Assembly: GCA_030268105.1 (NCBI GenBank)
Contig: BSDZ01000121.1
Coordinates: 58,212-122,211, forward strand
Direction: 5' to 3'
From: Volvox africanus
Lineage: Eukaryota > Chlorophyta > Chlorophyceae > Chlamydomonadales > Volvocaceae
DNA length: 64,000 nucleotides
The notes beneath the pieces were generated by a model. The model made no database searches. It was not told the DNA's origin and worked only from the letters and a program-made list of their open reading frames with translations. Made by a program: the position numbers and the translations under genes. This document shows, one piece after another, positions 1 to 64,000 of the stretch (its first letter is position 1; every line of letters starts with the position of its first letter).

Positions 1-29
1 TCCACATTATTATTTAGTACTTCACATGC

Positions 30-407
30 ATGAGTGCTGCCTGTCGCACTCCATACAATGAAGTCCTTTCTCTTGTCAGATTACAGTTCTTTAAGAAAAA
101 CAGTCTCATCCTGCTACGTTACTGTATATTGAACATGCTCATACCACTCCCTTTATTAGGCTTTTTCTGTGGCATCACTTTCGGTTTTGCTGGTGCCTCT
201 TACGCTGCTCTTTATGCCCCTGTTTTAGATGATGTATATGTAACAGAATTTTTAGTGTGGATACTCATGGGTTCTTCTGTCTTTGTTCTCATGACAGTGT
301 TGGGCATTGCGATAGGGCAGTACCGCTCAACGGTGTCATTTATGTTGTATGCCAGTTCGATTACCGTTTATGTCGAAGTAGGCTGCAATCTATCCGAGCA
401 CTATTGA
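30..407 (+). pseudogene. Small hydrophobic membrane-protein ORF running into an LTR
   Basis: Open frame of 125 codons starting at an ATG; an in-frame TAG lies 15 bases upstream. Residues about 28-52 and 70-95 are hydrophobic and look like membrane spans, joined by a short acidic loop (APVLDD). No family was recognised. From base 343 the frame is LTR2 sequence, so the last 20 or so residues (from ML-YASSITV on) are LTR-encoded and the native C-terminus is missing. It may be a host exon interrupted by the LTR, or a gene carried by an older element. An identical ORF lies at 47284-47661 because of the segmental duplication. Confidence 0.4.
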
Positions 408-1139
408 ACATGATGTAAGCATATTAGCATGATATTTTCGAATATATCTAGCTAATGAAGCACGCTGCATTATCACTCGCGACATCACGCTGTTGGTCAA
501 CATGTTTGACTTGAGGCTGATATCAATGCACGAATCCACCATTGGCATAGTATACCACGTAATAATGTTTCAAATATTATTACCTCATCCGTATCATAAA
601 CCATACGCGTATGCGGGAATGCGACGATCGCAATGGTTGGGTCGGCAACCGAATATCGATATTCAGACCTTTGCATATTGCATACGTTGCATCCACTAAT
701 ATCACGGATTACACGAACAGTGCCATGATAGTACTCACACTTGAGATCGGAATCCAGTGAGACTTGTACTGCACATCGGTATCGTGAATGTGATAGGTGC
801 GAGGACAGCCGCCTAGAGACTGAAGTCGGCACGATGCTACTTTGGATTGTGTACCCACGGGTTCAACTCAATCTAACTCTCATACATACGTATTATTCGG
901 CCTGAGCTATTCCAGCATACCATATCCAGCCGGATGATGAACGCTGCCTGCGGGGTCTGACGGCAGACTTCTATTCTGCAATCAAAGATCATTCTAAGTT
1001 GAATCTTTCCTTGATGATAAGTCTTCCACTGTCACATTACTCGCATTGAATCGCCTTGCTGTTCGTAAGCACAATGCACGTGTAGCCAACACTCAGACGT
1101 GCAGGTTCAGTGCATGGTTGAAGAAGGAAGGATACAACA
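343..1139 (+). repeat. LTR of family LTR2, copy i
   Basis: Starts TGTTGTATGC and ends GGATACAACA, the TG...CA ends of a long terminal repeat. It aligns along its length with 1805-2615 and 3146-3960. Internal marks of the family are AGCATGATAT with CGAATATATCTAGCTAAT, inverted arms around GTAATAAT...ATTATTAC, and the palindrome CCGAATATCGATATTC. It is followed directly by AATTTGGTAGTGAGA, a degenerate version of the primer-binding site seen after other LTRs here. No clean target duplication was found. Confidence 0.85.
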
Positions 1140-1804
1140 AATTTGGTAGTGAGATGTTTCGACTCACGGCTGTTAAGTTCTCGCACGAACGAGTGGCGGC
1201 GAAAGGCATCACAAGACAACCCCACTGGAAAGTCTGTGATGCACAATCTTATTTCCAAATCACTGGTGTCGTGTTTATCCTTCAACACTAATCATATATT
1301 TGCTATCAGGATCCTCGGCAAGTTTATACCTGCACCGATTCGTGGCTTGGAAAATTAACCGAAAGAAAAAACAAGCGGTTCAGGCCTCAGGGGCAAGGAG
1401 CTCGCGCGTGTGTGTATGTGGATGCGGGTTTGACTTATAGGGGCGGAGAGACATGCAGCAGCTGAAAAATCTCCATATGCTGAAACCTCTCCCGCCCCCA
1501 CCCCACCACACCTTCTTGCCCCCGAAAATATCACGCTCTTCCCCAGCTGTTATTCTGTCTCTTACACTGTCCACATATAGACAGGCACGGGGTGTCGTAA
1601 CCCGCCATCAACTCGCCGCACATTAAGTACCTGTACAGCAGCAACTTATTTCCGCATGCCAAAGATATGAACTGGTCCATGTACACGAAGCGAGCCGTGC
1701 GAACCTCGTGGTGCAGCAGCGGATTGGCAGCGGCACGGCTGCCAGTGGCGGGGCCGCCCGCCGGCAGTGGCGGCGGCGGCGGTGTGGTGGGTGCGCCGGC
1801 AGGG
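1140..1804 (+). mobile_element. Short internal region of a non-autonomous LTR2 element with passenger DNA
   Basis: This 665-bp stretch lies between two direct LTR2 copies. The first 170 bases are a leader that also follows LTR2 copy ii (shared motifs TTCGACTCACGGCTGT and CCTTTCAtACcAATCATATnT, ending CTATCAG or CTACCAG). After that the two internal regions have nothing in common. Here the rest is markedly GC-rich, with C/G runs at 1490-1510 and a GGC-repeat stretch at 1745-1800, unlike the AT-rich LTRs. No gag or pol is present. It looks like a non-autonomous element carrying captured sequence on the minus strand. Confidence 0.6.
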
Positions 1805-1884
1805 TGTTGTACGCTGGTTCGATCATCGTTCATACCAAAGTAGACCGCAATACATTCGAGCATTATGAAGCATGACATAATCAT
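1380..1884 (-). pseudogene. Captured gene fragment inside LTR2 element (proline-rich then FISLACGNKLLLYRY-like)
   Basis: On the minus strand the passenger reads as a PPPPP/AGGP-rich linker, then HHEVRTARFVYMDQFISLAC and GNKLLLYRYLMCG, then a charged and glycine/tryptophan-rich tail. In the right-hand copy (48643-49146) this is one open frame of 167 codons. In this copy a single extra G near 1590 splits it. The middle part resembles a beta-propeller strand of a WD-type protein by eye only; this is weak. The frame starts within LTR2 sequence, so the first residues are not native. Confidence 0.3.
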
Positions 1885-2615
1885 ATTAGCATGATATATT
1901 CGAGTATATCTAGCTAATCAGGCACGTCGCATTATCATCTACGACATCGCGCTGTCGGTCAACATGTTTGACTCGAGGCTGATATTAATGCGAGATCTAT
2001 CCGTTGGCATAATATTCCACGTAATAATACTTTAAATATTATTACCTCATCTGTGTCATAAACCATACGCGTATGCAAGAACGCGACGATCGTGATGGTT
2101 GGGTCGGCAACCGAATATCGATATTTGGACCGCATATTGCATGCGTTGCATCCATTAATATCACGGATTACGCGATATTCAGAATAGTGCTACGAAGGTA
2201 CTCACACTTGAGATCGGAATCCAGTGAGACCTGTACTGCACATCGGTATCACGGCGTGATAGATGCGAGGACGGCCGCCTAGAGACCGAAGTCGGCTCGA
2301 TGCTACTTTGGACCAAGTACTTGCATACTTAATGCTATCTAATTCACATACATACGTTTTACTCATTTATATTCGGCCTGAGCTATTCTAGCATATCATC
2401 TTCAGCCGGATGATGAACATTGCCCGCGGGGTCTGACGGCCGACTACCAATCTGTAACCAAAGACTATTGTAAGTTGGATCTTTCCTTGTTGTTGAGTCT
2501 TTCGCTCTCACTTTACTCGCATTGAATCACCTTACTGTTCGTAAGCACGGTACGCACTTAGCTAACATCCAGACGTGCAGATTCAGTGCATGATCGAGGA
2601 AGGAAGGATACAACA
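1805..2615 (+). repeat. LTR of family LTR2, copy ii
   Basis: TGTTGTACGC start and GGATACAACA end; aligns with copies i and iii. It is followed by AATTTGGTAGCGAGACGG, a degenerate primer-binding site. Confidence 0.88.
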
Positions 2616-3088
2616 AATTTGGTAGCGAGACGGTTCGACTCACGGCTGTCTCATCATTACTATTGGAGAGTAGATTCTCGTGCGAGCGAGCGGCGGCGAG
2701 GAGTATCACGGGATAACCTCGTCAGAAAACCGGTATTGTAATATTCTCTTTCCAAACTATTGATATAATATTTGTCCTTTCATACCAATCATATCTACGC
2801 TACCAGTGAAGTCTTAAATCCACAGAAGGGATTCCATCGCCATCATACTCGGAATTGTTTATCTGATAAGTTGAACATCTGGCAGAATCAGCTACTAAGA
2901 CTACATCAATTTGAAGGTTACAACGCGTTGGTGGGTTACATTACCATTCTCGTCGGAATTTACTCGTGCGTGAACGGTACGCGGAAGAAATTTCTAAGGT
3001 ATAGAAACCATCTCTCTCTACCCTTGCAAGATACTAATTAGCATATATGTCGGATAACCAGTATCAACGGACTACAGGGGGAGTGAAC
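2616..3088 (+). mobile_element. Second short internal region between LTR2 copies, different passenger
   Basis: Begins with the same leader as 1140-1312, then changes at CTACCAG into unrelated DNA. An open frame (2772-3041, 89 codons, no convincing ATG) includes SDKLNIWQNQLLRLHQFEG and ILVGIYSCVNGTRKK; no family was recognised. It ends ACAGGGGGAG, a polypurine-like run, just before an LTR1 fragment. In the duplicated copy a solo LTR1 interrupts this stretch after GGTTACATT. Confidence 0.5.
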
Positions 3089-3145
3089 TGTTGTACCTCT
3101 CCTTCGTGTTTGCTCATAAACATCTTCGCGTCTGAAGGCTTTCGA
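3089..3145 (-). repeat. LTR1 end fragment, inverted
   Basis: Starts TGTTGTACCTCTCCTTCG, which is the reverse complement of the LTR1 3' end. It is cut after 57 bases where LTR2 copy iii begins. Confidence 0.75.
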
Positions 3146-3960
3146 TGTTGTATGCGGGTTCGATCCCCACTTGCACCGAAGTAGACTGCATTATATTCGA
3201 GCATTACGAAGCATGATATAATCATATTAGCATGATATATTCGAGTATATCTAGCTAATCAGGCATATCACATTCTCATCTACGACATCGCGCTGTCGGT
3301 CAACATGTTTGACTCGATGCTGATAATTAATGCGCGATCTATCCGTTGGTATAATATTCCGCGTTATAATGCTTTGAATATTATTACCTCATCTGTGTCA
3401 TAAACCATACGCGTATGCAAGAATGCAACGCTAGCGATGGTTGGGTCGGCAACCGAATATCGATATTCGGACCTTCGCATATTGCATGCGTTGCATTCAT
3501 TAATATCACGGATTACGTGGTATTTAAAATAGTGCTATGAAGGTACTCACACTTGAGATCGAAATCCAGTGAGACCTGTACTGCACATTGGTATCGCGAC
3601 GTGATAGGTGCGAGGACGGCTGCCTAGAGACCGAAGTCGGCTTGACACTAATTTGGGTCAAGTACTCGTGTACTTAACTCGGTCTGATTCTGATATATAC
3701 GTTTTACTCATTTATTATCGGCCTGAGCTATTCCAGCATAGCATTCCCAGCCGGATGATGAACGCTGCCCGCGGGGTCTGACGGCAGACTCCTAATTTGC
3801 AGCTGAAGATCATTGTAAGTTGAATCTTTCCTTATTGATAAGCCTTCCGCTGTCACGTTGCTTGCACTGAAGTGTCTTACTGTTCGTAAGCACCATGCAC
3901 GTGTAGCTAATACTCAGACGTGCAGATTCAGTGCATGGTTGAAGAAGGAAGGATACAACA
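3146..3960 (+). repeat. LTR of family LTR2, copy iii (5' LTR of a B-type element)
   Basis: TGTTGTATGC start, GGATACAACA end, followed by AATTTGGTATCGAGACAGG, the best-preserved primer-binding site of the three. It contains the perfect 18-bp palindrome CCGAATATCGATATTCGG (3453-3470). Near its start GGGTTCGATCCCC resembles the B box of a Pol III promoter. Confidence 0.9.
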
Positions 3961-4430
3961 AATTTGGTATCGAGACAGGTTCGTTGCCTGACTGCCTAAT
4001 GATGCTTGATCGGAAGTAAGTTCTTTCTAGGACGACTGTTGACGATGGGCGACGTAGCCCACTAGACATTATCGCCGAAGAACTTGTCCACGCTATATCA
4101 GATACTGTTGCTTCCAAATTGTGATTGCTTTTATACCTTTGTAGTTTACTGCAATTGTGGTGTGAGCCTTCGCTCTGAGTTGCAGGTGAAACTTGTGGTC
4201 TGGCACCGCTCGCGATAGCTTCTGGTTACAACTTGCGTTCTAATCAGCTGGAGGCTTTGATTGCACGGACTACAGGGGCCATATCTACTCGAAGCCTGCA
4301 AGAGTATTGTCGGTGTGCTGACCAAATTGTTTGTACTCTTGTGCTAGATTCGTGTGAATCGCTTGCACACTTGCTTTAGAATTATGTGCATCGTTTATTG
4401 TCACGCAATTTGAATATATTGGTCAGTGTT
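3961..4430 (+). mobile_element. Leader of truncated B-type element
   Basis: Primer-binding site (TGGTATCGAGAC) and a leader matching 52056-52527. It holds a frame reading RRSPLDIIAEELVHA...ASKL then TGA, homologous to the short leader ORF of LTR1 elements, and a second segment reading LEALIARTTGAISTR, homologous to LATLIAQTTEIRTQ of LTR1 leaders. The element is cut at 4428-4434, just where gag would start, and joined to inverted element A. Confidence 0.7.
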
Positions 4431-4433
4431 CCA

Positions 4434-6266
4434 CCGGTGGCCGACACAATGTGGCCCAAATATTCCACCTGAGGCTGCGCCCAAAAGCATTTGGCGCGTT
4501 TAGCAAACAATTGCTCCCGCCTCATAACGTCGAGCACGAGCCGAAGATGCTCCAAATGCTCCTCGCGCGTCTTAGAATAAACCAAGATGTCATCCAGGTA
4601 GCAAACAACGAACCTGTCGATAAACGGCCTAAACATTCGGTCCATAACCGCCTGAAACGTTGCAGGGGCATTAGTCAAACCAAACGATAGGACCGTATAC
4701 TCAAAGTGACCGAAGGGCGTCCGAAAAGCGGTTTTCGGAATATCAGAGGCAGCGATGCGGATCTGATTATAGCCCTGTTGCAAGTCAATCGAGGAAAAAT
4801 AAGCCGATCCCTTCAGCTTATCCAACAGGTCGTCAACGCGTGGCAAAGGGTAGCGATTTTTCACCGTACTCGCATTCAACCCCCGGTAATCGATGCACAT
4901 GCGCAAGGTCCCATCCTTCTTACCGACAAACAAAATCGGTGCAGAATACAGGGATGTGCTGGGGCGTATCATACCCTTCGCGAGCAAATCCGTCACCTGG
5001 CGCTTTACCTCGTCCAGCTCCAATGGACTCAACCTGTACATTGGCCGGGCCGTAGGCTGTGCTCCAGGCATGAGAGGGATTGTGTGATCAACAGGACGCA
5101 TAGGTGGTAGGCCAGGGATATCTTTAAAGACGTCCTCATACTGCGACAGTAGGGCCTCAACCTCAGGATCCACAGAAATCTGCGCGGTGGTGGCACAACA
5201 GCCCACCCGCGGCCTCAAAAGCAGTCCGTGGGCACCCTTCCGTAACAAACGGACAGCTTCCTTACGCCCGACTAGCTCTGGTTCGATTTGCGCTGCCATT
5301 GCGGTCACAGCGAAATTAACCATAGGCACCGCCTCAGCTTCGCCCTCCTTTGGTGTGACATGTTCGAACGACAGGAAAGGTACCTTAATCGACAGAGTAC
5401 CCTTGTACATATGCAGGGTTGCGGTCTCCATGTCGATGCGCGTGCGGTACTGTCATAATGTCGAGGACCCCATTATGTACGGTGCAGTCTCTGCTAAGCC
5501 CTGCAGCACGTACGGCCGGGCCACAACACGCAAAGGGCCTATCGATAGGCTAAGGGTAATCCTGCCCACGATGGGATGCTTACCCCCGTCAGCAAGGGTA
5601 ACCTGTGGACAATCAGACGACTCTGGGGTCAACCCCAGCGCATTCACCTCTGCGACAGAGATGAAGTCGTCGCTGGCACCGGTGTCAACAAGTGCCTTCA
5701 GAGTACGGCCATTCAAACCGATCTGAACCACTGGGACATGGTTATCTGCGAGCGACTGCCCAGCAGATAACGTTAGGTGGGTCCGTAACCTACGGCACCC
5801 TCATCAGGAGCTTCGTACCAAACGTCAACCGAGTAGGATGTGCCTGGCCACGGAGCCAGCATACCCTCCCGATCCACACCGTTAAACAAAACGGTGCCCG
5901 GCTCGAACCGGTGGACACGCCGCATACCCCTTAACGATGCCTCTGCCTTGCGCCGACAGAAAGCGGGGAGTAATACACATGCGGCGGTGCCTGGATATTG
6001 ACGCCTACATCTCCTATAAACGGCCAACTGTTCCGACATCTCACGCAGAGACGAGGGGATGAACTTTTGTTCATCCACGTGGTTAGACAGATCGATAGAC
6101 GACAGGGGACGGCGAGGTGCAAACAAATTACACAACGGATCGAAGCAGAGAAGTCCCGTGCGTCCGTCAAGCGTGATGCGTCGCGCAATGACTCGCTCAA
6201 TGTGTCCAAGTACGCAAGGCAACAATGCCTTCACGGCTGGCCGTAAGGATGACCACCGACCACGCG
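4434..6266 (-). pseudogene. pol: Element A pol fragment: protease and reverse transcriptase
   Basis: The aspartic protease carries ALVDTGASDDF (DTGA motif) near 5670. RT follows in the 5431-4382 frame: residues about 150-330 hold the fingers ([19 protein letters not shown]), the first catalytic aspartate ([12 protein letters not shown], residue 215) and the YLDD box (residues 278-281). The frame is broken several times: a CGG to TGA change at 5453-5455 cuts protease from RT, and the pol N-terminal region (6435-5773) is offset from protease by indels. Sequence after IVSATGG is foreign (LTR2-element leader). In an intact relative this enzyme would copy the element's RNA in cytoplasmic particles; this copy cannot. 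Confidence 0.92.
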
Positions 6267-7547
6267 TTAGTTCAGAAATCCCGGGCGGTGCCCCCTCCAC
6301 AGGAACCCGGGCAAGGTCGGCTGAGGTACAAACGGCGGCAGTAACGGGCAATCCTTCGTAGGATGACTCTCCGCGCACCGTAGACAAACATTGGCCGCTT
6401 TCCGACGTTCGAACTCGGAATGATTGCAATTCCATTTTGGCATAAACGAGTCATCCGTGCGAGTCCGCTTCGCATTGGGGTCAGAGCGCTGTGCGGCTGC
6501 CGACGACGGCGCACCACCACGCTTCCTGCTCTTAGCCGGGTCCGAGCTCGGACCTGCTCCTCCTGACCCGCGGACACCCGAGCTAGCGCCCCCGTGCGCC
6601 TGGCGTTGCCGGTTGCTGCGTCGCGTCGCGGCAGTAGGTGTGGGGCGGGTCGCTCCGAGTTCCTGGTCGAGAGCTACAGCTTCCCCAAGCGGATCCTGCA
6701 CTTGCACGGCATTTGCACGAGGGGCAGACTTGACTTCTTCCTCACCGGCAAGGAGTCGTATCTCCGTACCCTTAGCAAAAGTGACCAAGGCATCATACGA
6801 CTTGATCGGCACCCCAGCCAAGTCAGTAGCGCACCATTTAGCCTAAAGGTTTGTCAGGCCTCGCTTAAACCAAAAGACACGCTCGGTTTCGGTGAGATCA
6901 GCAATGGGGGTCACAAGTGCTTCGAAGCGTGACTGGTACGCAGGTACATTTTCACCCCGACGCATGTGGTAGCTACCGGCTGCCAAAACCTTACGAGCCT
7001 CCACATCACGTGCTTGAACCTCAGTAGCGAACCGTGCGAGCAAAGCGGCGATCATCTCGTCAAAAGTATAGTCGCCCTGGGCGGTGGTCCATTCGCGATA
7101 CCAGTCCTTCGCTGAGCCCTCGAGGGTGTTACCAACGAAGAGACACCTGATACCATCATTATCGCCACCTTGAACAGCCTGGAGATACTTTTTAGCGTCA
7201 CGCACGTACGCACGAGTTGCATCGGCTATGCTAGGTCCTGGTGTCTTTTCAGTCAGCGAGATATTGAGCCTAGGAACGGGAATTGACAATCTCATCACCT
7301 CAGGGATGTCATCATGCCCTCGAGCTTGAGGTAATGGCAGAACCCTTGGTCCAGCAGTGTTGTCCATATTCGTATTAACTGCTGAATGCGGCACAATTAA
7401 GTGAGCAGGGGTCTGAAGGACAAAGGGCTCTTGAGTGGCTCGCGTGCCAACAGTCTCAAGACCTCTATCCGGCGCTCTAGCAGCCACAACAAAATCGGGT
7501 TGGCTAGCTAAGCTAGTGTGCGGCGTATCGTCACGTTCCACGGACAT
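6267..7547 (-). pseudogene. gag: Element A gag, broken
   Basis: Starts at ATG 7547 and follows element A2 and E gag closely. It has a retrotransposon capsid-like region (YLQAVQGGDNDGIRCLFVGN, then a DWY motif) and a C-terminal basic region ending in a zinc knuckle CLRCAESHPTKDC (C-x2-C-x3-H-x4-C). Around 6843 a change (AGCCTAAAGG against AGCCAAAAG in relatives) ends the first frame, which reopens from 6821. At the gag-pol boundary the TAG present in relatives is lost through a 7-base deletion, so gag runs on in a shifted frame to 6267. Confidence 0.9.
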
Positions 7548-7850
7548 GGAACACGAAGTGATACCCTAGGTTTGCGTAACAGAAGCCGACTTCTATCGCA
7601 AAGGCAAGAGTACAAAGCGATTCGGTGAGCCTACCGACAGTACTCTTGAGAAGATTCAGTAAACTCAGCAAGTACTTGCCCAGCTGAGTCCTGATCTCCG
7701 TAGTTTGGGCGATGAGAGTCGCCAACTGGTCCGGACGAAAGCCGGTCTCAGTCACCGCGGCAAGCAATGCCGGTGCACTGAGATTACCTGCGACTCAGAG
7801 CGTACACTTACACAACAAGTGCAGCAATCTAAGCAAAAGCAATTAAACAA

Positions 7851-7946
7851 TTACAAACCGGAAGCGGCGGCGTCCAAAACGGCGCGGCCTAGGTCTTCGG
7901 CAAAAGTATCTAGTGGTCCTCGTGGTTCGTCGCTGGAACTCGCCAT
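7851..7946 (-). CDS. Short leader ORF of element A (31 codons)
   Basis: ATG GCG AGT ... TTG TAA encodes a peptide containing GPLDTFAEDLGRAVLDA-like sequence. The same ORF is present in copies A2, E, F, C and the right-edge copy. Its second half matches a reading of the diverged LTR2 leader at amino-acid level. It may be a separate uORF or a first gag exon spliced at G|GTTTGT; see findings. Confidence 0.5.
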   Translation of the reverse strand: MASSSDEPRGPLDTFAEDLGRAVLDAAASGL

Positions 7947-8013
7947 AGAAAGAACCTACTTCCGATTAGACAAAGGGAGACAGTTAGGCAACGAACCTGT
8001 CTCGATACCAATT

Positions 8014-8845
8014 TGTTGTACCTCTCCTTCGTGTTTGCACATAAGTATCTGCGCGTCTGAAGGCTTTGGACACCGATGCGCGAGCACTTGCAAGTACAAC
8101 AAGGCAAGCGCGAGCAAACAGAGACAGCGGAAGACTTCAAGACAAGAAGAGATATAACTTACAGTCTTACAGATCGGTGCGGTGCAATGGACGTAATCGC
8201 CGTCAGCGCCGGAAGCAAGCAATCATCACGCGGCGGTGATAAGCGAAGTTTAGGCTTAGCTCGGGCTAAGTAGAGTAGCGTATAGCAATGATAATGTAGA
8301 ACACACGAGTGTTCTCCGGTGTCGAATATCTTATCTTGCTTAGCCGTCCTCGCATCTGTTATACTCGTAGCATCGCAATGCCGTACGATTCACACTAGGA
8401 GGCCGATCCTAAGTGTGACAACCCTACTGCGTATAGGCGATGTCCAAGCATAACAACGTATAAGCCTTTCCGGCATTCGCATGATGCAAGGGTCCGGATA
8501 ACAATATCCGGTTGCAGGGCATGCATCGCGACAAGTGCGGCGCTCTCAACGTGTGCTGTAATGAAGTAATATTATATCAAATAATATTACTTATCGTTTC
8601 GTAGCACGAGCATAATGCGCACTTCAATGATTCGGTATTTCATGCATGCTAGGCGGATTTGCCATGATGCGATGTTGCGATGGATAATGATGACATGCCA
8701 AATGCATATATAAATATATACGAATATATTTATATCATGCCAATTCATTCATATGCATTAATCGTTCATGCATTCATCAAGATAACACTTCGCCTCGTAG
8801 GGTCGCATCGACCTACATCGGCGGGAAATGAACCGTAGCACAACA
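8014..8845 (-). repeat. LTR1, 5' LTR of element A
   Basis: On the minus strand it begins TGTTGTGCTACGGTT and ends GGTACAACA, 832 bp. The next minus-strand bases are AATTGGTATCGAGACAGG, the primer-binding site. It contains the hairpin GTAATATTAT-loop-ATAATATTAC and paired AT-rich arms near TGCATATATAAAT. Confidence 0.95.
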
Positions 8846-9611
8846 GATCCTGCCCACGATGGGATGCTTACCCCCGTCAGCAAGGGTAACCTGTGGACAA
8901 TCATACGATTCTGGGGTCAACCCCAGCGCATTCACCTCTGCAGCAGAGATGAAGTCGTCGCTGGCACCGGTGTCAACGAGTGCCTTCAGGGTACGGCCAT
9001 TTAGACCGACCTGAATCACCGGGACACGGTTATCTACAAGCGACTGCCCAGCAGATCACGTTAGTGCTCTTTGGGCGGGTCCGTAACCACACGGAACCCT
9101 CATCAGGAGCTTCGTACCAAACGTCAACCGAGTAGGATGTGCCTGGCCACGGAGCCAGCATACCCTCCCGATCCACACCGTTAAACAAAACGGTGCCTGG
9201 CTCGAACCGGTGGACACGCCGCATACCCCTTAACGATGCCTCTGCCTTGCACCGACAGAAAGCGGGGAGTAATACACATGCGGCGGTGCCTGGATATTGA
9301 CGCCTACATCTCCTATAAACGGCCAACTGTTCCGAAATCTCACGCAGAGATGAGGGGATGAACAAAACCACGTGGTTAGACAGATCGATAGATGACAGGG
9401 GACGGCGTGGGGTAAACAGATTACACAGCGGATCGAAGCAGAGAAGTCCCGTGCGTCCGTCAAGCGTGACGTGTCGCGCAATGACTCGCTCGATGTGTCC
9501 AAGTACGCAAGGCAACAATGCCTTCATGGCTGGTCGTAAGGATGACCACCGACCACGTGTTAGTTCAGCAATCCCGGGTGGTGCCCCCTCCGCAGGAACC
9601 CGGGCAAACCC
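8846..9611 (-). CDS. pol: Element A2 pol N-terminal part, interrupted in protease
   Basis: Directly follows the gag TAG in the same frame: 28 codons (GFARVPAEGAPPGIAEL...) lead into 9527-9030, which is conserved in all LTR1 copies (LPCVLGHIERVIAR, FDPLCNLFTPRRPLSSIDL). It runs into a protease reading LVDTGASDDFIS in a shifted frame at 9019-8846. The frame breaks near 9060-9030. The sequence ends at IVGRI, where the LTR of element A begins. Confidence 0.85.
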
Positions 9612-10853
9612 CTATTCGGGCTTAGGGCCCAACGGCGGCAGCAACGGACAATCCTTGGTAGGATGGCTCTCCGTGCACTGTAGGCAAACATTGGCCGCTT
9701 TCTGACGTTCGAACTCGGAACGATTGCAATTCCATTTTGGCATCAACAGATCATCCGTGCGAGTCCGCTTTGCATCGGGGTCAGGGCGCTGTGCGGCTGC
9801 CGTCGACGGCGCGCCCCCACGTTTCCTGCTCTTAGCTGGGTCCGAGCTCGGACCTGCTCTTCCTGACCCGTGGACACCTGAGCTAGCGCCCCCGCGCGCC
9901 TTGCGCTGTCTGTTGCTGTGTCGCACCGTGACAACAGATGCAGGACGAGTAGCTCCAAGTTCCTGGTCCAGAGCCACAGCTTCCCCAAGCGGATCCTGTG
10001 CTTGCACAGCATTTGCACGAGGGGTAGATTTGACTTCTTCCTCACCGGCAAGGAGTCGTACCTCTGTCCCCCTAGCAAATGTTACCAAGGCGTCGTACGA
10101 CCTGAACGGCACCCCAGACAATTCAGTAGCGCACCATTTAGCCAAAAGTTTCGTTAGGCCTCGCTTAAACCAAAAGACACGCTCATTCTCGGTGAGGTCA
10201 GCGATGGGGGTCACTAGTGCTTCGAAGTGTGACTGGTATGCAGGTACATTTTCGCCCCGACGCATGTGATATGTACCGGCTGCCAAAACCTTGCGAGCCT
10301 CAACATCACGTGCGTGCACCTCAGTAGCAAACCGTGCGAGCAGAGCGGAAATCAACTCGTCAAACGTGTAGTCAATCCGGGCGTTGGTCCATTCGTCGTA
10401 CCAGTCCTTCGCCGCACCCTCGAGGGTGTTGCCAACGAAGAGACACCTGATACCATCATTATCGCCACCATGCACCGCCTGGAGATACTTCTTAGCATCG
10501 CGCACGTACGTACGAGTTGAATCGGCTATGGTTGGGCCGGGTGTCTTAAGGTTTTCATTCAGCGAGATTTTAAGCCTAGGTACGGGAATTGTCAATCTCA
10601 TCACCTCGGGAATGGCAGCATGCCCTTGCGTTTGAGGTAGAGGAAGACCCCATGGATCAGCAGCGTTGTCCATATTCGTATTAACTGCTGAACGCGGCAC
10701 AATTAAGTGGGCAGGGGTCTGAAGGACAAGAGGTTCTAGAGCAGCTCGCGTGCCAACAGTCTCAAGACCTCTATCCGTAGCTCTAGCAGCCACAACAAAT
10801 TCGGGTTGGCTTGCTAAGGTAGTAAGCGGCGTATCGTTGCGTCCCGCAGACAT
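9612..10853 (-). CDS. gag: Element A2 gag, intact
   Basis: 413 codons from ATG 10853 to TAG 9612-9614, uninterrupted. The N-terminal 90 residues are low in structure. Residues about 120-270 form the retrotransposon capsid-like domain (KKYLQAVHGGDNDGIRCLF, KDWYDEW, ENVPAYQSHFEALV, RVFWFKRGL). Then comes a basic, serine/glycine-rich nucleic-acid-binding stretch and the zinc knuckle CLQCTESHPTKDC near residues 392-404. Gag packages element RNA into virus-like particles in the cytoplasm. The terminal TAG is followed by GGG and by an open pol frame in phase, consistent with pol expression by stop readthrough. Confidence 0.95.
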   Translation of the reverse strand: MSAGRNDTPLTTLASQPEFVVAARATDRGLETVGTRAALEPLVLQTPAHLIVPRSAVNTNMDNAADPWGLPLPQTQGHAAIPEVMRLTIPVPRLKISLNENLKTPGPTIADSTRTYVRDAKKYLQAVHGGDNDGIRCLFVGNTLEGAAKDWYDEWTNARIDYTFDELISALLARFATEVHARDVEARKVLAAGTYHMRRGENVPAYQSHFEALVTPIADLTENERVFWFKRGLTKLLAKWCATELSGVPFRSYDALVTFARGTEVRLLAGEEEVKSTPRANAVQAQDPLGEAVALDQELGATRPASVVTVRHSNRQRKARGGASSGVHGSGRAGPSSDPAKSRKRGGAPSTAAAQRPDPDAKRTRTDDLLMPKWNCNRSEFERQKAANVCLQCTESHPTKDCPLLPPLGPKPE

Positions 10854-11162
10854 GGAACACGAGACAATACCCTAAGCTTGCATAGTAGAAGACGACTTCT
10901 ACCGCAAAGTCAAAGCTAGAGTACAAAACGATTCGGTGAGCCTACCGATAGTACTCTTGAGGATATTTAGCAAATTCAGCAAGCATTTGCCCAGCTGAGT
11001 TCGAATCTCCGTAGTTTGAGCGATAAGAATCTCCAACTGGTCCGGGCGCAAGCCGGTCTCAGTCCTTGCGGCAAGCAATGCCGGAGCACTGAGATTACCT
11101 GCGACTCAGAGCGTACACTTACACAACAAGTGCAGCAATTTAGACCAAAGCAATCAAAACAA

Positions 11163-11258
11163 TTACAAACTGGAAGCAGCGGCGTCCAACACAGCGCGGC
11201 CCAGGTCTTCGGTGAAGGTATCTAGCGGTCCACGTGGTTCATCGCTGGTACTCGCCAT
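11163..11258 (-). CDS. Short leader ORF of element A2
   Basis: 31 codons, ATG GCG AGT to TAA, same position between primer-binding site and gag as in the other LTR1 copies. Length is identical to that in A, E and F. Confidence 0.5.
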   Translation of the reverse strand: MASTSDEPRGPLDTFTEDLGRAVLDAAASSL

Positions 11259-11325
11259 GGAAAGAACCTACTTCCGATTTGACACAAAGAGACAGTTAGG
11301 CAACGAACCTGTCTCGATACCAATT

Positions 11326-12129
11326 TGTTGTACCTCTCCTTTGGGTTTGCTCATAAGTATCTGCGCGTCTGAAGACTTTTGATACCGATGCGCGAGCACT
11401 TGCAAGTACAGCAAGGCAATCGAGAGCAAACAAAGACAGCGGAAGACTTCAAGATGAAGAGAGATATAACTTACAATCTTACAGACCGAAGCAATGCAAT
11501 GGACGTGATCGCCGTCAGCGCCGGAAGTAAGCAATCATCACGCGGCGGTGACAAGCGAAGTTCAGGCTTAGCTCGGGCTAAGTATAAGAGCGATTAGCAA
11601 TAATAATGTTGAACACAGAAAAAAAATGTCTTATCTTGCTTAGCCGTCCTCGCATCTGTTATACTCGTAGCATCGCAATGCCGTACGATTCACACTAGGA
11701 GGCCGATCCTAAGTGTGACAACCCTACTGCGTATAGGTGATGTTCATGTATAACAACCGATAAGCCTTTCCAGCATTCGCATGATGCAAGGGTCCGAATA
11801 ACGATATTCGGTTGCAAGGCATGTATTGCGACGAGTGCGGCGTTCCCGACGTACGCTACAATGAAGTAATATTATATCAAATAATATTACTTATCGTTCC
11901 ATAGCACGAGCATAATGCGCGCTTTGATTATTCATGCATGTTAGGCGGATCAGCCATGATGCGATGTCGCAGTGTATAATGGTAACATGCCAAACATATA
12001 TAAATGTATGCAAATACATTTATGTCATGCAAGTTCATTCATATGCATCGATCATTCATCAAGTTAGCTCATCGCCTTGTAGCGTCGCATTGACCTACGC
12101 ATTGGCGGGAAATGAACCGTAGCACAACA
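11326..12129 (-). repeat. LTR1, 5' LTR of element A2
   Basis: Minus-strand TGTTGTGCTACGGTT start at 12129 and GGTACAACA end at 11326, 804 bp, followed by the primer-binding site AATTGGTATCGAGACAGG. It is somewhat diverged from the other LTR1 copies in the middle. Confidence 0.95.
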
Positions 12130-12917
12130 TATTGCACCAGGTTCACGTGGCCACGTCGCGTTTTCGTCACTGAGTTCCACTGGTTGCGGTTGCAGAGAGT
12201 CGTGGATGTACCACCGGTCCTTGTGTTTTCGTACCTTGTGATTGCATGACCTGTGAGGTGTACGAGGAAGCCCCAGTTGCGTGCGTGTTCTGGCAGTTGG
12301 TGTAGTACGCTGCTTAACGTCACATTGGGTTTTATTTCCTGTCCACTCCCTATGGAGGCAACATGCAGGTGTGCGGAGTCATTTCTTTGCTGTGCAGTTC
12401 GCACCGGCACGTTGTAGCGTAGGTACGGATTGATTGCCAGCGTTGAGAAGTTGCCTGTGTTTTGGTTGTGGGTTAGTCGCCATGTGGCGGCTGCATTGTG
12501 GAGTTCCGGGTCAGCCATGTGTTGCAGCATTATATGACAGTATTGCAGTACGTGCTGTGGGTCGATGTATGGTCCCCGTAGTAGGTTGTTTATGGTGTGG
12601 ATCATGCAGAGCTCTTTCTGCTGTTGCTCGTGGTAAAGGGTGTCATCTGGGTTGTGCGGGTTTGTCATTATCGGCCATGTGACTTGTTTTGATGGGGCCC
12701 CGGGCCCTGTTAGCCGCCACACTCGTGTGTTGCTAAGGGGATGGGGTCGCTCGGTTCGCATGGTTTCATCTTGTGGGCCCACACATTGGGTGCTTTCCGT
12801 TCCTTCAGGGTGTCCCTCTATCCCTGGAGCGGAGTCTCTATCCCAACAGGCAATCATTATCAGTGTAACGATGAGGATTATTGTGGCACCAAATATCGTG
12901 TTCTGTGGTATCGCCAA
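12130..12917 (-). pseudogene. Josephin-like cysteine protease domain with N-terminal membrane anchor, C-terminus cut by LTR
   Basis: The frame is open from about 12983. It has a hydrophobic span (ATIILIVTLIMIACW), a polar spacer of about 70 residues, and then a Josephin (peptidase C86) pattern. That pattern consists of YHEQQQKELCMIHTINNLLR with the presumed catalytic Cys, GNFSTLAINPYLRYN matching the family's GFFS-x-QV-x2-AL segment, and WGFLVHLTGHAITRYEN with the presumed His. A CNRNQWNSV segment follows where the third active-site residue is expected. Josephins are deubiquitinases. Sequence after GHVNLVQ is LTR1 of element A2, so the native end is lost. The start overlaps the end of the upstream ORF in another frame, suggesting one original polyprotein. 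Assignment is by motif only. Confidence 0.55.
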
Positions 12918-12961
12918 GCCGGCTATCAGATAGATGTGTATCAGCCAGCTTGCATGTCCCT

Positions 12962-13702
12962 TTAGCCCTTCAGGCCTTTACCAATTGCGGGGATACTGAT
13001 CGACAGAATGGAGGCCGTTGGGGCTGCTGTGGCCAGCTGTACACATAGTGTGACCAGTGTGGCTGCTGACACCATTATCTGCCTAGTCGCCGATGGGTGC
13101 TGACCTGCCCACTTGATTGTTTCAGCAGCATAGATTGCGCAGGCGAGAGCAAGGTCTCTTGCTACGGGTACGGCGCTGGCTGCTATTCGTGTAGTGAAGT
13201 GTCGTAAAACCCAAATCAGTCCAACTGTTAGTAATGTTAAATGGATGGCTAAGTCCAGTGGTCTCAGTGCTACTGCACAGGCGAGGGGCACTGACAGCAT
13301 AGCCGCAAGTAGGATCGTGTTGCCTGTCTGTTGCATGGATCTCCCTTTGCTTCGGTTCCACTGTCTTGCTGCTCTATTGACTTTGTAGAGTGCATACGTT
13401 ACCCCAAGGCCGGCAATGATACTGTACCCAATGAGGATCGTAATTTCGAGATCGTACAGCAGTGCTTTGATGGTATGGGAAATTAGGTGCCCACCTGCGC
13501 GCATTACATCCCCTGGCAGGTGCACCCCAGTCAGTGTGCTTCTTCCCCGCATAAGATAAGGCAGAAAGGCTTTCCGGATGCCATGTGATGCGATCCATGG
13601 GCTAGCCAATCCAAGCATCGTCCCTGCAGTCAAAGATGGCGAGTTCTGGTGTGTGTAATGCACTTGTGGGGCATTCACTGTACGACAAAGGTTGTCCAGC
13701 AT
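12962..13702 (-). CDS. Multi-pass membrane segment of the Josephin locus
   Basis: 246 codons. An extracellular-looking N-terminal 85 residues precede a span at LEITILIGYSIIAGLGVTYA followed by a basic stop-transfer stretch (NRAARQWNRSKGR). At least three more hydrophobic stretches follow (AAMLSVPLACAVAL, LAIHLTLLTVGLIWVL, IMVSAATLVTLCVQLA). No enzyme motif was seen and no family recognised. The ATG follows an in-frame TGA immediately. Upstream codons back to the first ORF are in the same frame and open except for two TGAs, so this is probably the C-terminal part of a longer glycoprotein-like chain. Confidence 0.5.
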   Translation of the reverse strand: MLDNLCRTVNAPQVHYTHQNSPSLTAGTMLGLASPWIASHGIRKAFLPYLMRGRSTLTGVHLPGDVMRAGGHLISHTIKALLYDLEITILIGYSIIAGLGVTYALYKVNRAARQWNRSKGRSMQQTGNTILLAAMLSVPLACAVALRPLDLAIHLTLLTVGLIWVLRHFTTRIAASAVPVARDLALACAIYAAETIKWAGQHPSATRQIMVSAATLVTLCVQLATAAPTASILSISIPAIGKGLKG

Positions 13703-13792
13703 TCAACCAGCAACGTTCACACCTCCTTGGGCTGTGACCTTGATGTCAGGTGGTTGTTTGATGGATCTCCTTAGATGTCCCCATAATCCTAT

Positions 13793-14488
13793 TCATTGCT
13801 TATGGTGGGCTTCGTTGGTTACCAGGTCGTTCGCCTGCAAGTTTCTTAGGTCTTCCACGTCCTTGCCTTCGTAGTTGCGGCATTTTCCAGAGACCATTCT
13901 AGTGTTGCAATTTGTGATTGCAATGATGTATTTTTCTGTTAGGTGTATACAGTCAGAAGCTGCTCCTCGAGAAGGGTAGTCTGTTCCAGGTGTCCTTCTG
14001 TAGGTTCTGTTTGTAACGTATCTTAGAGAATTATCAGGTCTGTGGAATGCTTTTTCACAGACTTCGCCATCTGCTGGGCAAGAGTTGCTCTGGCTGTGGT
14101 CCTCCTTCAGACCCATAGCCTGGTCGTCACGAGCTGACTCTGAGAAGTAGGGATATGCATTTACGGCCTTTTGCTTGGTCTCAGTTGGTGGTGAAGCCTG
14201 GGCTTCCCTGATTTGAATAATTGGCAGCATCCAGTCGTGACTTATAATGATGTTGAAATTAAATTGTTTGGTGCGTTCTTTTCGTGACCCCTCCGGCAAT
14301 CGCGTCCCACATGTGGCACGTTCCTGCACGTTCGTCGATTGACAAGGGGGGGGGTGACAGGAAAACACGGGTTCCACCGCTGCCGGAGCCAGGCTGTCAC
14401 AGAACGCTGTTATCAGCTTGTAGAGTGTTAGGCATAACAGAACGCGGCAGATTGCAGTCTTTCGCCTCACCTTTTGCTGACTTACCAT
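13793..14488 (-). CDS. Secreted cysteine-containing ectodomain ORF
   Basis: 231 codons from an ATG at 14488. Residues about 10-29 form a signal peptide (KTAICRVLLCLTLYKLITAF). The rest is a polar, cysteine-containing ectodomain with an NRT N-glycosylation sequon and paired cysteines (SCHPPPCQ, CPADGEVCEKAF, CNTRMVSGKC). It stops at TGA 13793-13795, but the frame reopens for 29 codons to a second TGA and then becomes the 246-codon membrane ORF. Together they look like a type I glycoprotein with a membrane anchor. The origin could be an envelope-like gene of an element or an integrated algal virus, or a host gene. The ATG is itself followed by GTAAGT, so a splice donor there cannot be ruled out. 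A run of nine C lies in the N-terminal part. Confidence 0.45.
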   Translation of the reverse strand: MVSQQKVRRKTAICRVLLCLTLYKLITAFCDSLAPAAVEPVFSCHPPPCQSTNVQERATCGTRLPEGSRKERTKQFNFNIIISHDWMLPIIQIREAQASPPTETKQKAVNAYPYFSESARDDQAMGLKEDHSQSNSCPADGEVCEKAFHRPDNSLRYVTNRTYRRTPGTDYPSRGAASDCIHLTEKYIIAITNCNTRMVSGKCRNYEGKDVEDLRNLQANDLVTNEAHHKQ

Positions 14489-14705
14489 TTTTAAATTTCA
14501 GCAGCTCGCCTTGTTGTTATTGGAAGCTTTTATGTTATATTACTCAAAAACTAGTTTATTAACAAATACTCCATCCTTGCGACCCTGCTTACAAACTCGA
14601 CGAGGAAAAAACAATTTGTAATTCGTGATATTGCTATATACGCAAATAATAATGTCAGGGCGGAGCTTCTCAGTCATCAAAACGCTTCACATACATATTG
14701 TGTGT
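14489..14705. other. Spacer between Josephin locus and PAN gene
   Basis: 217 AT-rich bases with no recognisable element. It should hold the 3' end signals of the PAN gene and any promoter of the downstream locus; neither can be pinned down by eye. Confidence 0.4.
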
Positions 14706-15121
14706 TCATGAGCAAACGGAGATTGCAGGCAGTGGGACCGAATCACAAATATACACTTCATAAAAGCCCAACATATAATGTCCACAGAAAGCGATGATCT
14801 GGTCCGTAGACCATGAATTGCAATTTCCATAAATGGAAGCCGCACATTCATCACTAGAATAGCCGTATTTTTTCCTCAGTTCTGAGATGACTTTGTTAAT
14901 TTTATCACAGCCCGCTTGGGATGTGGCCCACACTGCACTGTTGCACATGACGGGATAGCTACTGGGAACCTCACCAAAGCAAAAGAATAAATCACTTAAG
15001 GAGTATCCATCAGCACATTTAGGGATGCACATCCCATACACTTCATCATAGCCGCTCTTGCAGGGAGGAGAGATGTAGTAACCTTCTTTGCGGTTGTAGG
15101 CTTTTCGAAGGCAGAAAGAAC
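14706..15121 (-). CDS. PAN gene, terminal exon: cysteine-rich C-terminal domain
   Basis: The acceptor is GATGCAG|GTTC in phase 1, matching the phase-1 donor of the short hinge exon. It encodes 138 residues ending ISVCS then stop. There are many cysteines (SFCLRKAYN, PPCKSGYDEVYGMCIPKC, FFCFGE, CDKINK, DECAASIYGNCNS, AFCGHY, YICDS). The CxxGY..V.GMCIPKC pattern resembles EGF- or knot-like Cys-rich modules, but no named family was recognised. Confidence 0.75.
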
Positions 15122-18100
15122 CTGCATCTGTATGTACATGTAAGCGGGTGGTCGTGCATAGGGACCAAATCCCAATTGGAAATCGTTAGCTGGAGTTTAA
15201 TCCAAGCTGAGCAAGCAATTCATGGATCTAGCTTTCAGATACATACAGGTACAGTGAGACCCATCGCAGTAATATGCACTGGTGGTGAAAGATGGATGTC
15301 TGCCCACTCCAAATAATCACCAGCCATCGATCTGCAGCAGGTGATGAACGAATCAACAAACCCTAAAACCCTAAGCCAGCATAACTGGCCTCAGATGAAC
15401 TTCTCGTGCCTAAACATCACCTGTTTAAACATCTTGTGTTTCCCAATTTACCTGGTGATGGTAGTGATGGTGATGGGGGTGGTGGTGATGGAGGAGGTGG
15501 TGATGGGGGTCCACTTGCCTGCGACCAGCAGTGAGGGAATGCACCAGCCAGAAAAATAGTAAGGCAGGATGGTGTACCATTGCACGTGCTTCATTCTGTG
15601 CACCGACCATGCATGTGAGGAATACCCAGTATTATTAGGCAGCCGCCTCACGGCCATCAGTTGCACGATGATATTAATTTCAGTTGATAACGTAATCAAC
15701 TGGCTAGGTATATAATTCTGGATCATGATAGCCTGCAAATTAAGGCTGTCCTATAATATGGCGGCACACTAAACCTATAAATACACACTAAAAAATATAT
15801 ATATATATAGACAACTAGAGACATGTGAGCGAGGCGGCGGTTGGAATAATAGTTGTGATGTCGTTTCAGCAACCACCTACGATGACATAGACGGGTCACT
15901 CAAACAGACAATTATGAGCAACCTAATGATTCCCAACTACCACATACAAACCCTTACACCGATGGGGGTGGTGGTGGTGAGTGTTACATATTACATACCA
16001 CAAGGAGCAATTATCTGTTGATGCAAACAACTGTGCAGCGTTAGGCAGGTAGGTGGAAAGGTTGGGTATGCGGTATACATAGAATAGGAAAGTGGGTATG
16101 AAGATACCCACCCTGAAGCAGACTTTGTCCACATATGTGCTTGTATTTGTAGGTCCACAAACGCCAGTCAGTGGGTTAAGCTTCAAGTAACAGTAGTTGC
16201 CATCTGTGTGAACAAAGAACTCGCATCTTGAGTCTTGACTGCATGCATTACTGCAACTCTGTAGACTGATGTTTGTGGCAAAGGAAGGACACGCTTTGGC
16301 GATGTCACCCACGTGGTCTCCTTTTACGTCATAATCTGCAGCACATTGGTACTGGCCACCTGCATCGATCCACACACACATCAAGAGCGGAGGGCATACA
16401 ATCTCAAAGGCACGACATTTGGCTCTTCAGAATTTATCTCAGGACACAACCAACATACATTATACATCCGAGGAAAAATAATGATCCCATATTTCATCGG
16501 CCCAAATTGAAGTTGCTGTGGTGAAGTCAGTATGGGGCTGGGTGGCACCTGTATACATGAGGATTATGATATCCATCGTCATCATAGTGACTTGCTTGCA
16601 AGCCCACTGTGATAGGAGATTTCTATTGGACGTCACTGAACCTCTGCTGTGTGGCATCCACCACTCACCGCCTAATGATGAATAAATGCGCGTAAACCTT
16701 TACCCCCTTTACATCCTCGGGGCCCAGCTGTTTATCAAAACTGCTACAAATAAGATCAACATTGGGACCCCAGGGGCCAGGGAAAGAATGCTGCACCCAC
16801 CTTCACACTTATTATTCCAGTCAGCACACATGATACGCCAAACACACATCATTTTGTGTCTTCAAATTAGTGCAGAGTTGCTTGAGGAGGTATAGAGTTG
16901 TAGCCCTCTCCCCAAACCACCATACAGAGTGTGTAGATGCATGCCCATCAACATGCAGCTGCTGATTGAACTTATCCTATCTTGTGCGCGACCCCCGACC
17001 TATCTACCTACCATGCGTACTTTCCACCCAGGCCGTCCCTACCCTGCTGGCTCTATCTGGATCCCTGCAACACCAGCCTTTGATGACCTTAACTCCCTGA
17101 CCTATCCCTTGACCTATTTTGACCTCGATTGATCTCTTGATTTTGATGAATAGCTTCGTTCCTATACCATGGCCTGTACATACCATAGTTTGGGCGCACG
17201 AAGCAAAGTACATCCACGTAGTTTGGGCTGTAGTTATTGCTTCCAGCGGTTCCATTAAGAAACGAATACTTAAGATAGCACTTGCGGTCAAGAGTTCGCA
17301 CAGAAAAGGTACACCTGTAGGAATGATCAATTTGCAGTTGCAAATGAAATGTACACCCAGTTGCATGCATGCATGTATGCTTTATGCATGAACCATATGT
17401 ATGCATGGGATACATGTACAATGCACTGCATGACATATGTATATACGTACTTTATAATGGACCATGCTCTAATAACAAGAAAGAGCTCACCAGAAAGAGC
17501 TTACATCAGGATTAGATGTCCTAATCATGATCACGATACTACACTTACACATTACACCGCATTGCATAGTATACACATACTTCATGCGCGCGCATACACA
17601 CACACACACACACACAAGGCATACTAATACGTGACATACAAGAATGAATGAATGATGCACCTTCAGGGCATTCTTTTAAACATTGTCGAGACATTTTATT
17701 TGTTTGGTCCTCCACATATGTTTATATACATATATACATGTATACGTGTATATATAAATATATATACATACCTAGTATTCGCGCCCTGTCACTCAAGCGA
17801 CATTAGATGATGATGCAAATAAATTGTGCAGATGAATGCATGACCAGTTCAGGAAAGCATGCATGCCAGCTATGGAACTACATCTGCTAAGCGTAATACG
17901 TAACGACTGTCGTGCATGCACGATGCATATACATACTCATGATAAGGCAGCGAGCATCATATGTTATACCTATATACCTACATGGGCTCATTGTAACACT
18001 CCTGGCGACAAGCGAGATAGTCGACTGTTTGGTTAATGATTCGAATGTCCTTTCCAAGGAAGTCAATTTTAGCGTAGCAGCCCCAAGGCAGAGCTGGTGC

Positions 18101-21100
18101 TACAGGCGGTGATGGTGGTGGTGGTGATGCCAGAAGCGGTTTAGGAGGTGGTTGAGGCCGCGGTAAAGGAAGCTGTGGTGGAGGTGGTGATGGTGGCTTC
18201 GGTGATGGGGGTGGTGGTGATGGGGGTGGTGGTGATGTGGGAGGTGGTGATGGGGGTCCACTTGCCTGCGACCAGCATTGATGGAATGCACCAGCCAGGA
18301 AAATAGTAAGGAAGGATGGTGTACCATTGCACGTGCTTCATTCCGTGCACCGATCATGCATGTGAGGAATACCCAGTATTATTAGGCAGCCGCCTCACGG
18401 CCATCAGTTGCACGATGATATTAATTTCAGTTGATAACGTAATCAACTGGCTAGGTACATTATTCTAAATCACAACAACCTGCAAAGTAAGGTGGTGCTT
18501 AGTAGCTGTCCAGTAATATGGCGGCACACAAAACAAATTAACACGCACTCAATAAAGAATATATAGACGATCAAAAACACGTGAGCGAGGCGGCAGTCGG
18601 AATAACGAAGGCCGCCATGTGGATGAAGGTTGCCACGGCCGCCGGATGCATGAGAATCGGCGACAGACTGGTGAAAACAGCCCCAAATGAATGTCGTACA
18701 GTATAAATAATCTGTACATAGGCACTACAGCGCAATGCCAGAATTCATGAGGCCTTTTTAAGCGACCACCTACGATGACATAGACGGGTCACTCAAACAG
18801 ACAATTATGAGCAACCTAATGATTCCCAACTACCACATACAAACCCTTACACCGATGGGGGTGGTGGTGGTGAGTGTTACATATTACATACCACAAGGAG
18901 CAATTATCTGTTGATGCAAACAACTGTGCAGCGTTAGGCAGGTAGGTGGAAAGGTTGGGTATGCGGTATACATAGAATAGGAAAGTGGGTATGAAGATAC
19001 CCACCCTGAAGCAGACTTTGTCCACATATGTGCTTGTATTTGTAGGTCCACAAACGCCAGTCAGTGGGTTAAGCTTCAAGTAACAGTAGTTGCCATCTTT
19101 GTGAACAAAGAACTCGCATCTTGAGTCTTGACTGCATGCATTACTGCAACTCTGTAGACTGATGTTTGTGGCAAAGGAAGGACACGCTTTGGCGATGTCA
19201 CCCACGTGGTCTCCTTTTACGTCATAATCTGCAGCACATTGGTACTGGCCACCTGCATCCATCCACACACACATCAAGAGCGGAGGGCATACAATCTCAA
19301 AGGCACGACATTTGGCTCTTCAGAATTTATCTCAGGACACAACCAACATACATTATACATCCGAGGAAAAATAATGATCCCATATTTCATCGGCCCAAAT
19401 TGAAGTTGCTGTGGTGAAGTCAGTATGGGGCTGGGTGGCACCTGTATACATGAGGATTATGATATCCATCGTCATCATAGTGACTTGCTTGCAAGCCCAC
19501 TGTGATAGGAGATTTCTATTGGACGTCACTGAACCTCTGCTGTGTGGCATCCACCACTCACCGCCTAATGATGAATAAATGCGCGTAAACCTTTACCCCC
19601 TTTACATCCTCGGGGCCCAGCTGTTTATCAAAACTGCTACAAATAAGATCAACATTGGGACCCCAGGGGCCAGGGAAAGAATGCTGCACCCACCTTCACA
19701 CTTATTATTCCAGTCAGCACACATGATACGCCAAACACACATCATTTTGTGTCTTCAAATTAGTGCAGAGTTGCTTGAGGAGGTATAGAGTTGTAGCCCT
19801 CTCCCCAAACCACCATACAGAGTGTGTAGATGCATGCCCATCAACATGCAGCTGCTGATTGAACTTATCCTATCTTGTGCGCGACCCCCGACCTATCTAC
19901 CTACCATGCGTACTTTCCACCCAGGCCGTCCCTACCCTGCTGGCTCTATCTGGATCCCTGCAACACCAGCCTTTGATGACCTTAACTCCCTGACCTATCC
20001 CTTGACCTATTTTGACCTCGATTGATCTCTTGATTTTGATGAATAGCTTCGTTCCTATACCATGGCCTGTACATACCATAGTTTGGGCGCACGAAGCAAA
20101 GTACATCCACGTAGTTTGGGCTGTAGTTATTGCTTCCAGCGGTTCCATTAAGAAACGAATACTTAAGATAGCACTTGCGGTCAAGAGTTCGCACAGAAAA
20201 GGTACACCTGTAGGAATGATCAATTTGCAGTTGCAAATGAAATGTACACCCAGTTGCATGCATGCATGTATGCTTTATGCATGAACCATATGTATGCATG
20301 GGATACATGTACAATGCACTGCATGACATATGTATATACGTACTTTATAATGGACCATGCTCTAATAACAAGAAAGAGCTCACCAGAAAGAGCTTACATC
20401 AGGATTAGATGTCCTAATCATGATCACGATACTACACTTACACATTACACCGCATTGCATAGTATACACATACTTCATGCGCGCGCATACACACACACAC
20501 ACACACACAAGGCATACTAATACGTGACATACAAGAATGAATGAATGATGCACCTTCAGGGCATTCTTTTAAACATTGTCGAGACATTTTATTTGTTTGG
20601 TCCTCCACATATGTTTATATACATATATACATGTATACGTGTATATATAAATATATATACATACCTAGTATTCGCGCCCTGTCACTCAAGCGACATTAGA
20701 TGATGATGCAAATAAATTGTGCAGATGAATGCATGACCAGTTCAGGAAAGCATGCATGCCAGCTATGGAACTACATCTGCTAAGCGTAATACGTAACGAC
20801 TGTCGTGCATGCACGATGCATATACATACTCATGATAAGGCAGCGAGCATCATATGTTATACCTATATACCTACATGGGCTCATTGTAACACTCCTGGCG
20901 ACAAGCGAGATAGTCGACTGTTTGGTTAATGATTCGAATGTCCTTTCCAAGGAAGTCAATTTTAGCGTAGCAGCCCCAAGGCAGAGCTGGTGCTACAGGC
21001 GGTGATGGTGGTGGTGGTGATGCCAGAAGCGGTTTAGGAGGTGGTTGAGGCCGCGGTAAAGGAAGCTGTGGTGGAGGTGGTGATGGTGGCTTCGGTGATG

Positions 21101-24100
21101 GGGGTGGTGGTGATGGGGGTGGTGGTGATGTGGGAGGTGGTGATGGGGGTCCACTTGCCTGCGACCAGCATTGATGGAATGCACCAGCCAGGAAAATAGT
21201 AAGGAAGGATGGTGTACCATTGCACGTGCTTCATTCCGTGCACCGATCATGCATGTGAGGAATACCCAGTATTATTAGGCAGCCGCCTCACGGCCATCAG
21301 TTGCACGATGATATTAATTTCAGTTGATAACGTAATCAACTGGCTAGGTACATTATTCTAAATCACAACAACCTGCAAAGTAAGGTGGTGCTTAGTAGCT
21401 GTCCAGTAATATGGCGGCACACAAAACAAATTAACACGCACTCAATAAAGAATATATAGACGATCAAAAACACGTGAGCGAGGCGGCAGTCGGAATAACG
21501 AAGGCCGCCATGTGGATGAAGGTTGCCACGGCCGCCGGATGCATGAGAATCGGCGACAGACTGGTGAAAACAGCCCCAAATGAATGTCGTACAGTATAAA
21601 TAATCTGTACATAGGCACTACAGCGCAATGCCAGAATTCATGAGGCCTTTTTAAGCGACCACCTACGATGACATAGACGGGTCACTCAAACAGACAATTA
21701 TGAGCAACCTAATGATTCCCAACTACCACATACAAACCCTTACACCGATGGGGGTGGTGGTGGTGAGTGTTACATATTACATACCACAAGGAGCAATTAT
21801 CTGTTGATGCAAACAACTGTGCAGCGTTAGGCAGGTAGGTGGAAAGGTTGGGTATGCGGTATACATAGAATAGGAAAGTGGGTATGAAGATACCCACCCT
21901 GAAGCAGACTTTGTCCACATATGTGCTTGTATTTGTAGGTCCACAAACGCCAGTCAGTGGGTTAAGCTTCAAGTAACAGTAGTTGCCATCTGTGTGAACA
22001 AAGAACTCGCATCTTGAGTCTTGACTGCATGCATTACTGCAACTCTGTAGACTGATGTTTGTGGCAAAGGAAGGACACGCTTTGGCGATGTCACCCACGT
22101 GGTCTCCTTTTACGTCATAATCTGCAGCACATTGGTACTGGCCACCTGCATCCATCCACACACACATCAAGAGCGGAGGGCATACAATCTCAAAGGCACG
22201 ACATTTGGCTCTTCAGAATTTATCTCAGGACACAACCAACATACATTATACATCCGAGGAAAAATAATGATCCCATATTTCATCGGCCCAAATTGAAGTT
22301 GCTGTGGTGAAGTCAGTATGGGGCTGGGTGGCACCTGTATACATGAGGATTATGATATCCATCGTCATCATAGTGACTTGCTTGCAAGCCCACTGTGATA
22401 GGAGATTTCTATTGGACGTCACTGAACCTCTGCTGTGTGGCATCCACCACTCACCGCCTAATGATGAATAAATGCGCGTAAACCTTTACCCCCTTTACAT
22501 CCTCGGGGCCCAGCTGTTTATCAAAACTGCTACAAATAAGATCAACATTGGGACCCCAGGGGCCAGGGAAAGAATGCTGCACCCACCTTCACACTTATTA
22601 TTCCAGTCAGCACACATGATACGCCAAACACACATCATTTTGTGTCTTCAAATTAGTGCAGAGTTGCTTGAGGAGGTATAGAGTTGTAGCCCTCTCCCCA
22701 AACCACCATACAGAGTGTGTAGATGCATGCCCATCAACATGCAGCTGCTGATTGAACTTATCCTATCTTGTGCGCGACCCCCGACCTATCTACCTACCAT
22801 GCGTACTTTCCACCCAGGCCGTCCCTACCCTGCTGGCTCTATCTGGATCCCTGCAACACCAGCCTTTGATGACCTTAACTCCCTGACCTATCCCTTGACC
22901 TATTTTGACCTCGATTGATCTCTTGATTTTGATGAATAGCTTCGTTCCTATACCATGGCCTGTACATACCATAGTTTGGGCGCACGAAGCAAAGTACATC
23001 CACGTAGTTTGGGCTGTAGTTATTGCTTCCAGCGGTTCCATTAAGAAACGAATACTTAAGATAGCACTTGCGGTCAAGAGTTCGCACAGAAAAGGTACAC
23101 CTGTAGGAATGATCAATTTGCAGTTGCAAATGAAATGTACACCCAGTTGCATGCATGCATGTATGCTTTATGCATGAACCATATGTATGCATGGGATACA
23201 TGTACAATGCACTGCATGACATATGTATATACGTACTTTATAATGGACCATGCTCTAATAACAAGAAAGAGCTCACCAGAAAGAGCTTACATCAGGATTA
23301 GATGTCCTAATCATGATCACGATACTACACTTACACATTACACCGCATTGCATAGTATACACATACTTCATGCGCGCGCATACACACACACACACACACA
23401 CAAGGCATACTAATACGTGACATACAAGAATGAATGAATGATGCACCTTCAGGGCATTCTTTTAAACATTGTCGAGACATTTTATTTGTTTGGTCCTCCA
23501 CATATGTTTATATACATATATACATGTATACGTGTATATATAAATATATATACATACCTAGTATTCGCGCCCTGTCACTCAAGCGACATTAGATGATGAT
23601 GCAAATAAATTGTGCAGATGAATGCATGACCAGTTCAGGAAAGCATGCATGCCAGCTATGGAACTACATCTGCTAAGCGTAATACGTAACGACTGTCGTG
23701 CATGCACGATGCATATACATACTCATGATAAGGCAGCGAGCATCATATGTTATACCTATATACCTACATGGGCTCATTGTAACACTCCTGGCGACAAGCG
23801 AGATAGTCGACTGTTTGGTTAATGATTCGAATGTCCTTTCCAAGGAAGTCAATTTTAGCGTAGCAGCCCCAAGGCAGAGCTGGTGCTACAGGCGGTGATG
23901 GTGGTGGTGGTGATGCCAGAAGCGGTTTAGGAGGTGGTTGAGGCCGCGGTAAAGGAAGCTGTGGTGGAGGTGGTGATGGTGGCTTCGGTGATGGGGGTGG
24001 TGGTGATGGGGGTGGTGGTGATGTGGGAGGTGGTGATGGGGGTCCACTTGCCTGCGACCAGCATTGATGGAATGCACCAGCCAGGAAAATAGTAAGGAAG

Positions 24101-27100
24101 GATGGTGTACCATTGCACGTGCTTCATTCCGTGCACCGATCATGCATGTGAGGAATACCCAGTATTATTAGGCAGCCGCCTCACGGCCATCAGTTGCACG
24201 ATGATATTAATTTCAGTTGATAACGTAATCAACTGGCTAGGTACATTATTCTAAATCACAACAACCTGCAAAGTAAGGTGGTGCTTAGTAGCTGTCCAGT
24301 AATATGGCGGCACACAAAACAAATTAACACGCACTCAATAAAGAATATATAGACGATCAAAAACACGTGAGCGAGGCGGCAGTCGGAATAACGAAGGCCG
24401 CCATGTGGATGAAGGTTGCCACGGCCGCCGGATGCATGAGAATCGGCGACAGACTGGTGAAAACAGCCCCAAATGAATGTCGTACAGTATAAATAATCTG
24501 TACATAGGCACTACAGCGCAATGCCAGAATTCATGAGGCCTTTTTAAGCGACCACCTACGATGACATAGACGGGTCACTCAAACAGACAATTATGAGCAA
24601 CCTAATGATTCCCAACTACCACATACAAACCCTTACACCGATGGGGGTGGTGGTGGTGAGTGTTACATATTACATACCACAAGGAGCAATTATCTGTTGA
24701 TGCAAACAACTGTGCAGCGTTAGGCAGGTAGGTGGAAAGGTTGGGTATGCGGTATACATAGAATAGGAAAGTGGGTATGAAGATACCCACCCTGAAGCAG
24801 ACTTTGTCCACATATGTGCTTGTATTTGTAGGTCCACAAACGCCAGTCAGTGGGTTAAGCTTCAAGTAACAGTAGTTGCCATCTGTGTGAACAAAGAACT
24901 CGCATCTTGAGTCTTGACTGCATGCATTACTGCAACTCTGTAGACTGATGTTTGTGGCAAAGGAAGGACACGCTTTGGCGATGTCACCCACGTGGTCTCC
25001 TTTTACGTCATAATCTGCAGCACATTGGTACTGGCCACCTGCATCGATCCACACACACATCAAGAGCGGAGGGCATACAATCTCAAAGGCACGACATTTG
25101 GCTCTTCAGAATTTATCTCAGGACACAACCAACATACATTATACATCCGAGGAAAAATAATGATCCCATATTTCATCGGCCCAAATTGAAGTTGCTGTGG
25201 TGAAGTCAGTATGGGGCTGGGTGGCACCTGTATACATGAGGATTATGATATCCATCGTCATCATAGTGACTTGCTTGCAAGCCCACTGTGATAGGAGATT
25301 TCTATTGGACGTCACTGAACCTCTGCTGTGTGGCATCCACCACTCACCGCCTAATGATGAATAAATGCGCGTAAACCTTTACCCCCTTTACATCCTCGGG
25401 GCCCAGCTGTTTATCAAAACTGCTACAAATAAGATCAACATTGGGACCCCAGGGGCCAGGGAAAGAATGCTGCACCCACCTTCACACTTATTATTCCAGT
25501 CAGCACACATGATACGCCAAACACACATCATTTTGTGTCTTCAAATTAGTGCAGAGTTGCTTGAGGAGGTATAGAGTTGTAGCCCTCTCCCCAAACCACC
25601 ATACAGAGTGTGTAGATGCATGCCCATCAACATGCAGCTGCTGATTGAACTTATCCTATCTTGTGCGCGACCCCCGACCTATCTACCTACCATGCGTACT
25701 TTCCACCCAGGCCGTCCCTACCCTGCTGGCTCTATCTGGATCCCTGCAACACCAGCCTTTGATGACCTTAACTCCCTGACCTATCCCTTGACCTATTTTG
25801 ACCTCGATTGATCTCTTGATTTTGATGAATAGCTTCGTTCCTATACCATGGCCTGTACATACCATAGTTTGGGCGCACGAAGCAAAGTACATCCACGTAG
25901 TTTGGGCTGTAGTTATTGCTTCCAGCGGTTCCATTAAGAAACGAATACTTAAGATAGCACTTGCGGTCAAGAGTTCGCACAGAAAAGGTACACCTGTAGG
26001 AATGATCAATTTGCAGTTGCAAATGAAATGTACACCCAGTTGCATGCATGCATGTATGCTTTATGCATGAACCATATGTATGCATGGGATACATGTACAA
26101 TGCACTGCATGACATATGTATATACGTACTTTATAATGGACCATGCTCTAATAACAAGAAAGAGCTCACCAGAAAGAGCTTACATCAGGATTAGATGTCC
26201 TAATCATGATCACGATACTACACTTACACATTACACCGCATTGCATAGTATACACATACTTCATGCGCGCGCATACACACACACACACACACACAAGGCA
26301 TACTAATACGTGACATACAAGAATGAATGAATGATGCACCTTCAGGGCATTCTTTTAAACATTGTCGAGACATTTTATTTGTTTGGTCCTCCACATATGT
26401 TTATATACATATATACATGTATACGTGTATATATAAATATATATACATACCTAGTATTCGCGCCCTGTCACTCAAGCGACATTAGATGATGATGCAAATA
26501 AATTGTGCAGATGAATGCATGACCAGTTCAGGAAAGCATGCATGCCAGCTATGGAACTACATCTGCTAAGCGTAATACGTAACGACTGTCGTGCATGCAC
26601 GATGCATATACATACTCATGATAAGGCAGCGAGCATCATATGTTATACCTATATACCTACATGGGCTCATTGTAACACTCCTGGCGACAAGCGAGATAGT
26701 CGACTGTTTGGTTAATGATTCGAATGTCCTTTCCAAGGAAGTCAATTTTAGCGTAGCAGCCCCAAGGCAGAGCTGGTGCTACAGGCGGTGATGGTGGTGG
26801 TGGTGATGCCAGAAGCGGTTTAGGAGGTGGTTGAGGCCGCGGTAAAGGAAGCTGTGGTGGAGGTGGTGATGGTGGCTTCGGTGATGGGGGTGGTGGTGAT
26901 GGGGGTGGTGGTGATGTGGGAGGTGGTGATGGGGGTCCACTTGCCTGCGACCAGCAGTGAGGGAATGCACCAGCCAGGAAAATAGTAAGGAAGGATGGTG
27001 TACCATTGCACGTGCTTCATTCCGTGCACCGATCATGCATGTGAGGAATACCCAGTATTATTAGGCAGCCGCCTCACGGCCATCAGTTGCACGATGATAT

Positions 27101-30100
27101 TAATTTCAGCTGATAACGTAATCAACTGGCTAGGTACATTATTCTAAATCACAACAACCTGCAAAGTAAGGTGGTGCTTAGTAGCTGTCCAGTAATATGG
27201 CGGCACACAAAACAAATTAACACGCACTCAATAAAGAATATATAGACGATCAAAAACACGTGAGCGAGGCGGCAGTCGGAATAACGAAGGCCGCCATGTG
27301 GATGAAGGTTGCCACGGCCGCCGGATGCATGAGAATCGGCGACAGACTGGTGAAAACAGCCCCAAATGAATGTCGTACAGTATAAATAATCTGTACATAG
27401 GCACTACAGCGCAATGCCAGAATTCATGAGGCCTTTTTAAGCGACCACCTACGATGACATAGACGGGTCACTCAAACAGACAATTATGAGCAACCTAATG
27501 ATTCCCAACTACCACATACAAACCCTTACACCGATGGGGGTGGTGGTGGTGAGTGTTACATATTACATACCACAAGGAGCAATTATCTGTTGATGCAAAC
27601 AACTGTGCAGCGTTAGGCAGGTAGGTGGAAAGGTTGGGTATGCGGTATACATAGAATAGGAAAGTGGGTATGAAGATACCCACCCTGAAGCAGACTTTGT
27701 CCACATATGTGCTTGTATTTGTAGGTCCACAAACGCCAGTCAGTGGGTTAAGCTTCAAGTAACAGTAGTTGCCATCTGTGTGAACAAAGAACTCGCATCT
27801 TGAGTCTTGACTGCATGCATTACTGCAACTCTGTAGACTGATGTTTGTGGCAAAGGAAGGACACGCTTTGGCGATGTCACCCACGTGGTCTCCTTTTACG
27901 TCATAATCTGCAGCACATTGGTACTGGCCACCTGCATCGATCCACACACACATCAAGAGCGGAGGGCATACAATCTCAAAGGCACGACATTTGGCTCTTC
28001 AGAATTTATCTCAGGACACAACCAACATACATTATACATCCGAGGAAAAATAATGATCCCATATTTCATCGGCCCAAATTGAAGTTGCTGTGGTGAAGTC
28101 AGTATGGGGCTGGGTGGCACCTGTATACATGAGGATTATGATATCCATCGTCATCATAGTGACTTGCTTGCAAGCCCACTGTGATAGGAGATTTCTATTG
28201 GACGTCACTGAACCTCTGCTGTGTGGCATCCACCACTCACCGCCTAATGATGAATAAATGCGCGTAAACCTTTACCCCCTTTACATCCTCGGGGCCCAGC
28301 TGTTTATCAAAACTGCTACAAATAAGATCAACATTGGGACCCCAGGGGCCAGGGAAAGAATGCTGCACCCACCTTCACACTTATTATTCCAGTCAGCACA
28401 CATGATACGCCAAACACACATCATTTTGTGTCTTCAAATTAGTGCAGAGTTGCTTGAGGAGGTATAGAGTTGTAGCCCTCTCCCCAAACCACCATACAGA
28501 GTGTGTAGATGCATGCCCATCAACATGCAGCTGCTGATTGAACTTATCCTATCTTGTGCGCGACCCCCGACCTATCTACCTACCATGCGTACTTTCCACC
28601 CAGGCCGTCCCTACCCTGCTGGCTCTATCTGGATCCCTGCAACACCAGCCTTTGATGACCTTAACTCCCTGACCTATCCCTTGACCTATTTTGACCTCGA
28701 TTGATCTCTTGATTTTGATGAATAGCTTCGTTCCTATACCATGGCCTGTACATACCATAGTTTGGGCGCACGAAGCAAAGTACATCCACGTAGTTTGGGC
28801 TGTAGTTATTGCTTCCAGCGGTTCCATTAAGAAACGAATACTTAAGATAGCACTTGCGGTCAAGAGTTCGCACAGAAAAGGTACACCTGTAGGAATGATC
28901 AATTTGCAGTTGCAAATGAAATGTACACCCAGTTGCATGCATGCATGTATGCTTTATGCATGAACCATATGTATGCATGGGATACATGTACAATGCACTG
29001 CATGACATATGTATATACGTACTTTATAATGGACCATGCTCTAATAACAAGAAAGAGCTCACCAGAAAGAGCTTACATCAGGATTAGATGTCCTAATCAT
29101 GATCACGATACTACACTTACACATTACACCGCATTGCATAGTATACACATACTTCATGCGCGCGCATACACACACACACACACACAAGGCATACTAATAC
29201 GTGACATACAAGAATGAATGAATGATGCACCTTCAGGGCATTCTTTTAAACATTGTCGAGACATTTTATTTGTTTGGTCCTCCACATATGTTTATATACA
29301 TATATACATGTATACGTGTATAAATGTGTATATAGGTACCTACATTCTATATGTGTATATATAAATATATATACATACCTAGGCCAGGCGAAAGCCTGTG
29401 AGGGCTCGCTGGCCCTAGTGAGAGGGGGAGCACGTGGCAGGACAGACAGACAAAGCCACGTGTTCCTCCCCTGCGCTGTGGCTCGGTCCGGTCAGGACCC
29501 CCGGTGCTCGTCTTTGAAGGGTGAGTCGCCCACAGTGTAACACCCAAAATACCTAGTATTCGCGCCGTGTCACTCAAACGACATTAGATGATGATGCAAA
29601 TAAATTGTGCAGATGAATGCATGACCAGTTCAGGAAAGCATGCATGCCAGCTATGGAACTACATCTGCTAAACGTAATACGTAACGACTGTCGTGCATGC
29701 ACGATGCATATACATACTCATGATAAGGCAGGGAGCATCATATGTTATACCTATGTACCTACATGGGCTCATTGTAACACTCCTGGCGACAAGCGAGATA
29801 GTCGACTGTTTGGTTAATGATTCGAATGTCCTTTCCAAGGAAGTCAATTTTAGCGTAGCAGCCCCAAGGCAGAGCTGGTGCTACAGGCGGTATTGTCACT
29901 GCCTGCTGATGGGCAACAGCAGACATGCACGTACACCTTCACATTAGTAAGGGTGACATCATGAGAATCCCAAAACCCTTATGCCAACATATGCCAGATC
30001 CTGTCTGACTGGGTGGGGCTGTACCCCCTGATAAGGGAGAGTAACTGTGGTATCTCATATCGATTATGGATCTTGATCTGTCTTTTACTCACGAGCCCTC

Positions 30101-31621
30101 TGTTTGATGGATGATGAGACAACACCGATATATTCTGTCGTCTGCTGTGCATGTCCATCCTATATAATATATGTTATATATATATATAATGATATTATTT
30201 TTATTATTGTCAATTCATGATAATGATTATGCTGTCTAATCCTGACGTTAAATCACAAGCTCCTTCTTAGAGCATGATACAGCAAATACACCTACATTCA
30301 GCCACAAGGTTTCACCCAGCGAGCGTACGTATCCCATGCATGGGCTGACGCACTCCATTATCACGTACCATACGGCAGTACCTGAACGGCAGTAGTATAG
30401 CCAGTTGAGGAGGACAGGTCCCTCCTCGCCGTCCCAGAGACGCCTGCTGCTGGGTGAAAGAAAGATCTCAATCGTTGGCTTGAGGAATAAGTGCAAGCAT
30501 ATGTACCTTCAATTATTTGTGAGATCGCAGCGCCCCAATCGATCTTATCCTAGATACCAGTGGCTCGTTGGCGGCGACCAAGGCTGTCGGAAGGTGCACC
30601 CACGCGTTCGCTCAATTTGCTTCACACCAGTAAACGACTAAACCCCGTGCTTTCGCTCGTTAAGGCCTGTTATGAACACACAGCCAGGCGCACGCACGGC
30701 TGGCGATGGCCCGCTTGCCTAAACAAGATGAAGCTTGTAAGAACAGATAGCACTTGGCGTCACGTATGTAGCAAGTCTGACAAATGCAAGGGCGTAGCGT
30801 TGCCAAAGACATGCGCTGATAAGATGGAAGCAGGGGTAATTAGACGTAACGACTTATCATAGGAGAAAAATGCAATACATACATATATAGATATATACAT
30901 GTATATATACACTGGATCGAGTGACGGGAGGTGCGCACAGCAGGATGAACAGGCTAAGCCATGTGTATGTTCCACCCTGCTGCGCTGTGGTAGGTTTGGC
31001 CCGGTCAGGGTCCCCGGTGCTTATCCTTTCAGGGCACGTCGCCCACAGTGTAACACCTTATAATACATGTTAAAAGCCGTATGACTAAACAAGGAAGTTG
31101 CATCCGCAAAAGATGTAGCTCGCTCAATCAGCACCCATTCCCTTGTTGGGCATCCATGCATTTATGGTCTTATGCATATAAATTGTTCCGGCTCTCTTGC
31201 AACAGAGATGGGCGGGTAAAAATCGGTATGTATGAAGTAAGTAATGCAGACCAGCTTGGTACTTGGCTTGAAGTCTGGTTTATTAGGGGGTTCGTCGTTC
31301 CCATTCTAAGACCGTAATGACGTAGTTTTGAAATCCTAGTATAAAACGTAGCATAGCATACACAATCAACGTGGGTATGGATTGAAAGACCAAGATATTT
31401 AGGCAAGACGAGATCAGCTTGTAAGTCCACGACTTCTTTCAACTTCTGAGGATGTGAACATGGGTTTTAGTGGTGCTTTAACACAAGGACGCGCCCTTCC
31501 CTGCCATTGCCTAATCCTAAACTACCTAGTACATACATCGCTATCTCCCTTATGTTTGCCACTTACCTGCAAATGGCAAAACAAACACGAAAATAGCCAA
31601 CATCTTGAATGACATCAACAT
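14706..31621 (-). CDS. Secreted multi-PAN/Apple-domain protein with proline-rich hinges (spliced gene)
   Basis: The model is built from splice sites and phase. The signal-peptide exon is 31621-31567. Five cassettes follow, each with three exons (hinge+PAN-a first half, PAN-a second half, PAN-b), then a short hinge exon (15518-15452) and a C-terminal exon (15121-14706). A small exon at 30443-30382 is tentative. All listed junctions use GT-AG and agree in phase. Each PAN/Apple domain has the usual Cys spacing; examples are CYAKIDF...CRQEC...MCTFSV...KCYLKY...VLCF and CAADYD...CPSF...CSNAC...CEFF...YCYLKL...VCFR. The product is about 1250 residues: ten PAN domains, SPPPP hinges and N-glycosylation sites, secreted to the wall or matrix. 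PAN domains bind proteins or carbohydrates; the ligand here is unknown. Introns are long and carry CA and TA microsatellites. Confidence 0.8.
15452..15518 (-). CDS. PAN gene, short proline hinge exon
   Basis: 67 bases: acceptor GTCGCAG|GCAAGT (phase 0), donor CCAG|GTAAAT (phase 1). It codes ASGPPSPPPPSPPPPSPSLP followed by SP. It is homologous to the start of the longer hinge exons of the cassettes but lacks the following PAN half-domain. Read in other frames the same DNA gives His-rich ORFs, which are artefacts. Confidence 0.75.
16112..18265 (-). CDS. PAN gene cassette 5 (3'-most): hinge + PAN-a + PAN-b
   Basis: Exons 18265-17982 (284 b; phase 0 in, 2 out), 17314-17184 (131 b; 2 in, 1 out) and 16359-16112 (248 b; 1 in, 0 out) total 663 bases, 221 codons. 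The hinge is SGPPSPPPTSPPPP plus KPPSPPPPQLPLPRPQPPPK. PAN-a is split at EPM|CTF. PAN-b carries FVHTDGNYCYLKL. A possible additional small exon (near 16845, reading IMCADWNNKCE) does not fit the phases and is left out. Confidence 0.78.
19005..21158 (-). CDS. PAN gene cassette 4
   Basis: Exons 21158-20875, 20207-20077 and 19252-19005, each exactly 2893 bp from its counterpart in cassette 5. The only coding difference noticed is FVHKDGN instead of FVHTDGN (a G to T change on the plus strand at about 19098), so this copy is marked by a Lys. Confidence 0.78.
21898..24051 (-). CDS. PAN gene cassette 3
   Basis: Exons 24051-23768, 23100-22970 and 22145-21898, again at 2893-bp spacing. Coding sequence is as in cassette 5; the intron base just before PAN-b (ATCCATCC) is shared with cassette 4 but not with 1, 2 and 5 (ATCGATCC). 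Confidence 0.78.
24791..26944 (-). CDS. PAN gene cassette 2
   Basis: Exons 26944-26661, 25993-25863 and 25038-24791. The intron just upstream of the hinge exon reads CAGCAGTGAGGG, shared with the short hinge exon at 15518, where cassettes 3-5 have CAGCATTGATGG. Confidence 0.78.
27684..29902 (-). CDS. PAN gene cassette 1 (5'-most), without long hinge
   Basis: Exons 29902-29763 (140 b; phase 0 in, 2 out), 28886-28756 and 27931-27684. The first exon starts AVTIPPVAPALPWGC and lacks the SPPPP hinge of the other cassettes but keeps their phase. Homology to the array ends within CGGCGGT at about 29892. The intron after the first exon carries a 166-bp insertion (29383-29548) and extra TA repeats that the other copies lack. 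Confidence 0.75.
29383..29548. mobile_element. 166-bp short interspersed insertion with 8-bp target duplication
   Basis: The other array units read ...ATACATACCTAGTATTCG. Here ATACCTAG occurs at 29375-29382 and again at 29549-29556, with 166 GC-rich bases between. The inserted DNA ends CGCCCACAGTGTAACACCCAAA. A related copy lies at 30911-31057. No terminal inverted repeats or coding capacity were seen; a SINE-like origin is plausible. Confidence 0.75.
30382..30443 (-). CDS. PAN gene, tentative second exon
   Basis: CACCCAGCAG|GCGTCT acceptor and TTCAG|GTACTG donor. With the phase-1 signal exon it would add about 20 residues (GVSGTARRDLSSSTGYTTAV...) and leave in phase 0, as cassette 1 needs. 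The donor is not strong and the product has no domain, so this exon is a guess based on phase. Confidence 0.3.
30911..31057. mobile_element. Second copy of the short interspersed repeat
   Basis: Shares CTGCGCTGTGG, CCGGTCAGG, CCCCGGTGCT and GTCGCCCACAGTGTAACACC with the 29383-29548 insertion, in the same order and spacing. The 5' parts are more diverged. Flanks are AT-rich and no target duplication could be made out. Confidence 0.6.
31567..31621 (-). CDS. PAN gene, signal-peptide exon
   Basis: ATG at 31621 reads MLMSFKMLAIFVFVLPFA, a clear signal peptide, followed by a perfect donor GCAG|GTAAGT in phase 1. A second in-frame ATG lies six codons in. The exon fits secretion of the downstream PAN domains; the link to them is inferred from strand, order and compatible phase. 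Confidence 0.6.
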
Positions 31622-33895
31622 CTTCGATTAACATTGCGCGAAAGGGTGGGAAAAAAGATTAGCAACCTCGTATGTCGGTATAACCGCATGTACAACCGGA
31701 TCTAAACAAGTAATACGACATACTTTCTCATACTACATGACCCAAACTCACCAAGAGATGTTTTGAGATCACCCCGAGGGCGTCTTTCGATAGCCGGGAG
31801 GTTTGGCTAATATGACGAGAGACGCTTGCGAGCCGCGCTACTTAAGGGATAGGTAGCCAAATGTGCTATTAGAGGTCATCGGCTTGGTTCTTGGTCAAGG
31901 CTTCTCGACTTGAGAAGCAGTTCTCACAAACAAACGATGAATACAACACACTGCAAATGTTCGCTTGGAACTAAATAACCTGGCGGTTGATCCAGGGAGG
32001 GTGCGTCGAAGTAGATTGTGAAAGCGTTGCAACCGTGCCCACTGGCCCAAACCAGGGTTATAGCATTTAGAAGTCAAGGAGTCATATTCATACATACACG
32101 TATCCACCCTCTTGCTGCGTGAGGCTCCCTGAAGCCAGGCACCTACTTAAGAATCGAAAGAAACCCCTACTAAAATGAAACGGTTTCAGGAATGCTTATA
32201 GAACAATAAGTCTGATACATACGAAAGCTTGAAAAATCGGGTACCTCTAGGCAAAGGGTATCACAAACTTGCCGCATCACGCATCTGGAGACTAGTGAGT
32301 ACCTGGATGGCATCTAGATTACAGCGGCATCTAGGTGCTTCCTAGCCCCCATCTCTATTAGCGAGCTTTGCCCCGGTCGGGACTCCGAACGTTTGAACTT
32401 TTTTCCAATAATGCCCGGGAAAGCGTTCGGCCGGCTCCGGAGACCCCCGAAATTTTTTTACCGCGCGAAGTGCGGCTTATTGGGGGCAGAAATATAGATA
32501 TTCTCGTTTATAAATTTTATATTTGGGGGTCCCCGGAAAGGTTTTGCCGAAAGTAAGGTTCGATTCCGGGGACAGCGACTGCTGGTTCCGGAACCCTATA
32601 ACTTGTAGCGGTTCGCAAGATCTATTGTCAATTGCGACAATCGACTGTCGATTGCACTCGTTGCCGAGAACAAAATCTGGAAGTCGTACTTTTGTTGGCA
32701 TCAGCAATCTTGCCAAAAACAACCAGTTACATACATATTAGTTTGTATTGGCAGCTCAGCGTCTGTGCGAAATTAGTTGCTTTTTGCAAAATTGCGGATG
32801 CGCGGCTAGGTCTCGATACGTGGGATACAACATATCGTGGGCATCACAAACTAAATTGATCTTAACAGGAGCCTCAGTTGCGATCTACTATAATCTCGGT
32901 ATACCACTGTGTAGGGGACGTCACTATAAGTGGGACACCACGTTAAATGGCGTCGACGCAAAGCCGCCAAAGGTATTGCAAGTCGTATTGCGTCATACCG
33001 CGCTTGCTCAATTGTGCAGCTTTCTGGCTAACTATTTCACACAAAGATAGTGAAATCAGTACATGTTAAGCACATGCCATGCCAACCACTTGCCAAGCGT
33101 CATGGCAGCCATGCTTGGTCCCCACCATAACCATCTTTAGATATGAAGGCATCAAACTTGGATTTCGTCTGTCTGTGTTATGTATGCAGTGTGAGCCAAC
33201 GCGGCACGTTCTAGAGAGGAATACGGCTTCTTGGGGACTGCTGTCCAGATGGGTTCAGCAACCAATCAACTGCCTGCCTAAATGCGTTCCGTGCAATACG
33301 CCTAGGAATGTGTGCTGGAAGGGGTTTTCAATTTGGACTCCGGATTTCACAGGGATTGAAGCTCTGCAGTTCCATGATCCACATGCTTGCCTTTCTTTCG
33401 TGGTGAGCTTATCATGTCGAAGCTGATTAGGAAGGGAAGGGGCTGATGGATGGGGGAAGAGAGGGAGGGAGAGTCTGGTTTCTCCTTCCTACCTACCTAC
33501 CTCCGTCCGTTTGTCTGTTCATCCATCCCTATACACAATGTCCCATAGTTAAGGTTAACCATTCGGACCTGTGGCATGCTATGCAAGGATATCCATAGGG
33601 TAATGGCCATTTCAGCTCTGTTACACTCACGCATATCGTGCAATGGGGCCTCGCTTGCAAAAGGAAGCCCGGTCAACCAAAATACCGACCACAGCGATCC
33701 ATACGATGACCCAATTTAACCATGACATCATCATAGTGAAAAAACATGCATTGGTATGCGCTTAGTAATGCCCGCCTGGAAACTATGTTGTCCTGTTTTG
33801 AAGCTCCCCAGATGCTCACAGACAGAACCTAAATCACCATTATATATCCTCGTATGTTACATCCATTCAGCATCATCTATTCATTCATGATTATC
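31622..33895. other. Intergenic region upstream of the PAN gene
   Basis: About 2.3 kb without a recognised gene. Several open frames of 60-115 codons exist on both strands (for example 33079-33426), none with a familiar motif. It holds the palindrome GGTTCCGGAACC (32584-32595) in a stretch of CCCGG/CCGGGG-rich sequence (32360-32600), and a purine run facing a pyrimidine run (33435-33530, GGGAGGGAGAG then CCTACCTACCTACCTCCGTC). The PAN promoter should lie in the first few hundred bases, but no TATA-like site is convincing. Confidence 0.5.
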
Positions 33896-34094
33896 TGGTT
33901 AAGTCGAATGGCGCGATGGTTAACGGCGCGGTGCAGCTGGCAGGGCAATGAAACAAGTCATAATGCATGACATATCAAACCAGCTAAATATATGCAAATA
34001 TATTCATAACTAGTATGCATTTATTACGTTCGTCTATCACCTTGTAAAGTCGCATCGACCCACACATAGGTGATAATCAAAGTGTGATACAACA
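33896..34094 (-). repeat. LTR fragment of a third, diverged family (LTR3)
   Basis: The minus strand starts TGTTGTATCACACTTTG at 34094 and then follows the LTR1 plan (GGGTCGATGCGACTTTACAAGG against GGTCGATGCGACCCTACAAGG), but is otherwise diverged. It is preceded on the minus strand by a polypurine tract (GGGGCGGGGGGATAAT). The far end is not recognisable. Confidence 0.65.
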
Positions 34095-34617
34095 ATTATC
34101 CCCCCGCCCCTATGCAGCATCCTCGCTGCATCGCACAGCATCGACTGCAAGGATCATTTGGTCTGGGTGACACGTATGCAGGCTTTCTCCAACAGGGGCT
34201 TCATATCCGGCGAAAAGTTATGTGCCGGTTCCCACGAATTATGCTCGCTTGAATACCCAGTCCACTTGACCAGATACTTGTGCACCGTCCGCTTGCGTCA
34301 ATGTCGACCCACGTGATGCACACAATAGTTCAATATCCGCTCAATATCATAATAAAACCTCTGTTTGCCTGCAATCCAGGTCTCAGGACCCGGTTCCACT
34401 GCTGCAGGGTGTTAGTTGTATCAGGGACAGATTCCGTACCACGATAAGGGTGTACGAGGGATACATGGAACGTAGGGTGAATGGTCATATCAATGGGCAA
34501 AGCTAGTTCAACTGCTACATTCCCAACCATGCACGCAACGGCATATGGACCGATCCAGCAGGGCAATAGTTTTTGGGACCCTTCAGCAAGTGAGCATAGG
34601 TTTTTAGTGCTCAGCAA
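34095..34617 (-). pseudogene. pol: 3' pol remnant of the LTR3 element (chromodomain and linker)
   Basis: Minus-strand pieces match the C-terminal pol of element F: LSTKNLCSLAEGSQKLLPCW, GPYAVACMVGNVAVELALPI and IHPTFHVSLVHPYRGTE, then a chromodomain reading through several frame breaks down to about 34150 ([19 protein letters not shown]). Integrase, RNase H and RT are missing; the sequence stops at LSTKNL and joins unrelated TAACGC-rich DNA. Confidence 0.75.
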
Positions 34618-35055
34618 ACCCTATAACAACGAATTTGTGCGTTAGCTCGCGTTAAGCTCGTGTTAGGGACCCCTAACACGAGCCTAACGTGAGCTTAACG
34701 TGAACAAACACAAGTTTACGCAAAGCCTAACGCAAAGAAAACGCATTGTGTTATTTTTTGCGTATCACTGACTCAATCCTAACGCACCCTAACACAAACG
34801 AAAATAATTTTTTTGTGAGGGACGAATATTTTTGCGTTTACTTTGCGTTAGCTTACACAACCTAACGCAAACTTACACAATGTCATTCACGCTCAGATAG
34901 ATTCTAAGGTGTGCGTTAGGCCTAACGCACCGCAAGCGTTAGAGACCCACGCGCAAGCAAAAAAAACAAAGCGTGCATGGAAGGTAACGCACTAAAAGTT
35001 CTCTAACGCACAATTCACACAGGCTAAGTGCGCATTAACGTGAATTAACGCGCTT
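34618..35055. repeat. Degenerate TAACGC / GCGTTA-rich stretch with palindrome
   Basis: Dense, irregular repeats of CTAACGC, CTAACAC, CTTAACG and complements, in both orientations. A perfect inverted repeat with 13-bp arms (GCTCGTGTTAGGG / CCCTAACACGAGC) and a two-base loop sits at 34656-34683. No coding content and no fixed period. Confidence 0.75.
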
Positions 35056-35724
35056 GAATGCATGTTTCCGTATGCTGCGAATAATGCGTACACAGCAAGT
35101 GGTTGTGGATTGCGTAAAAGCTTTAAATGCATGTAACTCACATATTCGCACACTTTTGCAAGGTCTTACACACGCGATAGCAACATTTGCACCACTTTCA
35201 CTTTGTGTACGAGGCAGATTCGCATTCTTGCTCACTGTAACTACTTTGGTTGTTCTGGTTATTTCTTTATTGTTTCAGTTATCATTCCTTTTTCCGCGTG
35301 TGTAGGATAGGGGGGTACATCACCCGTGGCCAATAACCTGGCAGTCCCTACCTTCCCCGGTGTTTCAGGGCACCCTCATCCAGTCTCCCATGCCAACTTC
35401 TCCAAAATCAGTGGTTTTCCCAGGTTCAGCACCCACCACCAGCATCCAGCGGAATCTGCCGAATTAACTAAGGCGTCAACTCCGCTACTGGTCAACTCGC
35501 AGGTCACTTTAATTGGGGTCGTCACCGTCCATCGACATGGGGGCACCCTGCCCTTAACTATAGGGTCTTTGGCCCGCTCTCGGTCGGGGAAGAACCTGGA
35601 ACTCCAGGGGCATATTAGTCGTGCCATAACAGTTGTGCCTGAACACGTTCCTGTTTTTGTTTGCTGTTTTACCCACCCGCTGCAGAATTTTTTTTGTGTG
35701 TACGGAAACTATCCTGTTGTAATG
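35056..35724 (+). other. Unassigned sequence with an open frame before element E
   Basis: 35054-35305 is open and hydrophobic at its end (LLTVTTLVVLVISLLFQLSF). 35326-35724 is open for 133 codons with a proline-, histidine- and serine-rich start (FPGVSGHPHPVSHANFSKIS) and later HGGTLPLTIGSLARSRSGK, running into the LTR. Neither frame has a clear ATG start or a known motif. They may be remnants of a gene or older element interrupted by E. Confidence 0.25.
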
Positions 35725-36548
35725 TGTTGTGCTACGGTTCGTTTCCCACCGATGCGTAGGTCGATGCGACCCTACAAGGCGAAGTTATCTTGATGAACGC
35801 ATGAATGATTATTGCATATGAATGAACCTGCATGATATAGATGTATTCGCATACATTTATATATGCATTTGGCATGTTATCATTATCCATCGCGACATCG
35901 CATCATGGCAAATCCGCCTAGCATGCATGAAATACCGAATCATTGAAGTGCGCATTATGCTCGTGCTATGAAACGATAAGTAATATTATTTGATATAATA
36001 TTACTTCATTACAGCACACGTTGAGAGCGCCGCACTCGTCGCGATGCATGCCTTGCAACCGAATATCGTTATTCAGACCCTTGCATCATGCGAATGCCGG
36101 AAAGGCTTATACGTTGTTATGCTTGGACATCGCCTATACGCAGTAGGGTTGTCACACTTAGGATCGGCCTCCTAGTGTGAATCGTACGACATTGCAATGC
36201 TACGAGTATAACAGATGCGAGGACGGCTAAGCAAAAAAAGACATTCGATACCGGAGAACACTCGTGTGTTCTACACTATAATCACTATACGCTATTCTAC
36301 TTAGCCCGAGCTAAGCCTAAACTTCGCTTATCACCGCCGCGTGATGATTGCTTGCTTCCGGCGCTGACGGCGATTTCGTCCATTGCACCGCTTCGATCTG
36401 TAAGACTGTAAGTTATATCTCTTCTTGTCTTGAAGTCTTCCGCTGTCTCTGTTTGCTCGCGCTTGCCTTGCTGTACTTGCAAGTGCTCGCGCATCGGTGT
36501 CGAAAGCCTTCAGACGTGCATGAGCAAACACGAAGGAGAGGTACAACA
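35725..36548 (+). repeat. LTR1, 5' LTR of element E
   Basis: TGTTGTGCTACGGTT start, GGTACAACA end, 824 bp. Hairpins include GTAATATTAT-loop-ATAATATTAC and CCGAATATCGTTATTC. Confidence 0.95.
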
Positions 36549-36566
36549 AATTGGTATCGAGACAGG
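36549..36566 (+). other. Primer-binding site of element E
   Basis: AATTGGTATCGAGACAGG directly follows the LTR. TGGTATCGAGAC (36552-36563) would pair with a tRNA 3' end of GTCTCGATACCA. It is close to, but not identical with, the common initiator-Met site TGGTATCAGAGC. The same 12 bases follow most LTR1 copies and LTR2 copy iii. Confidence 0.75.
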
Positions 36567-36615
36567 TTCGTTGCCTAACTGTCTCTCTTTGTCTAATCGG
36601 AAGTAGGTTCTTTCT

Positions 36616-36711
36616 ATGGCGAGTTCCAGCGACGAACCACGAGGACCGCTAGATACTTTTGCTGAAGACCTAGGCCGCGCCATTTTGGACGCCGCCGCTT
36701 CCGGTTTGTAA
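36616..36711 (+). CDS. Short leader ORF of element E
   Basis: 31 codons, ATG GCG AGT to TTG TAA, encoding GPLDTFAEDLGRAILDA-type sequence. Downstream, after GTCGCAG (an acceptor-like site at about 36775), comes a frame reading LLAAATETGFRPDHLVTLIA. A homologous pair of segments exists in the LTR2 leader. Confidence 0.5.
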   Translation: MASSSDEPRGPLDTFAEDLGRAILDAAASGL

Positions 36712-37014
36712 TTGTTTAATTGCTTTTACTTAGATTGCTGCACTTGTTGTGTAAGTGTACGCTCTGAGTCGCAGGTAATCTCAGTGCACCGGCATTGCTT
36801 GCCGCGGCGACTGAGACCGGCTTTCGTCCGGACCATTTGGTGACTCTCATCGCCCAAACTACGGAGATCAGGACTCAGCTGGGCAAGTACTTGCTGAGTT
36901 TACTGAATCTTCTCAAGAGTACTGTCGGTAGGCTCACTGAATCACTTTGTACTCTTGCCTTTGCGATAGAAGTCGGCTTCTATTACGCAAACCTAGGGTA
37001 TCGTTTCGTGCTCC

Positions 37015-38250
37015 ATGTCCGTGAAACACGACGATACACCGCACACTAGCCTAGCTAGCCAACCCGATTTTGTTGTGGCTGCTAGAGCACCGGATAGAGG
37101 TCTTGAGACTGTTGGCACGCGAGCCACTCAAGAGCCCCTTGTCCTTCAGACCCCTGCTCACTTAATTGTGCCGCATTCAGCAGTTAATACGAATATGGAC
37201 AACACTGCTGGACCAAGGGTTCTGCCATTACCTCAAGCTCGAGGGCATGATGACATCCCTGAGGTGATGAGATTGTCAATTCCCGTTCCTAGGCTCAATA
37301 TCTCGCTAACTGAAAAGACAGCAGGACATAGCATAGCCGATGCAACTCGTGCGTACGTGCGTGACGCTAAAAAGTATCTCCAGGCTGTTCATGGTGGCGA
37401 TAATGATGGTATCAGGTGTCTCTTCGTTGGTAACACCCTCGAGGGCTCAGCAAAGGACTGGTATCGCGAATGGACCACCGCCCGGGGCGACTATACCTTT
37501 GACGAGTTGGTCGCCGCTTTGCTCGCACGGTTCGCTACTGAGGTTCAAGCACGTGATGTGGAGGCTCGTAAGGTTTTGGCAGCCGGTAGCTACCACATGC
37601 GTCGGGGTGAAAATGTACCTGCGTACCAGTCACGCTTCGAAGCACTTGTGACCCCCATTGCTGATCTCACTGAAACCGAGCGTGTCTTTTGGTTTAAGCG
37701 AGGCCTGACGAAACTTTTGGCTAAATGGTGCGCTACTGACTTGGCTGGGGTGCCGATCAAGTCGTATGATGCCTTGGTCACTTTTGCTAAGGGTACGGAG
37801 ATACGACTCCTTGCCGGTGAGGAAGAAGTCAAGTCTGTCCCTCGTGCAAATGCCATGCAAGTGCAGGATCCGCTTGGGGAAGCTGTAGCTCTTGACCAGG
37901 AACTCGGAGCGACCCGCCCCACGCCTACTGCCGCAACGCGACGCAGCAACCGGCAACGCCAGGCGCGCGGGGGCGCTAGCTCGGGTGTCCGCGGGTCAGG
38001 AGGAGCAGGTCCGAGCTCGGACCCAGCTAAGAGCAGGAAGCGTGGTGGTGCGCCGTCGTCGGCAGCCGCACAGCGCTCTGACCCCAATGCGAAGCGGACT
38101 CGCATGGATGACTCGTTTATGCCAAAATGGAATTGCAATCGTTCTGAATTCGAACGTCGGAAAGCGGCCAATGTTTGTCTACGGTGCGCGGAGAGTCATC
38201 CTACGAAGGATTGCCCGTTACTGCCACCGTTTGTACCTCAGCCGAAATAG
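37015..38250 (+). CDS. gag: Element E gag, intact
   Basis: 411 codons, from 37015 (ATG) to TAG at 38248-38250. It has a capsid-like core (KKYLQAVHGGDNDGIRCLF, KDWYREW, ENVPAYQSRFEALV, RVFWFKRGLTKLL), a basic region rich in Arg, Ser and Gly, and the zinc knuckle CLRCAESHPTKDC. It is very similar to A2 gag. The TAG is followed by GGGCTTGCC and an in-phase pol frame. A long open frame on the opposite strand here is only a shadow of the GC-rich codons. Confidence 0.95.
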   Translation: MSVKHDDTPHTSLASQPDFVVAARAPDRGLETVGTRATQEPLVLQTPAHLIVPHSAVNTNMDNTAGPRVLPLPQARGHDDIPEVMRLSIPVPRLNISLTEKTAGHSIADATRAYVRDAKKYLQAVHGGDNDGIRCLFVGNTLEGSAKDWYREWTTARGDYTFDELVAALLARFATEVQARDVEARKVLAAGSYHMRRGENVPAYQSRFEALVTPIADLTETERVFWFKRGLTKLLAKWCATDLAGVPIKSYDALVTFAKGTEIRLLAGEEEVKSVPRANAMQVQDPLGEAVALDQELGATRPTPTAATRRSNRQRQARGGASSGVRGSGGAGPSSDPAKSRKRGGAPSSAAAQRSDPNAKRTRMDDSFMPKWNCNRSEFERRKAANVCLRCAESHPTKDCPLLPPFVPQPK

Positions 38251-40492
38251 GGGCTTGCCTGGGTTCCTGTGGAGGGGGCACCGCCCGGGATTTCTGAACT
38301 AACGCGTGGTCGGTGGTCATCCTTACGGCCAGCCGTGAAGGCATTGTTGCCTTGCGTACTTGGACACATCGAGCGAGTTATTGTGCGACGCATCACGCTT
38401 GACGGACGCACGGGACTTCTCTACTTCGATCCGTTGTGTAATTTGTTACACCTCGCCGTCCCCTGTCGTCTATCGATCTGTCTAACCACGTGGTTTTGTT
38501 CATCCCCTCGTCTCTGCGTGAGATTTCGGAACAGTTGGCCGTTTATAGGAGATGTAGGCGTCAATATCCAGGCACCGCCGCATGTGTATTACTCCCCGCT
38601 TTCTGTCGGTGCAAGGCAGAGGCATCGTTAAGGGGTATGCGGCGTGTCCACCGGCTCGAGCCGGGCACCGTTTTGTTAAATGGTGTGGATCGGGAGGGTA
38701 CGCTGGCTCCGTGGCCAGGCACATCCTACTCGGTTGACGTTTGGTATGAAGCTCCTGATGAGGGTGCCGTAGGTTACGGACCCGCCTAACGTTATCTGCT
38801 GGGCAGTCGCTCGCAGATAACCGTGTCCCAGTGGTTCAGATCGGTTTGAATGGCCGTACTCTGAAGGCACTTGTTGACACCGGTGCCAGCGACGACTTCA
38901 TCTCTGTCGCAGAGGTGAATGCGCTGGGGTTGACCCCAGAGTCGTCTGATTGTCCACAGGTTACCCTTGCTGACGGGGGTAAGCATCCCATCGTGGGCAG
39001 GATTACCCTTAGCCTATCGATAGGCCCTTTGCATGTTGTGACCCGGCCGTACGTGCTGCAGGGCTTAGCAGAGACTGCACCGTACATAATGGGGTCTTCG
39101 ACATTACGGCAGTACCGCGCGCGCATCGACATGGAGACCGCAACCCTGCATATGTGCAAGGGTACTTGTTGTACCTCTCGTTCGCGTTTGCTCATAAGTA
39201 TCTGCACGTCTGAAGGCTTTCGACACCGATGCGTGAGCACTTGCAAGTACAACAAGGCAAGCGCGAGCAAACAGAGACAGCGGAAGACTTCAAGACAAGA
39301 AGAGATATAACTTACAGTCTTACAGATCGGTGCGGTGCAATGGACGCAATCACCGTCAGCGCCGGAAGAAAGCAATCATCACGCGGCGGTGATAGCGAAG
39401 TTTAGGCTTAGCTCGGGCTAAGTAGAGTAGCATATAGCAATGATAATGTAGAACACACGAGTGTTCTCCTGTGTCGAATATCTTATCTTGCTTAGCCGTC
39501 TGTTATACTCGTATAGCCGTCTGTTATAACGTCCTCGCATCTGTTATACTCGTAGCATCCCGATGCCGTACGATTCACACTAGGAGGCCGATCCTAAGTG
39601 TGACAACCCTACTGCGTATAGGCGATGTCCATGTATAACAACGTATAAGCCTTTCCGGCATTCGCATGATGCAAGGGTCCGAATAACGATATTCGGTTGC
39701 AAGGCATGCATCGCGACGAGTGCGGCGCTCTCAACGTGTGCTGTAATGAAGTAATATTATATCAAATAATATTACTTATCGTTTCGTAGCACGAGCATAA
39801 TGCGCACTTCAATGATTCGGTAATCCATGCATGCTAGGCGGATTTGCCATGATGTGATGTCGCGATGGATAATGATAACATGCCAAATGCATATATAAAT
39901 GTATGCGAATACATCTATATCATGCAGGTTCATTCATATGCAATAGTCATTCATGCGTTCATCAAGATAACACTTCACCTCGTAGGGTCGCATCAACCTA
40001 CGTATCGGCGGGAAATGAACCGTAGCACAACAGTACTCTGTCGATTAAGGTACCTTTCATGTCGTTCGAACATGTCACACCAAAGGAGGGCGAAGCTGAG
40101 GCGGTGCCTATGGTTAATTTCGCTGTGACCGCAATGGCCGCGCGAATCAAACCAGAGCTAGTCGGGCGTAAGGAGGCCGTCCGTTTGTTACGGAAGGGTG
40201 CCCACGGACTGCTTTTGAGGCCGCGGGTGGGCTGTTGTGCCACCACCGTGCAGATTTCAATATATCCTGAGGTTGAGGCCCTACTGTCGCAGTATGAGGA
40301 CGTCTTTAAAGATATCCCTGGCCTACCACCTATGCGTCCTGTTGATCACACAATCCCTCTTATGCCTGGAGCGCAGCCTATGGCCCAGCCAATTTACAGG
40401 TAGAGTCCATTGGAGCTGGACGAGGTGAAGCGCCAGGTGACGGATTTGCTCGCGAAGGGTATGATACGCCCCAGCACATCCCCGTATTCTGC
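38251..40492 (+). pseudogene. pol: Element E pol: protease and start of RT, interrupted
   Basis: In phase with gag after the TAG (GLAWVPVEGAPPGISELTR...), then a one-base loss at about 38446 (TTGTTACACC against TTGTTTACACC in relatives) shifts the frame. Protease is open from 38831 (ALVDTGASDDF). The solo LTR follows CKGT at 39167. After it, 40060-40400 continues with [20 protein letters not shown], and a CTG to TAG change (AGGTAGAGTCC) stops the frame just before RT's [17 protein letters not shown]. The rest of RT is gone. Confidence 0.9.
39167..40032 (-). repeat. Solo LTR1 nested in element E pol, with 5-bp TSD
   Basis: 866 bp, minus orientation, TGTTGTGCTACGG...GGTACAACA when read on its own strand. 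GTACT occurs immediately on both sides (39162-39166 and 40033-40037). The uninterrupted sequence in element A (complement at about 5385-5405) reads GGGTACTCTGTCG, confirming a 5-bp duplication as expected for a Ty3/gypsy integrase. It contains a local duplication of TTATACTCGTA/CCGTCTG near 39500. Confidence 0.97.
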
Positions 40493-40568
40493 GTTCATCA
40501 AGATAACACTTCGCCTTGTAGGGTCGCATCGACCTACACATCGGAGGGAAACGAACCGTAGCACAACA
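40493..40568 (-). repeat. 3' LTR stub of element F
   Basis: First 76 bases of LTR1 (minus-strand TGTTGTGCTACGGTTCG...), preceded by the polypurine tract and cut after the GATGAAC motif, where it meets the E RT fragment. Confidence 0.9.
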
Positions 40569-40626
40569 ATTATCCCCCCTCCCGTATGCAGCGTCCTCGC
40601 TGCTTCATACAGCCTCGACTGCAGGG

Positions 40627-42633
40627 TCATTGGGCTTGCGTGGCACGTTTGCGGGCTTCCTCGAGCAGGGGCTTCATGTCCTGCGAGAAGTTGCGTGCCG
40701 GTTCCCATGAGTTGTGCTCGCTGGTATACCCTGTCCACTTGACCAAGTACTCGTGTACTGTCCGCTTACGTCGGTGTCGGCCCACACGATGTGCGCGATA
40801 ATCTAACACCCGCTCCACATCGTAAAACTTCTGTTTACCAGTGATCCAGGTCTCGGGAACTGGTTCTATCGCTGCGGGGGCGTTAGCAGGCTCAGGGACG
40901 GGTTCCGTACCACGATAAGGACGAACAAGCGATACGTGAAACGTGGGGTGAATGGTCATATCAGCGGGCAATGCAAGCTCCACAGCCACATTCCCAACCA
41001 TGCGCATGACAGGATACGGACCAATCCAGCGGGGTAAGAGTTTTCGGGATCCGTCGGCCAAGGAACGCAAGTTCTTGGTGCTTAGCAACACGAGTTTCCC
41101 TTCCGAAAACGTCACATCCTGCTTGGATTTGTTGTAGTATTCCGTCGTTCGTTGCTGCGCCGCGTCCAAACATGACTTCGCGTCTGTGATTCGGGACATT
41201 AAAAACTTGGCAAAAAGTTTAGCAGCAGGCACGTTCACTTCCAACTCACGCCACACGGGTAGCGCGGGATGAAACCCGTAGTTGAGAAAGAACGGACTTT
41301 TGCCTGTAGAGCGGTTAATAGCGTTGTTAAGCGCGAATTCTGCCGCAGTCAAATACGTATCCCAAACGAGAGGTGTGCGACCAGCATAATTGCGCAACAT
41401 ATCACCCAACGTGCGGTTTGTGCGTTCGGTTTGACCATCAGTCTGCGGGTGGTACGCTGTGCTCAGGTTGACACGCATGCCAACTAGCTTGCAGAGTGCT
41501 TCCCAAAACTTAGACGTGAACTGTCCACCGCGGTCCGAGATCACATTTTTGGGAACCCCGTGTAACCGAACCACATTGTCGAAAAACAAACGTGCGGTTT
41601 GCTCAGCCGTGCAGGATGATGTGCATGGTGCTAGGTGGACCATCTTAGTCAGGCGATCGACCATTACGAACACCGCATCATATCCCCCCTCAGTTTTGGG
41701 CAGCGCGACTATGAAGTCCATGGAAACACTTTCCCAAGGCGCATCCGGGACAGGCAACGGTTGCAACAACCCATGACCCTTACCGGACAAAGCCTTATTG
41801 CGCTGGCACAGACTGCATGTCTGTACGAAGTTCGCCGCATCGTTAGCCAAACGAGGCCACCAAAAGGAACGTTGCACCAACTCGACCAACCGCTTGCTAC
41901 CAGGGTGTCCTGCTAACGGGTCCTCGTGGAACCACGCAAGGATGTCGTAGCGTAGCGCGTCGTCGTTCGGAACGACGATTTGCGTAGCTGCACCCTCCGT
42001 CCGTAGCCAAAGGCCATTCTGCTTGCGAAGGTTTTCTACATTAGGCGGTTCTGAGAACCAGGCATCAGCATTGTAGGCCACCTTCAACCGCTCCGCGAGG
42101 TCCGTCGTGATCGGCACCTCCTCGTTATGCGGTCGCACGACGGGCGCTGCTAAAATTGCAGCGTGTAGCAACGGATGTCGACTGAGAGCATCGGCAATAT
42201 TTAGTTTACCAGAAATGTACTCCCAGGTGCAGTCGAACCTAGCTAGGTATTCCATCCACCTAGCCTGACGGCGGTTCAACGTCGGAACGCTTTGCAAAAA
42301 CGTTAGGGGCTTGTGGTCAGTCTTTAAAGTAAATGGGCGTCCCTCGAGGTAACAGTGCCATTCCTTTAAAGCATGCAGCACTGCCAGAAGCTCCTGTTCC
42401 CCGGTGGTGTAGCAAATCTCCGCACCAGAAAACTTCTTACTCGTGAAAGTGATCAGTCGCCCTTTCTGTAACAATACAGCGCCACTTCCAAATACTGAGG
42501 CATCAGACACTACCTCAACATGAAACGGCAACGAGTAATCAGGGAATGCAAGGGTGACATCTTCGGCAAACGGTTCGCTTGAGCTGTTCGAATGCCCGCT
42601 GGCATTGCAACGTCCACGACTTGAGCGAAACAA
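40627..42633 (-). CDS. pol: Element F RNase H, integrase and chromodomain
   Basis: 668 codons open without interruption; an internal part of the polyprotein, so the start is not native. RNase H, residues about 35-150: Asp in VVSDASVFG (44), Glu in TGEQELLA, Asp in LKTDHKPL (106). Integrase: zinc-binding H-H-C-C (HEDPLAGH and CSLCQ, residues about 236-276), catalytic D306 (SMDFIV), D367 (ISDRGG) and E403 (QTERTNR), a D-D35-E spacing. A GPY motif (RWIGPYPV) lies near 535. A C-terminal chromodomain, residues about 605-650 ([20 protein letters not shown]), places it among chromoviruses, whose chromodomains steer integration to heterochromatin. All key residues are present. Confidence 0.95.
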   Translation of the reverse strand: MFRSSRGRCNASGHSNSSSEPFAEDVTLAFPDYSLPFHVEVVSDASVFGSGAVLLQKGRLITFTSKKFSGAEICYTTGEQELLAVLHALKEWHCYLEGRPFTLKTDHKPLTFLQSVPTLNRRQARWMEYLARFDCTWEYISGKLNIADALSRHPLLHAAILAAPVVRPHNEEVPITTDLAERLKVAYNADAWFSEPPNVENLRKQNGLWLRTEGAATQIVVPNDDALRYDILAWFHEDPLAGHPGSKRLVELVQRSFWWPRLANDAANFVQTCSLCQRNKALSGKGHGLLQPLPVPDAPWESVSMDFIVALPKTEGGYDAVFVMVDRLTKMVHLAPCTSSCTAEQTARLFFDNVVRLHGVPKNVISDRGGQFTSKFWEALCKLVGMRVNLSTAYHPQTDGQTERTNRTLGDMLRNYAGRTPLVWDTYLTAAEFALNNAINRSTGKSPFFLNYGFHPALPVWRELEVNVPAAKLFAKFLMSRITDAKSCLDAAQQRTTEYYNKSKQDVTFSEGKLVLLSTKNLRSLADGSRKLLPRWIGPYPVMRMVGNVAVELALPADMTIHPTFHVSLVRPYRGTEPVPEPANAPAAIEPVPETWITGKQKFYDVERVLDYRAHRVGRHRRKRTVHEYLVKWTGYTSEHNSWEPARNFSQDMKPLLEEARKRATQAQ

Positions 42634-44699
42634 AAACGCCTTTGCGAGTTAAGTTAGTAAGCGGGGCCGCAATGATGGAATATTTTTCAATGAACTTCCG
42701 GAAATAATTGGTCAAGCCAAGGAACTTACGCAGCTCCGTGAGGTTCTGAGGCGCGGGCCAATCGCGAACCACGGCGACCTTCCGCGGGTCCATCTTCACA
42801 CCAGTGGCCGACACAATGTGGCCCAAATATTCCACCTGAGGCTGCGCCCAAAAGCATTTGGCGCGTTTAGCAAACAATTGCTCCCGCCTCATAACGTCAA
42901 GCACAAGCCGAAGATGCTCCAAGTGCTCCTCGCGCGTCTTAGAATAAACCAAGATGTCATCCAGGTAGCAAACAACGAACCTGTCGATAAACGGCCTAAA
43001 CATTCGGTCCATAACCGCCTGAAACGTTGCAGGGGCATTAGTCAAACCAAACGATAGAACCGTATACTCAAAGTGACCGAAGGCGTCCGAAAAGCGGTTT
43101 TCGGGATATCAGAGGCAGCGATGCGAATCTGATTATAGCCCTGTTGCAAGTCAATCGAGGAAAAATAAGCCGAGCCCTTCAGCTTATCCAACAGGTCGTC
43201 AACGCGTGGCAAAGGGTAGCGATTTTTCACCGTACTCGCATTCAACTCCCGGTAATCGATGCACATGTGCAAGGTCCCATCCTTCTTACCGACGAACAAA
43301 ATCGGTGCAGAATACGGGGATGTGCTGGGGCGTATCATACCCTTCGCGAGCAAATCCGTCACCTGGCGCTTTACCTCGTCCAGCTCCAATGGACTCAACC
43401 TGTACATTGGCCGGGCCGTAGGCTGCGCTCCAGGCATGAGAGGGATTGTGTGATCAACAGGACGCATAGGTGGTAGGCAGGGATATCTTGAAAGACGTCC
43501 TCATACTGCGACAGTAGGGCCTCAACCTCAGGATAGACAGAAATCTGCGCGGTGGTGGCACAACAGCCCACCCGCGGCCTCAAAAGCAGTCCGTGGGCAC
43601 CCTTCCATAACAAACGGACGGCCTCCTTACGCCCGACTAGCTCTGGTACGATTCCTGCGGCCATTGCGGTCACAGCGAAATTAACCATAGGCACCGCCTC
43701 AGTTTCGCCCTCCTTTGGTGTGACATGTTCGAACGACAGGAAAAGGTACCTTAATCGACAGAGTACCCTTGCACATATGCAGGGTTGCGGTCTCCATGTC
43801 GATGCGCGTGCGGTACTGCCGTAATGTCGAAGACCCCATTATGTACGGTGCAGTCTCTGCTAAGCCCTGCAGCACGTACGGCCGGGTCACAACACGCAAA
43901 GGGCCTATCGATAGGCTAAGGGTAATCCTGCCCACGATGGGATGCTTACCCCCGTCAGCAAGGGTAACCTGTGGACAATCAGACGACTCTGGGGTCAACC
44001 CCAGCGCATTCACCTCTGCGACAGAGATGAAGTCGTCGCTGGCACCGGTGTCAACAAGTGCCTTCAGAGTACGGCCATTCAAACCGATCTGAAACCACTG
44101 GGACACGGTTATCTACGAGCGACTGCCCAGCAGATAACGTTAGTGCACTTAGGGCGGGTCCGTAACCTACGGCACCCTCATCAGGAGCTTCGTACCAAAC
44201 GTCAACCGAGTAGGATATCCCTGGCTACGGAGCCAGCATACCCTCCCGATCCACACCATTAAACAAAACGGTGCCCGGCTCGAACCGGTGGACACACCGC
44301 ATACCCCTCAACGATGCCTCTGCCTTGCGCCGACAGAAAGCGGGGAGTAATACACATGCGGCGGTGCCTGGATATTGACGCCTACATCTCCTATAAACGG
44401 CCAACTGTTCCGACATCTCACGCAGAGACGAGGGGGTGAACAAAACCACGTGGTTAGACAGATCGATAGACGACAGGGGACGGCGAGGTGTAAACAAATT
44501 ACACAACGGATCGAAGCAGAGAAGTCCCGTGCGTCCGTCAAGCATGATGCGTCGCGCAATGACTCGCTCGATGTGTCCAAGTACGCAAGGCAACAATGCC
44601 TTCACGGCTGGCCGTAAGGATGACCACCGACCACGCGTTAGTTCAGAAATCCCGGGTGGTGCCCCCTCCACAGGAAACCCGGGCAAGCTCGGCTGAGGT
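42560..44699 (-). pseudogene. pol: Element F pol N-terminal part: protease and RT, frameshifted
   Basis: Gag and pol are fused in phase in this copy because the TAG context is deleted. The frame stops at TAG near 44225 (MLAP then a TGG to TAG change). Protease (ALVDTGASDDFIS) starts again at 44106. Single-base indels near 44091, 43742, 43477 and 43083 break it further, relative to A and E. RT motifs are all there: [27 protein letters not shown] and [12 protein letters not shown] (43045-42539 frame). Most breaks are one base in short homopolymers. Confidence 0.92.
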
Positions 44700-45839
44700 A
44701 CAAACGGCGGCAGTAACGGGCAATCCTTCGTAGGATGGCTCTCCGCGCACCGTAGACAAACATTGGCCGCTTTCTGACGTTCAAACTCGGAACGATTGCA
44801 ATTCCATTTTGGCATAAAGGAGTCATCCGTGCGAGTCCGCTTCGCTTTGGGGTCAGAGCACTGTGCGGCTGCCGACGACGGCGCACCACCACGCTTCCTG
44901 CTCTTAGCTGGGTCCGAACTCGGACCTGCTCCTCCTGACCCGCGGACACCCGAGCTAGCGCCCCCGCGCGCCTGGTGTTGCCGGTTGCTGCGTCGCGTTG
45001 CGGCAGTAGGCGTGGGGGCGGGTCGCTCCGAGTTCCTGGTCGAGAGCTACAGCTTCCCCAAGCGGATCCTGCACTTGCACAGCATTTGCACGAGGGACAG
45101 ACTTGACTTCTTCCTCACCGGCAAGGAGTCGTATCTCCGTACCCTTAGCAAAAGTGACCAAGGCATCATATGACTTGATCGGCACCACCAGCCAAGTCAG
45201 TAGCGCACCATTTAGCCAAAAGTTTCGTCAGGCCTCGCTTAAACCAAAAGACACGCTCGGTTTCAGTGAGATCAGCAATGGGGGTCACAAGTGCTTCGAA
45301 GCATGACTGGTACGCAGGTACATTTTCACCCCGACGCATGTGGTAGCTACCGGCTGCCAAGACCTTACGAGCCTCCACATCACGTGCTTGCACCTCAGTA
45401 GCGAACCGTGCGAGCAAAGCGGCGATCATCTCGTCAAAGGTATAGTCGCCCCGGGCGGTGGTCCATTCGCGATACCAGTCCTTCGCTGAGCCCTCGAGGG
45501 TGTTACCAACGAAGAGACACCTGATACCATCATTATCGCCACCATGAACAGCCTGGAGATACTTTTTAGCGTCACGCACGTACGCACGAGTTGCATCGGC
45601 TATGCTATGTCCTGGTGTCTTTTCAGTCAGCGAGATATTGAGCCTAGGAACGGGAATTGACAATCTCATCACCTCAGGGATGTCATCATGCCCTCGAGCT
45701 TGAGGTAATGGAAAAGGGGCTCTTGAGTGGCTCGCGTGCCAACAGTCTCAAGACCTCTATCCGGTGCTCTAGCAGCCACAACAAAATCGGGTTGGCTAGC
45801 TAAGCTAGTGTGCGGCGTATCGTCGTGTTCCGCGGACAT
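44700..45839 (-). pseudogene. gag: Element F gag, with internal deletion
   Basis: ATG at 45839. After about 40 codons a deletion of roughly 95 bases relative to E (near 45710) removes part of the N-terminal region. The capsid-like core (45672-45166) and the zinc knuckle CLRCAESHPTKDC (44815 frame) remain, separated by an extra CA near 45185. The stop codon at the gag-pol border is absent. Confidence 0.9.
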
Positions 45840-46143
45840 GGAGCACGAAGCGATACCCTAGGTTTGCGTAATAGAAGCCGACTTCTATCGCAAAGGCAAG
45901 AGTACAAAGCGATTCGGTGAGCCTACCGACAGTACTCTTGAGAAGATTCAGTAAACTCAGCAAGTACTTGCCCAGCTGAGTCCTGATCTCCGTAGTTTGG
46001 GCGATGAGAGTCGCCAAATGGTCCGGACGAAAAGCCGGTCTCAGTCGCCGCGGCAAGCAATGCCAGTGCACTGAGATTACCTGCGACTCAGAGCGTACAC
46101 TTACACAACAAGTGCAGCAATCTAAGCAAAAGCAATTAAACAA

Positions 46144-46239
46144 TTACAAACCGGAAGCGGCGGCGTCCAAAACGGCGCGGCCTAGGTCTTCGGCAAAAGT
46201 ATCTAGCGGTCCTCGTGGTTCGTCGCTGGAACTCGCCAT
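46144..46239 (-). CDS. Short leader ORF of element F
   Basis: 31 codons, same length and position as in A, A2 and E. Confidence 0.5.
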   Translation of the reverse strand: MASSSDEPRGPLDTFAEDLGRAVLDAAASGL

Positions 46240-46305
46240 AGAAAGAACCTACTTCCGATTAGACAAGAGAGACAGTTAGGCAACGAACCTGTCTCGATAC
46301 CAATT

Positions 46306-47140
46306 TGTTGTACCTCTCCTTCGTGTTTGCACATAAGTATCTGCACGTCTGAAGGCTTTGGACACCGATGCGCGAGCACTTGCAAGTACAGCAAGGCAAG
46401 CGTGAGCAAACAGAGACAGCGGAAGACTTCAAGACAAGAAGAGATATAACTTACAGTCTTACAGATCGAAGCGATGCAATGGACGAATCGCCGTCAGAGC
46501 CAGAAGCAAGCAATCATCACGCGGTGGTGATAAGCGAAGTTTAGGCCTTAGCTCGGGCTAAGTAGAATAGCGTATAGTGATTATAGTGTAGAACACACGA
46601 ATGTTCTCCGGTATCGAATGTCTTATCTTGCTTAGCCGTCCTCGCATCTGTTATACTCGCAGCATCCCAATGTTGTACGATTCACACTAGGAGGGCCGAT
46701 CCTAAGTGTGACAACCCTACTGCGTATAGGCGATGTCCAAGCATAACAACGTATAAGCCTTTCTGGCATTCGCATGATGCAAGGTCCGAATAACGATATT
46801 CGGTTGCAAGGCATGCATCGCGACGAGTGCGGCGCTCTCAACGTGTGCTGTAATGAAGTAATATTATACCAGATAATATTACTTATCGTTTCGTAGCACG
46901 AGCATAATGCGCACTTTAATGATTCGGGATTTCATGCATGCTAGGCGGATTTGCCATGATGCGATGTCGCGATGGACAATGATAACATGCCAAATGCATA
47001 TATAAATGTATGCGAATACACCTATATCATGCAGGTTCATTCATATGCAATAATCATTCATGCGTTCATCAAGATAACACTTCGCCTTTGTAGGGTCGCA
47101 TCGACCTACGCATCGGCGGGAAACGAACCGTAGCACAACA
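46306..47140 (-). repeat. LTR1, 5' LTR of element F
   Basis: 835 bp, TGTTGTGCTACGG to GGTACAACA on the minus strand, next to the primer-binding site. The flank beyond it (47141-47254) is unrelated AT-rich DNA leading into the duplicated block. Confidence 0.95.
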
Positions 47141-47283
47141 TCCCGTACATGGATGGATAATGAGCTTCCTGTGCGTATGCATGTAATTTACTATGCAGGT
47201 CTATTATTCGTTATTGGGCAATTTACTAAGTGTAAATTACGCAGACATGCATGTTCCACATTATTATTTAGTACTTCACATGC

Positions 47284-47661
47284 ATGAGTGCTGCCTGTCG
47301 CACTCCATACAATGAAGTCCTTTCTCTTGTCAGATTACAGTTCTTTAAGAAAAACAGTCTCATCCTGCTACGTTACTGTATATTGAACATGCTCATACCA
47401 CTCCCTTTATTAGGCTTTTTCTGTGGCATCACTTTCGGTTTTGCTGGTGCCTCTTACGCTGCTCTTTATGCCCCTGTTTTAGATGATGTATATGTAACAG
47501 AATTTTTAGTGTGGATACTCATGGGTTCTTCTGTCTTTGTTCTCATGACAGTGTTGGGCATTGCGATAGGGCAGTACCGCTCAACGGTGTCATTTATGTT
47601 GTATGCCAGTTCGATTACCGTTTATGTCGAAGTAGGCTGCAATCTATCCGAGCACTATTGA
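47284..47661 (+). pseudogene. Hydrophobic membrane-protein ORF, right copy
   Basis: Identical in protein to 30-407; the last 20 or so residues are LTR-encoded. Having two identical copies shows only that the block duplication is recent, not that the ORF is functional. Confidence 0.4.
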
Positions 47662-48402
47662 ACATGATGTAAGCATATTAGCATGATATTTTCGAATATA
47701 TCTAGCTAATGAAGCACGCTGCATTATCACTCGCGACATCACGCTGTTGGTCAACATGTTTGACTTGAGGCTGATATCAATGCACGAATCCACCATTGGC
47801 ATAGTATACCACGTAATAATGTTTCAAATATTATTACCTCATCCGTATCATAAACCATACGCGTATGCGGGAATGCGACGATCGCAATGGTTGGGTCGGC
47901 AACCGAATATCGATATTCGGACCTTTGCATATTGCATACGTTGCATCCACTAATATCACGGATTACACGATATTTAGAACAGTGCCATGATAGTACTCAC
48001 ACTTGAGATCGGAATCCAGTGAGACTTGTACTGCACATCGGTATCGTGAATGTGATAGGTGCGAGGACAGCCGCCTAAGAGACCGAAGTCGGCACGATGC
48101 TACTTTGGATTGTGTACCCACGGGTTCAACTCAATCTAACTCTCATACATACGTATTATTCGGCCTGAGCTATTCCAGCATACCATATCCAGCCGGATGA
48201 TGAACGCTGCCTGCGGGGTCTGACGGCAGACTTCTATTCTGCAATCAAAGATCATTCTAAGTTGAATCTTTCCTTGATGATAAGTCTTCCACTGTCACAT
48301 TACTCACATTGAATCGCCTTGCTGTTCGTAAGCACGATGCACGTGTAGCTAACACTCAGACGTGCAGGTTCAGTGCATGGTTGAAGAAGGAAGGATACAA
48401 CA
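47597..48402 (+). repeat. LTR2 copy i, right block
   Basis: Counterpart of 343-1139, TGTTGTATGC...GGATACAACA. Confidence 0.85.
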
Positions 48403-48642
48403 AATTTGGTAGTGAGACGTTTCGACTCACGGCTGTTAAGTTCTCGCACGAACGAGTGGCGGCGAAAGGCATCACAAGACAACCCACTGGAAAGTCTGTG
48501 ATGCACAATCTTATTTCCAAATCACTGGTGTCGTGTTTATCCTTCAACACTAATCATATATTTGCTATCAGGATCCTCGGCAAGTTTATACCTGCACCGA
48601 TTCGTGGCTTGGAAAATTAACCGAAAGAAAAAAACAAGCGGT

Positions 48643-49146
48643 TCAGGCCTCAGGGGCAAGGAGCTCGCGCGTGTGTGTATGTGGATGCGGGTTTGACTTA
48701 TAGGGGCGGAGAGACATGCAGCAGCTGAAAAATCTCCATATGCTGAAACCTCTCCCGCCCCCACCCCACCACACCTTCTTGCCCCCGAAAATATCACGCT
48801 CTTCCCCAGCTGTTATTCTGTCTCTTACACTGTCCACATATAGACAGGCACGGGTGTCGTAACCCGCCATCAACTCGCCGCACATTAAGTACCTGTACAG
48901 CAGCAACTTATTTCCGCATGCCAAAGATATGAACTGGTCCATGTACACGAAGCGAGCCGTGCGAACCTCGTGGTGCAGCAGCGGATTGGCAGCGGCACGG
49001 CTGCCAGTGGCGGGGCCGCCCGCCGGCAGTGGCGGCGGCGGCGGTGTGGTGGGTGCGCCGGCAGGGTGTTGTACGCTGGTTCGATCATCGTTCATACCAA
49101 AGTAGACCGCAATACATTCGAGCATTATGAAGCATGACATAATCAT
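48643..49146 (-). CDS. Captured gene fragment in LTR2 element, open in this copy
   Basis: 167 codons without a stop. The N-terminal codons lie in LTR2; then PPPPPLPAGGPATGS, VRTARFVYMDQFISLACGNK, a central charged part (DRITAGEERDIFGG) and a Trp/Gly-rich end. It is one continuous frame here and split by one extra base at about 1590 in the left copy. No start in its own sequence and no confirmed family. Confidence 0.3.
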   Translation of the reverse strand: MIMSCFIMLECIAVYFGMNDDRTSVQHPAGAPTTPPPPPLPAGGPATGSRAAANPLLHHEVRTARFVYMDQFISLACGNKLLLYRYLMCGELMAGYDTRACLYVDSVRDRITAGEERDIFGGKKVWWGGGGRGFSIWRFFSCCMSLRPYKSNPHPHTHTRELLAPEA

Positions 49147-49882
49147 ATTAGCATGATATATTCGAGTATATCTAGCTAATCAGGCACGTCGCATTATCAT
49201 CTACGACATCGCGCTGTCGGTCAACATGTTTGACTCGAGGCTGATATTAATGCGAGATCTATCCGTTGGCATAATATTCCACGTAATAATACTTTAAATA
49301 TTATTACCTCATCTGTGTCATAAACCATACGTGTATGCAAGAACGCGACGATCGTGATGGTTGGGTCGGCAACCGAATATCAATATTCGGACCTTCGCAT
49401 ATTGCATGCGTTGCATCCATTTAATATCACGGATTACGCGATATTCAGAATAGTGCTACGAAGGTACTCACACTTGAGATCAGAATCCAGTGAGACCTGT
49501 ACTGCACATCGGTATCACGGCGTGATAGATGCGAGGACGGCCGCCTAGAGGACCGAAGTCGGCTCGATGCTACTTTGGACCAAGTACTTGCATACTTAAT
49601 GCTATCTAATTCACATACATACGTTTTACTCATTTATATTCGGCCTGAGCTATTCTAGCATATCATCTTCAGCCGGATGATGAACATTGCCCGCGGGGTC
49701 TGACGGCCGACTACCAATCTGTAACCGAAGACTATTGTAAGTTGGATCTTTCCTTGTTGTTGAGTCTTTCGCTCTCACTTTACTCGCATTGAATCACCTT
49801 ACTGTTCGTAGCACGGTACGCACTTAGCTAACATCCAGGACGTGCAGATTCAGTGCATGATCGAGGAAGGAAGGATACAACA
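49067..49882 (+). repeat. LTR2 copy ii, right block
   Basis: Counterpart of 1805-2615. Confidence 0.87.
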
Positions 49883-50210
49883 AATTTGGTAGCGAGACGG
49901 TTTGACTCACGGCTGTCTCATCATTACTATTGGAGAGTAGATTCTCGTGCGAGCGAGCGGCGGCGAGGAGTATCACGGGATAACCTCGTCAGAAAAACCG
50001 GTATTGTAATATTCTCTTTCCAAACTATTGATATAATATTTGTCCTTTCATACCAATCATATCTACGCTACCAGTGAAGTCTTAAATCCACAGAAGGGAT
50101 TCCATCGCCATCATACTCGGAATTGTTTATCTGATAAGTTGAACATCTGGCAGAATCAGCTACTAAGACTACATCAATTTGAAGGTTACAACGCGTTGGT
50201 GGGTTACATT

Positions 50211-51030
50211 TGTTGTGCTACGGTTAGTTTCCCGCCGATGCGTAGGTCGATGTGATCCTACAAGGCGAAGTGCTTTTGTGATGAACGCATTACATATGAA
50301 TGAATCTGCATGATATAAATGTATTCGCATACATTTATATATGCATCTGGTATGTTATCATTATCCATCGCGACATCGCATCATGGCAAATCCGCCTAGC
50401 ATGCATGAAAGACCAACGCATTGAAATGTACATTATGCTCGTGCTACGAAACAATAAGTAATATTATCTGATATAATATTACTTCATTTAAGCACACGTT
50501 GAGAGCACCGCACCCGTCGCGATACATGCCCTGCAACCGGATATCGTTATCCGGACCCTTGCATCATGCGAATGCCGGAAAGGCTTATACGTTGTTATAC
50601 GTAGACATCGCCTATACGCAGTAGGGTTGTCACATCTAGGATCGGCCTCCTGATGTGAATCGTACGGCATTGCGATACTGCGAGTATAACAGATGCGAGG
50701 ACGGCTAAGCAAGACGATTCGATACCGGAGAACACTTGTGTGTTCTACATTACTATTGCTATACGCTACTCTACTTAGCCCGAGCTGAGCCTGAACTTCG
50801 CTAATCACCGCCGCGTGATGATTGCTTGCTTCCGGCGCTGACGGCGATTTCGTCCATTGCATCATTCCGATCCGTAAGACTGTAAGTTATATCTCTCTTC
50901 GTCTTGAAGTCTTCCGCTGTCTCTGTTTGCTCTCGCTTGCCTTGCTGTACTTGCAAGTGCTCGCGCATCGGTGTCGATAGTCTCCAGACGTGCAGATACT
51001 TATGAGCAAACGCGAACGAGAGGTACAACA
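50211..51030 (+). repeat. Solo LTR1 with 5-bp TSD, absent from the left duplicate
   Basis: 820 bp, TGTTGTGCTACGG...GGTACAACA, plus orientation. ACATT lies directly on both sides (50206-50210 and 51031-51035). The left copy shows the empty site GGTTACATTACCATTC (about 2935-2950). Hairpins: GTAATATTATCTGATATAAT plus ATTAC (50458-50482) and CCGGATATCGTTATCCGG (50537-50554). Confidence 0.98.
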
Positions 51031-51238
51031 ACATTACCATTCTCGTCGGAATTTACTCGTGCGTGAACGGTACGCGGAAGAAATTTCTAAGGTATAGAAA
51101 CCATCTCTCTCTACCCTTGCAAGATACTAATTAGCATATATGTCGGATAACCAGTATCAACGGACTACAGGGGGAGTGAACTGTTGTACCTCTCCTTCGT
51201 GTTTGCTCATAAACATCTTCGCGTCTGAAGGCTTTCGA

Positions 51239-52055
51239 TGTTGTATGCGGGTTCGATCCCCACTTGCACCGAAGTAGACTGCATTATATTCGAGCATTAC
51301 GAAGCATGATATAATCATATTAGCATGATATATTCGAGTATATCTAGCTAATCAGGCATATCACATTCTCATCTACGACATCGCGCTGTCGGTCAACATG
51401 TTTGACTCGAGGCTGATAATTAATGCGCGATCTATCCGTTGGTATAATATTCCGCGTTATAATGCTTTGAATATTATTACCTCATCTGTGTCATAAACCA
51501 TACGCGTATGCAAGAATGCAACGCTAGCGATGGTTGGGTCGGCAACCGAATATCGATATTCGGACCTTCGCATATTGCATGCGTTGCACTCATTAATATC
51601 ACGGATTACGTGGTATTTAAAATAGTGCTATGAAGGTACTCACACTTGAGATCGAAATCCAGTGAGACCTGTACTGCACATTGGTATCGCGACGTGATAG
51701 GTGCGAGGACGGCTGCCTAGAGACCGAAGTCGGCTTGACACTAATTTGGGTCAAGTACTCGTGTACTTAACTCGGTCTGATTCTGATATATACGTTTTAC
51801 TCATTTATTATCGGCCTGAGCTATTCCAGCATAGCATTCCCAGCCGGATGATGAACGCTGCCCGCGGGGTCTGACGGCAAGACTCCTAATTTGCAGCTGA
51901 AGATCATTGTAAGTTGAATCTTTCCTTATTGATAAGCCTTCCGCTGTCCACGTTGCTTGCACTGAAGTGTCTTACTGTTCATAAGCACCATGCACGTGTA
52001 GCTAATACTCAGACGTGCAGATTCAGTGCATGGTTGAAGAAGGAAGGATACAACA
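51239..52055 (+). repeat. LTR2, 5' LTR of element B
   Basis: Counterpart of 3146-3960 with the same palindrome and B-box-like GGGTTCGATCCCC, followed by the primer-binding site. Confidence 0.9.
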
Positions 52056-52527
52056 AATTTGGTATCGAGACAGGTTCGTTGCCTGCCTGCCTAATGATGC
52101 TTGATCGGAAGTAAGTTCTTTCTAGGACGACTGTTGACGATGGCGACGTAGCCCACTAGACATTATCGCCGAAGAACTTGTCCACGCTATATCAGATACT
52201 GTTGCTTCCAAATTGTGATTGCTTTTATACCTTTGTAGTTTACTGCAATTGTGGTGTGAGCCTTCGCTCTGAGTTGCAGGTGAAACTTGTGGTCTGGCAC
52301 CGCTCGCGATAGCTTCTGGTTACAACTTGCGTTCTAATACAGCTGGAGGCTTTGATTGCACGGACTACAGGGGCCATATCTACTCGAAGCCTGCAAGAGT
52401 ATTGTCGGTGTGCTGACCAAATTGTTTGTACTCTTGTGCTAGATTCGTGTGAATCGCTTGCACACTTGCTTTAGAATTATGTGCATCGTTTATTGTCACG
52501 CAATTTGAATATATTGGTCAGTGTTCC

Positions 52528-54911
52528 ATGATGGCGGGACGTGACGACCCGTCGTTTGTAGGCTTGGCATGCCAACCTGAGCCAGATACCGTTCCTAGAA
52601 TGTTTGATAGGGATTCTGAGACTATTGACACAATTACTGCTCAAGATCCTCTTGTGTTTCAGGCCCCTATCCATCTTACTACGCCACACTTGGCAGCCCT
52701 GACGGTTACAGATGGAATTGTCATCAACGGGGTTTGCTATCGCCTCAAATGCAAGACCGCGCCAAAGGTAATGAGGTGAAGTGGTTTACTATCCCGGCAC
52801 CGAAATTGTTTACCTTGCATGATATGAATGTTGAGCGTGACATTGTGATGCAACTCATTTCTATCTACGTGATATTGGAAGTACCTGCAGTTGGTCCATG
52901 GCGGTGAACATGATGAGGTGAGGTGTCTCTTTGTTGGGAATACCCTCGAGGGTATAGCAAGGACATGGTATGATCAATGGATCACTGCACGGGAAAACAT
53001 CACGTTTGATGAGTTGATTGTCGCCCTACTTGCACACTTTATCCCACAAGTCACGTGATATTGAGGCACGCTGTATACTAGCCTTCGGCTCCTTTTCATG
53101 TTTCTGAATGAAACTGTAACTGCCTACCAATCGTTTTGAGGCTCTTGTGATGCCATTTATCCTAAGAGCTGAGATGTGTATTTTAGCTAGAGAAAATGCT
53201 TTAAGATTTGTGCCTCATGTGACTGCCATGCAAGCGCAGGACTCATGACTGACAAAATGGGAGTGTATGCAATCCAAGCTTGTGCGTTGGAAGGAGATCA
53301 CTCTCTGTTGGAGATGTGCGGTGAGTTATCTCATGATGGATTGCCATTGTTGCCGCCTTTGGCCCCACGGTCAAAGTAGGGGGATGCCTGGATTGATGCG
53401 GAGTTGACTCCATCCCGGACAGCTGAACAAATGCATGGTCGGTGGTCATTCGTATGTCCAACTGTGAAGCATCGTTGCTTTTAGTCCTTGAGAAACGTAT
53501 CGTTTGTTCATCCCCTCATCTCCAAGTGAGCCGTTCGAACAGCTGGTCAGGTACAGGAGATGCAGACATCAATGTCCGGACACTCCCGCATGTTTGTTGC
53601 TACTATTTCACAGCCAGCGTAGGGCTACCGCTTTGTTAAACAGTAGCCAACGTGTCCTCTGATTCAAGTCAGGCACTGTATTGATTGATGATGTGAACGT
53701 GGCGGGATCCGCAGTTCTGTTGCCGGAATTGTCCTATGCCTTTGATGTCTGATATGAAGCTCCTATGACGGGTTATATTAATTTTGAGCCCGTTCTGGAA
53801 TCACTTTTGTTATCTGTGGAGTCGACTCTGACAGGTTATTGTGTTTCTGTTATTGAAGTCGGCCTCGCTGGTCGAATGATGAAGGCACTTGAGGATACTA
53901 GTGCCAGTGACGACTTTCATCTCAGCAAAGGAGGTGAAGGTGTTGGGGTCGACCCCACAGTCATCTGATTGTGTCAGGTTACCCTCGTTGATGAGGGTAA
54001 GCATCCCATCGTGGGCAGGATCACCCTTAGTCGTCGAAGGACCCTCTGTAGTGTTGGGGCCCAATGAGTGCAACAAGGTCTCTCGGAGACAGCACTACAT
54101 GGACATTGGGTGCCGACGACATAACGACAGTACCGCGCGCGCATCGATATGGAGTCCAGCACAATTGGCCGTTGTCCAAAAGGGGAACCTATTGCCTAAG
54201 GTACCTTGTCTGTCGTACCAAGATGTCAGAGGAGGGCGGAACTGTTGCGGAGCCTGAGGTTAATTTCACTTTGGCAGCAATCGCCAGCGGAAATCACGAA
54301 CCCAAGCTAATTGGGCACAAAGAAACCGATCGGATGATACGGAAAGGCGCCCATGTGTTGCTTGTGAGGCCACGGGTGCAATCGAATGCTACCACCATGC
54401 AGTCCACCGTGAAGGATCTTGAGGTCGAAGCCCTCCTGCATAAATATGCTGATGTCTTTGTGACATCCCAGGGCTCCCACCTATGTTACCTGCTGACCAT
54501 CTGATCCCTCTTGTGCTCGAGCACAACCCGTTTCACAACCTATGTACAGGTTAAGCTCGCTAAAGTTCAGCGGATGAAAACGGCAAGTGAGGGATCTGCT
54601 CGCAAAGGGTATGGTTCGGCCCAGCACGTCGCCATATTCTGCACGGATATTGTTTGTCGGTAAGAAGGATGGGATGTTGCATATGTGCATTGATTGTCGG
54701 GGCTTGAATGCGACTACGGTTAAAAATCGCTACCCTTTGCCGTGCGTCGATGACCTGCTCGATAAGCTGAAGGGCTCAGCTTATTTTTCCTCGATTGACC
54801 TTCAACAAGGGTATAATCAGATACGCATCACTGCCTCTGATATTCCGAAAACCGCTTTCCGGACCCCTTTTTGGTCACTTCGAGTACACAGTCTTGTCGT
54901 TTGGACTTACT
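52528..54911 (+). pseudogene. Element B gag-pol, heavily degraded
   Basis: Gag starts ATGATGGCGGGACG; DDPSFVGLACQPEPD and DPLVFQAPIHLTTPH mirror LTR1 gag (DDTPHTSLASQPDF, EPLVLQTPAHLIVPH). Further parts are readable across frame breaks: LFVGNTLEGIARTWYDQW (about 52925), a lost zinc knuckle, and PLLPPLAPRSK-TAG-GDAWID at the gag-pol border (TAG 53377-53379). A protease remnant (ALEDTSASDDF, with DTG changed to DTS) lies near 53885. RT (54587-54911) reads [20 protein letters not shown] and [14 protein letters not shown]. It is not functional. Confidence 0.88.
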
Positions 54912-55739
54912 TGTTGTGCTACGGTTCATTTCCCGCCGATGCGTAGGTCGATGTGATCCTACATGGCGAAGTGCTTTTGTGATGAACGCATTACAGATGA
55001 ATGACTCTGCATGATATAAATGTATTCGCATACATTTATATATGCATTTGGCATGTTGTCATTATCCATCGCGACATTCGCATCATGGCAAATTCCGCCT
55101 AGCATGCATGAAATACCGAATCCTTGAAGTGCGCATTATGCTCGTGCTACGAAACGATAAAGTAATATTATCTGATATAATATTACTTCATTTAAGCACA
55201 CGTGAGAGCGCCGCACTCGTCGTGATACATGCCTTGCAACCGGATATCGTTATCCGGACCCTTGCATCATGCGAATGCCGGAAAGGCTTTATACGTGTTA
55301 TGCGTAGACATCGCCTAGACGCAGTAGGGTTGTCACATCTAGGATCGGCCTCCTGATGTGAATCGTACGGCACTGCGATGCTGCGAGTATAAACAGATGC
55401 GAGGACGGCTAAGCTAGTCGAGACATTCGATACCGGAGAACACTTGTGTGTTCTACATTACTATTGCTATACGATACTCTACTTAGCCCGAGCTAAGCCT
55501 GAACTTCGCTAATCACCGCCGCGTGATGATTGCTCGCTTCCGGCGCTGACGGCGATTTCGTCCATTGCATCATTCCGATCTGTAAGACTGTAAGTTATAT
55601 CTCTCTTCGTCTTGAAGTCTTCCGCTGTCTCTGTTTTGCTCACGCTTGCCTTGCTGTACTTGCAAGTGCTCGCGCATCGGTGTCGATAGTCTTCAGACGT
55701 GCAGATACTCATGAGCAAACGCGAACGAGAGGTACAACA
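54912..55739 (+). repeat. LTR1, 5' LTR of element C
   Basis: 828 bp, TGTTGTGCTACGG to GGTACAACA, inserted after GGACTTACT of element B RT. Confidence 0.94.
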
Positions 55740-55807
55740 ATTTGGTATCGAGACCAGGTTCGTTGCCTAACTGTCTCTCTTTGTCTAATCGGAAGTAGGT
55801 TCTTTCT

Positions 55808-55906
55808 ATGGCGAGTTCCAGCGACGAACCACGAGGACCGCTAGATACTTTTGCCGAAGACCTAGGCCGCGCCGTTTTGGACGACGCCGCCGCTTCCGGT
55901 TTGTAA
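55808..55906 (+). CDS. Short leader ORF of element C
   Basis: As in the other LTR1 copies but one codon longer (GACGACGCC against GACGCC), an in-frame 3-base insertion. Confidence 0.5.
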   Translation: MASSSDEPRGPLDTFAEDLGRAVLDDAAASGL

Positions 55907-56211
55907 TTGTTTAATTGCTTTTGCTTAGATTGCTGCACTTGTTGTGTAAGTGTACGCTCTGAGTCGCAGGTAATCTCAGTGCACCGGCATTACTTGCCGC
56001 GGCGACTGAGACCGGTTTTCGTCCGGACCAGTTGGCGACTCTCATTGCTCAAACTACGGAGATCAGGACTCAGCTGGGCAATTACTTGCTGAGATTTGCT
56101 GAATCTTCTCAAGAGTACTGTCGGTAGGCTCACCGAATCGCTTTTGTACTCTTGCCTTTGCGATAGAAGTCGGCTTCTATTACGCAAACCTAGGGTATCA
56201 TTTCGTGTTCC

Positions 56212-57456
56212 ATGTCCGCGGAACACGACGATACGCCGCACACTAGCCTAGCTAGCCAACCCGATTTTGTTGTGGCTGCTAGAGCACCGGATAGAGGTCT
56301 TGAGATTGTTGGGCGCGCGAGCCACTCAAGAGCCCCTTTTCCTTCAGACCCCTGCTCACTTAATTGTGCCGCATTCAGCAGTGAACACAAATATGGACAA
56401 CACTGCTGGACCAAGGGTTCTGCCATTACCTCAAGCTCGAGGGCATGATGACATCCCTGAGGTGATGAGATTGTCGATTCCCGTTCCTAGGCTCAATATT
56501 TCGCTGACCGACAAGACACCAGAGCATAGCATAGCCGATGCAACTCGTGCGTACGTGCGTGATGCTAAAAAGTACCTCCAGGCTGTTCATGGTGGCGATA
56601 ATGACGGTATCAGGTGTCTCTTCGTTGGTAACACCGCTCGAGGGCGCAGCGAAGGACTGGTATCCGCAATTGGACCAACGCCCGGGGCAGCTATACTTTT
56701 GACGAGTTGGTTCGCCGCTTTGCTCGCACGATTCGCTACTGAGGTTCAAGCACGCGATGTGGAAGCTCGGTAAGGCTTTGGCAGCCGGTAGCTACCACAT
56801 GCGTCGGGATGAAAATGTACCTGCGTACCAGTCACGCTTCGAAGCACTTGTGACTCCCATTGCTGACCATCACCGAATCTGAGCGTGTCTTTTGGTTTAG
56901 GCGAGGCCTAACGAAACTTTTGGCTAAATGGTGCGCCACTGACTTGGTTGGAGCGCAGATCAAGTCGTATGACGCGTTGGTCGCTTTTGCTAAGGGCGCG
57001 GAGATACGACTCCTTGCCGGCGAGGAAGAAGTCAAGTCTGCCCCTCGTGCAAATGCTGTGCAAAGTGCAGGATCCGCTTGGGGAAGCTGTAGCTCTCGAC
57101 CAGGACCTCGGCGCGACCCGCCCCACGCCTACTGCCGCGACGCGACGCAGCAACGGGCAACGCAAGGTCGCGCGGGGGCGCTAGCTCGGGTGTCCGTGGT
57201 ACAGGAGGAGCAGGTCCGAGCTCGGACCCAGCTAGGAACAGGAAGCGTGGTGGTGCGCCGTCGTCGGCAGCCGCACAGCGTTCCGACCCCAACGCGAAGC
57301 GTACTCGTACGGACGACACATTTATGCCAAAATGGAATTGCAATCGTTCCGAATTCGAGCGTCGAAAATTGGCCAACGTTTGTCTACGGTGTGCGGAGAG
57401 CCATTCTACGAAGGATTGCCCTCTAATGGCCGCCGTTTGTACCTCAGCCGAAATAG
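56212..57456 (+). pseudogene. gag: Element C gag, frameshifted
   Basis: ATG TCC GCG GAA start, then frame breaks near 56310, 56635, 56770, 56865, 57063 and 57170. The capsid-like core and zinc-knuckle region (VCLRCAESHSTKDC when breaks are ignored) are visible. The border reads CCGAAATAGGGGCTTGCC with TAG at 57454-57456, the same context as in E. Confidence 0.88.
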
Positions 57457-58206
57457 GGGCTTGCCCGGGTTCCTGCGGAGGGGGCTCTACCTGGGTTTTC
57501 TGAACTAACCGCGTGGTCGGGTGGTCATCCTTACGGCCAGCCGTTAAGGCATTGTTTGCCTTGTGTACTTGGACACATCGAGCGAGTCATTGCGCGACGT
57601 ATCACGCTTGACGGACGCACGGGACTTCTCTGCTTCGATCCGTTGTGTAATTTGTTTACACCTCGCCGTCCCCTGTCGTCTATCGATCTGTCCAACCACG
57701 TCGTTTTGTTCATCCCCTCGTCTCTGCGTGAGATGTCGGAACAGTTGGCCATATACAGGAGGTGTAGGCGTCAATATCCAGGCACTGCTGCATGTGTTTT
57801 ACTCCCCGCTTTCTGTCCGGCGCAAGGCAGAGGCATCGCTAAGGGGTATGCGGCATGTCCACCGGTTCGTACCGGGCACCGTTTTGTTTAATGGTGTGGA
57901 TCGGAGGGTACGCTGGCTCCGTGGCCACGCCTATCCTACTCGGTTGACGTTTGGTACGAAGCTCCTGATGGGGGTGCCGTTGGTTACGGACCCGCCTTAA
58001 GTGCACTGACGTTGTCTGCTGGGCAGTCGCTCGTAGATAAACCGTGTCCCTGTGGTCAGATCGGTTTGAATGGCCGTACTCTGAAGGCACTATGTTGACA
58101 CCGGTGCCAGCGACGACTTCATCTCTGTCGCAGAGGTGAACGCGCTGGGGGTTGTCCCCAGAGTCGTCTGATTGTCCACAGGTTACCCTTGCTGACGGGG
58201 GTAAGC
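57457..58206 (+). pseudogene. pol: Element C pol N-terminal fragment and partial protease
   Basis: Conserved pol N-terminal region (PCVLGHIERVIARRITLDGR, 57556 on), then ASDDFISVAEVN of the protease near 58110-58140, with several indels. It ends at ADGGK where the D LTR starts. Confidence 0.85.
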
Positions 58207-59038
58207 TGTTGTACCTCTCGTTCGCGTTTGCTCATGAGTATCTGCACGTCTGAAGACTATCGACACCGATGCGCGAGCACTTGCAAGTACAGCAAGGCAA
58301 GCGAGAGCAAACAGAGACAGCGGAAGACTTCAAGACGAAGAGAGATATAACTTACGGTCTTACAGATCGGAATGATGCAATGGACGAAATCGCCGTCAGC
58401 GCCGGAAGCAAGCAATCATCACGCGGCGGTGTTTAGCGAAGTTCAGGCTTAGCTCGGGCTAAGTAGAGTATCGTATAGTAATAGTAATGTAGAACACCCA
58501 AGTGTTCTCCGGTATCGAATGTCTCCACTAGCTTAGGCCGTCCTCGCATCTGTTATACTCGCAGCATCGCAGTGCCGTACGATTCACATCAGGAGGCCGA
58601 TCCTAGATGTGACAACCCTACTGCGTCTAGGCGATGTCCAAGCATAACAACGTTATAAGCCTTTCCGGCATTCGCATGATGCAAGGGTCCGGATAACGAT
58701 ATCCGGTTTGCAGGGGCATGCATCGCGACGAGTGCGGCGCTCCCAACGTGTGCTTTAATGAAGTAATATTATATCAGATAATATTACTTATCGTTTCGTA
58801 GCACGAGCATAATGCGCACTTCAATAGATTCGGTATTTTCATGCATGCTAAGGGCGGATTTGCCATGATGCGATGTCGCGATGGATAATGACAACATGCC
58901 AGATGCATATATAAATGTATGCGAATACATTTATATCATGCAATTCATTCATATGTAATGCTTCATCACAAAAGCACTTCGCCTCGTAGGTTCGCGTCGA
59001 CCTACGCGTTCGGCGGGAAATGACCCGTAGCACAGACA
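58207..59038 (-). repeat. LTR1, 3' LTR of element D
   Basis: 832 bp; the LTR start reads TGTCTGTGCTACGGG because of small changes; it ends GGTACAACA at 58207. Confidence 0.93.
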
Positions 59039-59097
59039 ATTATCCCCCCTCCCGTATGCAGCGTCCTCGCTGCATCATACAGCATCGACTGCAGGGG

Positions 59098-60847
59098 TCA
59101 TTGGGCTTGCGTGGCACGTTTGCGGGCTTCTTCGAGCAAGGGGTTTCATGTCCTGTGAGAAGTTGCGTGCCGGTTCCCATGAGTTGTGCTCGTCGGTATA
59201 CCCTGTCCACTTAACCAAGTACTCGTGTACTGTTCGCTTACGTCGGTGTCGGCCCACACGACGCGCGCGATAATCTAACACCCGCTCCACATCGTAAAAC
59301 TTCTGTTTACCAGCGATCCAGGTCTCGGGAAACTGGTTCGATCGCTGCGGGGGCGTTAGAAGGCTCAGGACGGTTCCGTACCACGATAACGGACGAACAA
59401 GCGATACGTGGAACGTGGTGGTGAATGGTCATGTCAGCAGGTAATGCAAGCTCCACAGCCACATTCCCAACCATGCGCATGACAGGATACGGACCAATCC
59501 AGCGGGGTAAAAGTTTTCGGGATCCGTCGGCAAGGAACGCAAGTTCTTGGTGCTTAGCAACACGAGTTTCCCTTCCGAAAACGTCCACATCCTGCTTAGA
59601 TTTGTTATAGGTATTCCGTCGTTCGTTGCTGCGCCGCGTCCAAACACGACTTCGCGTCTGTGATTCGGGACATAAAAGACTTGGCAAAAGTTTAGCAGCA
59701 GGCACGTTCACTTCCAACTCACGCAACACGGGTTAGCGCGGGATGAAAACCCGTAGTTAAGAAAGAACGGGCTTTTGCCTGTAGAGCGGTTAACAGCATT
59801 GTTAAGCGCGAATTCTGCCGCAGTCAAATACGTATCCCAAACGAGTGGTGTGCGACCAGCATAATTGCGCAACATATCACCAACGTGCGGTTTGTGCGTT
59901 CGGTTTTGACCATCAGTCTGCGGGTGATACGCCGTGCTCAGGTGACGCGCAATGCAACTAGTTTGCAGAGCGCTTCCCAAAACTTAGACGTGAACTGCCC
60001 ACCACAGTCCGAAATACATTTTTGGGAACCCCGTGTAACCGAACCACATGTCGAAAACAAACGTGCGGTTTGCTCAGCCGTGCAGGATGACGTGCATGGT
60101 GCTCAGGTGAACCATCTTAGTCAGACGATCGACCATTACGAACACCGCATCGTATCCCCCCTCAGTTTGGGCAGCGCGACTACGAAGTCCCAATGAAACA
60201 CTTTCCCAAGGCGCATCCGGGACAGGCAACGGTTTGCAACAACCCATGGGCCCTTACCGGACAAAGCCTTATTGCGCTGGCACAGACTGCATGTCCTGGA
60301 CGAAGTTCGCCGCATCCTAGCCAAACGAGGCCACCAAAAGGACACGTTGCACCAAGTCGATCAATCGCTTGCTACCAGGGTGTCCTGCTAACGGGTCCTC
60401 GTGGAACCGCGCAAGGATGTCGTAGCGTAGCGCGTCGTCATTCGGAACGACGATTTGCGTAGCTGCACCTCCGTCCGTAGCCAAAGGCCATTCTGCTTGC
60501 GAAGGTTTTCTACATAGCCGGGTCCGCGAACCAGGCGTCGCGTGTAGGCAACCTTCACCGCTCCGCGAGGTCCGTCGCGATCGGTACCTCCTCGCTACGC
60601 GGCCAGCACGACGGCGCTGCCAAAATTGCAGCGTGTAGCGACGGATGTCGACTGAGAGCATCGGCAATATTCAATTTACCAGAAATATACTCCCAGGTGC
60701 AGTTGAACCTAGCTAGATATTCCATCCACCTAGCTTGACGGCGGTTCAACGTCGGAACGCTTGCAAAAACGTTAGGGGCTTGTGGTCAGTCTTTAAAGTA
60801 AACGGGCGTCCCTCGAGGTAACAGCGCCATTCCTTTAAGCATGCAGC
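59098..60847 (-). pseudogene. pol: Element D RNase H-integrase-chromodomain, frameshifted
   Basis: Collinear with element F but with about a dozen small indels. Recognisable: CLKEWRCYLEGRPFTLKTDH (RNase H end, about 60800), ARWMEYLARFNCTWEYIS, the zinc-binding CSLCQRN, STAYHPQTDGQ (second half of integrase), RWIGPYPVMRMVGNVAVELA and the chromodomain [18 protein letters not shown]. The integrase core is broken. Confidence 0.9.
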
Positions 60848-61216
60848 CACGATATTAATGGATTCAACGCATGCAATATGCGAAGGTCCAAACATCGATA
60901 TTCGGTTGCCGACCCAACCATCACGATCGTCGTGTTCTCGCATACACGTATGGTTTATGACACAGGATGAGGTAATAATATTTAAAGTATTATTACGTGA
61001 GATATTATGCCAATGGATAGATAGCACATTAATATCAGCCTCGAGTCAAACATGTTGACCGACAGCGCGATGTCGTAGATGATAATGCGACATGCCTGAT
61101 TAGCTAGATATACTCGAATATATCATGCTAATATGATTATATCATGCTTTTCATAATGCTCGAATATAATGCTGTCTACTTCGGTGCAAGTGGTGATCGA
61201 ACCGGCGCGTACAACA
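60848..61216 (-). repeat. LTR2 fragment, inverted
   Basis: Ends at 61216 with the LTR2 start (minus-strand TGTTGTACGCGCCGGTTCG) and extends about 370 bp to a cut next to element D. Confidence 0.85.
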
Positions 61217-61682
61217 ACTATCCCCCCTCCCGTATGCAGCGTCCTCGCTGCATCGGGCAGCATCGACTGCAGAGATCATTGGTCTGTGTGGCATGAATGC
61301 GGGCTTCCTCCAATAAAGAGTTCATATCCAGCGAAAAGTTACGTGTTGGCTTCCCATGAGGTTATGCTCGCTTGAATACCCAGTCCACTTGACTTGATAC
61401 TCGTGGGATTGTCCGCTTACGCCGGTGTCGCCAACACGGCAAGTACGATAATCTAACACCCACTCCACATTGTAAACCTTCTGTTTACCAGCGATCCAGT
61501 CTCCAGGACTGTTTAAACCGCTGCAGGGGTGTTAGCAAGCTCAGGGGCAGGTTCCGTACCACAATAAGGCATACGAGGGATACATGGAACGTGGGGTGAA
61601 GCATACCCTTAGCAGGCAAATCAGTCGCCTGGCACTGCACTTCGTCCATCATAGTGGGCTCACCTGTACATGGTTCGTGCAA
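61217..61682 (-). mobile_element. Internally deleted LTR2-family derivative, copy 1
   Basis: Polypurine tract, then chromodomain/linker pol sequence, read on the minus strand from an RT N-terminal piece (DEVQCQATDLPAKGM). This is fused directly to the post-integrase segment LHPTFHVSLVCLIVVRN. All of RT, RNase H and integrase is missing. The 5' side abuts another LTR2 end (TGTTGTATCCTTCC at 61683). Confidence 0.8.
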
Positions 61683-62462
61683 TGTTGTATCCTTCCTTCT
61701 TCAATCATGCACTGAATCTGCACGTCTGAGTGTTAACTACACATGCATGGTGCTTACAAACAGCAAGACACTTCAGTGCGAGCAACATGACAGCGGAAGA
61801 TAGGAAAGATTCAACTTACAATAGTCTTCAATTGCAAATTAGAAGTCTGCCGTCAGACCCTGCGGGCAATGTTCATCATCCGGCTGAGATGCTATGCTAG
61901 AATAGCTCAGGCCGAATATAAATGCATAAAATGTATGTATGCGAATTAGGTAGAGTTAAGTACGCGAGTACTTAGTCCAAAGTAGCATGAGCCGACTTCG
62001 GTCTCTAGGCGGCCGTCCTCGCACCTATCACGCTCGCGATACCGATGTGCAGTACAGTCTACAGTCTTCGTATCACTGTTTCTGAATATCGCGTAAACCG
62101 TGATATTAATGAATGCAACGCATGCAATATGTGAAGGTCCGAATATCGATATTTGGTTGCTGACCCAACCATCGCGATCGTCGCATTCTTGATACGCATA
62201 TGGTTTATGACACAGATGAGGTAATAATATTCAAAGCATTATTACGCGGAACATTATACCAACGGATAGATCGCGCATAAATAATCAGCATCAAGTCAAA
62301 CATGTTGACCGACAGCGCAATGTCGTAGATGATAATGCGACATGCCTGATTAGCTAGATATACTCGAATATATCATGCTAATATGATTATATCATGCTTC
62401 ATAATGCTCGAATATAATGCTGTCTACTTCGGTGCAAGTGGTGATCGAACCGGCGTACAACA
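61683..62462 (-). repeat. LTR2, inverted, complete
   Basis: 780 bp; the minus strand begins TGTTGTACGCCGGTTCGATC at 62462 and ends GGATACAACA at 61683, with the usual CGAATATCGATATT palindrome. Confidence 0.9.
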
Positions 62463-62953
62463 ACTATCCCCCCTCCCGTATGCAGCATCCTCGCTGCATT
62501 GGACAGCATCGACTGCAGAGATCATTGGGTCTGTGTGGCACAAATGCGGGTTCCCCCAATAAAGAGTTCATATCCGGTGAAATGTTACGTGCTGGCTCCC
62601 ATGAGTTATGCTCGCTTGAATACCAGTCCACTTGACTTGGTACTCGTGCATTGTCCGCTTATGCCGGCGTCAGCCCACACGGCAAGTACGATAATCTAAC
62701 ACCCACTCCACATGTAAACCTTCTGTTTACCAGCGATCCAGATCTCCGGGACTGGTTAAGCCGCTGCAAGGGTGTTAGCAAGCTCAGGGGCAGGTTCCGT
62801 ACCACAGTAAGGCATACGAGGATACATGGAACATGGGGTAAAGTATACCCTTAGCAGGCAAATCAGTCGCCTGGCACTGCACTTCGTCCATCTTAGTGGG
62901 CTCAACCTGTACATGCATCGTGCAACAGGTTGTGCTTCAGGTACTGTTGTGTC
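62463..62953 (-). mobile_element. Internally deleted LTR2-family derivative, copy 2
   Basis: Same structure and same deletion point as 61217-61682 (RT start DEVQCQATDL joined to the sequence before the chromodomain), preceded by a polypurine tract. The two copies with their LTRs are a direct tandem of about 1246 bp. Confidence 0.8.
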
Positions 62954-63775
62954 TGTTGTGCTACGGTTCATTCCCGCCGACGCGTAGGTCGACGCGACCC
63001 TACGAGGCGAAGTGCTTTTGTGATGAACGCATTGCATATGAATGAATCTGCATGATATAAATGTATTCGCATACATTTATATATGCATCTGGCATGTTGT
63101 CATTATCCATCGCGACATCGCATCATGGCAAATCCGCTAGCATGCATGAATAACCGAAGCATTGAAGTGCGCATTATGCTCGTGCTACAAAACGATAAGT
63201 AATATTATCTGATATAATATTACTTCATTTAAGCACACGTTGAGAGCGCCGCACTCGTCGCGATACATGCCCCCAACCGGATATCGTTATCCGGACCCTT
63301 GCATCATGCGAATGCCGGAAAGGCTTACACGTTGTTATGCGTAGACATCGCCTAGACGCAGTAGGGTTGTCACATCTAGGATCGGCCTCCTAATGTGAAT
63401 CGTACGGCATTGCGATGCTGCGAGTATAACAGATGCGAGGACGGCTAAGCTAGACAAGACATTCGATACCGGAGAACACTTGTGTGTTCTACATTACTAT
63501 TACTATACGATATTCTACTTAGCCCGAGCTAAAGCCTGAACTTCACTAATCACCGCCGCGTGATGATTGCTTGCTTCCGGCGCTGACGGCGATTTCTTCC
63601 ATTGCATCATTCCGACCTGTAAGACCGTAAGTTATATCTCTCTTCGTCTTGAAGTCTTCCGCTGTCTCTGTTTGCTCTCGCTTGCCTTGCTGTACTTGCA
63701 AGTGCTCGCGCATCGGTGTCGATAGTCTCCAGACGTGCAGATACTCATGAGCAAACGCGAACGAGAGGTACAACA
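62954..63775 (+). repeat. LTR1, 5' LTR of an element running off the window
   Basis: 822 bp, TGTTGTGCTACGG to GGTACAACA, followed by AATTTGGTATCGAGACAGG. Confidence 0.94.
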
Positions 63776-64000
63776 ATTTGGTATCGAGACAGGTTCGTTG
63801 CCTAACTGTCTCTCTTTGTCTAATCGGAAGTAGGTCTTTCTATGGCGAGTTCCAGCGACGAACCACGAGGACCGCTAGAACTTTGCCGAAGACCTAGGCC
63901 GCGCCGTTTGGACGCCGCCGCTTCCGGTTTGTAATTGTTTAATTGCTTTGCTTAGATTGCCGCACTTGTTGTGTAAGTGTACGCTCTGAGTCGCAGGTAA
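63776..64000 (+). mobile_element. Leader of the right-edge LTR1 element
   Basis: Primer-binding site and the short leader ORF (ATG at 63842, TAA at 63932-63934) with small deletions, then the intron-like stretch ending GTCGCAG at the window edge. Gag lies outside. Confidence 0.85.

Follow-up and report, generated by a model that had tools for sequence, protein, structure and literature searches.

The locus and its three reading frames

The window analysed here, a 64-kb stretch of the Volvox africanus genome, holds on its minus strand the 5′ fragment (about 2.4 kb, 12130–14538, with the 5′ end at 14538) of a non-LTR retrotransposon (LINE), which we place below in the Dualen/RandI type. As originally predicted, three minus-strand reading frames are present, at 13793–14488, 12962–13702 and 12069–12917. 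Frame 1 (231 residues) encodes the first piece of a polyprotein, starting at an ATG and running through a basic N-terminus, a signal-anchor-like hydrophobic stretch and a variable region to a terminal stop codon. The second piece, frame 2 (246 residues), is hydrophobic and probably a multi-pass membrane region, and the third (12131–12917) contains the last hydrophobic segment and a Josephin domain; frame 3 as a whole comprises 282 residues, or 302 when read from stop to stop. The basic-then-hydrophobic N-terminus, the several hydrophobic segments and the motifs LCMIHTINNLLR and GHAITRY described in the original prediction are all found in these frames. Frames 1 and 2 do share one frame with frame 3 shifted relative to them, as had been stated, and the reported overlap of frames 2 and 3 exists from stop to stop but not from the start codons (12962 versus 12917).

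Searching the whole 141-Mb genome (126 contigs) with frame 3 produced 91 match rows; one is the window itself and many are pieces of a single copy. Four further copies match at 98–100% across the whole query and another at 97% across residues 56–282; many other matches, at 83–92%, mostly end at residue 227, the point at which the frame is broken in the window, and some lie within open frames of up to 2257 residues. Because frame 3 matches many other copies in the genome, the three-frame locus is not a product of chance. For chlorophyll a/b-binding proteins this genome yields 74 match rows, and among 14 control genomes only that of a cyanobacterium gave matches as well; the host is therefore photosynthetic and, as it carries Dualen-type LINEs, most likely a green alga.

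Decay of the window copy and insertion of a Ty3-type element

Comparison with a copy on contig C75 (91.1% identity over 2436 columns) places frame-changing indels in the window element near 14456, 14354, 14247, 12969 and 12236, the last being a 2-bp insertion that shifts the Josephin frame. The N-terminal half of the domain is read in the frame of 12069–12917, starting at about 12623, and the C-terminal half (12131–12243) in the frame of 12067–12243, with the Cys, His and Asp codons at 12606–12608, 12246–12248 and 12199–12201, respectively. Stop codons separate frames 1 and 2. Since stops and frame-changing indels split the frames, and an LTR starts at 12129, the window copy is the dead 5′ end of a LINE, and frame 3, given the indel near 12236 and this LTR, ends in 55 residues of out-of-frame and LTR sequence.

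The LTR (11326–12129, minus strand) belongs to a Ty3-type retrotransposon and interrupts the LINE within the C-terminal half of the Josephin domain. Eight other long matches within the window start no more than about 11 bases from the LTR start, the first 13 bases of the LTR, TGTTGTGCTACGG, follow differing flanks in seven of the eight junctions printed, and three of the matches stop at the base matching 11325–11326. Adjoining the LTR, and outside the LINE, is a gag ORF of a Ty3-type element (9612–10853, minus strand), with matches to Pfam Ty3_capsid (6e-6) and Retrotrans_gag (3e-4) that both fall below cut-off. Sister copies on contigs C49, C117, C118 (about 22–33 kb) and C120 carry the continuation of the LINE from that same point. 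In the C49 sister copy the interruption spans about 10.2 kb, with six query bases (95–100) occurring on both sides; this repeat fits a 5-bp target duplication plus the first base of the LTR, which is shared. For the window's own copy, the continuation of the LINE past the LTR is absent from the window, and C118 has no matching sequence around the distance at which it would be expected. The Ty3-type element was inserted into the window LINE copy afterwards.

Positions 343–12129 and 35714–64000 of the window are densely packed with nested Ty3-type elements and LTRs, which lie in both orientations and include two or more kinds of LTR. At positions 15864–29848 a 2893-bp unit is repeated in tandem about five times, and the blocks compared are 92–100% identical. 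Elsewhere in the genome (C5:2999854–3000684, L015/L016) another LINE copy is split at a different point by an insert of about 830 bases, the size of a solo LTR, and its LINE flanks overlap by 9 bases.

The parent element

At the 5′ end of the LINE, the first base of ATAACATAAAAGC.. is common to all five copies compared (the window, two C75 loci, C20 and C5), and the upstream flanks are unrelated. Both 3′ ends that were read finish in ATT repeats, ATTATTATT.., and the two copies read at both ends show no obvious target-site duplication of the LINE itself. The C20 copy, of 10,740 bases, has one frame from nucleotide 42 to 10610 with a single stop, located in the RT, and contains all three parts seen in the window in one run of 1836 codons from the ATG to this first stop. 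This copy bears out the proposal that the three parts make up a single polyprotein.

In copies that are better preserved, a single frame of some 3.5 thousand codons encodes a signal-anchor-like and multi-pass hydrophobic region followed by Josephin, APE, RT, PCIF1-like and RNase H domains and an RLE-like C-terminus. A Pfam scan of five pieces from the copy at C75:540 kb, itself carrying frame breaks, gave Josephin (9e-11), Exo_endo_phos for the APE (1e-6, 28.9 bits against a cut-off of 24.5), RVT_1 (2e-26) and, downstream of the RT, RNase_H (2e-16). The best PDB matches of the RT are to R2 and then LINE-1, i.e. of the non-LTR type, and in the C75b and C20 copies the APE lies upstream of the RT in one frame. 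A PCIF1_WW match of 28.5 bits, below the cut-off of 31.1, is located between RT and RNase H (L014:7157–7951, plus strand), and PF12237 is precomputed for 15 of the 120 RT relatives listed (of 257). PCIF1 is an mRNA-cap adenosine methyltransferase, and the LINE may therefore carry a cap-modification-like domain. The C-terminal 240 residues, whose best PDB match is unrelated (E 0.61) and which have no Pfam match, show conserved C-x2-C..H..C, RPD and E/K positions in the element's own copy and 20 of the 129 relatives listed; we read this C-x2-C..H..C and RPD..E pattern, by motif, as a putative RLE.

Kojima and Fujiwara reportedly named Dualen in 2005 and described a cysteine protease at its N-terminus, so that a Dualen element with a cysteine protease would already be known. 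The Volvox element resembles Dualen/RandI in its single ORF, APE before RT, RNase H, RLE-like C-terminus, (ATT)n tail and algal host, and, as reported for Dualen, in its N-terminal cysteine protease. Features that may set it apart are the identity of the protease as a Josephin (C86), the long multi-pass hydrophobic region that precedes it, and the PCIF1-like domain between RT and RNase H. By its sequence the locus is a LINE of the Dualen/RandI type; the RT tree described below is made up of database hits and the element's own copy. The combination of APE and RLE in one LINE is given as the mark of this group (PMC3636483, PMC4640811). Green-algal RandI LINEs are tabulated with (ATT)n tails (PMC3747384), and Dualen families are described from every one of the Chlamydomonas-related species compared (PMC8226300). 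The Josephin identity, the membrane region and a possible protease exchange in a LINE were not found in the open-access literature.

The Josephin domain and signs of purifying selection on element copies

Pfam Josephin (PF02099) scores below its cut-off of 26 bits in the window, at 22.6 bits in the broken frame and 12.7 bits in the second piece of the domain, and reaches 42–47 bits in an open copy. All nine open copies match PF02099 (best E 1.5e-12; 46.7 bits in the first row, against 26). Matches to solved Josephins are weak by sequence (E 6e-4), with the Cys, His and Asn/Asp aligned. An AlphaFold2 (AF2) model computed from nine near-identical copies alone had a pLDDT of 42 and was discarded; the model used, from an alignment of six own copies and four relatives, recovers a Josephin fold, with a moderate best Foldseek row against solved structures (TM 0.45, rmsd 5.9); when structurally aligned with solved Josephin/JOS structures, the domain is 17–22% identical to them. 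The identification of the third part as a Josephin domain is therefore upheld by Pfam, by the match to solved Josephins and by the predicted fold, and the structure prediction originally suggested as a check gives the same answer for this part. The LINE domain is like the ataxin-3/Josephin deubiquitinases (C86, PF02099) in predicted fold, Cys-His-Asn/Asp order and N-terminal motif, and unlike them lies inside a retrotransposon polyprotein.

The catalytic Cys and His are invariant in the nine open copies and are also present in four relatives discussed below (P0121, P0004, P0025 and P0048). Over 25 Josephin copies, in which there are 12 in-frame stops, the catalytic Asp is found in 23 and replaced by Glu in two. 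Median pairwise dN/dS, a descriptive value since the pairs are non-independent and broken copies are among them, is 0.25 for Josephin (25 copies, 291 pairs), compared to 0.19 for RT (3 copies), 0.26 for RNase H (6), 0.35 for RLE (8) and 0.40 for APE (17). Corresponding medians are 0.64 for the membrane region (19 copies), 0.93 for the first linker (18) and 0.56 for the second (19), and the N-terminal region, including the supposed ectodomain, is weakly constrained at 0.76 (5 copies, 10 pairs). When only the nine copies spanning five adjacent regions are compared, dN/dS for Josephin is 0.23 (site bootstrap 0.13–0.37), which lies below the intervals of both the first linker (0.94, 0.45–2.55) and the second (0.56, 0.40–0.79); the intervals of the APE (0.48, 0.29–0.81) and the late membrane region (0.52, 0.35–0.82) touch that of Josephin. 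This pattern suggests that the Josephin protease has been retained by selection in the lineages giving rise to the copies.

Relatives and their N-terminal regions

Searching with the RT gave 257 proteins at E ≤ 0.001, of which 120 were listed, and an alignment search gave 10, nine of them new, making 129 listed relatives. Josephin precedes APE in four of these 129. P0004, from Pleodorina starrii (PLESTB_001761100), has Josephin, APE and RT, is 68% identical across 69% of the RT query and has a weak Pfam Josephin match (27.4 bits against 26); P0121, from a metagenome, has a Pfam Josephin and is 83% identical to the Volvox element across 99% of the query. The distant P0025 and P0048 match a profile of the LINE-copy Josephins (3e-10 and 5e-8), with Pfam Josephin not found in either at E up to 0.1. 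A protein search with the Josephin stretch, covering lengths of about 392–1248 residues (P0004 and P0121 lie outside), yielded none at E ≤ 0.001 among 277 candidates.

Of the 129 relatives listed, 15 have a recognisable APE start, and six of these have at least 350 residues ahead of it: the four Josephin carriers, and P0044 and P0078 from Cymbomonas, in which an Ulp1/adenain-like His..Asp..Gln..Cys motif stands before the APE in place of Josephin. In neither protein does Pfam assign this stretch to such a family at E up to 0.1, the PDB matches of P0044 are to adenoviral proteinases only (E 0.23 or weaker), and three Ulp1-like stretches align poorly; the call of an Ulp1-like domain in P0044 and P0078 is a weak one. 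In NeSL and Utopia LINEs (PMC4640811), the RLE-bearing protein likewise starts with a cysteine protease of ubiquitin-family type; these elements differ in that the protease is of the Ulp1 family, the APE is missing and the clade is another.

In the RT phylogeny, a quick tree with 88 rows and long branches (at least 220 residues, hand-picked from the own copy, P0001–P0085, P0121, P0122 and three outgroups; P0008 and P0122 are labelled Ulp1-like by eye only), the Josephin carriers as one clade, a grouping named after the data had been seen, are rejected (AU p 0.0004), and P0048 lies near P0044 (SH-aLRT 89). For N-termini that are thinly sampled, this topology suggests either exchange of the protease or ancient presence followed by losses. 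A single simple inheritance of Josephin thus finds no support in this tree.

Hydropathy gives seven hydrophobic segments in the C20 copy, one near the start and six before Josephin, six in P0004, and six in P0121, one of them a far N-terminal Ala/Val stretch; C20 residues 292–585 are 50% identical to P0121. By this measure they are probably membrane spans. No hydrophobic segments were found by hydropathy before the Josephin of P0025 or P0048. Given their presence in C20, P0004 and P0121 and absence from P0025 and P0048, the membrane region seems to have been gained in the volvocine-type lineage, provided that the other proteins are complete.

Possible role of the protease

Our main reading, to which we give a probability of about 0.5, is that the Josephin domain acts as a deubiquitinase on the particle of the element itself or on host targets, close to a membrane. 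The N-terminal spans would hold the domain near the membrane, where it could strip ubiquitin from the element's protein/RNA particle or from nearby host factors, and this removal would shield the element from being destroyed in a ubiquitin-dependent way. Whether retrotransposons resist such destruction, much as viruses do, could be tested directly with a LINE whose deubiquitinase-type domain is conserved and selected.

Less probable is a processing role, in which the domain would cut the polyprotein of about 3.5 thousand residues into membrane, APE, RT and endonuclease parts, like viral papain-like proteases. The presence of several enzymes in one huge frame and the fast-evolving second linker (median dN/dS 0.56) between protease and APE are consistent with this, as is the Ulp1/adenain-like motif ahead of the APE in P0044 and P0078, since adenain processes viral precursors and the PDB matches of P0044, weak as they are, are adenoviral. 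Against it, the Josephins that have been characterised have ubiquitin linkages as their substrates, reading the frame by eye revealed no conserved double-glycine cleavage site, and no single-ORF LINE with RT and endonuclease is known to need cleavage.

It is improbable that the domain is mainly a binding or structural module without important catalysis: the Glu that replaces the catalytic Asp in two of 25 copies and the low Pfam score in Pleodorina would fit such a module, but the Cys and His are kept in all nine open copies and in all four Josephin-carrying relatives, and the dN/dS of Josephin is close to that of the RT. Large DNA viruses often carry deubiquitinases, and one frame here does combine a protease domain with a hydrophobic N-terminus and what are probably membrane spans, yet the envelope-like secretory polyprotein of a retroelement or integrated algal virus that was originally proposed is for practical purposes ruled out, because the same frame continues in C20 into APE, RT and RNase H, as in a LINE, the 5′ end and (ATT)n tail are of LINE type, the adjoining LTR belongs to a repeated Ty3-type insertion, and the three window frames have no Pfam match to a glycoprotein or viral structural family at E up to 10.

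Returning to ubiquitin removal, we would tentatively extend it to the wider group, in a form that we hold to be possible rather than probable: deconjugation of ubiquitin or ubiquitin-like proteins may be a core but replaceable Dualen function, performed at the same place by Josephin or by an unrelated Ulp1/adenain-like protease, to which the volvocine-type lineage would have added a membrane anchor, giving a membrane-tethered deubiquitinase. If the protease slot truly switches between Josephin and Ulp1-like domains, the selected trait would be the chemistry, that is, removing ubiquitin-like tags or cutting after them.

The view that no described protein has this layout is not quite correct, as P0004 is already in the database with Josephin, APE and RT. 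It is like the Volvox element in having hydrophobic segments, Josephin, APE and RT in one protein, and differs in that its record ends after the RT and its N-terminal region hardly aligns. This volvocine protein, named ubiquitinyl hydrolase 1 in the database, is thus a LINE retrotransposon polyprotein. Other domains also occur among the relatives: the distant metagenomic P0122 (2944 residues), with its Ulp1-like stretch noted by eye, has PF00856, the SET domain, alongside RT and RNase H, and PHD fingers occur in some of the others.
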